Source of the DNA: an uncultured Lachnospiraceae bacterium
GTDB lineage: Bacteria > Bacillota > Clostridia > Lachnospirales > Lachnospiraceae
Length of the DNA stretch: 44,475 nt
NCBI GenBank assembly: GCA_947589095.1
Contig: CANQBX010000026.1
Coordinates: forward strand, 1-44,475
Direction of reading: 5' to 3'
Shown here one piece after another: positions 1 to 44,475 of this stretch. The first letter of the stretch is position 1, and each line of letters starts with the position of its first letter. The notes beneath the pieces were generated by a model. That model was given only the letters and a program-made list of their open reading frames with translations. It searched no databases and was not told the origin of the DNA. The position numbers and the translations under genes are program-made.

Positions 1-1
1 G

Positions 2-427
2 ACCACGGCTTTCAGCCCGTTCACGATGAAATTTGTGGCGGCGGAGGGGAGTACGCCGAAACCACCCATGCTGATGGACGGCGAGTGGAAAAAGGCAGCG
101 GACAGCGTCCGTTGGTGGTACCGCTATTCAGACGGCACATGGCCGACCGGCTGGGCGCAGCTGGCCTGGAACGGACGAATTGACTGGTATTACTTTGACG
201 CAGAAGGATATATGGTGACCGGATGGATCACTTACGGGGGGCAGAAATATTACCTGCACCCGCTTTCGGACGGAACGCAGGGCTACATGTACACCGGATG
301 GCATATGATCGGCGGCAAATGGTATTACTTCAGCGAGACTCCTGACAGCACAAAGGGGCACCTCCTGGTGAACACTACGACTCCTGACGGCTACAAAGTA
401 GACGCAAATGGGGTGTGGATTCCCTGA
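2..427 (+). CDS. C-terminal part of a cell-wall-binding repeat surface protein (5' end outside window)
   Basis: The reading frame is already open at base 2 (TTAFSPFTMKF...), so the ATG at 26 is probably internal and this is the 3' end of a larger gene. The visible 140 or so residues carry aromatic/glycine repeats (WYYFDAEGYMVTGW, KYYLHPLSDG, GKWYYFSE) of the choline-binding/cell-wall-binding type found on secreted Firmicutes proteins. In that family the repeats attach a catalytic or adhesive N-terminal part to the envelope. The C-terminus VDANGVWIP is a typical end for these proteins. The catalytic part is not visible, so the activity is unknown. A terminator follows at 511-546, so the gene is separate from the locus to its right. 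Confidence 0.8.
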   Translation, partial: TTAFSPFTMKFVAAEGSTPKPPMLMDGEWKKAADSVRWWYRYSDGTWPTGWAQLAWNGRIDWYYFDAEGYMVTGWITYGGQKYYLHPLSDGTQGYMYTGWHMIGGKWYYFSETPDSTKGHLLVNTTTPDGYKVDANGVWIP

Positions 428-510
428 CCGTCTGAAGAATGTTTTGGGAGCGGGCCGCCGCATAGTATCATTACGTCAGGCTGCATTGAAAAATTGAACA
501 TCATAATATT

Positions 511-546
511 AACGGGAATTGCCTTAGCGGGCGGTTCCCGTTTTTT
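511..546 (+). terminator. Rho-independent terminator after the surface-protein gene
   Basis: The arms AACGGGAA (511-518) and TTCCCGTT (535-542) form an 8-bp stem with a 16-nt loop, followed by four more T. It lies about 85 bases after the stop at 427. It would stop transcription before the recombinase cassette and insulate that cassette from upstream read-through. Confidence 0.8.
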
Positions 547-696
547 CTGAACGATTATATTCCCTTTATTTTCCAGCAGATTATTGCAAAAATACAAATA
601 TGCAGCATCAATCCCGGCCGAAATGCTCGCCAGGAAGGGAGGGAACGGATCGCTGTTAGTCGTTGGGCACATGTTTCGGGATGGATAATGTAAAAA

Positions 697-723
697 ATGT
701 CGTAGAGTGACCTACTCCACGAC
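697..723 (+). repeat. Left inverted repeat (IRL) of the recombinase switch
   Basis: These 27 bp are repeated exactly in inverse orientation at 2159-2185. The core (699-723) is itself a near-palindrome: arms GTCGTAGAGT and ACTCCACGAC (one mismatch) around the asymmetric 5-bp centre GACCT. Two inverted recombinase-binding arms around a short asymmetric spacer is the usual layout of a tyrosine-recombinase crossover site. Confidence 0.88.
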
Positions 724-812
724 AACTTCTTACAAGCCGGAACGCTTTTATCAAAGGAATTTTACAAAAGAATTGAAAATTTGTCAATAAGATACACGTA
801 AGAACTTTTTAA

Positions 813-834
813 GATTCTTTGTAGATTCTTTGTA
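813..834 (+). repeat. 11-bp tandem duplication in the recombinase leader
   Basis: GATTCTTTGTA occurs twice head to tail (813-823, 824-834) about 70 bp upstream of the recombinase start. It could be a protein-binding repeat or a slippage product; the sequence does not decide. Confidence 0.7.
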
Positions 835-903
835 GAAAAAGGCGGCGGCAAGTTAAGAATTTATGAAACTATTGACACAAGTTATCAAGAGGAGGTTGCA
901 GCA

Positions 904-2034
904 ATGTTGGAAAGTACAGGGAATGGCTGTCTGGAAATGGCATTACAGAAGGGGAAGGATTGCCTGGAAATGGAACTGCCGAAAGGGAAGAAGTATGTTG
1001 TTGAAAAGATTGATGAAGGAAAATGGCTTTTTCTGGCGTGCGAGTCGGACGAAATGGCAACGCCGCCAGTTGTCCGGAACAGGACGCCGCTGGCAGAGTA
1101 TGCGGAGAAATGGCTGAATACCGCCAGAAACAACATCAAAGAATCTTCTTACATGAAATACTGGAACCTGATGTATTCGTATATCATCCCGGAATTGGGA
1201 ATGTTGGAATGGGAAGGCCTGAACAGAGAGACGGTCGAACTGTATGTAAGCAGGCTGCGCACCAGCGGAGGCAGAAAGCAGAAAGGTCTTTCCGCCAAGA
1301 CCGTATCGGATGTCATGTCCGTCCTGCGCCAGATCGCCCGCTACGCGTCTGACCACGGTGCGCCGCTTCCTTTCGACCTTTCATCGGTTACCGTTAAGAA
1401 GGAAGAAGCGGAAATGAGGATCCTTACCGCGAAACAGCAGGAAACATTGTCCCGGTTCCTCCAGGAAAAGATAGAAAACGATTTTGACTGCCGGGATCTG
1501 GGCGTCCTGCTCGCCCTGTACACGGGGATGCGCCTAGGGGAAGTCTGCGCGCTTCGTTGGGAGGATATCTCCTTCCCAGAGCAGGCGGTCTTCGTACACC
1601 GGACGATGCAGCGGATCCAGACGAAGGACGATCCGCTCCGGAAGACAAAGATCATCATTACCACGCCGAAAAGCCGCAGTTCCACCCGCTGGATCCCGCT
1701 TCCCGAAGAACTTCTCCAGATCCTTGCCCGGTACCGGAAGGGAAAGACAGGTTATCTTCTGACCGGCTGTGAGGGTTCCTATGTGGAGCCCCGGGCGATG
1801 GAGCGCTATTTTCAGAAGATCCTGAAGGAAGCCGGTCTGGAAAAGATCAATTTTCATGTGCTGCGGCATACATTCGCGACCCGGTGCGTGGAACAAAGGT
1901 TTGACACAAAGAGCTTAAGCGTGATTCTCGGACATTCAAACGTGAACATTACCTTAAACCGGTACGTCCACCCGACGATGGAGATGAAACGGAACGATAT
2001 GCAGAAGCTTTCTGTACTGCTGGCGGTCGGTTAG
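904..2034 (+). CDS. Tyrosine recombinase/integrase (candidate DNA invertase of the switch)
   Basis: A 376-residue phage-integrase-family recombinase. An N-terminal SAM-like/core-binding domain lies at about residues 60-150 (NTARNNIKESSYMKYWNLM region). The catalytic domain runs from about 170 to 365 and has the expected set: R210 in TGMRLGE, H318-x-x-R321 in HVLRHTFATR, H344 in LGHSNV and the nucleophile Y354 in NRYVHP. The protein is therefore probably active. The start ATG at 904 has GAGGAGG at 889-895, 8 bases upstream. The gene lies wholly inside a pair of 27-bp inverted repeats with no other mobile-element genes, which favours an invertase over a phage or ICE integrase. Tandem copies of its own 3' end follow the stop codon. 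Confidence 0.93.
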   Translation: MLESTGNGCLEMALQKGKDCLEMELPKGKKYVVEKIDEGKWLFLACESDEMATPPVVRNRTPLAEYAEKWLNTARNNIKESSYMKYWNLMYSYIIPELGMLEWEGLNRETVELYVSRLRTSGGRKQKGLSAKTVSDVMSVLRQIARYASDHGAPLPFDLSSVTVKKEEAEMRILTAKQQETLSRFLQEKIENDFDCRDLGVLLALYTGMRLGEVCALRWEDISFPEQAVFVHRTMQRIQTKDDPLRKTKIIITTPKSRSSTRWIPLPEELLQILARYRKGKTGYLLTGCEGSYVEPRAMERYFQKILKEAGLEKINFHVLRHTFATRCVEQRFDTKSLSVILGHSNVNITLNRYVHPTMEMKRNDMQKLSVLLAVG

Positions 2035-2120
2035 CGTCCTAAAACTTTTAGTACTGATGGCATCTGGCTAGCATCCTGAAATTTGGGGTACTGATGGCGT
2101 CTGGCTGGCGTCCCGGAATC
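2029..2120 (+). repeat. Degenerate 37-bp tandem repeats at the recombinase 3' end
   Basis: Units 2029-2065 and 2066-2102 are clearly alike (both contain GTACTGATGGC and end in TCT), and a partial third copy starts at 2103. The last codons of the recombinase (TACTGCTGGCGGTCGG, about 2015-2030) match the same unit, so the array looks like serial duplication of the gene's 3' end. It sits inside the invertible segment. Confidence 0.65.
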
Positions 2121-2158
2121 CAGATGAATCCGGAATGCGTAAAGCGATCCATGGTTCA

Positions 2159-2185
2159 GTCGTGGAGTAGGTCACTCTACGACAT
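2159..2185 (-). repeat. Right inverted repeat (IRR) of the recombinase switch
   Basis: This is the exact reverse complement of 697-723 over 27 bp. The match ends on both sides (2186 outside, 2158 inside). Perfect conservation contrasts with the decayed repeats just inside it, which suggests active maintenance by recombination. Confidence 0.88.
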
Positions 2186-2555
2186 GAGACTCCATCAGCG
2201 CGGTTCACGTCCAAAGTTAGGGTGCGCGCTGATAAGGAACATTATACTTCGATTGGTTTCGATTAGCCGAGAAGTTGTTTTATCGATCACAAAACCTGGA
2301 TGGGACTCGTGAGCCTCGGGAGACGTTTCTGCTGAAGGGGGTTATAGCGGCCACAGCGGTCCGGGCTGCTCGGTAAGGGCGGAACGGAGTGGCGGAGCCT
2401 ATCTGTCCGGAAGGACAGAGGGAATGACGGAGTCTGCTCTTCTGAGAGGAAGGAGCAGGACAGCGAAGCTTACTCTTCTGGAAGGAAGATGGTAATACGG
2501 CGGAGGCTGTTTTTGGGAAAGACATGAAAGATACAGAAAGGGAGTGGCTCTGACC
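2186..2555 (+). promoter_or_regulatory. Structured untranslated leader of the LoaP-like/polysaccharide operon
   Basis: About 370 bases with no convincing gene lie between the right switch repeat and the first LoaP-like gene. Three hairpins follow one another: 2403-2418 (CTGTCC/GGACAG closing a GGAA tetraloop), 2434-2458 (CTGCTC/GAGCAG extended by TTC/GAA with a bulged G) and 2474-2489 (TCTTC/GAAGA). LoaP-family antiterminators are known to need an RNA hairpin in the leader of the operon they act on, so this is the natural place for such an element here. No good promoter was found. TATACT at 2243-2248 looks like a -10 but lacks a -35. Confidence 0.45.
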
Positions 2556-3482
2556 ATGCTGTGGTACGCAATACAGAGTTATACGGGGAAGGAAGAACAA
2601 CTGACGAAGATGATCCGCCGCGTGGTACCGGAAAGATACTACGGAGAATGTTTTGTGCCTTATTTTGAGAGGCTGCGCTGCTGGCGCCAGCAGAACCAGG
2701 TTCACATCCTGCGGCTGTTCCCCGGATACCTCTTTATCTCTACAGATAATATTGAGGCCGTCTTTCAGTGCCTGAAGAGGGTCCCGGCCATGTCGAAGAT
2801 ATTGGCGGCCGGGGCGTTTGAGTTTACCCCGCTGTATGACAGCGAGGCAGAATTCTTGGAGGGTATATTGGATGCCGACCATATCGTGCGCCTGACTTAC
2901 GCGGCGACGGACGGAAAGGGCCGTGTTACATACTTGTCGGGGCCGCTTGAGAAATGCGGCGGCCGTATTCATGATTATAAGTTTCGTGACCGTTACGCGC
3001 AGGTGAGGCTGACGATCGCGGGGCAGGAGAAGACGGTGCGGATGGGGATTATCTTAAATGACGATGTCCGCAGGGAGATGGCTTACGGGAAGGTAGAAGC
3101 GCATATCCCCACACCGGAGAAGTATGTTCTTGGCAATACGAGTACGGATCCGTTGACGCTCTGTCCGCATGGAAATGGAAAGCCGGCCGTTATGCTGCAG
3201 CCTGGCGACCGGGTGGCGGTGATAAACGGCGCTTTCGAGGGAATTGTGACTGTTATCCGTGAAGTGAGGAATAACATGGTCTCGATTGTTGTGCATATGT
3301 TTGACCGGGAAATGCCGGTGGAGCTATCGGTAGGGGAAGTGAGAAAGCTGGAAGCGGGGGGTAACGTCCCTGAGGGAGGTTATTTGAAGGGTGCCTATCT
3401 GAAAGACGATGCGGTTCCTATAACAAAGGTTGTGAATACTGAGTTTAGATTTGTTAGTGATCTTTCCAGCCACAACTGTTAA
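2556..3482 (+). CDS. LoaP-like NusG-paralogue transcription antiterminator, long form
   Basis: A 308-residue NusG-family protein. The NGN-like domain covers about residues 1-105 (start MLWYAIQSYTGKEEQ, then LFPGYLFI), and a KOW-like stretch begins with GPLEKCGG at about 129. A second, clearer KOW stretch lies at about 213-266 (PGDRVAVINGAFEGIV). Specialised NusG paralogues of the LoaP type ride on RNA polymerase and suppress termination in long polysaccharide or metabolite operons. The usual LoaP is nearer 170-180 residues, so the extra KOW region is notable. ATG 2556 is chosen over the in-frame GTG at 2544 because AAAGGGAG (2537-2544) overlaps the GTG. The last residues (SDLSSHNC) are encoded by the left arm of the palindrome at 3453-3554, so the original C-terminus may have been altered by an insertion. 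Confidence 0.8.
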   Translation: MLWYAIQSYTGKEEQLTKMIRRVVPERYYGECFVPYFERLRCWRQQNQVHILRLFPGYLFISTDNIEAVFQCLKRVPAMSKILAAGAFEFTPLYDSEAEFLEGILDADHIVRLTYAATDGKGRVTYLSGPLEKCGGRIHDYKFRDRYAQVRLTIAGQEKTVRMGIILNDDVRREMAYGKVEAHIPTPEKYVLGNTSTDPLTLCPHGNGKPAVMLQPGDRVAVINGAFEGIVTVIREVRNNMVSIVVHMFDREMPVELSVGEVRKLEAGGNVPEGGYLKGAYLKDDAVPITKVVNTEFRFVSDLSSHNC

Positions 3483-3554
3483 CTTTCTTTGTCTTATTTT
3501 TTGGCCAATAAGATAATAACCAAATCAGCAGTTATGGCTGAAAAGATCATTAAC
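3453..3554. repeat. Interrupted palindromic element, copy A
   Basis: The left arm (3453-3483, GTTAGTGATCTTTCCAGCC...) and right arm (3526-3554, CAGCAGTTATGGCTG...) are imperfect reverse complements of about 28 bp around an AT-rich centre of about 42 bp. A second copy lies at 40909-41013, where its left arm is the 5' end of a decayed ISL3-like transposase gene. The right arm here, read forward, encodes MAEKIIN, the apparent start of that transposase. Copy A is therefore probably an IS footprint. It supplies the stop codon of the first LoaP-like gene and part of the gap before the second. Confidence 0.7.
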
Positions 3555-3590
3555 AGGGAAAGCATATTTAATAGTAAGGAGGGAAGACAG

Positions 3591-4310
3591 GTGCTTTGGT
3601 ATAAATTGAAGACGTGGTACGGCGGGGAGGAAGCGCTGGTGAAGGAGATCCGGCGTACCGTCCCGCCTTATCTGTATCAGGACGCATTTGTAATCTATAA
3701 CGAAAGGGACGTGAGGCGGCAGGAGCGGGTCTTGATCGAGCAGAAGCCGTTGTTTCGCGGATGCGTCTTTATCACCTGCGAAGGGACAGAGTCGCTGTTT
3801 CGTCGCCTGGAGAGGATCCCAGCTATCAACCGACTGATTGCGACTGGGTATCTGTCTATGTTTCCGCTGATGGAGCAGGACGCGGCGTTTTTGGAAGCCA
3901 TTTCCGGGAAAGACCATGTGGTGCGCGCCTCTTATATTCTGCGAGAGTCCAATGAAAGCGTTTATTATCGTGTCTATGGGCCGCTGGAGTATCTGCTGGA
4001 TGGAATCGAGAAGATCCGCTTTTCTAGCCGGTGCGCAAAGACGCATAAGATGCTGTGGGGAGAGGATACGGTAATCCCTCTGGGGATTCTGTTGGATGTG
4101 GACGTGAACGCGCAGACTTTTTATAATGGGGTTGAGACGGTGACAGCTCCGCCGATGGCAGATCATTGTACAATTTTGGAAGTTAGGAAAGATGAAACGG
4201 GGAAGAACACTTACCGGGTGTGCGAGACTGTGGCGCTGATTCCGCGGGGAGAAGGGGTTGAAAAGACGGGGCAGATGAAAGAATCGGAAAATATCCATTT
4301 GGTGGTATAA
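3591..4310 (+). CDS. Second LoaP-like NusG-paralogue antiterminator, short form
   Basis: A 239-residue protein with the same N-terminal plan as the first LoaP-like gene: MLWYKLKTWYGGEEALV, a central LFRGCVFI corresponding to LFPGYLFI, then DHVVRASYI and VYGPLEYLLDG. The C-terminal KOW stretch of its neighbour is not recognisable. The frame stays open upstream to 3489, but the start is placed at GTG 3591 because AAGGAGGG (3576-3583) sits 7 bases before it and the upstream codons come from the palindromic element. Only 40 bases separate it from the first glycosyltransferase, so it is probably in the same transcript. It may be a diverged duplicate with another leader target, or a partner of the first protein; the sequence does not say which. 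Confidence 0.77.
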   Translation: MLWYKLKTWYGGEEALVKEIRRTVPPYLYQDAFVIYNERDVRRQERVLIEQKPLFRGCVFITCEGTESLFRRLERIPAINRLIATGYLSMFPLMEQDAAFLEAISGKDHVVRASYILRESNESVYYRVYGPLEYLLDGIEKIRFSSRCAKTHKMLWGEDTVIPLGILLDVDVNAQTFYNGVETVTAPPMADHCTILEVRKDETGKNTYRVCETVALIPRGEGVEKTGQMKESENIHLVV

Positions 4311-4350
4311 GAGAAATGTACATGAGATAGGAAAGAAAAGGATAAACCAG

Positions 4351-5580
4351 ATGAAGAAAGCATTATTGACCGCATCTATGGCATCTATGCTTGATAATTT
4401 CAACCGAAGCAATATAAACCTTCTTCTGGAGGTGGGCTATAAGGTTACCCTGGCGGCCAACTTTGATGCTTCCGAGGACTCAAGCCCACTGTCCAGGCTG
4501 ATGGCCTTCAAGGAGGAGATGGAGGCACAGGGATGCCGTGTGATACAGATTGACTTCGGTCGGAAGCTTTCCAACATCTTCGGACAGCTCCGTTCCTACC
4601 GTCAGCTGCGCAGGCTTGCGAAGGAAGAGTTCGATCTGGTTCACTGCAATTCACCGATTTGCGCCGCGATGACGCGGCTGGTATTCAGAAAGAAAAGAAA
4701 GACACATGGAACCCGGGTGATCTACACCGCCCACGGGTTCCATTTTTTTAGAGGTGCCCCGGTCATAAACTGGCTTTTGTACTTTCCGGCGGAATGGGTG
4801 TGCGCACATTGGACAGATATCCTGAATACGGTGAACCGGGAGGATTACCGGTTCGCGAAGAGGTGGCTTAAGGCGGGGCGCGTTGTACGGCTGCCGGGGG
4901 CCGGGATCGACCTGGAGAAATTTAAACTAGGAAGTGCGGATCGGGAAGCGGTACGCAGGAGCCTGGGTGTCGGTGAGGATGAAAGGCTGCTGCTCTCGGT
5001 GGGAGAGCTGAGCAGGAGAAAGAACCAGGGGAATGTCATTCGGGCGCTGAGGATGCTTGCAGACGATGCCGGGACGGGAAGGTCCGCGCTGCGTCCGGGT
5101 CAACAGGCATCTGGATCATGTTCCGTGCGGGAGAAGCCGGATGGACGTGGTTTTGGCCTGCGGTATGCGATCTGCGGGCAGGGAGAAATGGAGAATGAGC
5201 TGAAGGGTCTGGCTGAAAAGCTTGGCCTGGCGGACCGGGTTATTTTTCTGGGGTACCGGGAAGATATCGCGGGGCTCTGCCAGGCGGCGGATCTGTTCGT
5301 GTTCCCGTCGCTGCAGGAGGGGCTGCCGATGGCGCTGATGGAGGCGATCGCGGTGAAAGTGCCGGTAGTATGTTCGGATATAAGAGGAAACCGGGAACTG
5401 GTGGGGGAGAAGAAGCTGCGGTTTGATCCGAAAGATCCGGAGGATATTGCAGGGTGTATCCGTAAAGCGCTGGATGGGGATCTTACAGAGACGGTGGAGA
5501 GACATTACAGGACAGTATATGGATACCGGATTGAGAAAATAGCAGGGAAGATGAGAAGAGAGTATTCCGCTTTTATATAG
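4351..5580 (+). CDS. GT4-family glycosyltransferase (EpsD/CapM-like)
   Basis: A 409-residue cytoplasmic GT-B enzyme expected to add a sugar from a nucleotide donor to the lipid-linked chain. The N-terminal lobe carries YTAHGFHFFRGAP (about 130-143), common in exopolysaccharide GT4 enzymes. The C-terminal lobe carries LSVGELSRRKN (about 215-226), AICGQGEMENEL and the donor-site acidic motif around EGLPMALMEAIA (about 322-333). Between the helix after LSVGEL and AICGQGE there is an unusual 30-residue Gly/Ser/Arg-rich insert (about 235-268). It is the first structural gene after the LoaP-like regulators. Donor and acceptor cannot be read from the sequence. Confidence 0.86.
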   Translation: MKKALLTASMASMLDNFNRSNINLLLEVGYKVTLAANFDASEDSSPLSRLMAFKEEMEAQGCRVIQIDFGRKLSNIFGQLRSYRQLRRLAKEEFDLVHCNSPICAAMTRLVFRKKRKTHGTRVIYTAHGFHFFRGAPVINWLLYFPAEWVCAHWTDILNTVNREDYRFAKRWLKAGRVVRLPGAGIDLEKFKLGSADREAVRRSLGVGEDERLLLSVGELSRRKNQGNVIRALRMLADDAGTGRSALRPGQQASGSCSVREKPDGRGFGLRYAICGQGEMENELKGLAEKLGLADRVIFLGYREDIAGLCQAADLFVFPSLQEGLPMALMEAIAVKVPVVCSDIRGNRELVGEKKLRFDPKDPEDIAGCIRKALDGDLTETVERHYRTVYGYRIEKIAGKMRREYSAFI

Positions 5581-5604
5581 GTGATACGGACAGGGCGAGG
5601 TTGA

Positions 5605-7020
5605 ATGTTCGATAAGGTACTGGGATTGATTCAGACATACGGCATAATAAATGTGGCGGTTCAGGCTGTGGAAAAATTGAGGACTCCTAAGAGATGCATT
5701 CGGCAGGACACGGTGATGGTATCGGAACGGTGTGCTTCGAAGAATTTTGAAAAGATGGAAGAACCCGATAAGCAAATAGCTGTCATATTTGTACTACATC
5801 GTTTTTTCCCGGATGGGTGCGGGGGAACAGAACAGTTTACAAAAAACCTTGCATCGGAACTGAAGAAACGGGACCATAAAGTTGCTGTGTGTGCATATTC
5901 CGAATATGAAAGACACCAGTATACTGACTGCACAGGCGGGATCCTGTGGCGTATGGAAGAAGTTGATGGAATACCTGTTTTTTATTTCCGTAAGGAAAGA
6001 CCGAAGTTAAATCTGATTAAGGACATAGAAGCGAATGGTGATGATTATACCGGCTTTATGGAGATGCTTAAAGAAAGATATAAGCCGGACGTTTTTCACT
6101 TTACACATATGAGCCGGGTAAGCGGCATAGCGCAGTACTGCAGGCAGAATGGAATCCCGTATGTCGTAACCATAACTGATTTTTTTGCCTTGTGTCATTA
6201 CTCTGTATATGTTCGCAAGGATGGGTGTTTTTGCAGCGGAAGCTGTGAAGGGAGAATGTGTGCCGAGAAATGTGTGTGTATTACGATGCACCAGACCGAC
6301 CGGTATGAAAGAAGCAAGGAAATACTGGAAACTGCTGAAACCGTTACAGCTCCGAGCCGGTTTGTAATGGGGATTTTCAAAAGGGAATTGCCTGAACTTG
6401 AGGTTAAGGTAATTCCGCATTCCATAAAGGCAGTAAATGCCGGGAGGAATCCGGACGGAAAAAGAAACTCAGGGCGTTTCATTTATGTCGGCAGTTTAAC
6501 GCCGGAGAAGGGTGTTCACACACTGATACAGGCTTTCAGCCAGATGCCGGATTTTTGCGCATTGGAAATATATGGGGGCGGCAGGCAGGGATATGTAAAA
6601 AAACTCCGGAAAGCAGCTGCCGGAGACAGACGCGTCACATTTGCCGGGGCTGTCAGTCATGAAATGATCGAACGCGCTTACCTGGACGCGGACTGTGTGG
6701 TAATTCCGTCAGAGGTGCCGGAGACTTACTGCATGGTCCTGCATGAGGCTCTGGCGAGCGGAAGGTTTGTGGTCGCAAGCCGGATCGGCGCCATCCCGGA
6801 GGCAGTGGCCGAGGGCCGCAGCGGACTTTTATTTGAACCAGGGAATGCCGGAGATCTTCTTGAGAAAATGCTGGCTTCCCTGAATCTGAAAAACACGGAG
6901 CACCGGGATCTGGACCCGTTATCGGAGATCAGGACATATCTGGGAATATATGGGCGCATTTGTCAGGGAGAAAGTTCCCGAAATGCGTATACCGGCGGAG
7001 AGGAAGGAACAGCCGTATGA
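5605..7020 (+). CDS. GT4-family glycosyltransferase with cysteine-rich insert
   Basis: A 471-residue GT-B enzyme with an extra N-terminal segment of about 55 residues before the first Rossmann strand (IAVIFVLHRFFPDGCGGTEQ). A Cys-rich stretch at about 205-232 (CFCSGSCEGRMCAEKC) follows TITDFFALCHY. Similar Cys clusters at this position occur in the next GT4 (7931) and in the bifunctional enzyme (9338). The donor lobe has IYVGSLTPEKGVHTL and VPETYCMVLHEALASG with the expected acidic residues. ATG 5605 is preceded by GAGG. The stop overlaps the next gene by ATGA, indicating translational coupling. Sugar specificity is unknown. Confidence 0.85.
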   Translation: MFDKVLGLIQTYGIINVAVQAVEKLRTPKRCIRQDTVMVSERCASKNFEKMEEPDKQIAVIFVLHRFFPDGCGGTEQFTKNLASELKKRDHKVAVCAYSEYERHQYTDCTGGILWRMEEVDGIPVFYFRKERPKLNLIKDIEANGDDYTGFMEMLKERYKPDVFHFTHMSRVSGIAQYCRQNGIPYVVTITDFFALCHYSVYVRKDGCFCSGSCEGRMCAEKCVCITMHQTDRYERSKEILETAETVTAPSRFVMGIFKRELPELEVKVIPHSIKAVNAGRNPDGKRNSGRFIYVGSLTPEKGVHTLIQAFSQMPDFCALEIYGGGRQGYVKKLRKAAAGDRRVTFAGAVSHEMIERAYLDADCVVIPSEVPETYCMVLHEALASGRFVVASRIGAIPEAVAEGRSGLLFEPGNAGDLLEKMLASLNLKNTEHRDLDPLSEIRTYLGIYGRICQGESSRNAYTGGEEGTAV

Positions 7021-7934
7021 TCGGCGTAGTCATACTGAACTACGATACCTGGGAAGAATCCATGGAATGTATGGAAAGCATACTGGCAGGCAGTTCATCC
7101 GACTATATACGGATTTACCTGGTGGACAATGCCTCGCATGTTCGGCAGCCTGCTCCAGTGGCCGCATTCTGTCTGGAGCATTCCGTAACATATATCCAGA
7201 ATTCGGAGAATACCGGGTATGCCGCCGGCAATAATGTCGGGATCCGCCAGGCCATGGCAGACGGATGCAGCGCCGTCCTCATCAGCAACAGCGATGTGCG
7301 GTACGGCGCGGACAGCATAGGTTTGATGTACCGGTACCTGACAGGGCACCCCGGCACCGGCATAGTCGGTCCCAAGGTTCTGTTCCCCGACGGGAAAGTC
7401 CTGGAAGGGTGCCTGATGATGCGAACAGGCGTCCGGGAGAAATATCTGCTCCGCACCTGCTTAAGGTTTCTGTTCCCGAAGTATGACAGGCGGTACTGGG
7501 GCCGGCAGCACGACTATGAGAATGAGACATTTCCCGCGTACGCGGTATCGGGCTGCTGTTTCATGATAAGCAGGGAATGCTTGGAACGTGTCACGCCGCT
7601 TGACGAGGGGACATTCCTGTATGATGAGGAACTGATCCTCGGTATACGGATGGAAGAGGCCGGGTATGGGACGGTTTATTATCCGGAAAGCGTCGTCCTG
7701 CATAAGACCGGGCAGAGTACCGGGGGGATCCGGACGAATCCTTCCGCCTATACGTATCAGATACGCAGTGAGATCTATTACTGCAAAAAATATCTGAATA
7801 TGAAGAACTGGCAGATCCTGCCGCTTTACCTGTACCGCACGGCAGTATATGCCAGGTACTGTTTGGGGAACAGGAGGTTCCGAGAGATGGCGGGAACATT
7901 CCTCACTGATACACGGAAGGAATTCCGGAAATGA
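7017..7934 (+). CDS. GT2-family glycosyltransferase (rhamnosyltransferase-like)
   Basis: A 305-residue GT-A enzyme: VVILNYDTWEESMEC at the start, IYLVDNAS, then NTGYAAGNN and the metal/nucleotide site ISNSDVRYG (NSD in place of DxD). AVSGCCFMISRECLE and DEGTFLYDEELIL form the acceptor side. The layout is that of WbbL/RfbF-type transferases, often rhamnosyltransferases, but the donor is not proved. The frame is open further upstream, but ATG 7017 is chosen because it overlaps the preceding stop (ATGA) and has GAGAGGAAGGA just before it. The end overlaps the next gene by another ATGA. Confidence 0.87.
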   Translation: MIGVVILNYDTWEESMECMESILAGSSSDYIRIYLVDNASHVRQPAPVAAFCLEHSVTYIQNSENTGYAAGNNVGIRQAMADGCSAVLISNSDVRYGADSIGLMYRYLTGHPGTGIVGPKVLFPDGKVLEGCLMMRTGVREKYLLRTCLRFLFPKYDRRYWGRQHDYENETFPAYAVSGCCFMISRECLERVTPLDEGTFLYDEELILGIRMEEAGYGTVYYPESVVLHKTGQSTGGIRTNPSAYTYQIRSEIYYCKKYLNMKNWQILPLYLYRTAVYARYCLGNRRFREMAGTFLTDTRKEFRK

Positions 7935-9307
7935 AAATACTGCATTATGTTCTGGGAATACCGCCGCTGCGCGGGGGAGGGGCTATCAAATACGCGCAGG
8001 ATCTGGCAGAAAAACAGCGGAAGCTGGGCCATGAGGCGTCCCTGATCTATCCGGGAGAGATCCGGAAGGGCTCGGGAAAGGTGAAGATCGTCCGGCATGG
8101 GAATAGCAGGAAAGGGATCCTGTATGAGATCATAAACCCGCTTCCGGTCCCGCTCGCATGTGGGATCGCGGAGCCGGAAGCCTTCATGAGGGAAGGGGAT
8201 ATGGAGGTCTACGACAGCTTCTTCCGGAGGGAGAAGTTCGACGTACTCCACATACACAGCCTCATGGGGATGCACAGGGAATTCCTTGCCGCTGCGAAAG
8301 GGCAGGGAGTAACGGTCTTCTATACGACACATGACTATTTCGGCCTGTGTCCGAAGACGGATCTTTTCCGTGACGGAAAGGTATGCGGCGACGTATGCTG
8401 GGAAGGCTGCGCAAAATGCTGTGCCGGCGCAGATGGGGTAAAGCTGCTTGTAAGAAGGCAGTCGCATCTGTTTCAGTGGGCCATCCGGTATGAATGGGTT
8501 CCCCGGCTTAAGAGGAAGATCTTCCGTATGGCGGGGCTTGCAGCAGGGCGGCATCCGGGGGCCGGAGAAGCCGGGAGAACGGACAGCTATGGATCCTGCG
8601 AGGCGTCTTATGAGCTCCTGCGTCAGTTTTATTTAGAGGAGTTCTGGCAGGTCGATGCGTTCCTTTACAACAGCTCCGTGTCTGAGGAAATCTATGAGGG
8701 ATACCTTCACCCGCAGAAAGGTACTGTTATCGAAGTTTCCCACAGCGGGATACAGGATAACAGGCGCATACGGACATATGGAACGCCGGTGCGGCTGGGA
8801 TATTTGGGAAGACCTGATGGTTACAAAGGCTATGATCTCCTGATTGCGGCCATGGACCGACTGCTTCCGGAATATACCGGCAGGTTCACGCTGACCGTAT
8901 TCATGGAGTACCAGAGTTACCGGAGAAGTTATCTGGTTCAGAAGAAGCCGTATGATTACCGGCAGCTGGAGGAAGTTTACCGGGATATCGACGCGTTGGT
9001 TGTTCCCAGCTTGTGGGCGGAGACTTATGGGCTTGTCGTGAGCGAGGCAATCAGTTATGGAGTTCCGGTAATTGTTACCGGGAATGTCGGGGCATGTGAT
9101 CTGGTTCGCCGATATGAAGGTATCGGCTTTATCGTGAAGCCGGAGATCGAAGGTCTGGTCGAAACGTTCCGGAGGGTCATATCGGATGGTTCTGTGCTAA
9201 TGGAAGCAAACAGAGCAATCTGCAGGGCGCCAATCACATATGGATATGAAAATTATGTAAGAAGGATTTTGGAAATATATTCTCAGGAGCTAACTGCAAA
9301 AGACTAA
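7931..9307 (+). CDS. GT4-family glycosyltransferase with cysteine-rich insert
   Basis: A 458-residue GT-B enzyme. The N-terminal lobe starts MKILHYVLGIPPLRGGGAI and carries TTHDYFGLCPKTDLF followed by a Cys-rich stretch (VCGDVCWEGCAKCC, about 155-170). The C-terminal lobe has LGYLGRPDGYKGYDLL, VVPSLWAETYGLVVSEAISY (about 357-376) and a PVIVTGNVGA acceptor-side loop. Residues 205-225 are rich in Gly and Arg and look like a linker. It is coupled to the previous gene by ATGA. The repeated CP/Cys-rich theme suggests related acceptor or metal-binding features in three enzymes of this operon. Confidence 0.84.
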   Translation: MKILHYVLGIPPLRGGGAIKYAQDLAEKQRKLGHEASLIYPGEIRKGSGKVKIVRHGNSRKGILYEIINPLPVPLACGIAEPEAFMREGDMEVYDSFFRREKFDVLHIHSLMGMHREFLAAAKGQGVTVFYTTHDYFGLCPKTDLFRDGKVCGDVCWEGCAKCCAGADGVKLLVRRQSHLFQWAIRYEWVPRLKRKIFRMAGLAAGRHPGAGEAGRTDSYGSCEASYELLRQFYLEEFWQVDAFLYNSSVSEEIYEGYLHPQKGTVIEVSHSGIQDNRRIRTYGTPVRLGYLGRPDGYKGYDLLIAAMDRLLPEYTGRFTLTVFMEYQSYRRSYLVQKKPYDYRQLEEVYRDIDALVVPSLWAETYGLVVSEAISYGVPVIVTGNVGACDLVRRYEGIGFIVKPEIEGLVETFRRVISDGSVLMEANRAICRAPITYGYENYVRRILEIYSQELTAKD

Positions 9308-9337
9308 CAGGTGAAATGATAAGGAGTCAGGATAATT

Positions 9338-11644
9338 TTGTATGAGATACTGAAGCAGCAGAAAAGTGAGCAGAACAAAAGTATTGATATTATTGTTCCG
9401 ATTTATAACGCATATGACGATGTGGTACTCTGCCTTAACAGCCTGTATAATTATACGGACTTGAACCGAAACCGGCTGATTCTGATTAATGATCACAGCA
9501 CGGATCCAAGAATAAAGGAGTATCTGGATAAACAGGCGCGAGAGAACATCATTGTAATTCATAATGAAGCTAATAAAGGTTTTTCAAATAATATTAATTT
9601 GGGTATTGCGCAGTCAGAGACCCATGATGTCCTGCTCTTGAATTCAGATACGATAGTAACGAGAAAATGGCTAGAGAAGATTGAGGCGTGCGCATATAGC
9701 GATCCGGCAATCGCGACAGTTACGCCATTGTCAAACAATGCATCCCTTTGCTCAGTACCTGTATTCTGCAGGGAAAACGAGGTTCCTGAAGGTTATACGA
9801 TTGATTCTTATGCGGAACTGATAGAGAAGGTCAGTTTAAGGAGATATCCTGCTATTCCTGTGGCAAATGGATTCTGCATGTATATTAAACGGGAGGTCAT
9901 CAGCAAAATCGGGTCTTTTGATGCGATGACGTTTGGAAGAGGTTATGGTGAGGAGAATGATTTCTGTCATCGGGCAGAGCAGATCGGATACCGTCATGCC
10001 ATGTGTGATGATGTATATATATATCACAGCGGTACTGAGTCATTTCAAAGTGAAGAAAAGAAACGGTACATAGAGGAACATTCCGCCATTATAAATTCCA
10101 GATATCCGCAGCAGGCCCGTGCTACCGATATACACTGCCGTGATAATCCGAATCATGCTGTATTTGATAATATCAATATTCATGCCGGGCTTGAGAATGA
10201 GAGCAAGAATATTCTGTATGTGGTTCAGCGTGATTTCAGAAAAGGTGCGTCGGATAATGTAGGAGGAACACAGCTTCATGTAAAGGATCTGACGATGGGG
10301 CTAAAAGGGACGTATAACATATTTGTTGCTGCCCGTGACAGTTCCTATCTGAATCTGACGGCTTACATCGGCGAAAAAGAGTACTTTTTTCGTTTCTATA
10401 TTGGAAATTATCGGAATTATATGTGGTTCCATGATAGAAGAATGGGAGAGATATTCGGGAAGATTCTTGACTGCTTCCAGATCGATCTTGTACATGTTCA
10501 TCATGTATATACACTGTCCTGTGAAGTTTTCTATCAGGCAGATATGAGGAAAATACCGATATTTGCAACATTGCATGATTTATATTATATATGTCCTACT
10601 GTAAAACTTCTTGATACGGAAGGTAAATATTGCGGAGGCATGGGGTATGACTGTAAAAATTGTTTAAAAAAACGGCTGGGTATTGCTTATGAAACACCGC
10701 TAATCCAGATATGGCGGAAAGAGTGCGAAAATGTTCTGCGTATGGCTGAAAAACTGTTTCTGCCATCAGAATCAGCAAAACAGATTTATCTTTCCATTTA
10801 TCCTGACCTGGCAGATAAAATGCATGTGATTGCACATGGATCGAACATAACTGAAAAACCCAGGCTTAATCACAGAGAAAGCACCTTCAATATTGCATTT
10901 ATTGGTGGGATCAGTGAGGAAAAGGGCAGCGGCGTATCCGGACAGTTGATCAGAATGAATATAAGGGGTGTGAAATGGCATCTGTTTGGAGTTTTCGATC
11001 ACGCAGATCGTTCTGTACTGAAAAACAAGAATTTTATAATGACAGGATCATATACCAGGGAAGAACTCCCGAGATTAATGGAGAAATATCAGATTGATCT
11101 GGTATGTATTTTGCCGATCATACCGGAAACTTTCTGTTATACATTATCAGAGGCGGTGGCATGTGGTGTCCCAGTGGTTGTGACAGAAATCGGAGCATTG
11201 AAGGAACGCGTATCAAATATGGAATGCGGATGGACGGTTCCTACGAGTGCATCTGCTGTAGATATTATGTCGCTTATTGAGAGAATCAAGGATCGGGGAG
11301 TGGAATATCAGGAGAAACTAGCGGCAGTTCAGCAGGTAAAATTGCGAACAGCGGCGGAGATGTGTGAATGCTATCAAAGTTATTATAAAGAAAAGCGCAA
11401 AATGAAGCGGTCAGCTTCAAAAGATTATGTCTGGATGCTGAACGCTTTTTTGATTGCCCAAAACGCTGGAAACTATGGGGGTGATGAGAGTGTGCTGCTT
11501 CGGCTTGCCGAGGCAGAAAAGGAATTGGAGGATATCCGCAATTCAACGACTTACAGAGCAATGGGAATTCTTGCGGGAATGAAGATACCATTCCGAAAGC
11601 AGATTAAGCAGATATTGGCTATGGTATATGGAAAAATAAAATAA
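9338..11644 (+). CDS. Bifunctional glycosyltransferase, GT2 plus GT4
   Basis: A 768-residue two-module enzyme. Residues about 14-245 are GT2 (DIIVPIYNAYDDVV, LILINDHST, LLLNSDT at about 99-105, GRGYGEENDFCHRA). Residues about 285-690 are GT4 (VGGTQLHVKDL, ATLHDLYYICPTVKL, GGISEEKGSG, PETFCYTLSEAVACG at about 596-610). A short helical tail ends with LEDIRNSTTYRAMG, common at the C-terminus of Firmicutes wall-polysaccharide transferases. The start is TTG at 9338: AAGGAG lies at 9321-9326, and the nearby ATG at 9342 is out of frame and hits a stop at once. Two transferase modules in one chain suggest alternating addition of two sugars. Composition turns noticeably more AT-rich from here on. Confidence 0.87.
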   Translation: MYEILKQQKSEQNKSIDIIVPIYNAYDDVVLCLNSLYNYTDLNRNRLILINDHSTDPRIKEYLDKQARENIIVIHNEANKGFSNNINLGIAQSETHDVLLLNSDTIVTRKWLEKIEACAYSDPAIATVTPLSNNASLCSVPVFCRENEVPEGYTIDSYAELIEKVSLRRYPAIPVANGFCMYIKREVISKIGSFDAMTFGRGYGEENDFCHRAEQIGYRHAMCDDVYIYHSGTESFQSEEKKRYIEEHSAIINSRYPQQARATDIHCRDNPNHAVFDNINIHAGLENESKNILYVVQRDFRKGASDNVGGTQLHVKDLTMGLKGTYNIFVAARDSSYLNLTAYIGEKEYFFRFYIGNYRNYMWFHDRRMGEIFGKILDCFQIDLVHVHHVYTLSCEVFYQADMRKIPIFATLHDLYYICPTVKLLDTEGKYCGGMGYDCKNCLKKRLGIAYETPLIQIWRKECENVLRMAEKLFLPSESAKQIYLSIYPDLADKMHVIAHGSNITEKPRLNHRESTFNIAFIGGISEEKGSGVSGQLIRMNIRGVKWHLFGVFDHADRSVLKNKNFIMTGSYTREELPRLMEKYQIDLVCILPIIPETFCYTLSEAVACGVPVVVTEIGALKERVSNMECGWTVPTSASAVDIMSLIERIKDRGVEYQEKLAAVQQVKLRTAAEMCECYQSYYKEKRKMKRSASKDYVWMLNAFLIAQNAGNYGGDESVLLRLAEAEKELEDIRNSTTYRAMGILAGMKIPFRKQIKQILAMVYGKIK

Positions 11645-11663
11645 ATATAGAGAGGTTATTTGA

Positions 11664-13079
11664 ATGAAAAATAATTCAATTAGTTTATACATAAAATTGA
11701 TATTTGCTTATGCAATAATAGCGGTTTTGTTCTATATTGTGGGAGGAGAGCAATTACATTACCGTGAAAAATCCAGTGCGTTCGGCGATAAAGAAGGCGT
11801 TCTTTCCGAAGTATGTACAGGTGTAGAGTTATGTCAGGAATTTGTAGCAGATGCCGGCAGTATAAATGGGATATCTGTTGAATTTACAACATATGGGAGA
11901 GAGAATAGCGGCTCTGTTTTTATGACAATCAAAGAGAAAGATACGGAAATTATTGTAGCCCAGAATCAAGTGGATGCTGCTCTCTTAGAAAATGGAACCA
12001 CTTATGATTGGACATTAATCGAACCAATCGAAAATGCAAGAGGAAAAGCTTATCAATTAATTATAACTTCTGATTGCCCTTGGGAGCAATCGCCGACCTT
12101 ATATTACCAGGAAGCTGTGGGAGCAGGCACTTTTACGGTAAATGGGATCGAGATGCCATACGAGTTGTATTTCAGTGTGCAGGGGAAAGAACGTATCTGG
12201 TTTGGGACACACTATTGGCAATTGGTTTTAACAGTTGGTTTTATCCTGATCGTATATATGGTATGGTCAGAAATCCAAAGAAATAAAGGTCATATAACAC
12301 TGATAACATTGATAGAAACGGTGTGGGAAAAGTATCAGTTTTTGATAAAGCAATTAATTGTTCGGGACTTCAAAGTTAAATACAAAAGATCCGTCTTAGG
12401 GTATTTGTGGAGCTTTCTAAATCCCCTGCTCACAATGACTGTTCAATATATTGTCTTTTCAACAATATTTCGTCAGGGAATTGATAATTTCCGTGTATAT
12501 CTGTTAAGCGGAATAATCATGTACAATTTTTTCGCCGAAGCAATAGGACAGGGATTGAATGCGATTCTTGCCAATTCGTCTTTGATCACGAAAGTGTATG
12601 TACCAAAATATATTTATCCGGTGACAAAAGTAGTATCTTGTTCGATTAATCTGTGTATTTCACTGATACCGCTTTTGCTTGTTTCAGTCATAACAGGTGC
12701 GCCTATAACATTTGCCATGATACTGGTTCCATATGCATTGCTTTGCCTGTTGCTGTTTTGTGTGGGAATGTCATTGGCTTTGTCCTCGGCGATGGTTTTC
12801 TTTAGAGATACACAGTATTTATGGGGGATAGCCAGTATGATCTGGATGTACGCAACTCCTGTTTTTTATCCAGAATCGATTATACCGGAACAGTTCAGAG
12901 CAATCCTGGATTGTAACCCTTTATACCATATGATTAAATTTATAAGGGTGATTCTTATCGAAGGGGTATCGCCGGATCCGTTAGAATACTTGTATTGCCT
13001 GATTGCTGCAGTAGCAGCCTGTATTTTTGGAGCTTTTGTATTCAAGAAAACACAGGATAAATTTGTTCTTTATATATAG
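11664..13079 (+). CDS. Polysaccharide ABC exporter permease with extracytoplasmic N-terminal domain (Wzm-like)
   Basis: A 471-residue ABC-2 type permease. A first membrane segment lies at about residues 7-26. A predicted extracytoplasmic beta-rich domain follows at about 30-180 (TGVELCQEFV, ISVEFTTYGRENSG), then a second membrane segment at about 187-207. The standard Wzm core begins near 228 (IVRDFKVKYKRSVLGYLWS) with about six helices and the usual MYATPVFYP near the end. Wzm proteins export complete lipid-linked polysaccharide. Typical ones are about 260 residues, so the roughly 200-residue N-terminal addition is unusual. It may bind the nascent glycan outside; that is inference. The ATPase gene follows after 11 bases. 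Confidence 0.88.
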   Translation: MKNNSISLYIKLIFAYAIIAVLFYIVGGEQLHYREKSSAFGDKEGVLSEVCTGVELCQEFVADAGSINGISVEFTTYGRENSGSVFMTIKEKDTEIIVAQNQVDAALLENGTTYDWTLIEPIENARGKAYQLIITSDCPWEQSPTLYYQEAVGAGTFTVNGIEMPYELYFSVQGKERIWFGTHYWQLVLTVGFILIVYMVWSEIQRNKGHITLITLIETVWEKYQFLIKQLIVRDFKVKYKRSVLGYLWSFLNPLLTMTVQYIVFSTIFRQGIDNFRVYLLSGIIMYNFFAEAIGQGLNAILANSSLITKVYVPKYIYPVTKVVSCSINLCISLIPLLLVSVITGAPITFAMILVPYALLCLLLFCVGMSLALSSAMVFFRDTQYLWGIASMIWMYATPVFYPESIIPEQFRAILDCNPLYHMIKFIRVILIEGVSPDPLEYLYCLIAAVAACIFGAFVFKKTQDKFVLYI

Positions 13080-13090
13080 GAGTCCTTGAT

Positions 13091-13822
13091 ATGGTGATAA
13101 AAGCAGAACATATAACTATGAAATTTCGAATGGTAAATGATAAAGTAATCAGTTTGAAAGAATACGTTATTGCAACGCTGAGCGGGAAATTAAAGTATGA
13201 AGAATTGTTGGTATTAGATGATATCAGTTTTGATATTGATAAAGGGGAAGTTGTTGGAATCATTGGGAAGAATGGGGCCGGAAAGAGCACTTTACTGAAG
13301 ATAATAGCTGGGGTTTTAAAACCAACATCTGGGAAAGTAACGGTAGAAGGAAATATTGTACCAATGCTTGAACTTGGCTCTGGCTTTGACCCTGAGCTTA
13401 GCGGAAAAGAAAATATATATTTGAATGGGGCGATTCTTGGATACAGTAAGGAATTCCTGGAGAGTAAATATGATGAAATACTGGAGTTTTCTGAACTTGG
13501 GCAGTTTATTGAAATGCCGATCAGGAACTACTCTTCAGGTATGTTAATGCGTTTGGCATTTTCTATAGCGACGGTAGTGCAGCCAGAAATTCTGATAGTG
13601 GACGAGATACTGGCGGTTGGTGATGAGGGATTTCAAAAGAAGAGCAGAGCTCGAATGATGGAACTGATGGGAGGAGGAACGACAGTTCTTTTTGTTTCCC
13701 ATAACCTTTCACAGATTGAGGAAATGTGTGACAGAGTGATATGGCTGGAAGACCATGAGATAAAACAAATCGGAGACACAAAGAAAATATGTAGTTTATA
13801 TAAAAAAATTTGGATGCAGTGA
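13091..13822 (+). CDS. Polysaccharide ABC exporter ATP-binding protein (Wzt-like, no C-terminal glycan-binding domain)
   Basis: A 243-residue ABC ATPase. Walker A is GKNGAGKST (about 60-68), the signature is YSSGMLMRLAFS, Walker B is ILIVDEILAVGD and the H-loop is LFVSHN. ELGSGFDPELSGKENIYLNG between Walker A and the signature is characteristic of the Wzt/TagH export group. Proteins of the O9a Wzt type have an extra C-terminal domain that reads the chain terminus; here the protein ends right after the nucleotide-binding domain. AGGAG at 13079-13083 precedes ATG 13091. It pairs with the Wzm-like permease just upstream. Confidence 0.93.
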   Translation: MVIKAEHITMKFRMVNDKVISLKEYVIATLSGKLKYEELLVLDDISFDIDKGEVVGIIGKNGAGKSTLLKIIAGVLKPTSGKVTVEGNIVPMLELGSGFDPELSGKENIYLNGAILGYSKEFLESKYDEILEFSELGQFIEMPIRNYSSGMLMRLAFSIATVVQPEILIVDEILAVGDEGFQKKSRARMMELMGGGTTVLFVSHNLSQIEEMCDRVIWLEDHEIKQIGDTKKICSLYKKIWMQ

Positions 13823-13829
13823 TTGAACT

Positions 13830-14990
13830 ATGAGCGGACAATATCAAGCGGGCTCTTTTAAATTATTCTCTGTAATTATTATTCACTATAATCAGCCAGA
13901 CTTCTGGAAGACAGCGGTTGCCTCGGTTCTTTCTCAGATGTATCCGATGATTGAACTGGTATTTGCAGATGATTGTAGTGACAAGGTTCAGAAAAAGGAT
14001 GTGGAAGATTACATTCGAGAGAATAGAAAGAAGAACCTGTTATCCTTCTCGGTTATATTTAATAAATCAAATCTGGGAACCGTAAAAAACATTAATAATG
14101 CTATTTTGACCTGTAATGGAGAATATGTTTTGTTTTTTGCGGCAGACGACGCATTGTGTGATGAACATGTGCTTGAACATTTTGCTGAAGCATTGGATGG
14201 CGTTCCTGAAGATGTATGCGGCGTCTTTGCGAAAAGCCTGGATTGCGATATGGAACTGGTGCCGCGTAAGACAGATCCGGTTTCTTTGGGGATTGAGATG
14301 GAATTCGGACAGTTATCGGCCTGGGAGCAATACAGACGTTTAACACAGAAATGTCAATTCTGTATCGGCGCGACTGCTTTTAAAAGCAAAAAACTGCAAA
14401 ATTACTTACCATTGGATGAAAATTATTATTTGATAGAGGATTGGCCGTTTGCCTTACGCGTAACGAGATCAGGAGAAAGGTTCTGTTTTTCAGATTTTAA
14501 TGCTTTGTTTTATCGTGATGGGGGTATATCCAGACCGATAGGCCACCGCAGCGAAGTTGCTACTGCCAGAATAATCCATGATCATTTGCTATTGTATGAT
14601 CAAGAAATTCTCCCTTATACAAAACGACTTACTATAAAAGAGCTGAGAGATATTACTGAACGATATGATAAGGCTAGATGTGAATTAAAGAAACAAACGA
14701 AAGATTTGAAATCACTTAAGAGAATTGAGGTATTAAAGCGAGACTGGCGATTTGTGTTTATATTATGGAACAGACAAGATCAATTCTTTAAAAAAGTAGT
14801 AAGGGCCATAGTGGCAAGTATAGGACTGTTGATTGTGATCATGCATCTTCCTATAATAACACCGATATACTATGGGATAATCTCAGTTGAGTCTTTGTGG
14901 ATATGGTTATTTTGTCTGACGCCAGTCAGAGGTTCTATCGTTCAGACTTATAGAAAAATTAAGCGGTATTTATTTAGTCCTGATGAATAA
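13830..14990 (+). CDS. GT2-family glycosyltransferase with C-terminal membrane segments
   Basis: A 386-residue protein. The GT-A domain occupies about residues 10-240: FSVIIIHYNQPDFWKTAV, LVFADDCSD, SNLGTVKNIN, LFFAADDAL and the acceptor-side DENYYLIEDWPFALR. A charged helical stretch (about 255-310) leads to two hydrophobic segments (about 327-345 and 350-367), so the enzyme is probably tethered to the cytoplasmic membrane face where the lipid-linked chain is made. It begins 7 bases after the ATPase stop. Donor sugar unknown. Confidence 0.83.
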   Translation: MSGQYQAGSFKLFSVIIIHYNQPDFWKTAVASVLSQMYPMIELVFADDCSDKVQKKDVEDYIRENRKKNLLSFSVIFNKSNLGTVKNINNAILTCNGEYVLFFAADDALCDEHVLEHFAEALDGVPEDVCGVFAKSLDCDMELVPRKTDPVSLGIEMEFGQLSAWEQYRRLTQKCQFCIGATAFKSKKLQNYLPLDENYYLIEDWPFALRVTRSGERFCFSDFNALFYRDGGISRPIGHRSEVATARIIHDHLLLYDQEILPYTKRLTIKELRDITERYDKARCELKKQTKDLKSLKRIEVLKRDWRFVFILWNRQDQFFKKVVRAIVASIGLLIVIMHLPIITPIYYGIISVESLWIWLFCLTPVRGSIVQTYRKIKRYLFSPDE

Positions 14991-15030
14991 TAATCAGGAC
15001 TATTTTAATGCACTCTTAAGGAGGAAACCT

Positions 15031-15468
15031 ATGATTAGAAATACCAAGATGCTCTATTTTCCAATGTACAACGATAAATATGGGAAGTTGGTTCCGGTTG
15101 AGGCGAATGGGAATGTTCCATTTGACGTTAAGCGTGTGTATTACATATACGAGGTAATGGATGGGATGAGAAGAGGTTTTCATTCCCATAGAGATCTTCA
15201 GCAGGCACTCATCTGCATCCATGGCAGTGTGAAGATATTGGTTAAGACACCGTTTGAGGAAGATGTAGTTTGCCTGAATAATCCCCAGGAAGCTTTGTGG
15301 ATCGGTCCGATGGTATGGCGGGAAATGTATGACTTTGAAAATGACGGGGTCTTGTTAGTTTTAGCCAGCGAGCATTATACAGAGGATGATTATATCAGAG
15401 ATTATCAGTCATATGAGCAGGAAGCGAAGGTATTTTTTAATGTTAAAGAGAAAAGGACATACAAATGA
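15031..15468 (+). CDS. dTDP-4-dehydro-6-deoxyglucose 3,4-ketoisomerase (FdtA/QdtA-like, WxcM family)
   Basis: A 145-residue cupin of the FdtA/QdtA type. These enzymes move the keto group of dTDP-4-keto-6-deoxyglucose from C4 to C3, the committed step towards dTDP-Fuc3NAc or dTDP-Qui3NAc. RRGFHSHRDLQQALICIHGS contains the paired histidines of the active site; VVCLNNPQEALWIGPMVWRE is also family-typical. An in-frame ATG at 14983 exists, but AAGGAGG at 15018-15024 fits ATG 15031 and the usual family length. Fuc3N and Qui3N routes differ only in stereochemistry, so the exact product is open. The stop overlaps the acetyltransferase start. Confidence 0.85.
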   Translation: MIRNTKMLYFPMYNDKYGKLVPVEANGNVPFDVKRVYYIYEVMDGMRRGFHSHRDLQQALICIHGSVKILVKTPFEEDVVCLNNPQEALWIGPMVWREMYDFENDGVLLVLASEHYTEDDYIRDYQSYEQEAKVFFNVKEKRTYK

Positions 15469-16004
15469 AACTGAGACCGCTAGAGGATAAAGATATCTGT
15501 TATATTTTGGAATGGATGCATGATCCTGTGATTAATAAGGTATTTAAGGCTGACTTCTCCGCGTATGATGAGAATAAGGTCAAAGTGTTTATCGATGGGG
15601 CGCTTTCTGAGGTAAACAGGCATTATGCGTGTGTAAATGATCAAGATGAATACCTTGGAACAGTGAGCCTTAAGAATATCAACTATATCGAGAAGAATGC
15701 GGAATATGCAGTAAGCTTTAGAAAAAGCGCCCAAGGAACGGGCGCTTCATTATTTGCTACGAAAGAGATACTAAAGATAGCGTTTTATGAATTGGGGTTA
15801 TATCGGGTCTATCTGAATGTGATTGGATCAAATCAGAGGGCTAATGCCTTTTATAAAAAGGCCGGTTTTATTTATGAGGGGTCATTTCGCAGGCATATTA
15901 AGATAAATGGCGTGCTGGAAGATCTGAACTGGTATGGGATTCTGAAAGAAGAATTTGAGAAGGGAGAAAAAGACTATGAGAAGAATACCATTTGCAACAT
16001 TTGA
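15465..16004 (+). CDS. GNAT-family N-acetyltransferase, probably for the 3-amino sugar
   Basis: A 179-residue GNAT enzyme of the RimJ/RimL-like type: [17 protein letters not shown] at the start, [10 protein letters not shown]-type acetyl-CoA loop ([16 protein letters not shown], about 86-101), and [17 protein letters not shown] near the end. It lies between the ketoisomerase and aminotransferase genes, so the likely substrate is the 3-amino group of the dTDP-3-amino-3,6-dideoxyhexose made by its neighbours. Many fdt/qdt loci use a left-handed-helix acetyltransferase (FdtC/QdtC) instead; a GNAT here would be a non-homologous replacement. It overlaps the previous gene by 4 bp and the next by 29 bp. 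Confidence 0.82.
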
Positions 16005-17070
16005 ATACTTGCACCGATCTATCAAGGCTGACATTATGAGCGCAATAGAAGCGGTGTATGATAGGGGACAGTTTATTAGAGGGGAAGAGTGTGCGGCGTT
16101 CGAACGTGAATTTGCTGAGTGGAATGAGTCTAAATATGCTGTGGGAGTGGGATCGGGACTTGACGCAATATACCTTGCATTAAAGGCTCTAGGAATTGGT
16201 ACAGGTGATGAGGTCCTTGTGCAGTCCAATACATTTATTGCGACTGTATTAGCGGTAAGTTATACGGGGGCAACACCAGTGTTGGTTGATCCTGACGAGA
16301 TCACGTACAATATGGCATTAAAAGGTCTGAAGGAATCGCTTACCACCCGTACAAAAGCAATTATTCCTGTCCATTTATATGGTCAGATGGCCCAAATGGA
16401 TGAAATCATGGAGTTTGCGAGGGAGAATCAACTTTATGTTGTAGAAGATTGCGCACAGGCGCACGGCGCAACGTTTATGGGTAAAAAGGCAGGCAATTAT
16501 GGAAATATCGGCTGTTTCTCATTTTACCCGGGGAAAAACCTTGGGGCGCTTGGGGATGCAGGGGCTATTGTTACTGATAATGCAGATCTGGCGGAAAAAG
16601 TCCGGATGTTGGGAAACTATGGGAGCAGCCGAAAGTATTATCATGAATTTAAGGGATCAAACAGCCGGCTGGATGAACTGCAGGCGGCGATATTAAGAGT
16701 GAAACTCCGGCATCTGGATGAATATAATAAGGAGCGCGCAGATATAGCTGAGAAATATCTGAGGGGAATTGTAAATCCATTGATTAAGCTTCCCACCGTG
16801 GGACCGGATCGAAAAGCGATCTGGTATGTATTTTCGATTTTGTGTGAAAAGCGTGATGATCTTCAGCGGTATCTAAAAGAAAACGGAGTTGAAACCATTT
16901 GCCATTATCCGATAGCAATCTGTGATCAGCCGGCATATAAATATGACAATTTGGGTATTCAGCCATATGCCCGATACATCTGTGAGAGACAGTTGAGCCT
17001 GCCGCTATATATCGGAATGACAGATCAGGAATTGAGTTATGTTATTGATTTGATTAATGATTTTAGATGA
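15976..17070 (+). CDS. PLP-dependent sugar-nucleotide aminotransferase (FdtB/QdtB-like, DegT/DnrJ/EryC1 family)
   Basis: A 364-residue aspartate-aminotransferase-fold enzyme. Family motifs are [43 protein letters not shown] (Asp for the PLP ring nitrogen), [18 protein letters not shown] with the Schiff-base lysine at K187, and [16 protein letters not shown]. It should transaminate the 3-keto sugar nucleotide made by the FdtA-like protein, using glutamate. Start ATG 15976 follows an AGGGAGA site. The frame is open to a TTG at 15955, but that lacks a ribosome site. No rmlA or rmlB is present in the window, so dTDP-4-keto-6-deoxyglucose must come from genes elsewhere. Confidence 0.9.
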
Positions 17071-17079
17071 GGCATGAAG

Positions 17080-18609
17080 ATGAGTACGAAAGCGATTGAA
17101 TATATTGTTGTACAGGCAGGCGGCAAGGGAACCCGGTTACAGTACCTGACGGAGAATCGTCCCAAGGCATTAGTTCCTGTTGATAATCGGCCGATGCTAT
17201 TCCACTTGTTTGAAAAGTTTCCTGAGAAGCGGTTTATTATTATAGCCGACTATAAAGCGGATGTGATGGAGAAATACCTGTCTGCGTTTGCTAAAGTTAA
17301 GTTTTTGATTGTCGGCACAGATGGGAAGAACGGAACCTGTTCTGGTCTTAAAAATGCCATAGAGAAGATACCAGATCAGAAGTCTTTTATGCTGATTTGG
17401 TCGGATTTGGTATTGCCAGATGAATTCAAACTGCCAGAGAAAGGGCAGAACTATGTGGGTCTGTCGAAAAATTTCCGTTGTAGATGGCGTTATGAGAATG
17501 GACAATTTGCCGAAGTTCCATCTGAAACAAATGGCGTAGCAGGATTATTTGTTTTTAAGGACAAGACATTTCTGGAAGATGTTCCTTCAGAAGGAGAACT
17601 GGTAAGATGGCTCGGCGTCCGAAACGATATCCAATGGACGGAACTTCCATTATATCGGACAAAAGAGTTTGGTCTGCTATCTGAATACCAGGAATATAGC
17701 AAGACCCCGATTGCAGGAAGATGCAGGCCCTTTAATAAATTGACTGTCAATGATGACATTATCATTAAGGAACCCGCTGATAAACAGGGAGCAGAATTGG
17801 CGGAAAAGGAAAAGGCATGGTATCGATTTGTTAAGGATAAGGGCTATGGGAAAATTCCATATATTTATTCATTCGATCCGTTCAGCATGGAACGGATTCA
17901 TGGGAAGAACATTTTTGAGTATACAGACATATCTTTTGAAAATAAGAAGGCTATATTATCAGAACTAATTGAAAATCTGAAGGAACTCCATAGTTTGGGA
18001 TGGCAGAATACGGATTATTTCAGCATTCGGGAAGCGTACTATAATAAGACGCTCGCCCGGTTGGATAAAGTACGATCTCTGGTTCCTTTTGCGAATGAGA
18101 AATACATTCGGGTTAATGGAAGAAACTGCAGGAATGTGTTTTTCTTTAAAGAACAACTATACGAAAAGATTGCTAATTATCATTGTCCGTATTTTACGGT
18201 AATTCACGGCGATAACACGTTTTCAAATATGCTTTTGGATAAGGATATGCATCCTGTGCTGATCGATCCCAGGGGCTATTTTGGATTTACCAGAATTTAC
18301 GGAGACCCTGTATATGATTGGGGAAAGTTATATTATTCGCTTGTAGGAAACTATGATCAGTTTAATCTGAAACGCTTCCGCCTGCATATATCAGAAGAAG
18401 AGATTCATCTGGAGATTGACTCAAATGGATGGGAAGATTTGGAAGGCGTATTCTTTGATCTTTTGGGAGATCAGGTAAAGAAGGCTGATATAAAGCTAAT
18501 CCATGCCGTTATATGGCTTTCTTTAACTACCTATGCTTGGGAGGATTATGATTCTATCTGCGGCGCTTTTTATAACGGTCTTTACTATTTGGAAGAAGCA
18601 TTGTCCTAA
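17080..18609 (+). CDS. Fusion of sugar-1-phosphate nucleotidyltransferase and APH/choline-kinase-like kinase
   Basis: About 509 residues in two modules. The N-terminal half (about 1-215) is an NTP-transferase: VVQAGGKGTRLQYLTENRPK and a catalytic-aspartate segment MLIWSDLVLP. The C-terminal half (about 230-509) is an aminoglycoside-phosphotransferase/choline-kinase fold with the catalytic loop VIHGDNTFSNMLLD and metal-binding LIDPRGYFG. One chain could thus phosphorylate a small sugar or alcohol and activate it as an NDP derivative. Together with the next two genes (SIS isomerase, HAD phosphatase) it recalls GDP-heptose routes (GmhA, HddA, GmhB, HddC), except that the kinase is APH-type rather than GHMP. 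A CDP-choline-like activation (LicA plus LicC) is another reading. ATG 17080 is better spaced from GAGG (17069-17072) than ATG 17074. Confidence 0.83.
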   Translation: MSTKAIEYIVVQAGGKGTRLQYLTENRPKALVPVDNRPMLFHLFEKFPEKRFIIIADYKADVMEKYLSAFAKVKFLIVGTDGKNGTCSGLKNAIEKIPDQKSFMLIWSDLVLPDEFKLPEKGQNYVGLSKNFRCRWRYENGQFAEVPSETNGVAGLFVFKDKTFLEDVPSEGELVRWLGVRNDIQWTELPLYRTKEFGLLSEYQEYSKTPIAGRCRPFNKLTVNDDIIIKEPADKQGAELAEKEKAWYRFVKDKGYGKIPYIYSFDPFSMERIHGKNIFEYTDISFENKKAILSELIENLKELHSLGWQNTDYFSIREAYYNKTLARLDKVRSLVPFANEKYIRVNGRNCRNVFFFKEQLYEKIANYHCPYFTVIHGDNTFSNMLLDKDMHPVLIDPRGYFGFTRIYGDPVYDWGKLYYSLVGNYDQFNLKRFRLHISEEEIHLEIDSNGWEDLEGVFFDLLGDQVKKADIKLIHAVIWLSLTTYAWEDYDSICGAFYNGLYYLEEALS

Positions 18610-18632
18610 ATACAAAATCAGAGGAGGAGAAC

Positions 18633-19211
18633 ATGAGAGACTATTTTGAGCAGACATTAAAAATACTTTCAGATTCATTGCGCGGAATTAATGAGGAAGA
18701 CTTCAGCCGTCTATTGGATGAATGTGAACAGACCTTGAAGCAGGGGAGAAAGATCATTGTGAGTGGCTTGGGAAAGAATGTGCCGATATGTGATAAATTC
18801 GTCGGTACCATGCTTTCTTTGGGCCTTGACGCCAATTTTTTGCATACGAATTCAGCGGTACATGGCGATATGGGGATGGTTCACCCGGGCGACCTGGTTA
18901 TTGTCCTGACGAAAAGCGGCTCCACGTTGGAATCTATATATCTTGTAGATGTGCTGCAGCCGAAACAGTGTAATTTATGGCTGCTCACGTTTAATGAAAA
19001 AGGGAAACTTTGTTCAAAAATAAGCAAGAAAATTGTGGTTCCGCTAGAGCATGAAGGAGATATGTGGAATATCATGCCTAACAACTCAACGATACTTAAT
19101 CTAATTGTTCTTCAGACTCTGTCTATGAAGCTTGCCCAGAGAATGGGGATAAGTCTGGAGGATTTTAAGGTCAACCATCCCGGAGGGGCGATTGGGGAGC
19201 AGCTGCGATGA
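18633..19211 (+). CDS. SIS-domain phosphosugar isomerase (KpsF/GutQ-like without CBS domains)
   Basis: A 192-residue SIS protein: GRKIIVSGLGKNVPICDKFV at the start of the fold, DLVIVLTKSGSTLES for the phosphate-binding serine loop, and a C-terminal FKVNHPGGAIGEQL that matches D-arabinose-5-phosphate isomerases (KpsF/KdsD/GutQ). Those usually have two CBS domains after the SIS fold; here the protein ends at that point. It probably interconverts a ketose and aldose phosphate, feeding the upstream kinase-nucleotidyltransferase. Its stop overlaps the HAD gene start (ATGA). Substrate (arabinose-5-P, sedoheptulose-7-P or another) cannot be fixed from sequence. Confidence 0.85.
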   Translation: MRDYFEQTLKILSDSLRGINEEDFSRLLDECEQTLKQGRKIIVSGLGKNVPICDKFVGTMLSLGLDANFLHTNSAVHGDMGMVHPGDLVIVLTKSGSTLESIYLVDVLQPKQCNLWLLTFNEKGKLCSKISKKIVVPLEHEGDMWNIMPNNSTILNLIVLQTLSMKLAQRMGISLEDFKVNHPGGAIGEQLR

Positions 19212-19588
19212 CAGGAAATAATAGTTTATGCCTTTCAGCTCTGGGGCATACCTGGATTCTGGATCTTGATGGAACTATTTTGATACATAATGGATATAAA
19301 ACAAATGGCATAGATGAATTTGTTCCCGGAGCCAAGGCGTTTTTGGAATCTCTGCCGGAAGAAGATTGCATTGTCTTTATCACTTCACGGAAGAAAGAAT
19401 ACCAGAAACAGACAGAAACTTTTTTAAAGGATAATGGAATCCGTTATAATTGTGTCATATATGAGGCCCCGTATGGCGAGAGAATATTGATTAATGACAG
19501 TAAACCCTCTGGTCTGCAAATGGCTTATGCTTGCGCTGTCAGGAGAGATACGTTTGATATAAAATGGGTAATTAGTCAAGAAATGTAA
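19208..19588 (+). CDS. Small HAD-family phosphatase of a sugar-activation pathway
   Basis: A compact 126-residue HAD protein. Motif I is WILDLDGTIL, motif II is FITSRKKEY, and the motif IV region is GERILINDSKPSG. The cap domain is minimal, as in C0-type phosphatases acting on accessible phosphosugars. Translation is coupled to the SIS isomerase by ATGA. In a heptose-like scheme it would remove the phosphate added at the non-anomeric position before nucleotidyl transfer, the role GmhB plays; that assignment is by analogy. Confidence 0.82.
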   Translation: MTGNNSLCLSALGHTWILDLDGTILIHNGYKTNGIDEFVPGAKAFLESLPEEDCIVFITSRKKEYQKQTETFLKDNGIRYNCVIYEAPYGERILINDSKPSGLQMAYACAVRRDTFDIKWVISQEM

Positions 19589-19614
19589 GAATAACTGAGC
19601 GAAAAGGAGAAGCC

Positions 19615-20523
19615 ATGCAAGATGAAGAATTGCGTATAGCGCGATTTAACAGAAAGATCAAAAAAATAGATTCTTCTTATATCATTGTAACAATGCCGCA
19701 AGGTTTGGGGGATATCTTGTTTTTCTGTATTTTTTCAAAGGAATACCGCAGATTGCATCCCCAAAATAAATTAGCGCTGCTTGTTACAAAGCGCCATTTT
19801 TTAAACTTGGCGGAATTGTACAGGGATTGTTTTGATAAAATTCTATATGTAGATGCAGATATATTTTCGAAAATTGATAGTTCTCGATTGACATTTTACT
19901 ATCATCTTATATATGACGAGAAAAATCCCCAGGTACACTTGGCAGATGCCGTCAGAAATGCGATTGGTGTAGGAAATAACGTTAATCCATACTATCCTGT
20001 AATATATGTCAGCGCGAAAGAAAAGAGGCGTATACAGAAACTGGGCGTGCAGCGGGGAAGAACGGTACTGATTTCTCCGGAAGCTGTATCCTGCAGTATT
20101 GACGCTTCCGAGGAAGACTGGTTGAATATTGCGGATATGTTGGAGAAAAAGGGATTTAGGGTTTTCTTTAACTGTGGTAATAACTTGATGTATGGAACTT
20201 ATCCAAAGGTATTCTTGTCTTTAAGGGAAACATTAATTTTTACGCATTATGCGGGATATTTTATCGGTTTCAGAAGCGGATTATGCGACGTGATATCAGC
20301 ATTTTCAGACTGCAGACAGATTATCGTATATCCTAATAATAAAAGGCGGGGAGAATTTCCCGCAGTTAAAGATTTTGATATAAATCCGAATGTGAAATAC
20401 ATGGAATACTGCAGTCTAAAGCGCGCATTTCCTGACAGGATTATTACGGAGTTTATCTACGAAAAAGGCAGAATGGCAGCTGCGATAGAGAGGGAGTTTG
20501 GCAATGGCGAAAATATTGGTTAG
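19615..20523 (+). CDS. Putative GT-B glycosyltransferase, distantly GT9/heptosyltransferase-like
   Basis: A 302-residue protein that starts with IIVTMPQGLGDILFFCIFSK, the same strand and glycine loop arrangement as GT9 heptosyltransferases. It has a second Rossmann-like half (TVLISPEAVSC, EEDWLNIADMLEKKGFRVFF) and a donor-site motif YFIGFRSGLCDVISAFS. This supports a transferase using an NDP sugar. Its place directly after the heptose-like activation genes fits, but the similarity is weak and from motifs only. AAGGAG precedes ATG 19615, and the 3' end overlaps the next gene by 20 bp. Confidence 0.6.
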   Translation: MQDEELRIARFNRKIKKIDSSYIIVTMPQGLGDILFFCIFSKEYRRLHPQNKLALLVTKRHFLNLAELYRDCFDKILYVDADIFSKIDSSRLTFYYHLIYDEKNPQVHLADAVRNAIGVGNNVNPYYPVIYVSAKEKRRIQKLGVQRGRTVLISPEAVSCSIDASEEDWLNIADMLEKKGFRVFFNCGNNLMYGTYPKVFLSLRETLIFTHYAGYFIGFRSGLCDVISAFSDCRQIIVYPNNKRRGEFPAVKDFDINPNVKYMEYCSLKRAFPDRIITEFIYEKGRMAAAIEREFGNGENIG

Positions 20524-22045
20524 TTATTTCCGTTCGGATGAAATGTCTGTTAATGATACGTTGTGCTTCTGGGATTCATTTTTTAAGGAATTAACAGACT
20601 GCGGCAACGATGTATTGGCAATCAATAATGCTTACTATGGTATTTTCAACCCTAATCGGACGGACAATATCGGCATAAAGAACTATTTACTGAATGAAGC
20701 AATTAAATTCGCGCCGGATTTGATCATAACATTCAACCACCGGATCTTACAGGAGATCCTGGATGAGTTTAAGGATGTTCCTGTGGTGATCTATGACGGA
20801 GATGAATTGCGCTTTTTCTCAGATCTGGATGTGATCAAGGAGAACATTGAGCGGTATAAAGTATTTTCTATCGTAGAAGATTGGAGAAAGGATTATCTGG
20901 AATTTGGATTTAAGGACGATCAGATTTTTTATCTCCCTCCTGGAACTTCCATAAGAAAAGACGATAATATGCCCCAGACAATGAATATCTCTTTTCTGGG
21001 ACAACGGCGATTCTTCTTGAGTTCTAAATTGAAGGACTGCATACGGGAAGGACGGGATTTGGATAAGTTTTATGATATGTATCTTGATTTCGTAAGAACC
21101 CATGACTATTCTTATGAAGACATTTATAAAAGAAATATGGCGTATCGTTCGGATATCCAGATGACGGATGCGGATTTATGGCCTTTATTTGATCAGAGTT
21201 ATTTGATCTTTGCCAATCTGCTTGACCTTGGACTCCATCTGGGGGGACATGAGGCAGGATGGCGCGATATTGTGGATTTTGTTCCACAGATAGCGCTGAC
21301 TCATAATAAAGCCAAGGTATTCTCTTTGAAAGAGAATCAGGATTTTTATAATTCTTCCATTTTATCCTTGTGTCCGATGCATCCGCAGGCAAAAGGAAAG
21401 GGTTATTCCTGGCGGTGCTATGACATTATGGCAAGCAACGCATGCCTGGTATCATCCTATTCCTCTGAGTTGAAAGAGGAAACGAAGGGGATGGTTGACC
21501 TACCGATGTTCCATACTCCAGCGGAAGCGCGGGAAATATGTAAGGATCTTTTGGAGAATCCATCGAAAAGAAAAGAGATTGTTCTGGCCTCTCAGGAATA
21601 TATTGATAAAAATGGCCGTTGGATCGATCGGATCAGGAAGATGGAGCAGATATTGGATATGAAATTAATCTGCGAAGGGAAAAAGGGAGAGTTTAAAAAG
21701 CTTACCTGGCATCCGGCAGAGTGGGACATTGTATATCCACAAAGACAGACAATTGTAGAAACTTCACAGCCATTCAAAAAGGAACGTCTGCTTTCGTTGG
21801 GAGACAGAATCAGAAATAAAGTAGTAAATCCGCAGTTATTGATATCGTTACTTATCGCGGTTTTGCTGAACATATCATTATTAGCAGGAGCAAAAAATGG
21901 ACTGTTTTCTTCAGCGTTTACACCTTTATTTATAGAGGGCCTGACTTGGATGACCGCAGTTCTAACGATTGGGTTGGCGATATTATTGGAATTATGTGTT
22001 ATATATAAGTACCTTTACAAAATTGTGAGAAAGTTGTTGAGTTAG
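20504..22045 (+). CDS. CgeB-like glycosyltransferase with C-terminal membrane anchor
   Basis: A 513-residue protein: ILVSYFRSDEMSVNDTL, PDLIITFNHRI and VVIYDGDELRFFS in the first half, then ISFLGQRRFF and a second-half motif GKGYSWRCYDIMASNACLVS typical of CgeB/Glyco_trans_1_2 transferases (about 305-325). The last 80 residues contain two hydrophobic segments (about 434-452 and 470-495) that would anchor it to the membrane. ATG 20504 follows GAGAGGGAG at 20487-20495; the TTG at 20498 lies too close to that site. Donor and linkage unknown. Confidence 0.76.
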   Translation: MAKILVSYFRSDEMSVNDTLCFWDSFFKELTDCGNDVLAINNAYYGIFNPNRTDNIGIKNYLLNEAIKFAPDLIITFNHRILQEILDEFKDVPVVIYDGDELRFFSDLDVIKENIERYKVFSIVEDWRKDYLEFGFKDDQIFYLPPGTSIRKDDNMPQTMNISFLGQRRFFLSSKLKDCIREGRDLDKFYDMYLDFVRTHDYSYEDIYKRNMAYRSDIQMTDADLWPLFDQSYLIFANLLDLGLHLGGHEAGWRDIVDFVPQIALTHNKAKVFSLKENQDFYNSSILSLCPMHPQAKGKGYSWRCYDIMASNACLVSSYSSELKEETKGMVDLPMFHTPAEAREICKDLLENPSKRKEIVLASQEYIDKNGRWIDRIRKMEQILDMKLICEGKKGEFKKLTWHPAEWDIVYPQRQTIVETSQPFKKERLLSLGDRIRNKVVNPQLLISLLIAVLLNISLLAGAKNGLFSSAFTPLFIEGLTWMTAVLTIGLAILLELCVIYKYLYKIVRKLLS

Positions 22046-22068
22046 GATAATACGAGGGAATACGCGGC

Positions 22069-25000
22069 ATGGAAAATAACTGGATACTTAATGAATTACG
22101 GGGGGGTACGATCCAGTGGGATAGCTGGAATCCTAGAATGAGAAGAATATTTGATTTGGTTTATCCGGATATTATGAATCATGAATATACGTCTGTTATG
22201 GACTTGGGTGCCGGTCAGATGTATTTAAAAGATCTATTACCTTCGGATATTGCATATTATCCGGTAGATTATCTGGCACGGTGTCCGGAAACTTTAGTAT
22301 ATGATTTTAATAAGCATGAGTTTCCAGAACAGAAAGCTGATCTGGTTGTGGCCGCAGGTATTATGCATTATGTTCAGGATACGGACTGGTGGCTGAAGGA
22401 GATACAGGAGCACTGTGGCAAGACATTTGTGCTTACTTATACGCCAGTGGAATTGGAAGGAGATATAAAGAAACGGGAAGAACTTTTTCTATGGGGGAAT
22501 CATTACAGTTATACTGAGTTATATGAGTGTCTGATAAAGCATGGTTTTCTTCCCGTACATGTCGAAAAGGGCAATTATGATAATAAGTGGACAGAGCATG
22601 TTATTCTGGTTCTAAAGAAATCAGAGGCAGCCAATCTGCCTGATTTGGCTTCGTGCAGTGGATGCGGCATCTGTGCAATGGAATGTCCGGCAAGCGCCAT
22701 ACAGATGCGAATGGATAGAGAAGGCTTTGCACGTCCTGAATTTGACAGCGAAAAATGCATTGGATGTCAGAAATGTATGAGGAAATGCCCTTCTTTGAAT
22801 ATAGATGCGTCTAATCAGATGAACCCTGATACATACGCTTTTTGGGCCGATGAGGATGTCCGTTCAAAAAGTTCATCCGGCGGTGCCTTTTCGGTATTGG
22901 CAGATGCGGTATTAAAAAAGGGAGGATATGTATGCGGTGCAGCCTATGATAAATACAGGCATTCTATTTCACATATGATTGTGCAGGACGAGGCGGGATT
23001 ATGCAGGCTGAGAGGCTCCAAATATGTTCAGAGTGATATTCAGCCTGTGCTGGAGCCGATAAAGCGGTTACTGGAAACGCAGGGTGCTCCTGTATTATTT
23101 ACCGGGTGTCCTTGTCAAATTGCCGCTCTGAAGGCATATTTAGGAAAATCCTATGATCAATTATATCTGGCAGATCTTTTATGTGCTGGTGTGACATCGC
23201 CACAGGTTTTTACGGAATATCTGGAGGATAGTTATGATTTAGACAGAATAAGTAATGTAAATTTCAGGACGAAACAAAATGGTTGGGATCCTTTTTGGCT
23301 GACGGTCACTTATGATAATGGGGAACAATCCGTTGTAGGAATCGCGACGGATCCGATGGAGCAGCTTTTCCACAGCCTTTCTGGGATGCGTCAGAGCTGT
23401 TATGCTTGTGTGTTTTCAGCCTTCCCCAGACAGGGAGATCTCACGATGGGAGATTTCTGGGGAATCCAGAATTATGATGCTGTCTTGGATGACAACAAGG
23501 GGACAAGCTTTGTCAGTGTGAATAATGAAAAAGGAAGAAAATTGTATGAGATGCTGGAGCAAAATGCTGCGATGATAAAGCCCGTTCCGTGGCAGTATAC
23601 AGGAACGAACCGCCTTTTTCCTTTTTTGAGTGAACGCAGCAAGATGCCGGAAACCAGGGAATATTTTTATCATTTAAGAGAAAAGCGTTCATTTGGAGAA
23701 GCTGTAAACAGGGCGCTTCAAATGAAATTTGACGTTGGCGTCGTCTGCAATTGGAGCGGCGACAATTATGGGGCCCAGATCACCCAGTATGCGTTTTATC
23801 ATGTTCTTACAAGAATGGGGCTGGAGCCGATCATGATCGAGCGGCCTAAGATGCCCTGGCCGGGCGGAAATGACTCCAGAGCGGGACTGTTCCGAATGAA
23901 TCCGTATCCAAGTTATGCGATGTGCCCGCTTTTTAGTGATATTGAAGAAATGCGGGCGATCAATAATTACGCTGATACGTTTATTGTACCATCCGATCAG
24001 CTATGGAATGCGTTATTTGCTGAAAAGGATCTGTTTGCGTTGGGGTACATCGCGAATAATAAAAAGAAGATATCCTATGCAACTTCTTTTGGATGTGATC
24101 CGCATAATTGGAGCGAGGATGAGCGGGCCCGCGAAGCCTTCTTTCTCAAGCAGTTTGACGCTATTTCCGTGAGAGAAGACAGCGGGATAAGAATTCTTCG
24201 AGAGTCGTTTGGCGTTTCGGATGCGGTACAGACATTGGATCCGGTGTTTCTGTGCGAGGATGATTTTTATGATGAGTTGTGTAAGAAATCCCGCTATTCT
24301 GAGAACAGGGGACATATTGCCGCGTTTATCCTGGATCCGAACCCTGAAAAGGCAGAACTTATTCGGAAATTGAGCAGAAAGACAGGAAAACCAAGCTTCC
24401 AGATCACAGATTCATATAAGCGAGAGGAAAGGGCAAAACAATGGGATTTGCCGGTAGAAATGAATGTATTTACGGAAGATCTGCTGGCGGTTATTAAAAA
24501 CAGTGATTATGTTATTACAGATTCCTTCCATGGCGTGTGTTTTGCCGTATTATTTAGAAAACCGTTTTTAGCTATTGTGAATCAGCAGCGTGGGATGGCG
24601 AGATTCCTTTCTATTCTGCGCTTATTTCATCTGGAAGATCGCCTGATATTTGCAGTAGAGGAAGCGGATACGGATGTGCTTGAAAAGCCGGTTGATTATT
24701 CCCTTGTGGAAGCGGTTTTGCACAAAGAACGGAAAAAGTCTCTGGAATGGCTGAAAAATGCACTTCAAATGCCAAAGAAAGCGGATCTGACAGCTTATGA
24801 TATTCTGGATGAGAAATTATATCAAAGGGGAAAGGATTTAGAAAAGTATAAAGAACAGAATAAGGGGATATTTGCTGGAATTGACAATCGATTGGTTAAT
24901 ATCGATAAAGAATTGTTGCGGGTTAATCAAAATACAGATGCTGTCAATTCGGAACTGTTGAGGGTTAACCAAAATATAGATGCTGTCAGTTCAGAGTTAC

Positions 25001-25611
25001 TGAGGATCAACAAGAACACGGATTTAATTGATTCTGAGTTGCTGAGGATAAATCAGAATGCTGATGCGGTTAATCGAGAACTACTAAGTGTAAATAAGAG
25101 ACAGGACGCGACAAACAAAGAATTATTAAGAATTAATCAAAATACAGATGCCGTCAACTCGGAACTGTTGAGGATTAATCAAAACATGGATGCTGTTAGT
25201 TCAGAGTTACTGAGAATCAACAAGAACACAGATTTAATTGATGCTGAGTTGCTGAGGATAAATCAGAATGCAGATGCAGTGAACGCAGAATTATTAAGAA
25301 TTAATCAGAGAGGTGATGCATTTAACGAGGAGATTTTGAAGCTTAGAAACGTAATTGATGAATATAATTCTTCCTTTTTATTAACTAAAAAGGAGTTTGA
25401 AGAGTTGTATTCTATTCAGGAAAATGAGCTGGAATTGTATAGAAATACTTTAGAGAAACAGACAAAGAGAATCCGCGAAATGTCATCGAAAATAGAAATG
25501 CTGTCCGACAGGCTTGAAAGATTGGAAAAGTCTTTGTGGCAACGATTTGGAAGGCTTATTCTGTGGATTCCGCAAAAAATATTGAATGCTATAGAAGCGT
25601 TAACAAATTAA
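22069..25611 (+). CDS. Multidomain fusion: methyltransferase, 2x[4Fe-4S], FrhB-like, pyruvyltransferase-like, repetitive coiled coil
   Basis: One 1180-residue frame with five regions. (1) About 1-185: class I SAM methyltransferase (VMDLGAGQMYLKDLL, LVVAAGIMHYVQD). (2) About 195-242: two ferredoxin CxxCxxCxxxC motifs (C196-C206, C230-C240). (3) About 250-530: coenzyme-F420-hydrogenase beta-subunit-like module (SSSGGAFSVLADAV, FTGCPCQIAALKAYL, RQGDLTMGDFWGI). (4) About 553-870: polysaccharide pyruvyltransferase-like GT-B (GDNYGAQITQYAFYHVL, SYATSFG, VITDSFHGVCFAVLF). (5) About 905-1150: coiled coil with ten 14-residue repeats, ending in a basic amphipathic segment (LWQRFGRLILWIPQKIL). FrhB-like and pyruvyltransferase genes often adjoin in Clostridia polysaccharide loci; joining both to a methyltransferase and coiled coil is unusual. 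In an ABC-exporter operon this suggests a chain-end modifier with a ruler. The module calls are motif-based and the ruler role is inference. Confidence 0.85.
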   Translation: MENNWILNELRGGTIQWDSWNPRMRRIFDLVYPDIMNHEYTSVMDLGAGQMYLKDLLPSDIAYYPVDYLARCPETLVYDFNKHEFPEQKADLVVAAGIMHYVQDTDWWLKEIQEHCGKTFVLTYTPVELEGDIKKREELFLWGNHYSYTELYECLIKHGFLPVHVEKGNYDNKWTEHVILVLKKSEAANLPDLASCSGCGICAMECPASAIQMRMDREGFARPEFDSEKCIGCQKCMRKCPSLNIDASNQMNPDTYAFWADEDVRSKSSSGGAFSVLADAVLKKGGYVCGAAYDKYRHSISHMIVQDEAGLCRLRGSKYVQSDIQPVLEPIKRLLETQGAPVLFTGCPCQIAALKAYLGKSYDQLYLADLLCAGVTSPQVFTEYLEDSYDLDRISNVNFRTKQNGWDPFWLTVTYDNGEQSVVGIATDPMEQLFHSLSGMRQSCYACVFSAFPRQGDLTMGDFWGIQNYDAVLDDNKGTSFVSVNNEKGRKLYEMLEQNAAMIKPVPWQYTGTNRLFPFLSERSKMPETREYFYHLREKRSFGEAVNRALQMKFDVGVVCNWSGDNYGAQITQYAFYHVLTRMGLEPIMIERPKMPWPGGNDSRAGLFRMNPYPSYAMCPLFSDIEEMRAINNYADTFIVPSDQLWNALFAEKDLFALGYIANNKKKISYATSFGCDPHNWSEDERAREAFFLKQFDAISVREDSGIRILRESFGVSDAVQTLDPVFLCEDDFYDELCKKSRYSENRGHIAAFILDPNPEKAELIRKLSRKTGKPSFQITDSYKREERAKQWDLPVEMNVFTEDLLAVIKNSDYVITDSFHGVCFAVLFRKPFLAIVNQQRGMARFLSILRLFHLEDRLIFAVEEADTDVLEKPVDYSLVEAVLHKERKKSLEWLKNALQMPKKADLTAYDILDEKLYQRGKDLEKYKEQNKGIFAGIDNRLVNIDKELLRVNQNTDAVNSELLRVNQNIDAVSSELLRINKNTDLIDSELLRINQNADAVNRELLSVNKRQDATNKELLRINQNTDAVNSELLRINQNMDAVSSELLRINKNTDLIDAELLRINQNADAVNAELLRINQRGDAFNEEILKLRNVIDEYNSSFLLTKKEFEELYSIQENELELYRNTLEKQTKRIREMSSKIEMLSDRLERLEKSLWQRFGRLILWIPQKILNAIEALTN
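24910..25329 (+). repeat. Ten in-frame 42-bp repeats encoding a 14-residue coiled-coil unit
   Basis: Residues 948-1087 of the fusion protein are ten copies of a unit like ELLRINQNTDAVNS, with an eleventh degenerate copy after them. Each unit is two heptads, with hydrophobic a/d positions at L2, I/V5, residue 9 and V/I12. Units 1-5 and 6-10 match in order, so a 210-bp block (24910-25119) has been duplicated as a whole (25120-25329). Near-identical DNA in tandem makes the unit number prone to change by slippage or recombination without loss of frame. Confidence 0.92.
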
Positions 25612-25713
25612 TTTCTTTGCAATATGTTGGTATAAAGGTATCTCAGAAGTTTGTAAAATAGAAAATTTCGGGATTCTGTCTGTGGAATAGAGAGAAAGGA
25701 AAATAAATAATAT

Positions 25714-27228
25714 ATGCGACTTAATAAGGAACTAAAAACAGTAATGGTAAGTACATTTTTTTGGGGATTATTAGCACATGCAATGATGTTTTTAGAATTT
25801 TATCCATCTCATGATTCATTGAGCATTGTTTCAGAGGATGCAATTTGGGAAATCACTTTAGGTAGGTTTTGTCAACCGTTATATCTTTTGTTAAGAGGAA
25901 ACATTAATTCACCGTGGCTTGTTGGACTTTTGTCCTTGATATATCTATCGTTTTCGTTGTTCCTCATTATACGGCTGTTTGATATAAAAAGTACGGCTAT
26001 CATTTTTGTGTTGAGTGGCTTTTTTGTTACAAATCTGCCACTTATTGTTCTTTATGCGACGTATATAAATTGGGCAGATATTTACATGCTGGCCCTTTTA
26101 TGTTGCTGTGCTGGGGTATATCTTGTTGAAAAATATCAGAGAGGATTTATTCCTGCAGTATTGTTGCTTTCCGTTTCAATGGGCTTATATCAGAGTTATA
26201 TTTCGGTAGCTATTGGATTGATGATTATTCTTGTTTTTATTAATGCAATTATTGAGAAATCAGTATTAAAAATATTAAAAAAGGGAGTACGTTTTATTGC
26301 TTGTTTAATATGTAGTGCAATATTTTATATTATATTTGTGAAAATATCCTTGTGGGTGGCACAGGTAGACCTGACAGATGGTTATAATGGAATGCTTCAG
26401 CTAATGCGAAGTGATTTGCATACATTAATAAATCTGATACCGGGAGTATATAAACATTTTTTTGATTACTATTTTGGGAGAACAGGTTATAATACGCAGA
26501 TAGTTCAAATTTGTTTTTCGTTATTGATAATTATAGCACTCTATTTATGGATTAAATATATGCTAAATAGACAAGTAATTATGTCCCAAATCGTCATTTC
26601 GGTATTTATGGTAGTTATTTTGCCCCTTGGCATCGACTTTATTTATATAGTTTCGACTGGATGGGCACATTTACTTATGCTTTATAGTTTTACGTTAATA
26701 TATTTATTGTTTTTGGTTCCAATCGATAAAATGAAACAGATAGACACATTAAGAAATAATAGTGGATTGAAAATACTATATGGAATATGCATTGGGTTAA
26801 GTGCTGTTTTAATTTGGCATAATATTACATATTCGAATGGTGCTTACTATTATAAGAATATTATTGGAAGAACAAATGATGCATATATGGTTTCTATGCT
26901 TATTGAATTAGAGAATAATGATGAGTATGTAATTGGACAGACTCCTGTAGCAATCATAGGAAATTTTGAGGAATCATTTATGGCGGGAGATCGAAGGGGA
27001 TTTGAAGAATATAGAGGTATTTTAGGTATGCATAATACCTCCGTTACGTACTTAGGTTCATTGGGGTATTATTGTACTTATGTTGTAGGAAAGCCGATTA
27101 ATCTTATTTACGATGAAGGTTGGATTGATGAAATATCCAGAAAACAAGAAGTACAGAACCTCCCGACATTTCCGCATAAAGGGTATTGTTGTATTGTAGA
27201 CGGTGTTATGGTGATAAAAATGTCATAA
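25714..27228 (+). CDS. Polytopic membrane glycosyltransferase, GtrII-like
   Basis: A 504-residue protein with about ten hydrophobic segments, and a soluble C-terminal tail of about 130 residues that contains a few hydrophobic stretches. The N-terminal part has the GtrII (Glucos_trans_II) look: FYPSHDSLS after the first helix with an acidic residue in the first loop, then LGRFCQPLYLLLRG and SPWLVGLLSLIYLSFSL. GtrII-type proteins use polyprenyl-phosphate-linked sugar outside the membrane to decorate a polymer. A GtrB-like enzyme two genes on would supply that lipid-linked sugar. Codons are markedly more AT-rich than upstream genes, suggesting separate acquisition of this module. The ribosome site (AAAGGA, about 14 bases off) is weak. 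Confidence 0.8.
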   Translation: MRLNKELKTVMVSTFFWGLLAHAMMFLEFYPSHDSLSIVSEDAIWEITLGRFCQPLYLLLRGNINSPWLVGLLSLIYLSFSLFLIIRLFDIKSTAIIFVLSGFFVTNLPLIVLYATYINWADIYMLALLCCCAGVYLVEKYQRGFIPAVLLLSVSMGLYQSYISVAIGLMIILVFINAIIEKSVLKILKKGVRFIACLICSAIFYIIFVKISLWVAQVDLTDGYNGMLQLMRSDLHTLINLIPGVYKHFFDYYFGRTGYNTQIVQICFSLLIIIALYLWIKYMLNRQVIMSQIVISVFMVVILPLGIDFIYIVSTGWAHLLMLYSFTLIYLLFLVPIDKMKQIDTLRNNSGLKILYGICIGLSAVLIWHNITYSNGAYYYKNIIGRTNDAYMVSMLIELENNDEYVIGQTPVAIIGNFEESFMAGDRRGFEEYRGILGMHNTSVTYLGSLGYYCTYVVGKPINLIYDEGWIDEISRKQEVQNLPTFPHKGYCCIVDGVMVIKMS

Positions 27229-27243
27229 AGAAGGAGAAAGTTT

Positions 27244-28362
27244 ATGGTGTTTGATAAGATTATACTGGGAGCTGGATTGTATGGCCTTTATGCAGCGCTT
27301 TATTGTGGGAAAAGGAAACAACGTGTATTAGTATTAGAATATGACACAGAGCCATTTATGCGGGCAACATATATTAACCAAGCACGAGTACATATGGGAT
27401 ATCATTATCCAAGGTCTTATTCTACTGCAATTAAGTCTGCAAAATACTTTGATCGTTTTATGGAAGATTATGGATTTTGTATTAACACATCGTTTAATCA
27501 AATATATGCAACATCCTCTGATTTTTCTTGGACAAGTTCAGAGCAGTTTAAAAAATTTTGTCGTGCAGCAAACATTAAGTGTGATGCTGTTATGACAAAC
27601 CAATATTTTAAAAACAATTTATGTGATGGAGCCTTTTTAACAGAAGAGTATACTTACGATGCCCAAATATTAAAGAATTATTTTTTGGAGGAGATTGCCC
27701 ATTATGATAATATTGAGGTCATATATGATGCTCGAATATCGTCAATAAAGAAAAATGATAGTTGTTACTATTTAACACTGCGGGATGGAAGTTCTTTTTG
27801 TAGCGATTTTGTTCTTAATGCAACATATGCATCAGTAAATCAAATCCTTAGTATGCTGGGATTTGAACCATTTAAAATCAAATATGAATTATGTGAGATT
27901 ATCCTCTGCACTGTGAACGAAAAACTAAAGGATATTGGTATTACAGTAATGGATGGCCCATTCTTTTCGATAATGCCGTTTGGGACGACCGGTTTTCATT
28001 CACTGACATCTGTGACATTTACACCACATATGACAAGTTATGATACTTTACCCAGTTTTCCTTGTCAAAGAATGAGCAATAGCTTTTGTTCTTTTAAGCA
28101 ATTGGGAAATTGCAATAATTGTCCTGCGAAACCAGAAAGTGCGTGGGATTATATGTCTAAACTAGCTCGCAAATATTTGAGGGATGAATATCAATTCGAG
28201 TATTCTAGATCGTTGTTCTCAATGAAGCCAATATTGAAGGCTTCTGAAATAGATGATTCACGGCCAACGGTCATTAAATATTTTTCTCAGAATCCGTACT
28301 TTGTTAGTGTATTATCAGGAAAGATTAATACAGTTTATGATTTGGATGAGGTGCTGCAATGA
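27244..28362 (+). CDS. FAD-dependent oxidoreductase (DAO-like)
   Basis: A 372-residue flavoprotein of the D-amino-acid-oxidase fold: N-terminal dinucleotide motif IILGAGLYGLYAALYCG and a matching second-strand acidic residue (VLVLEYD), then substrate-domain strands and a C-terminal FVSVLSGKINTVYDLDEV. A four-cysteine cluster (CQRMSNSFC, then CNNC, about 275-297) could bind metal. It lies between GtrII-like and GtrB-like genes and overlaps the latter by ATGA, so it probably oxidises a sugar or another substituent of the side branch. Its real substrate is not known. AAGGAG precedes ATG 27244. Confidence 0.78.
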   Translation: MVFDKIILGAGLYGLYAALYCGKRKQRVLVLEYDTEPFMRATYINQARVHMGYHYPRSYSTAIKSAKYFDRFMEDYGFCINTSFNQIYATSSDFSWTSSEQFKKFCRAANIKCDAVMTNQYFKNNLCDGAFLTEEYTYDAQILKNYFLEEIAHYDNIEVIYDARISSIKKNDSCYYLTLRDGSSFCSDFVLNATYASVNQILSMLGFEPFKIKYELCEIILCTVNEKLKDIGITVMDGPFFSIMPFGTTGFHSLTSVTFTPHMTSYDTLPSFPCQRMSNSFCSFKQLGNCNNCPAKPESAWDYMSKLARKYLRDEYQFEYSRSLFSMKPILKASEIDDSRPTVIKYFSQNPYFVSVLSGKINTVYDLDEVLQ

Positions 28363-29300
28363 TTAATACTAAGGAAACTAATTTTGTTTCAGCTGTAATA
28401 TATGTGCATAATAGTGAAACGGTACTCCAAGGCTTTTTGAAAGAAATATATACGGTTTTGGAAAAAAACTTCTATAAATTTGAGATAATTTGCGTAAATG
28501 ATGCTTCAACTGATAAAAGCAAATCGGAGATAGAGCAATTTGCAAAAATGGCTAACAACAGAACAATTTCTATTATCAATATGTCTATGTATCATGGTTT
28601 AGAGTTATCTATGAAGGCAGGGGTAGATTTAGCAATAGGCGATTATGTATATGAGTTTGATTTGCCTTATAACGGTGTTAACAAAAAAGTAATAATGGAT
28701 ATATATTATAAGGCTATGGAAGGTAATGATATTGTAGCGGTTGCTCCATCAAACAAGGGTGGGGGGGTGAATCGTTTGTTTTATCAAGTTTTCAACAGAT
28801 ATAGTTTATCAGATGGGGATATTGGTCAAGAAATATTTAGAATCCTTTCGCGAAGAGCAATCAATCGAGTTGATAGCATTTCAACAATGGTTGTATATAG
28901 AAAAGCGGCCTATGCGAATAGTGGTTTAAAGAGAGAAGTGGTTATAGATAACAGTTTTGATGATAAAGAAGTAGCCAGGAGTAATAATAGAAGTAATATT
29001 GAGTTGGCGATGGATACATTAATATTATTTACAAATGCGATTCAAAGACTTGCTTTCTGTGTAAGTCTTTTATTTTTGTTTTTGTCGATTGGAATTGGAT
29101 GTTATACATGGATTTCATATTTTAGTATACGTAAACCGGTTGAAGGCTGGACGCCAATCATGTTGTTTCTTTCCATGGGCTTTTTTGGAGTTTTCTTAAT
29201 ATTAACAATCATATTGCAATATTTATCAGTTGTACTTCGGATAGTATTTAAGAAGAAACAGTATCTAATTGAGTCAATTATAAAAATAACGAATAATTGA
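28359..29300 (+). CDS. GtrB-like polyprenyl-phosphate glycosyltransferase (GT2)
   Basis: A 313-residue GT2 enzyme with a C-terminal pair of membrane helices (about 225-245 and 265-292), the usual build of GtrB/ArnC/DPM-type transferases that load a sugar onto undecaprenyl phosphate. VSAVIYVHNSETVLQGFL and IICVNDASTDKS define the N-terminal fold. The catalytic aspartate motif appears as EFDLPYNG, where family members usually have DxDLQ/DADLQ, so the metal site may be modified. It is coupled to the FAD protein by ATGA. Likely partner: the GtrII-like protein at 25714-27228. Confidence 0.75.
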   Translation: MINTKETNFVSAVIYVHNSETVLQGFLKEIYTVLEKNFYKFEIICVNDASTDKSKSEIEQFAKMANNRTISIINMSMYHGLELSMKAGVDLAIGDYVYEFDLPYNGVNKKVIMDIYYKAMEGNDIVAVAPSNKGGGVNRLFYQVFNRYSLSDGDIGQEIFRILSRRAINRVDSISTMVVYRKAAYANSGLKREVVIDNSFDDKEVARSNNRSNIELAMDTLILFTNAIQRLAFCVSLLFLFLSIGIGCYTWISYFSIRKPVEGWTPIMLFLSMGFFGVFLILTIILQYLSVVLRIVFKKKQYLIESIIKITNN

Positions 29301-29309
29301 GGTATGAAT

Positions 29310-30026
29310 ATGAAAATCAATATAGTGATCCCGGTTTTAAATGAGGAAAATTCCCTACGAGAAGGTGTTGAGAGGACACTGGAATATCTAAGGAGTGAAA
29401 AATTGCATACTCACTTTTCAATTACGATTGCAGATAATGGTTCTACAGATAGAACACCAGATATAGCGGAGGAACTTTGTGGTATTTATAGTAATGTTTC
29501 CTTTTTTAGGGTATCACAAAGGGGAGTTGGTCTTGCATTTAGGGAGGCTATAAGAAGAAATACGTCTGAAATAATAGGGTATATGGATGTGGATTTGGCA
29601 ACAGATTTGCACCATTTGAAACAGGTATACTATTATTTTGAAAACGGGAAAAAAATAGTAGTGGGTTCCAGATTGTTGCCCGATTCAAAGGTATATAATC
29701 GAACATTACTAAGGGAAATTACGTCCCGGTCATTGAATTTGATATTAAAGTTGATACTGCATGTGCACTTTTCAGATGCAATGTGTGGTTTTAAATTTTA
29801 CAGGAATGATGTAGCCCATGAGTTAGTGAATATGTGTAGTAATAATAATGGTTGGTTTTATTGTGCAGAGATGATGATACAGTCAGAATGGGCTGGTATA
29901 GAGATTACAGAGATGCCTATAGAATGGCATGATGATTTGAATTCAAAAGTAAAGATTGGAAAACTGAGTTGTGATTATATGAGAGAAATATTAAGGCTAT
30001 ACAAAGTGAGGAGGAAAAGAACTTGA
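29310..30026 (+). CDS. DPM1-like GT2 glycosyltransferase
   Basis: A 238-residue soluble GT2 enzyme with canonical motifs: INIVIPVLNEENSLREG, ITIADNGSTDRT, RGVGLAFREAI and YMDVDLATDLHHL (DxD). It resembles dolichyl/polyprenyl-phosphate sugar synthases and lacks the C-terminal helices of its GtrB-like neighbour. Two ATGs (29304, 29310) are in frame; 29310 is better spaced from TTGAGG (29297-29302). Having two lipid-phosphate-type transferases in one module suggests two different side sugars or a two-step route. The stop overlaps the TTG start of the next gene. Confidence 0.84.
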   Translation: MKINIVIPVLNEENSLREGVERTLEYLRSEKLHTHFSITIADNGSTDRTPDIAEELCGIYSNVSFFRVSQRGVGLAFREAIRRNTSEIIGYMDVDLATDLHHLKQVYYYFENGKKIVVGSRLLPDSKVYNRTLLREITSRSLNLILKLILHVHFSDAMCGFKFYRNDVAHELVNMCSNNNGWFYCAEMMIQSEWAGIEITEMPIEWHDDLNSKVKIGKLSCDYMREILRLYKVRRKRT

Positions 30027-30952
30027 AAGCGGCGCTTATAGGATATGGATACTGGGGGAAAATATTAAGAAGATACATAGAAGATTGCGATTCTTTTGAA
30101 TTAGTTGGAATATATTCTGAGAATTATAATAGTGCAAATGGGATGCAATTCTTTGATTCATTTGATGAAATTTTATATAGTGATGAAATAGAAGTAGTCT
30201 TTGTTTGTACTCCTATAGGTTCACATTATGAGATATGCAAAAAATTATTGGAAAATAAAAAACATGTTTTTTGTGAGAAGCCAACTACTAAAAGCCTTGA
30301 CGAACTTGTTACCTTAATTAAGATTGCTAAGGAGAGAAATAAAATCCTGTTTACGGATTACGTCTATTTAATGTCACGTTCAATAAATCAAATGAAAAAG
30401 CAAATGATAATGCTGGGGCAAGTATGTCGGATAGAAGGTGAAATTAGCCAATTTGGGAATTTTTATCCAGATGATACGGTTTATGAGATTATTGGCGTTC
30501 ATTTGTTATCTGTAATTGCATTTTTGTACGCCAATGCCGTAATAAAATTACAAAGAGTACAAGAGCACTGTAAATTATCCTTGTACGATGGCAATATTGA
30601 GCTACTTATAAATGATAGCATACAAGTAAGTTTGAAATCTAATTTAATCTCTCCGAAAAAAACTAGGATAATTAAGGTTTTTGGGACGGAGGGTAGTTTA
30701 TTATTGAATATGATGGATGAAGAGGCAACGTTACGATTTGTTGGGTATTGCATTGATGGAGAGGGAAAATGCCGTAGAAAAGAGGAAAAAAGCTGGAAGT
30801 ACGACGAGTGTAATAATCTAAGATGTGTACTAAATCAATTTGCAGAAATTATTGCAAATAAGAATAACGAAGAAAACTATCGGATTTCATTGAAAGTGGA
30901 TGAGTTACTTGAAATGATCAATGAGAGAAAATATGGAAGGGATCAAATATAA
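30023..30952 (+). CDS. Gfo/Idh/MocA-family NAD(P)-dependent oxidoreductase
   Basis: A 309-residue dehydrogenase. It has an N-terminal Rossmann fold (KAALIGYGYWGKILRRYI), the family motif VFCEKPTTKS (EKP, about 91-100) and a C-terminal beta-sheet domain. In polysaccharide loci such enzymes oxidise or reduce sugar nucleotides, for example to 3-keto sugars. The C-terminal active-site histidine is probably in IIGVHLLSV. The start codon is TTG at 30023, supported by GAGGAGG (30008-30014) and overlap with the previous stop. It ends the AT-rich side-branch module; no clear terminator follows. Confidence 0.85.
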   Translation: MKAALIGYGYWGKILRRYIEDCDSFELVGIYSENYNSANGMQFFDSFDEILYSDEIEVVFVCTPIGSHYEICKKLLENKKHVFCEKPTTKSLDELVTLIKIAKERNKILFTDYVYLMSRSINQMKKQMIMLGQVCRIEGEISQFGNFYPDDTVYEIIGVHLLSVIAFLYANAVIKLQRVQEHCKLSLYDGNIELLINDSIQVSLKSNLISPKKTRIIKVFGTEGSLLLNMMDEEATLRFVGYCIDGEGKCRRKEEKSWKYDECNNLRCVLNQFAEIIANKNNEENYRISLKVDELLEMINERKYGRDQI

Positions 30953-31043
30953 ATTTGTTCTATTTGCTTTGAAGAAGAGCATGAAATGATATTAGTGAAA
31001 CAAAATGGATAAGAATCACTAACTTTTGGAAAAGAGCCGAAGG

Positions 31044-31073
31044 TTGTCAAAATATAACCAATGAGATTAGGAT
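31044..31073 (+). promoter_or_regulatory. Possible sigma-A promoter for the STAS-like gene
   Basis: TTGTCA (31044-31049) and TAGGAT (31068-31073) are 18 bp apart, ending 33 bases before the start at 31107. The -10 is weak (four of six). It lies in the 154-bp gap after the side-branch module, where a new transcript would be expected. Confidence 0.3.
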
Positions 31074-31106
31074 AAGGCATGTAAAGTAAAAAGGGTGGAG
31101 ATTACA

Positions 31107-31544
31107 ATGAATATGACAAGAGTTAAGTTGAGCATTGAAACAAATAAGATTAGTCAAGATTATTCTTATATTGTCAGTTTTGCTCCAGAAACAAAATGTT
31201 ATAGTCGGCTATTTCAAAAAGAAATTTGGCCCGTTTTCTATCGCTTTATCTGTGACAGAGACACAAGAGGGATAGTTTTTGATTTAAACAACGTTGATTT
31301 TATCAGTCCGCATGTTTTGACTAAGTTATGTTGCCTTGGAATGATTGCCAACCAGTATGGCAAGAAGGTGGAGATGCTTTTCAATCCAGTATCAAAAATC
31401 AAAGACTATCTGGGACAAATGAATTTTTTCACAATAAATGAAAAACACGGATTTATCTATATTGATGAGGGATTGACTGGGGGAGAAATTGGTGAAACTG
31501 GGTTAAACAAAATATTTCTTGTGTTTGACAAGTCAGAATATTAA
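31107..31544 (+). CDS. STAS-like protein (DUF4325-like), function unknown
   Basis: A 145-residue protein whose centre (VFDLNNVDFISPHVLTKLCC, about 55-74, then YGKKVEMLFN) has the strand-loop-helix layout of STAS/anti-sigma-antagonist or DUF4325 proteins. The usual Asp-Ser-Ser loop is replaced by ISPHV, so phosphorylation at that site is doubtful. ATG 31107 has AGGGTGGAG at 31092-31100; the GTG at 31095 is inside that site. No ATPase or kinase partner gene adjoins it, which is odd for this fold. It sits alone between two blocks of polysaccharide genes and could be a local regulator or a leftover. Confidence 0.6.
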   Translation: MNMTRVKLSIETNKISQDYSYIVSFAPETKCYSRLFQKEIWPVFYRFICDRDTRGIVFDLNNVDFISPHVLTKLCCLGMIANQYGKKVEMLFNPVSKIKDYLGQMNFFTINEKHGFIYIDEGLTGGEIGETGLNKIFLVFDKSEY

Positions 31545-31642
31545 TAATCTCTTGAAAGTCTGCTAAGCGCTGAAGGTTGTGTCAGGGGCTATAAAACACT
31601 AATGAGGATGAAGAGTAATAACAATGACGATGGGATCCAATA

Positions 31643-32935
31643 ATGATGCTGATGTTTTTTCTTTTTATGTTCTTAAAACCATTTTATCTCCAAGCCTCCG
31701 GCAACATAGGGGCGGCGGATATCTGCCTGATGGGCTGTTTCGCCTCGCTTCTGAGACAAAGACTGCGGGAATTGGTTCGGGGGGGCAGACAGCGTCGTTT
31801 GTGCGGATGGCGCACTTACTGGAAAGAGCGTGGCAGAAGGCTATGGTCCCACAGGGATTTTCCGTTGTATTGCTTTTTAGCAGCGGCTGTAGTACTTAAT
31901 CTGTTCTATGCTTTCCGATTGCGGAATCATGAATTTATAAGGTATTCTGCTTTTTGGCTTTATAATGGTTTTGCCATCTGGACCTGGCGGATCATGGCCG
32001 GTCAGTGCGGGTTTCCGCTTTTCAGAATGGTAAATATCACAGCCAAGATCAATCTTGTTGTTCAGTATATTATCTGGATATCCGATCGAGGCCGGATTTT
32101 TCATGAATATTGGGGAGCTGTCCGGTACATGGGAACCTTTAATGATCCCAACCAGATGGCTTTCTTTTTGTTTATGATGCTTTTGATGATCTGGATGTAC
32201 CGCTGCAAGTACGGCGACCGAAGTTTCTGGATATTCTTTCTGCTGACGCTTCCTGTATTGGCGGATTCCAAATCTACGGGAGTATGGCTCGGTATGACTG
32301 TATGGGGCGTCTTCGGGTTAGCATATGAAGTATATTGTCTGTGGAAGAAAGGCTACATTACGAGGCGCATGTTGGTTGCTGTTGGAGCGTGTCTTCTGCT
32401 GTCCGTTTCAATAGTACTGTATCTGCTCTGGCCGTCAGCGGATTTCGATGTCAGGACAGTTGATTATAACCTGATAAACCGTATCCGTGAAAAGATATGG
32501 AAGGTAACAAATGGCGGTTTTTACAGTCTGTCACTGGATCGTGGCGCAGGCCGGTTGTTTCTGCATCCGCAGTATTTGCTATGTGGAGCAGGTGAGGGTG
32601 GATTTGAGCGATTCTCAGATGCAGGAGCCGTGGATGAACTTCATTCTACCTGGCTGAGTATTTGGTTCTGCTACGGTACGCTTCCGATGGCTTTGATGGT
32701 TTTATGGCTACGAAAAGTGCTGAAGGCCAACACGCCGTGGATGTGGTGTGGGATTCTGTCGCTATTGGCAGAGAGTTTCTTTTTGATCAATTACCGGCAG
32801 CCGGTGTTTTGGATGATCTTGTTGTATGCGGATGTGGCGGTACTGGGAAGCCAAGAACGTGATTGTGAGGACCATAAGGACGCCAGAAAGAGCCGTAAAG
32901 CAGATGAACAGAACCTTCGATCTGCAGCAAAGTGA
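31643..32935 (+). CDS. O-antigen polymerase/ligase-like membrane protein (Wzy/WaaL superfamily)
   Basis: A 430-residue polytopic protein with about ten hydrophobic segments. YMGTFNDPNQMAFFLFM (about 160-176) and ADSKSTGVWLGM are typical of Firmicutes O-antigen polymerase/ligase superfamily proteins. The large loop at about 265-320 (RGAGRLFLHPQYLLCGAGEGG) corresponds to the catalytic extracytoplasmic loop. Wzy members polymerise lipid-linked repeats; WaaL members move finished glycan to an acceptor. No Wzx flippase is in the window, while an ABC exporter is, so a ligase-type role deserves equal weight. ATG 31643 is the likely start but lacks a strong ribosome site. Composition is more GC-rich than the preceding module. 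Confidence 0.77.
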   Translation: MMLMFFLFMFLKPFYLQASGNIGAADICLMGCFASLLRQRLRELVRGGRQRRLCGWRTYWKERGRRLWSHRDFPLYCFLAAAVVLNLFYAFRLRNHEFIRYSAFWLYNGFAIWTWRIMAGQCGFPLFRMVNITAKINLVVQYIIWISDRGRIFHEYWGAVRYMGTFNDPNQMAFFLFMMLLMIWMYRCKYGDRSFWIFFLLTLPVLADSKSTGVWLGMTVWGVFGLAYEVYCLWKKGYITRRMLVAVGACLLLSVSIVLYLLWPSADFDVRTVDYNLINRIREKIWKVTNGGFYSLSLDRGAGRLFLHPQYLLCGAGEGGFERFSDAGAVDELHSTWLSIWFCYGTLPMALMVLWLRKVLKANTPWMWCGILSLLAESFFLINYRQPVFWMILLYADVAVLGSQERDCEDHKDARKSRKADEQNLRSAAK

Positions 32936-32955
32936 CAAAGGAGAAAGAAATAATT

Positions 32956-34281
32956 ATGCGCATCTGGAAGGGGCTGCTGTTCCGGTTCGCCAAAATAATG
33001 AATGTACTGCTGGTCACAGCGCCGTTTGCATATTGCTGGTATGCCTATTACGCGGAAAGACTGTATTCCCCATTTTTCAAACGAGGCAACTGGGCGGTGA
33101 TTGCCTTGTATATGGCGCTTTATATTACTTATGTGAAAGTATATGACGCCTTTGCAGTTTCCACCAGCCGGATCGGGGAACTGGTTTATAGTCAGATTCT
33201 TGCGTTAGGATTTACCGATGCGATTCTTTATGTGATTACTTACTTATTGACAAAGTTCATTCCTAATCCATTGCCGCTATTAACGGCTTTTTTTGGACAG
33301 GCTGTTTTGGCGGTTGCCTGGTCAATAACCGCACATAATGTGTATTTTGCCATATTTCCCCCAATTCGCTCTGCTGTCATTTATGATCGACGTCCAGAAC
33401 TGGAAATGTTGGTTTCGCATTACAGAATGGAGAAGAAGTTTAATGTAATACTGACGCAGGATATCTTCACATGTCTGGCGGATCTTGGTGCGCTGGATGA
33501 GATGGAGGCCGTGTTTCTCGGAGGAATCCACAGCCATGAGCGAAATATTATTTTGAAATATTGTCTTGATAAAAACATTGACGTATATGTGATCCCTCGT
33601 ATTGGCGATACGATTATGAGCGGTGCAAAACGAACCCATATGTTTCATCTTCCGATTCTCCATGTGGGTTGGTTCCATCAGCCGGTGGAGTATCTGTTCG
33701 TAAAACGACTGATGGATATCGTGATCTCCGCTGCTGCGCTGGTGGTTGCTTCGCCGATCATGTTTTTGACGGCGTTTGTGGTTCATATGGAAGATGGTGG
33801 AACTGTGTTTTACCGGCAGGAACGTTTGACAAAGGACGGAAGGATATTTAAACTTCTGAAGTTTCGTTCTATGCGGATGGATGCAGAAAGTAATGGGGAA
33901 GCGGTTTTAAGTGAAGGAGAAAATGACAGTCGGGTGACTAAGGTGGGGCGTATGATCCGCAGGTACCGGATTGACGAACTGCCTCAGTTCCTCATGGTAT
34001 TGAAGGGGGATATGGCGCTGGTGGGGCCCCGACCGGAACGGCCAGAGATTGCAGCACAGTATGAGAAAGCGCTTCCGGAGTTTGCACTGCGATTGAAAGG
34101 GAAGGCAGGTCTGACTGGGTATGCGCAGGTTTACGGGAAATACAATACACAGCCGTATGATAAGCTACAGATGGACCTGATGTATCTGTCGCATCCGAGT
34201 ATTGTGGAGGATCTGCGGATTCTGTTTCTGACGGTAAAGGTATTATTTCAGAAAGAGAGTACAGAAGGGGTACGCAAATGA
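32956..34281 (+). CDS. Initiating undecaprenyl-phosphate sugar phosphotransferase (WbaP-like polyprenol PGT)
   Basis: A 441-residue PGT. The N-terminal part has four or five membrane helices (about 5-125), then a CoA-binding-like Rossmann region (AVIYDRRPELEMLV onward). The C-terminal bacterial-sugar-transferase domain starts at RLMDIVISAAALVVASPIMF and includes FRSMRMDAE, IDELPQFLMVLKGDMALVGP and the closing RPERPEI. It attaches the first sugar-1-phosphate to undecaprenyl phosphate and would start synthesis for this locus. Starts: ATG 32956 with AAAGGAG (32937-32943) upstream; GTG 32932 overlaps the previous stop but lies before that site. Being last rather than first in the locus is unusual but seen in Clostridia. 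Confidence 0.93.
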   Translation: MRIWKGLLFRFAKIMNVLLVTAPFAYCWYAYYAERLYSPFFKRGNWAVIALYMALYITYVKVYDAFAVSTSRIGELVYSQILALGFTDAILYVITYLLTKFIPNPLPLLTAFFGQAVLAVAWSITAHNVYFAIFPPIRSAVIYDRRPELEMLVSHYRMEKKFNVILTQDIFTCLADLGALDEMEAVFLGGIHSHERNIILKYCLDKNIDVYVIPRIGDTIMSGAKRTHMFHLPILHVGWFHQPVEYLFVKRLMDIVISAAALVVASPIMFLTAFVVHMEDGGTVFYRQERLTKDGRIFKLLKFRSMRMDAESNGEAVLSEGENDSRVTKVGRMIRRYRIDELPQFLMVLKGDMALVGPRPERPEIAAQYEKALPEFALRLKGKAGLTGYAQVYGKYNTQPYDKLQMDLMYLSHPSIVEDLRILFLTVKVLFQKESTEGVRK

Positions 34282-34369
34282 TTTGCAATATGATAGATGG
34301 TTGATGCAAAAACAGTACAAGGAGAAATTGTAAGGCAGAAGCGTGGAACTATATTTATCTATAAGCATT

Positions 34370-34505
34370 ATGATTTCGCAAGATTTGGGGACGCCGCCTG
34401 AATGGGCGGCTGTTGTTGATTGTGTCTCTATACAAATCGTTCGACGAGTATTCATAAAAGGTGGTGACGCTGATGTCCCGCAAGGATAGACCAAATAATA
34501 TTTAA
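34370..34505 (+). pseudogene. Two tiny overlapping ORFs, probably remnants of a mobile-element gene pair
   Basis: In the 254-bp gap, a 39-codon ORF (34370-34489, MISQDLGTPPEWAAVVD...) is overlapped by a 10-codon ORF (34473-34505, MSRKDRPNNI). The second has a good ribosome site (AAAGGTGG, 34457-34464). The pair resembles the 5' end of a small gene followed by a serine-recombinase-type gene, cut off at once; this link is from memory and weak. A GC-rich hairpin (GCCGCC/GGCGGC, 34393-34410) lies inside the first ORF and could act as a weak terminator for the polysaccharide transcript. Confidence 0.25.
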
Positions 34506-34535
34506 GATAATTAGAGTCATTTTGGAGGAATAAGA

Positions 34536-35966
34536 GTGACAGATAATAATCTACACAAGAACCTGGTGCATACTTCAGCAAAAAAAGAAAATAAAATCTG
34601 CAAAGTGGATGATGTGACATGTAAAGAACAATATTCAGTATGTCTGGCTGTTGTGATTATAGTGTTTATATTGCTTACATTATATTGTTCGCCATTTCGT
34701 GGAGCGATTGAAAATCTGTTTAAATGTGGTGTAGGGCGACTTGGAGTGAATGATCAGCTTGTGCATTGTCATTTAATAGACTTCGCGAAATATTGGGGTG
34801 AGTTGATATGGGCTTTGACAGCATCAGATGCAGCTTTTATCATTTTCTATTATGGCGCTCTGAATCAAACGAATTATGGGATTTCCTATAGGACAATTAC
34901 AGCATATGTTTTTGGCTCATATTTCATTCCGATCCTTTTGGTGGGAATGTTTTTTATGTCAGTTTTGACCGTTATTATGCTCATTTTTAGGATGTACTCA
35001 CAATTTTATCTACTGTCTTTTGGAACACTGATTTCCCAGATTATGATTGTTTTCTGTTGTATCAGCGTTACGTCGCGAACGATATGTCAGAAAGCGGTTT
35101 TGAAAGCTGAAATAGATCAGTATACTGCAATGCGAAAGCAGATAGCCGAGAAGTGTATTCAGACAGGGCAAGTTGTACTCTGGTATGGGGATTTAGAATT
35201 GCTGGAAAGGAATCGCCGCTATCATACAGAAAGTATTATGAATGGTAATGAAACAATACTTGAAAAGACGGCTTTTGTAGAAAAAATATTGGATATACCT
35301 TTTACTAATAGAAACAACACTTTTTCTGAGATTGACTATTATGCGATTAAATTATATATTGGAAAAAATCTTCAACTTGTATTTTCTCCACGTAATAATT
35401 TAATAAGGGATACAGAACGTCAGGCGGCATTGTCAATGATATATAATGTCACGGTTGATAGAATCAACGAATGTTCCAATAAAAAAACAGATGAGGAGGA
35501 ACGAAAAGCGAGCATCGAATTGTTCCTTTTTCTTGGTTGCGTATTCCGGCTTTGGGTCTCTGATGATAGCTTGAAAGAGCGCTGGATTGCTATAGACTAT
35601 ATTATAAACAACCTTCTTCTGCACCAAACCCAGATGCGTTATATGAGTTTGGCGCTCCTTCTGCTGATCATGGATATTATGATGCAGGCAGGGCAAACAG
35701 ATTGGGGCAAGGAGGATTTAGGATGCATTGCTGACAAGGAACTATTAGAAAAGATATTGTGTTTGGAAAAGGGGGAGAAAGAAGAACTTTGTACGGTTTT
35801 GTATGTTTTGTTTTCGGGTTACACAGATATTATAGAAAAAGAAAAGATATACAGAATTGTGTCTCAGCTGGGCAGAACTGATTCACATTCCAGGACTGCC
35901 TGTATTATGACTTATTTGATGAGAACAGATGAGGAGAGAAGACATGGTACGTATATTTCAATTTAA
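34536..35966 (+). CDS. Membrane protein of unknown function, first gene of a three-gene operon
   Basis: A 476-residue protein I do not recognise. Four hydrophobic segments lie at about 34-52, 91-107, 124-150 and 157-178. They are followed by a soluble, mainly helical region of about 295 residues with many charged residues and no clear catalytic motif. Start GTG 34536 is supported by GGAGGA (34524-34529). The gene overlaps the next by 23 bp, which in turn overlaps the third by 8 bp, so the three products are probably made together. The topology suggests a membrane sensor or anchor with a cytoplasmic domain. A link to polysaccharide genes is not indicated. Confidence 0.72.
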   Translation: MTDNNLHKNLVHTSAKKENKICKVDDVTCKEQYSVCLAVVIIVFILLTLYCSPFRGAIENLFKCGVGRLGVNDQLVHCHLIDFAKYWGELIWALTASDAAFIIFYYGALNQTNYGISYRTITAYVFGSYFIPILLVGMFFMSVLTVIMLIFRMYSQFYLLSFGTLISQIMIVFCCISVTSRTICQKAVLKAEIDQYTAMRKQIAEKCIQTGQVVLWYGDLELLERNRRYHTESIMNGNETILEKTAFVEKILDIPFTNRNNTFSEIDYYAIKLYIGKNLQLVFSPRNNLIRDTERQAALSMIYNVTVDRINECSNKKTDEEERKASIELFLFLGCVFRLWVSDDSLKERWIAIDYIINNLLLHQTQMRYMSLALLLLIMDIMMQAGQTDWGKEDLGCIADKELLEKILCLEKGEKEELCTVLYVLFSGYTDIIEKEKIYRIVSQLGRTDSHSRTACIMTYLMRTDEERRHGTYISI

Positions 35967-36879
35967 GAATAACTATTTTAGTAAAGAAAAATACGCTATA
36001 ACTGCAGAGTACAATGCTATCGGATATTTTGACGGCTTGGATATGAGGAGGGTTGAGCCGGGAAGTGAAAAAGAACAGCGTATTATGAGCGATCCCTATT
36101 ATACGTTGGCTGAGAAAGATGAAAAGGCGTTTAACGAAAATTGTGATTATTTCAATTTGTTGGGAATAAGCATGAGCGACGATGACAATGGATTCTGGAC
36201 TGACCAGACAATGCCACTGTATTTTATTTCTTTTGTCCGCTTCCAAAAAAGATTAAACAATCTCTCTGCTTTGGTTCAAAATATGATGTCAGAAGTGAAG
36301 TCAGAGATAAAACAGAACACAGCAGGTTCGCTGGGACAGAATACGGACGAGAAGAATATTTCACAACCGGATGCTGAGATGATTGGCTATTATACGTTTG
36401 ACAGCAGCGACCTGATCATCTGTCTGAAAACCAATAGCTACCATTTAGGTGATGGAGCTATCTCGAGTTATCCGGAATATGTCAAAAAATATTGCCCAAC
36501 GGCCAGTCTGGAAAAGAGTTTCAGTGTATGTGTGATTAAACAGGATGAACTGGATTCTTTTAATGCTTTAGATTATATGATAGATGAAAAGGTTTCATGC
36601 CTTTTGAGATGTATGGTTTGTGATCGTACTAAAGAGGAGAAATATAGAAATAATCTGAAAAGCGAGTTATCGTCTGCTTATGAAGCGATAAGCGCCTACG
36701 ATGTTCTTGGCAGTGATGATATTGTGCTTTTTGTAAAGAATGTAAGTATAAAGAAATGGATGAGGCTTTATGGCAAGGATGGATTGCTGACTCATTCTAA
36801 CAGTTATTATAAAGAAGCATTTTTTAATGTTGCAACGGAGATATTAGTACCAAGAAAGGAGGATGCTTCCGATGTGTGA
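35944..36879 (+). CDS. Protein of unknown function, middle gene of the three-gene operon
   Basis: A 311-residue soluble protein, not recognised. The start YAITAEYNAIGYFDGLDM and the pair of similar strand motifs SSDLIICLKTNSY (about 155-167) and GSDDIVLFVKNVS (about 259-271) suggest two alpha/beta (ferredoxin-like) repeats. FNLLGISMSDDDNGFW (about 63-78) is another likely conserved patch. Those features recall nucleotidyl-cyclase-like or regulatory folds, but no catalytic residues can be assigned. ATG 35944 has GAGGAGAG just upstream; the in-frame ATG at 35929 does not. It lies between a membrane protein and a metallopeptidase. Confidence 0.68.
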   Translation: MVRIFQFKNNYFSKEKYAITAEYNAIGYFDGLDMRRVEPGSEKEQRIMSDPYYTLAEKDEKAFNENCDYFNLLGISMSDDDNGFWTDQTMPLYFISFVRFQKRLNNLSALVQNMMSEVKSEIKQNTAGSLGQNTDEKNISQPDAEMIGYYTFDSSDLIICLKTNSYHLGDGAISSYPEYVKKYCPTASLEKSFSVCVIKQDELDSFNALDYMIDEKVSCLLRCMVCDRTKEEKYRNNLKSELSSAYEAISAYDVLGSDDIVLFVKNVSIKKWMRLYGKDGLLTHSNSYYKEAFFNVATEILVPRKEDASDV

Positions 36880-38506
36880 GAACGGAACCTTCAATCAAGA
36901 TGTAAAATGTCTTAAAAAACTTCAGTCTGACTGTCAGATTCGAAAGGAGCCGGTTCTTGAATATTATTGTGACTGTATGCTGAAAATAAGGAGAGCCTAT
37001 TATAAGGCAGAGCAAACAGATCTTCTTTTTTATATAAAGCAAATCATGAGTGCAGCGTTTCCCCTTGTGGTTAAGTACTTTGTACTTTGCGTTGATGAAT
37101 ATCATAAGGAGACAGATTTTTGCCAGCGTGCTAGGATTCTCCGGGATATCGAGGAATCTGTAGTAAAATTTGATGAAATGTTTGATTCCATTATACATGC
37201 AACCAATAGTGTGGATCGGATATTGTTCCAAACGGCACCGATCGCAACGGCAACGCACATCGCAGCCCCTAAACTTTGTGCGTATTATTCCAAGATGATG
37301 AATCAACTGACCTCGTTGCTAATGAAAACAAGTTCGGATGATCTGAAATATGGCTTCTGCGTATATCCGACATTGAACAGTGGAGCCGAAACAAAGATTC
37401 TATTTTCTACTGTGGAAAGAACAGGAAAAGTGGCGATTATATGGATACCGGCGTATAAAATAGCTGATATTAAAAAAATACGAGTATATCTATTTCATGA
37501 ACTGTTCCATGTAATTCCGGGAGAGGATTTACGACGCAGAAAGGATCGTGCCGAAGTGTTCCTCAAACTGCTCATGTATAATGTTCGAGAACACATTTTT
37601 TTGGATTGCGATTTTTCTTTTTTGAGTATAACCAAGAATAGTTGTATCAGTCAAGAGGATTGGGACAATCAGATAACTGAAGTAAAAGAGATAATTACTC
37701 AGAAACTTTTTAAAGATACTGTAGACAGGGTTAATAAGGCGATTGATAAAAATGATCCAAGAGCTTATTATAGTACCAATATTAAAAACGTGTATTTAGA
37801 CGTTTTTTGCCAGGATTTCACAAAATTGCTTTACAATGGAACTCAGAGTCTGTTTGAGGAGCTTTTAGGACACTGCTCGGTTGCCGGATTATGTTATAGT
37901 GATTACGAGCGGGTTTATCAGGGTATCGAAAGACTGTGCCAGTGTATTAACAAGAATATCTATGAGCTTATTGCGGCTGATATTATTTATGAAAGCTGCA
38001 ATTTCTATATGGACATTTTCCGTGAAACATTTGCTGACCTAATGATGATAAGCACGTTACATTTGAGTAGAGCGGAATATTTGGATGCTTTGAAATATAT
38101 AGATCAAGAACACCTTTATGGAGAACTATTTACGGTAGTACGGATGTTTTTGGTGTCACGCGTTATGAAAGAAAGGTCAAATGAATGTAAGATGGAGGGC
38201 TGGGAAACACCAGACAACTGGGAAGACTATATCAATAACCTCAAGGATGAAAAAGAGCTAAGCAGCGAACAGAAAGAATTAATCCAAACGCTTTCAGCAG
38301 ATAATCAAGAGGATTGCGATATCGGAGTAACCCAGGTAATTATGGACCAGTATATAGATTCTCTTAGGAAGTGTGTGATTGAATATGAGAGCATAAAAAA
38401 GATGCTTGGGGAAAAATATACGGCATATTCGGAGGTGTTTTTGTGTGATGATGAGAATGAGATTATTCAAGGTATATGTTGTAGAAAATGGGATATAGAA
38501 GAGTAA
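36872..38506 (+). CDS. Predicted zinc metallopeptidase (HExxH) of unknown family
   Basis: A 544-residue cytoplasmic protein. H209-E-L-F-H213 in VYLFHELFHVIPGE is a zinc-peptidase HExxH motif, and FRETFADLMM (E385, D389) offers a gluzincin-like third ligand far downstream. No signal peptide or membrane segment is seen. The rest is helical and I do not recognise a named family. ATG 36872 is preferred to 36863 because AAAGGAGG ends at 36862. Translation is coupled to the previous gene by an 8-bp overlap. A protease joined with a membrane protein and a regulator-like protein recalls stress or defence modules in which a peptidase cleaves a partner; this is inference. Confidence 0.7.
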   Translation: MCENGTFNQDVKCLKKLQSDCQIRKEPVLEYYCDCMLKIRRAYYKAEQTDLLFYIKQIMSAAFPLVVKYFVLCVDEYHKETDFCQRARILRDIEESVVKFDEMFDSIIHATNSVDRILFQTAPIATATHIAAPKLCAYYSKMMNQLTSLLMKTSSDDLKYGFCVYPTLNSGAETKILFSTVERTGKVAIIWIPAYKIADIKKIRVYLFHELFHVIPGEDLRRRKDRAEVFLKLLMYNVREHIFLDCDFSFLSITKNSCISQEDWDNQITEVKEIITQKLFKDTVDRVNKAIDKNDPRAYYSTNIKNVYLDVFCQDFTKLLYNGTQSLFEELLGHCSVAGLCYSDYERVYQGIERLCQCINKNIYELIAADIIYESCNFYMDIFRETFADLMMISTLHLSRAEYLDALKYIDQEHLYGELFTVVRMFLVSRVMKERSNECKMEGWETPDNWEDYINNLKDEKELSSEQKELIQTLSADNQEDCDIGVTQVIMDQYIDSLRKCVIEYESIKKMLGEKYTAYSEVFLCDDENEIIQGICCRKWDIEE

Positions 38507-38575
38507 GAACATACGAGAAGTTCATAAAAATGCACAAAATGGCGTAAAATGGAAATTTAAAAAATTTGAAAATTG

Positions 38576-38604
38576 TTGACAAAACGAAGAAATGTTGATA
38601 AAAT
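38576..38604 (+). promoter_or_regulatory. Strong sigma-A promoter
   Basis: TTGACA (38576-38581), 17-bp spacer, TAAAAT (38599-38604), in an AT-rich setting. Five of six bases match at -10 and all six at -35. It is the best promoter in the window. Transcription would start near 38611, just before the 67-residue gene. Confidence 0.78.
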
Positions 38605-38651
38605 ATTATGTGATGTTTTATCTTCAAAACGAAAAGGAGAATGTGGTACGT

Positions 38652-38855
38652 ATGGAAACAATGGCATTTAACTTAGATCACATGGTCAATACTCGGTTAG
38701 GGAATCCAATGTATAAGCCATTTATAAGAAAAAAGAGATTTGCTACAGAGCCTGAAGGGAAATTCAGGGATAGTGTAAGGGCCTCCGAGTATAGTGCGAA
38801 ATATATGGGAAAAGGCACACATTCTGCTTTTATAGACAACATCAGATTAGATTGA
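38652..38855 (+). CDS. Small basic protein of 67 residues, unknown function
   Basis: METMAFNLDHMVNTRLGNPM begins this small protein, which is rich in Arg, Lys, Phe and Tyr, has no membrane segment and matches no family I know. The frame is open to 38592, but that lies upstream of the predicted transcription start. ATG 38652 follows AAGGAG (38634-38639) at 12 bases; GTG 38643 is another option. The gene has its own consensus promoter and a strong terminator-like hairpin directly after the stop, so it should be transcribed alone and possibly at a high level. It may be a regulator, a peptide precursor or part of the neighbouring three-gene system. Confidence 0.55.
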   Translation: METMAFNLDHMVNTRLGNPMYKPFIRKKRFATEPEGKFRDSVRASEYSAKYMGKGTHSAFIDNIRLD

Positions 38856-38863
38856 TTAAAGAG

Positions 38864-38908
38864 AAAAAGCTGCTGGTTCTTGTGAAAGGGTAAGAAGTAG
38901 CGGCTTTT
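38864..38908 (+). terminator. Terminator hairpin after the small gene
   Basis: AAAAGCTGCT (38865-38874) pairs with AGCGGCTTTT (38899-38908) over 10 bp including one G-U. It is extended by TTCTT/AAGAA around a 10-nt loop. The 3' T residues belong to the stem. It starts 9 bases after the stop codon. Confidence 0.65.
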
Positions 38909-39392
38909 GCATTTCTGGGGGAGTGGCAATCTGACCAGAAGAATGAGTAAAAATAAGGGATTACCGCTGAAAATGATTTGAGGAGGACTATCGCCAAAGT
39001 GTGTGCTGTATAGACGGGGGACACATCGTGGGAATGAACCATACCGGCAGACAAGGCGGCTTCTTCTCAAGTTGGTGACAGGTATTGGGGAAATCATGTA
39101 AGAGCGATGTATTGAAGTGATCTGCTACAATGAAAACATAAAAGTAGCATATCATATGATGAAAGAAGGCCACTTTTCGGGCTGGATGTTAGGTGTAGCA
39201 TGGTCAGGGGTACAATTCAGGAGAGGATCGTAAGGATCCTTTTTTTGATGGGATTTTTGTCGTTTCCCCCTTTTATGCGGCTGATAAGGTTGGAGTTATG
39301 GTGATGGACAAATCACTGACGGCCCCCTACAATGGTGACGCATCCTCATTTATCGGGAGGAAGGAAGCTCCATCATCCGGCAGGTCATCTAT
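38909..39392. other. Intergenic region between small gene and IS remnant
   Basis: No intact gene is seen. The plus strand has broken open stretches around 38980-39170 that could be decayed coding sequence, but no family is recognisable. A hairpin-plus-T-run terminator is at 39224-39246. The remainder up to 39392 is GC-richer sequence that probably belongs to the downstream end of the decayed IS. Confidence 0.5.
39224..39246 (+). terminator. Rho-independent terminator
   Basis: AGGATC (39224-39229) and GATCCT (39235-39240) form a 6-bp stem with a 5-nt loop, followed by a run of six further T. The gene it once served is not evident. Confidence 0.65.
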
Positions 39393-39618
39393 TCAGTCGA
39401 TATAACCCCTCAGGTGAATTTCCCGTTTCTCAGGGGCCATGCCTCTGGTGGCGGCCCGGATCTGGCGGTCCATGCGGTAAACATCGAGGGAATCGCTGAC
39501 CGGATGGTGCCCGGCGATACAGATATAGCGGGAGCCGGATCTGCTCGAACGCGTCATAATTGAAGCAGTAGTCCTCCGGATACAGGTCATGAACAGAAAA
39601 GCTTTTCCTCCCGGCCAT
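39393..39618 (-). pseudogene. Frameshifted small ORF downstream of the ISL3-like transposase
   Basis: On the minus strand an ATG (39616-39618) overlaps the transposase stop as TAATG. The frame reads MAGRKSFSVHDLYPEDYCFN and continues to about residue 40; the downstream part (SDSLDVYRMDRQIRAATRG...) is in another frame and ends at 39393. It looks like the second gene of the IS, broken by a frameshift. Product family not recognised. Confidence 0.4.
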
Positions 39619-40929
39619 TATCCGTCCATCCTTCCTTTATCGGCTAGTTCCAGCGCGTTGGTATAGGTCTCCCTAATGAGCTTCATATGGCCGCAGGAGA
39701 AGAGGACGCGGCGGAAGTGGTCAAAGGAGTGAACACCGTAACAGGAGCGTTTGAGGATCTTGATTCGGTTGTGAGTTCCTCGCAGGGGCCGTTGGATTTT
39801 CATATTTCCAGCTGTTTTGGATATAGGAGCGGTGTCAGCGGATGGAGTCGGCGAAGCGCATGGTGCTCTCACAGTCGGAGGCGGAGTAAGTGGAGAGCCA
39901 CTGCGTGAGGGCGTCGCGTTGCTCTGAGTAGGAGGGCGCCTGAAGGATTGAATGGAATTCCTGGAGGCGTTATAGGCTTCCCTGAGATGGCCAGAGAAAG
40001 TGAGGCGCGGTTCAACTGCCTGTCCTTGAGAACGAAGGAATTGCCTCAGTAAGATTCCTTGTTGAAAGAGAAAGTGGTGAGGAGCTTGGAGGATCGTTTG
40101 GGGAGCCGGTAGGGTTCCTCATCGCTGCGGGCACGGAAAGCGTTCTAGAGGGAACGGCGGATGTCGGAGACATTGTCGTTGAGGAGCCTGACGACCTGGA
40201 ACAGGTCAATGCAGACCTTAGCATCAGGGAAACAGCGCTTGGTGAGTGAAATGAAGCCGCCATGCATGTCACAGCAGAAGAAGCGGACGCGCCTGGTTCC
40301 CCGGGTGAATAGTCCATGAAATAGGGGAGTAGGAAGTCTAGGGAGACCTGAGGGAGGACATCGACGACGCAGTCAAAACTGCCGTCGGAAATGTAGCAGT
40401 GGAAACGGCTGGCATTCCAGCGGTGGGAGCTGGGGTCGTAGGAGCCGGATAAGATCCTGAACTCATCGATATAGAGGGTGTGCGGGAGAGAAGCAGGCTT
40501 ACGGAAATCGACAGAGCAGGGGACAGAGAGGACCTACTGTTCGGTGAGCCCGTTGTCGAAGGCGATGTCGCGGATGGAGCGAGTGTCGGCGAGACCAACG
40601 CAGGCGGCGGGGAAGACGTCTGCAGAGAGCTTCATGGAAGAGTGTGCAAAGTAAGACCTGTTGGAGAAGAATGCGCCGTAATGCTTGCAGAGGGGCCTGA
40701 GTAGATGGAAAGAGCGGAAAGAGCCCTTACCGGCGACGGAGACATGGCGTACGGAGGGGGAGCGGCCGGAGTCCTTGATGGCGCAGCCGCAGGGGCCGCA
40801 GACAGGGCAGAGACGGTTCGTGTCAGGACAGGAGATGAAGATCTCCATGGAATGGGGATAATCCATGATGCGGTCGATGGAGACATCCTGAGGAAGAGAT
40901 ATGAGTTTGCTAGTGATTTTTCTGGCTGT
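39618..40929 (-). pseudogene. Decayed ISL3-family transposase
   Basis: Reading leftward, pieces of an ISL3-type transposase appear in order but in different frames with stops. They are an N-terminal zinc-binding part (SKLISLPQDVSIDRI, then RLCPVCGPCG), a DDE-type segment with IDEFRILSG and DVLPQ, the segment KVCIDLFQVVRLLND, and a C-terminal IKILKRSCYGVHSFDHFRR. Stops and frameshifts (for example after NGLTEQ near 40534) make it inactive. The expected start codon is changed (GTTACAGCC where the palindrome copies have GTTATGGCT). Base composition is GC-richer than both flanks, in line with an imported element. Confidence 0.65.
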
Positions 40930-41013
40930 AACTGTTAAGCTCCTTTAACTTTGCTTTTATGTCGAAATAATAATAACAGAAAGTCAGCAGTTATGGTTGA
41001 AAGATCACTATAA
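40909..41013. repeat. Interrupted palindromic element, copy B
   Basis: The left arm (40909-40940) and right arm (40986-41013, CAGCAGTTATGGTTGAAAGA) are imperfect reverse complements, and both match the arms of copy A at 3453-3554. The left arm is also the 5' coding start of the decayed ISL3-like transposase. The two copies are about 37 kb apart and bracket the whole polysaccharide region. Confidence 0.7.
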
Positions 41014-41026
41014 AAACATCATAAAC
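40998..41026 (+). promoter_or_regulatory. Possible promoter for the right-hand gene group
   Basis: TTGAAA (40998-41003) and CATAAA (41021-41026) are 17 bp apart and lie about 107 bases before the deoxyribosyltransferase-like gene. The -35 falls in the right arm of palindrome copy B. The -10 is weak. Confidence 0.25.
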
Positions 41027-41132
41027 AGAAAAATTTTGCTAAATTAGACCGCTGGAATACCGGAAAATAGAGAAAAATCACCAACTTTAGGGAGTGTACA
41101 CCCAAAATAAGATGGTGCTAAACGGAGGATTT

Positions 41133-41558
41133 ATGAAGATATATATTGCAGGGCCACTCTTTAGCAGTATAGAAAAAAAGCAAAATGAGGAAATAGACCG
41201 CTTGTTAAGGTCGTGTGGATGTGATACCTATCTGCCGCAGCGAGATGGCGGATGCTTCGCGGAACTCCCTAGATACGTTAAAGGAAAGCCCAAGGAGGTT
41301 TTTCTTCATGAGAAAGATATAAAAGCCTTGGATTGGTGTGACGCCATATTGTTTATATTTGACGGCAGAGTGCCGGACGAAGGAGCTTGTTTTGAACTGG
41401 GGTATGCTTATGCAAAGAAGAAAAGATGCATTGGGTTTAAGACAGATACCCGTTCACTTATTGGAGGTGCTGATAACCTGATGCTATCGGTTTCGGTAGA
41501 GATAATTCTTCACAATGAGGAAGAATTGAGGAGCTTTTTTGAGCATTCAAGCATATAA
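41133..41558 (+). CDS. Nucleoside 2-deoxyribosyltransferase-like protein
   Basis: A 141-residue protein of the PF05014 type: N-terminal KIYIAGPLFSSIEKKQNEEI, central ALDWCDAILFIFDGRVPDEG, and the catalytic-glutamate helix CFELGYAYAKKK (E88), followed by GGADNLMLS. These enzymes break and remake the N-glycosidic bond of (deoxy)nucleosides; some relatives act as hydrolases on nucleotides or modified nucleosides. ATG 41133 has GGAGG 5 bases upstream. The next gene resembles a transporter for queuosine precursors, so a role in modified-base salvage is possible. A link to the SIR2-like gene as part of a defence island is the other reading. Confidence 0.87.
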   Translation: MKIYIAGPLFSSIEKKQNEEIDRLLRSCGCDTYLPQRDGGCFAELPRYVKGKPKEVFLHEKDIKALDWCDAILFIFDGRVPDEGACFELGYAYAKKKRCIGFKTDTRSLIGGADNLMLSVSVEIILHNEEELRSFFEHSSI

Positions 41559-41601
41559 ATTAATGAGGTATTATAATTAAGTAAATGCTGTGGAGGGAGA
41601 A

Positions 41602-42300
41602 ATGAACGATCAAAGCGAGAAAGTGTCCTACACTTTTGTTGTATCATGTGCTTTGTTTTTAACTTGTCTGTTGTTATCAAATCTGATAGCTGGGAAAATT
41701 GCTATTATTGCAGGAGCTATTCTGCCAGCTGCGGTAATCCTTTTTCCTGTGACATATATTTTGGGAGATATTTTTACCGAGGTATATGGGTTTAAAAGAG
41801 CTAAAATGGTTATTTGGCTTGGCTTTATCTGCAATCTGCTTGCAGTTGTTGTTTATATGATAACTGTTGCATTACCATATCCGGACTATTGGAGAGGGCA
41901 GGAAGCTTTTGCTGGGGTTCTTGGGACAACTCCACGTATATTATTAGCCTCACTGCTGGGTTACATAATGGGTGAGTTTTCCAATGCGGTCATTCTATCG
42001 AAACTGAAAGTCAAAATGAATGGGAAGTTATTGTGGGTAAGGACAATAGCGTCTTCCATTGTGGGAGAGGCCTTTGACACGGTGATTTTCATATCTATAT
42101 CCTTTTGGGGGAGTGTTGATAAAGAAACACTATTTAGTATGATGTGTTTCCAGTATCTGTGGAAAATATGTTATGAGGTGATTATGACCCCTGTAACGTA
42201 TGCGGTTGTAAACTTTCTGAAGAAAAAAGAAAGGCTGGATGTATATGACAGGGGCATCAGATACCGGCTATGGGAGTTGGGCAGGATCAGGGGTATATAA
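41602..42300 (+). CDS. Queuosine-precursor transporter-like membrane protein (YhhQ/VUT family)
   Basis: A 232-residue membrane protein with about six helices. Family-typical stretches are LLLSNLIAGKI near the N-terminus, FPVTYILGDIFTEVYGFKRA (about 48-67) and IASSIVGEAFDTVIFISISF (about 148-167). YhhQ-type proteins import preQ0, preQ1 or queuine for tRNA modification. ATG 41602 is chosen over GTG 41590 because GGAGGGAGA (41592-41600) lies between them. No queuosine synthesis or transglycosylase gene is in the window. Its neighbour, a deoxyribosyltransferase-like protein, could handle the imported base or nucleoside. Confidence 0.88.
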   Translation: MNDQSEKVSYTFVVSCALFLTCLLLSNLIAGKIAIIAGAILPAAVILFPVTYILGDIFTEVYGFKRAKMVIWLGFICNLLAVVVYMITVALPYPDYWRGQEAFAGVLGTTPRILLASLLGYIMGEFSNAVILSKLKVKMNGKLLWVRTIASSIVGEAFDTVIFISISFWGSVDKETLFSMMCFQYLWKICYEVIMTPVTYAVVNFLKKKERLDVYDRGIRYRLWELGRIRGI

Positions 42301-42367
42301 CTGAATTCGCCCTGTGCGAATAAAAGCAGCTCTTCGGTAACTGGGAAGGCCGGGAAAGGAAAGTGTC

Positions 42368-43486
42368 GTGGAGAATCCAGTAGTTTGGTTGGTGTCGTGT
42401 GGAAAACATAAGAATAATGTAACTTGTCGGGCAAAGGACTTGTATAATTCTTCACGGTTTCAGAAGGTTAGGGAACTGGCTGAGAGTTGTGGGGCGCGGT
42501 GGTACATTATATCAGCAAAGTATGGATTGCTGGATCCGAATAGTGTTATAGAGCCATATGATGTATGCATGGAGGACTGCTCTGCTGAATATCTGAAGGA
42601 ATGGCTCCGGAACATTGCAGGCCAACTTTCCGCTTTTGGGGAGGAAACTACATTTGCAGTGATAGCAGATGCGGACTATTCTGGCAGAATCGTTCCCCTA
42701 TTGAATTCTGAAGGCTTTTCAGTTATAGCGCCGTTTATTCGAGAAGACAACGATTCGGTTGCGGAATATATGCAAAGAGCGGTACATGTTGATGATGTTG
42801 TTAATCTTTATGATTGTGTGATACGGTTAGCGGAACAATCCGGTGGTGTTCGTATTTTGCGTGAATGTAATGGAAGAATGTATTGGCCGCGTCGCGGAGT
42901 GTATTTTTTTGTTGATTTCCATGAGCAAAGTATGGTTTCACATGGTTTTCCGCGGATAGTCCGTGTGGGTACGCATGCAGTGAGCAATGGGGCGAAATCT
43001 ACACTTTGGCAAAGGCTTAAGACTCATAAGGGAACAGAGAACGGATACGGGAACCACAGGGGATCAATATTCCGACTACATGTGGGCAATGCGATCATGA
43101 ATAAAGAGGGGATAACATGTGACACATGGGGAATTGGACAAAATGTAGGGCCTGAGATTAGGGAGAAGGAGAAGTTTATTGAACGGCTGGTGTCCGAATA
43201 TATCGGACAGTTAGGCGTTGTTGTCTTAGATATTAATGATATACCTTGTTCTACCAGTGATCGCGCGTATATTGAACGTAATTCGATCGCTTTATTATCA
43301 TCTCTCAATGCATCATGCAATTTTTCAACATTAAATTGGCTTGGGAATTGGAGCGTCAGAGATGAAATTGTACATAGCTGTTTGTGGAATATAGACCATA
43401 TAAGTGCACCTTACGAGCAGGATTTTATGAGGGTACTAAAAAACTATACTGATAAAACGATAGAGAATTACAATAAGCGAGGTTGA
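42368..43486 (+). CDS. Two-domain protein: DUF6884-like N-terminus and GIY-YIG-like C-terminus
   Basis: A 372-residue protein. The N-terminal part (about 5-130) has VWLVSCGKHKN, AKDLYNSSRFQKVRELAE and ARWYIISAKYGLLDP, a pattern I associate with DUF6884-type domains found on phages and mobile islands. The C-terminal part (about 170-300) has RRGVYFFVDFHEQ, RIVRVGTHAVS, STLWQRLKTHKG and NHRGSIFRLHVG, which looks like a GIY-YIG-type nuclease domain. Start GTG 42368 follows AAAGGAAAG. It ends 4 bases before the SIR2-like gene, so the two are probably co-expressed. Enzymatic activity of either half is not demonstrated by sequence. Confidence 0.65.
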   Translation: MENPVVWLVSCGKHKNNVTCRAKDLYNSSRFQKVRELAESCGARWYIISAKYGLLDPNSVIEPYDVCMEDCSAEYLKEWLRNIAGQLSAFGEETTFAVIADADYSGRIVPLLNSEGFSVIAPFIREDNDSVAEYMQRAVHVDDVVNLYDCVIRLAEQSGGVRILRECNGRMYWPRRGVYFFVDFHEQSMVSHGFPRIVRVGTHAVSNGAKSTLWQRLKTHKGTENGYGNHRGSIFRLHVGNAIMNKEGITCDTWGIGQNVGPEIREKEKFIERLVSEYIGQLGVVVLDINDIPCSTSDRAYIERNSIALLSSLNASCNFSTLNWLGNWSVRDEIVHSCLWNIDHISAPYEQDFMRVLKNYTDKTIENYNKRG

Positions 43487-43490
43487 AGTC

Positions 43491-44474
43491 ATGGGCACAG
43501 AGGAGATTTACAAGTCACTTTTATCGAGATATTGCAAATACATAGTCCATATGAGACAGCAATATCATTTGTCATCTTCAACATTGGGGATTGTACTAGG
43601 GGCTGGAGCCAGCAAGGATCTTGGCCTTCCAAGTTGGAAGGAGTTGGTATCACGGATTGCGGGATGTGATGAAATTAAGGACCTGGGTGTAAAGATTGAT
43701 AATAATGCAGATCCGATATCCAGTGCGCAGCTTCTGTTTCAGGCATATAAGGCAGATATGATTCAGAGGTGTAGCGAAGATGATAGAACATATAATCGTG
43801 TGGATATGAAGATTCGTGCTAATTGGCAGAAAATAGTCCATTCAAATTTATATTCAGATATTGATCCTGACATTAATAAGCTGGTACCTAATGATCATTA
43901 CCTCTGGTCCCTGATAAAATTGATTAAAAATACTCCGATGACAATCAACTACAATTTTGATGATACCATTCAGAGAATGCTTTCTGCTAATCGAACCGAT
44001 GCGGAAAAAAGGAACAGCAGAGGATATACTACATTGTGGAATAGTAATGTATATATGTATCCCAAGAATAGCGTCGTATACCATCCGAATGGGTTCTTGC
44101 CCTATAGAATTAACGAGCATCCAAGTGAAAGACTTGTTTTTTTAGAAGATTCATTTGCGGATCAGTTAATTGACAGTATGCATGGACATTATAATGTACT
44201 ATCGGATTATTTTAACCATAACACATGTCTTTTGTTGGGATTGTCCTTGAGTGATCCCACATTAAAGCATATATTAAGGATCAATGCAACGAATTTTCCG
44301 GGAATATATCATTATTATATAAAGCATCTGGATGAAGGGGAGACATATGAGAATGAGCGCGCTTTTGCAGATGCTAATTTTGACGTTTATAATTTGGTAA
44401 AGTACAGTTTACAAGGGACTACACAGGGTAACGGTCTGACGGGAGGATTACCGCCCGTCAGATTTTCCATGTAA
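43491..44474 (+). CDS. SIR2-like protein (putative NADase of a defence module)
   Basis: A 327-residue protein of the bacterial SIR2-like group. GIVLGAGASKDLGLPSW (about 33-49) is the NAD-binding loop, TINYNFDDTIQ (about 153-163) holds the Asn/Asp motif, VVYHPNGFLPY (about 196-206) has the expected histidine, and LLLGLSLSDPTLKHIL closes the fold. In anti-phage systems SIR2 domains destroy NAD+ on infection, causing abortive infection. The partner upstream has a nuclease-like domain. The last 13 codons overlap a terminator hairpin, so the C-terminus may be frameshifted or shortened compared with relatives. The stop TAA is at 44472-44474, so the gene is complete in the window. Confidence 0.83.
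   Translation: MGTEEIYKSLLSRYCKYIVHMRQQYHLSSSTLGIVLGAGASKDLGLPSWKELVSRIAGCDEIKDLGVKIDNNADPISSAQLLFQAYKADMIQRCSEDDRTYNRVDMKIRANWQKIVHSNLYSDIDPDINKLVPNDHYLWSLIKLIKNTPMTINYNFDDTIQRMLSANRTDAEKRNSRGYTTLWNSNVYMYPKNSVVYHPNGFLPYRINEHPSERLVFLEDSFADQLIDSMHGHYNVLSDYFNHNTCLLLGLSLSDPTLKHILRINATNFPGIYHYYIKHLDEGETYENERAFADANFDVYNLVKYSLQGTTQGNGLTGGLPPVRFSM
44435..44466 (+). terminator. Rho-independent terminator inside the 3' end of the SIR2-like gene
   Basis: TCTGACGGG (44435-44443) pairs perfectly with CCCGTCAGA (44454-44462) around a 10-nt loop and is followed by TTTT. The hairpin is in frame within the coding region and ends 6 bases before the stop codon, an unusual placement. Confidence 0.75.
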
Positions 44475-44475
44475 T

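Follow-up and report, generated by a model that had tools for sequence, protein, structure and literature searches.

The window analyzed here is a stretch of 44,475 nucleotides from an uncultured Lachnospiraceae bacterium. On its forward strand, positions 22069 to 25611 form a single unbroken reading frame, from ATG to stop, for a protein of 1180 amino acids. From the N to the C terminus, the protein has a methyltransferase (MT) domain, a 2x[4Fe-4S] domain, an FrhB-like domain, a PS_pyruv_trans (PSPT) domain, a heptad coil, and an amphipathic tail. The features of the protein and its gene cluster are the following.

9338..11644, + strand: GT2+GT4 fusion, candidate polymerase; by eye, its C-terminal part is a coil with a similar tail (Pfam, sequence)
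11664..13079, + strand: Wzm-like permease that carries, at the N terminus, a TM (judged by eye) and an extra domain of ~150 aa (Pfam ABC2_membrane, residues 228-431)
13091..13822, + strand: Wzt-like ATPase, 243 aa, without the Wzt_C cap-binding domain (Pfam)
17074..19588, + strand: conserved trio of a nucleotidyltransferase+APH-like kinase, a KpsF/GutQ-like isomerase, and a HAD-like protein
22069..25611, + strand: 1180-aa protein, MT-Fer4-FrhB-PSPT-coil-tail (ORF, Pfam domains, three collinear relatives, AlphaFold2 model)
22069..22608, + strand: SAM methyltransferase-like domain, residues 1-180 (sub-threshold Pfam, invariant residues; low model confidence)
22636..22803, + strand: 2x[4Fe-4S] ferredoxin-like domain, residues 190-245 (Pfam; 8 Cys kept in 56 fusion rows)
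22804..23613, + strand: FrhB-like domain, probable flavin reductase, residues 246-515 (Pfam; C349, C372, C444, and C447 kept in 56 fusion rows)
23701..24783, + strand: PSPT-fold transferase with a noncanonical active site, residues 545-905 (Pfam; A569 and S819 in place of Asp and Arg, R702 and H821 kept)
24841..25524, + strand: heptad coil, 228 aa, hand-set bounds (periodicity; helices in the model)
24910..25329, + strand: ten 14-residue units, residues 948-1087
25525..25608, + strand: amphipathic C-terminal tail (hydrophobic moment 0.67, charge +2; low model confidence)

Domains of the protein and its gene neighborhood

Fer4 (196-242), FrhB_N (256-328), FrhB_C (342-499), and PS_pyruv_trans (566-838) all exceed the Pfam gathering cut-offs, which bears out the claim of an earlier, sequence-only reading that redox and pyruvyltransferase-like units are combined in one protein. 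The AlphaFold2 model is mostly of high confidence over residues ~190 to 905 (mean, 77.2; pTM, 0.68), and three collinear relatives from other genomes align over residues 11 to 1051, 4 to 960, and 18 to 964. The 1180-residue multidomain protein is confirmed as real.

The methyltransferase named in that reading stands in part. Methyltransf_23 matches the N-terminal domain only below threshold (E value of 4.6e-4, 20.4 bits against a cut-off of 27), and AlphaFold2 models the region poorly, with many residues below 50, but the SAM-motif residues are conserved, with D45, G47, G49, D67, D79, and G97 invariant in six aligned rows (the window protein and five relatives). An MT profile matched class I MTs in the PDB weakly (best E value, 0.0012), and there was no WbdD chain among its 17 PDB matches (to an E value of 10). 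The FrhB-like domain has PDB relatives in 8rja, 9tn7, and 7npa. F420 itself is an unlikely partner of the FrhB part because the models of CofD (TIGR01819) and CofH (TIGR03551) match nothing at an E value of 0.001 in the bacterium's own draft genome (97.64% complete), although uptake of F420 is possible; in control runs, the two models gave matches in 6 genomes and 11 genomes out of 14, with 3 above the cut-off in each case.

The long regular coil is predicted to form, as had been proposed: the 3.5-residue periodicity of residues 925 to 1152 has a z score of 15.7, reached by 0 of 2000 shuffles, and the single-chain AlphaFold2 model has helices over most of residues 909 to 1179 (block pLDDT, 41 to 82). 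It would be ~34 nm long if it were one continuous helix. Within the repeat region, a block of 195 nt is repeated at an offset of 210 nt with 86% identity, probably through a recent five-unit duplication. The C-terminal segment, described earlier as basic and amphipathic, is amphipathic, but its net charge is only +2, against +5 or +6 in the tails of five relatives (no random control).

Upstream of the gene, nine ORFs away and on the same strand, are the genes of Wzm and Wzt, and the gaps between neighboring ORFs are ≤26 bp. Terminator-like sites in positions 11000 to 26500 exceed chance (17 against 10.1 expected; sd, 3.0), so that what had been called a Wzm/Wzt operon is a compact same-strand cluster but unproven as a single transcript. 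The extra domain of Wzm, which probably lies outside the membrane, gave no meaningful match in Pfam and PDB searches (best E value, 1.1, to an antibody); the same N-terminal extension is found in loci L146 and L153. The Wzt proteins of clusters L067 and L153 are 72% and 67% identical to that of the window, and both clusters have counterparts of the trio at 49 to 61% identity. Our scan of neighbors for coils and tails missed the coil of the GT2+GT4 fusion, and it also misses L067's own coil.

Distribution of the architecture and its exporter

We found four proteins with the full architecture: those of the window and Anaerosporobacter (both Lachnospiraceae), of Mailhella (Desulfovibrionaceae), and of genome G784, of the same phylum. 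Both Wzm and Wzt are encoded in all four clusters. Related proteins that lack the MT are common, and Wzm or Wzt lies within 10 kb in 15 of 77 such loci (many contigs are short). Exporter association differs between the two groups with a Fisher p of 0.002, or 0.010 without the window; both values are subject to shared ancestry among the proteins and to search distances that were unequal. A predominance of homologues away from ABC exporters, which would have counted against the sequence-only reading, is seen in the wider family but not for the full architecture. Scans with PF01061 and PF01943 spotted Wzm in genomes G426, G434, and G447. Relative L037 has a coil and tail and no Wzm or Wzt in the flanks compared. 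Across 75 family proteins, coil content by a lenient score was unlinked to exporters (p of 1.0, 0.16, and 0.40 at three thresholds), and "coil implies ABC exporter" was rejected as a family-wide rule.

The head domains of the four full-architecture proteins align over 88 to 100% of their length at 24 to 46% identity, and their coils measure 228, 101, 81, and 61 aa (hand-set bounds), so that coil length varies from ~60 to 228 residues while the head stays constant. A catalytic head, an extended coil, and a C-terminal amphipathic segment, the features of a terminator, are all there, although the heptad periodicity of the relatives is modest (z scores of 2.1, 2.7, and 3.7; 3.7 in L037). A coil called by eye in L074 was discarded, its periodicity being absent (z score of -0.3). 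The data support a picture in which a head sits on a rod of variable length and is encoded near Wzm/Wzt. The Wzt proteins of the four clusters are 243, about 244, 246, and 252 aa long, and none has a Wzt_C cap-binding domain (judged by Pfam in the window and L228 and by length in the other two). Characterized terminated systems carry such a domain on Wzt (PMC11231755). Relative L125, without the MT, does have Wzt_C.

These observations bear on whether the protein acts at the chain end, as the sequence-only reading had it, or along the chain. In the latter case, it would methylate and pyruvylate or lactylate the repeat units, the coil and tail would only gather enzymes at the membrane, and there would be neither cap nor ruler. 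The missing cap-binding domain suits such a decorator, as do the absence of an ABC exporter within 10 kb at most loci of the wider family and the diversity of C-terminal modules (ILEI-like, basic tails, coil); other cluster enzymes also end in coils or tails, namely a second PSPT protein of L096 and, by eye, the GT2+GT4 fusion of the window. The constant presence of Wzm/Wzt beside the MT-bearing proteins and the strictly regular window coil with its repeated block argue against it, and we regard a decorator as a serious possibility, if on the doubtful side.

Altered active site and a lactyl-ether proposal

The PF04230 profile matches the PSPT domain with an E value of 2.1e-29. For ketal pyruvyltransferases, catalytic residues have been proposed in Pvg1p and WbbZ (PMC4872226, PMC10629545). 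Where the characterized ketal enzymes have Asp and Arg, the window protein has NxGA (Ala569) and Ser819, and it retains R702 and H821. Two of the three residues proposed as catalytic are absent from the window PSPT and from all 56 aligned fusions, in which the Asp occurs in 0 of 56 rows and Ser replaces the PEP-phosphate Arg in 56 of 56. The pyruvyl (ketal) chemistry proposed earlier is doubtful because of these losses of the NxGD Asp and the PEP-phosphate Arg. They also weigh against a ketal-pyruvate cap like that of Klebsiella O1, in which FrhB would carry out a separate redox step, such as keto-sugar reduction, and the exporter would need no cap; there is precedent in WbbZ, which puts a pyruvate on the chain end, and in the O1/O2 transporter, which is without a cap-binding domain (PMC10629545, PMC11231755). 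FrhB-PSPT fusions occur in both domain orders, which suggests coupled steps, and we consider a ketal cap improbable.

The two domains are also found as unfused neighbors. On a Klebsiella aerogenes plasmid, an FrhB gene directly precedes a PSPT gene of the Ser-type class, and two PSPT genes of an E. coli plasmid flank a nitroreductase gene, the farther of the two (~4.7 kb off) belonging to that class. For a census, 60 places were chosen by hand, not at random, out of ~150 entries that were themselves part of a longer list (8 in the upper half and 52 mainly stand-alone frames lower down), yielding 65 PSPT ORFs, 60 of them aligned. FrhB neighbors were not significantly commoner beside Ser-type PSPTs in this set (12/32 against 5/28, p of 0.15), and the Ser type was rejected as proof of FrhB pairing. 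When the set was divided by the Asp after the fact, the counts were 1/15 against 16/45 (p of 0.046), with L217, one of the 15, misaligned and L179, L198, L203, and L205 of the Arg class gapped or shifted at that position.

MurA transfers an enolpyruvyl group and MurB then reduces it in a flavin-dependent step, yielding a lactyl ether. We propose that PSPT and FrhB make a lactyl (1-carboxyethyl) ether in the same way; the likeness is one of proposed logic, and no sequence relation is claimed. The "Olac" of a table of Klebsiella K antigens we tentatively take to be lactyl, after the title of a cited K22 paper, although the text accompanying that table writes "O-lactose." By column count in Table 1, Olac marks only K22, K37, and K66 (PMC6856556). 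Klebsiella types with a pyruvyltransferase gene but without pyruvylation are K8, K22, K37, and K66, and the genes of the 79 loci, counted for the set as a whole, include 2 nitroreductases and 1 coenzyme F420 hydrogenase (PMC4616057). For a 1-carboxyethyl sugar as the product, this is an indirect correlation. In open-licence literature, we found neither an assigned function for FrhB+PSPT nor enzymes for lactyl ethers.

A further reading is that at least one head domain no longer catalyzes and the protein mainly organizes an assembly complex. The fused PSPT of L096, which lacks both Arg and His (the second PSPT-coil protein there keeps both), shows that decay can occur, but the SAM motif, cluster cysteines, R702, and H821 are kept in the window and L067, and such a scaffold seems highly improbable. 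A frameshift or assembly error fusing adjacent genes, which the sequence-only reading had named as a hazard and for which we found no point in favor, is ruled out, with next to no residual probability, by the three collinear relatives in other genomes.

Proposed function and known systems

We tentatively favor, at somewhat below even probability, a membrane-tethered, oligomeric methyl/lactyl-ether enzyme on a coil that caps the end of a Wzm/Wzt-exported glycan. The enzyme would serve a cell-surface glycan of the Lachnospiraceae bacterium with two head activities, a SAM methyltransferase and a PSPT transferase that would attach a group derived from pyruvate to a hydroxyl of a sugar. The Fe-S/FrhB flavin reductase would then reduce this group to a 1-carboxyethyl (lactyl) ether rather than leave a pyruvate ketal. 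The tail may anchor a coil of evolvable length, so that the head would contact the chain away from the polymerase at the membrane; the most likely target would be the non-reducing end, hence a cap and termination, with the coil as spacer. We infer the lactyl product, the methyl acceptor, the oligomer, the membrane contact, the action at the chain end, and the ruler function.

A bolder extension, which we think unlikely, is that the missing lactyl ether synthases of bacterial polysaccharides are FrhB and PSPT, fused or paired, with MurA/MurB chemistry on a PSPT fold and an iron-sulfur flavin reductase, and that with an MT on a tunable coil, in at least four genomes, they form a new class of Wzm/Wzt terminator-ruler without a Wzt cap-binding domain, the extra, probably outward-facing Wzm domain (three clusters) perhaps recognizing the cap. 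If the favored reading is right, length control by coil and terminator would extend beyond Gram-negative LPS to gut Lachnospiraceae, with new head chemistry and without a cap-binding checkpoint. The same evidence would also suggest, in testable form, which enzymes make the lactyl ethers found in numerous bacterial glycans and what role the common pair of FrhB and PSPT plays in polysaccharide loci.

The closest known layout is that of WbdD of E. coli O9a/O8, with which the window protein shares an N-terminal methyltransferase, a coil, a C-terminal amphipathic helix or segment, and the Wzm/Wzt pathway (PMC3482155, PMC11231755). The WbdD-like layout proposed earlier therefore holds for head, coil, tail, and exporter but not for the kinase, replaced by Fer4-FrhB-PSPT (a Pfam scan of the 1180 aa found no kinase domain), nor for the Wzt cap-binding domain; the window type occurs both in Lachnospiraceae and in a desulfovibrio relative. 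Klebsiella O7 ORF6, O4 ORF7, and O12 WbbB are likewise terminators of ABC pathways in which varied heads are borne on a coil, although their head enzymes differ and the O4 and O12 Wzt proteins are stated to have a cap-binding domain (PMC11231755). WbbZ of Klebsiella O1 belongs to the same pyruvyltransferase superfamily as the PSPT and works with an exporter similarly free of a cap-binding domain, but it keeps NxGD and both Arg positions, and its account, in the excerpts of PMC10629545, mentions no redox unit, which the window protein has. Unfused FrhB and PSPT pairs of polysaccharide loci have the same two domains as neighbors, but in separate proteins. If the favored reading is right, the methyltransferase/redox/PSPT head on a coil is a new head chemistry for a known type of coil-bearing terminator.

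Architecture and distribution

The 1,180-residue product of positions 22069 to 25611 (plus strand) is encoded by an uninterrupted frame and carries, by Pfam, Fer4, FrhB_N, FrhB_C, and PS_pyruv_trans (PSPT) domains in that order, followed by a periodic coil, which confirms the multidomain protein proposed from sequence alone. Residues 1 to 180 gave a weak Pfam match to a methyltransferase (MT), and the supporting residues are invariant across six aligned rows. The AlphaFold2 model was mostly confident from about residue 190 to 905 and poor for the MT domain. Because MT was thinly represented in the underlying alignment, where three stand-alone MT sequences were also poorly positioned, we did not count the poor score against this domain. 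The coil came out as long helices, as the sequence-only reading would have it, with only modest confidence.

In the 392 genomes of the window's order, 89 had a match at an E value of 1e-30, including about a dozen Fer4-FrhB-PSPT fusions, in some of which PSPT comes first. Among the matches listed, none except the window covered MT, all starting at or after query residue 159. In a named genome collection at least 573 candidates were confirmed, and the best 80 of them represent 79 loci. Most of these loci encode Fer4-FrhB-PSPT fusions, some separate genes, and two include MT: L067 (uncultured Mailhella, Desulfovibrionaceae, 1,035 residues) and L096 (Anaerosporobacter faecicola, Lachnospiraceae, 1,016 residues). 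Searching 398 genomes of the phylum with an MT profile (E value of 1e-15) gave the window, a full-architecture protein of 975 residues (L229 in genome G784), and an MT in a 282-residue frame. The window MT alone matched proteins without FrhB or PSPT in three other genomes of the 392 (E value of 1e-8). With the Mailhella protein as the query, 5 of 150 genomes of its order matched at 1e-40, and MT was covered by no copy other than its own. Because so few matches cover MT in the order, the phylum, the collection, and Mailhella's order, the full architecture is uncommon, with a scattered occurrence.

Other Fer4-FrhB-PSPT proteins have different partners. In L073 (9971 to 12763), an ILEI (FAM3)-like domain with a subthreshold score (residues 782 to 840) replaces the coil; similar ends were seen by eye in L070, L071, L075, L078, L082, L088, and L102, L073 alone having been scanned. 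A second Mailhella protein (L230, 1184 to 5023) has a fused radical-SAM-like domain and what looks by eye like a coil followed by a basic tail. N-terminal GT2 and GT4 domains occur in L107 and L129, respectively.

Heptad periodicity in the window coil is strong (z of 15.7, reached by 0 of 2,000 shuffles). Within the coil there are 14-residue units, ten in all, and at the DNA level a block of 195 nt recurs 210 nt further at 86% identity. Among the four full-architecture proteins, 88 to 100% of the length of the head domains (MT, Fer4, FrhB, and PSPT) can be aligned at 24 to 46% identity, and the coils measure 228, 101, 81, and 61 residues with hand-set bounds (by a score-based run, the first three measure 234, 152, and 113). 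A constant head with a coil of varying length looks like a variable spacer. The relatives show modest periodicity (z of 2.1, 2.7, and 3.7), and none was seen in L074, a relative that lacks MT, adjoins the exporter genes Wzm/Wzt, and has a tail like the window's. The tails are amphipathic (moments of 0.67 to 0.78, given without a random control; charges of +2 to +6), with no conserved sequence in the alignment.

Chemistry of the PSPT-FrhB pair

Characterized ketal pyruvyltransferases are described as sharing NxGD, R-xxx-(S/T), and a His, and in Pvg1p, D106, R217, and R337 are proposed to be catalytic, D106A being almost inactive (PMC4872226, PMC10629545). Counting from the chain length places R337 at the Arg of TDRLHA in Pvg1p. 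The window PSPT has NxGA instead of NxGD and TDSFHG at the TDRLHA site; Escherichia coli WcaK has NxGD and TRLHS. Across 56 aligned fusion rows, Asp is found in none and Ser replaces Arg in all, while R702 is kept in 54 and H821 in 55. In a wider hand-picked sample, Asp occurs in 0 of 32 enzymes without the Arg versus 15 of 28 of the Arg or Lys type. Since both residues are replaced here and in the fusions, the window PSPT probably does not work as an ordinary ketal pyruvyltransferase, and its product is likely to be something other than a pyruvyl ketal. The fused Anaerosporobacter PSPT (L096, 9947 to 12994) has lost Arg702 and His821; a separate PSPT-coil protein, encoded upstream (4811 to 6292) beyond four intervening genes, retains them.

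The presence of FrhB suggests a reduction step. MurA and then MurB make a lactyl ether by enolpyruvyl transfer and flavin-dependent reduction. In Table 1 of PMC6856556, by column count, Olac appears only in Klebsiella K22, K37 (GlcA-Olac), and K66 (Glc-Olac); the text has "O-lactose." In PMC4616057, K8, K22, K37, and K66 are listed as lacking pyruvylation despite carrying pyruvyltransferase genes, although K8 has pyruvyl-galactose in the PMC6856556 table. Two nitroreductases and one coenzyme F420 hydrogenase are counted over 79 Klebsiella loci as a whole (PMC4616057). The K22 and K37 loci are reported to be identical except for one frameshift (PMC3857182); for K22, the title of a cited paper refers to 4-O-[(S)-1-carboxyethyl]-glucuronic acid. 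On an E. coli plasmid a nitroreductase gene lies between two PSPT genes, the farther of which was aligned. From its column label, we take the K66 Olac to be lactyl. The Klebsiella data offer a correlation in line with a lactyl-ether reading of PSPT plus FrhB.

Gene neighborhood

The window cluster encodes Wzm, Wzt, glycosyltransferases, an FdtA/aminotransferase set, and a nucleotidyltransferase-kinase, isomerase, and HAD trio. Identities to the window are 72% for Wzt (over 159 residues), 43% for Wzm, and 57, 59, and 49% for the trio in L067, and 67, 40, and 58, 59, and 61% for L096, whose cluster was read from contig G447:C34 as L153. G784 shares Wzm (42%) and Wzt (52%), and the window-type trio is missing from its 22.5-kb contig. 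The expected co-occurrence with Wzm/Wzt held for all four full-architecture proteins and less so elsewhere, with a Wzm or Wzt match within 10 kb at 15 or more of 77 other loci, a lower bound since many contigs end early (Fisher P of 0.002, or 0.010 if the window is excluded; three of the clusters are related by descent, and in L096 the exporter is more than 10 kb away).

The trio (17074 to 19588) comprises a nucleotidyltransferase-APH fusion, a KpsF/GutQ-like SIS protein whose length leaves no room for CBS domains, and a small HAD-like protein. Together they may form a route to NDP-D-arabinose. Counterparts occur in Mailhella and Anaerosporobacter, with related sets in L115, L131, and L137. 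By eye, the L067 and L096 clusters also have genes resembling heptose-activation genes. Wzm has, at 11664 to 12365, an N-terminal TM and an extra domain of about 150 residues with no Pfam match and no credible PDB match; it is shared with L146, L153, and probably L151/L079, and an 811-residue membrane protein in L148 begins with a stretch similar by eye. Two NusG-like genes (2544 to 4310), the second below the Pfam cutoff, head the glycan gene run and are possibly LoaP-type antiterminators. Near the contig start are the following:

697-723 and 2159-2185: perfect 27-nt inverted repeats flanking a tyrosine-recombinase gene (904-2034)
787-759, minus strand: promoter-like site (11/12) inside the repeats, directed away from the glycan operon

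The segment from 697 to 2185 resembles an invertible switch encoding its own recombinase, perhaps in the OFF state here; two promoter-like sites were seen in the stretch versus 1.9 by chance. No perfect repeat pair surrounds the L153 integrase.

Capping, decoration, and known terminators

Known coil terminators are described as having a varied catalytic head at the coil's far end (PMC11231755), and the layout of the window protein fits this. In terminated systems, Wzt carries a cap-binding domain, whereas Wzt here does not. Chain ends are nevertheless modified without that domain in Klebsiella O1 (terminal pyruvate, which hardly affects length) and Vibrio cholerae O1 (terminal methyl), according to PMC10629545; a capping role is thus plausible and a length-setting role weaker. 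We tentatively favor a head with methyl and lactyl-ether chemistry on a variable coil, probably acting at the chain end. A slightly less probable alternative is a repeat-unit decorator that would modify the glycan along the chain as neither cap nor ruler. The lack of periodicity in L074 and the E. coli alignment, in which the aligned PSPT is not the neighbor of the nitroreductase, slightly lowered the former and raised the latter. The proposed analogy with WbdD of E. coli O9a fails in family membership and export checkpoint (Wzt without the cap-binding domain) and holds in layout and Wzm/Wzt setting.
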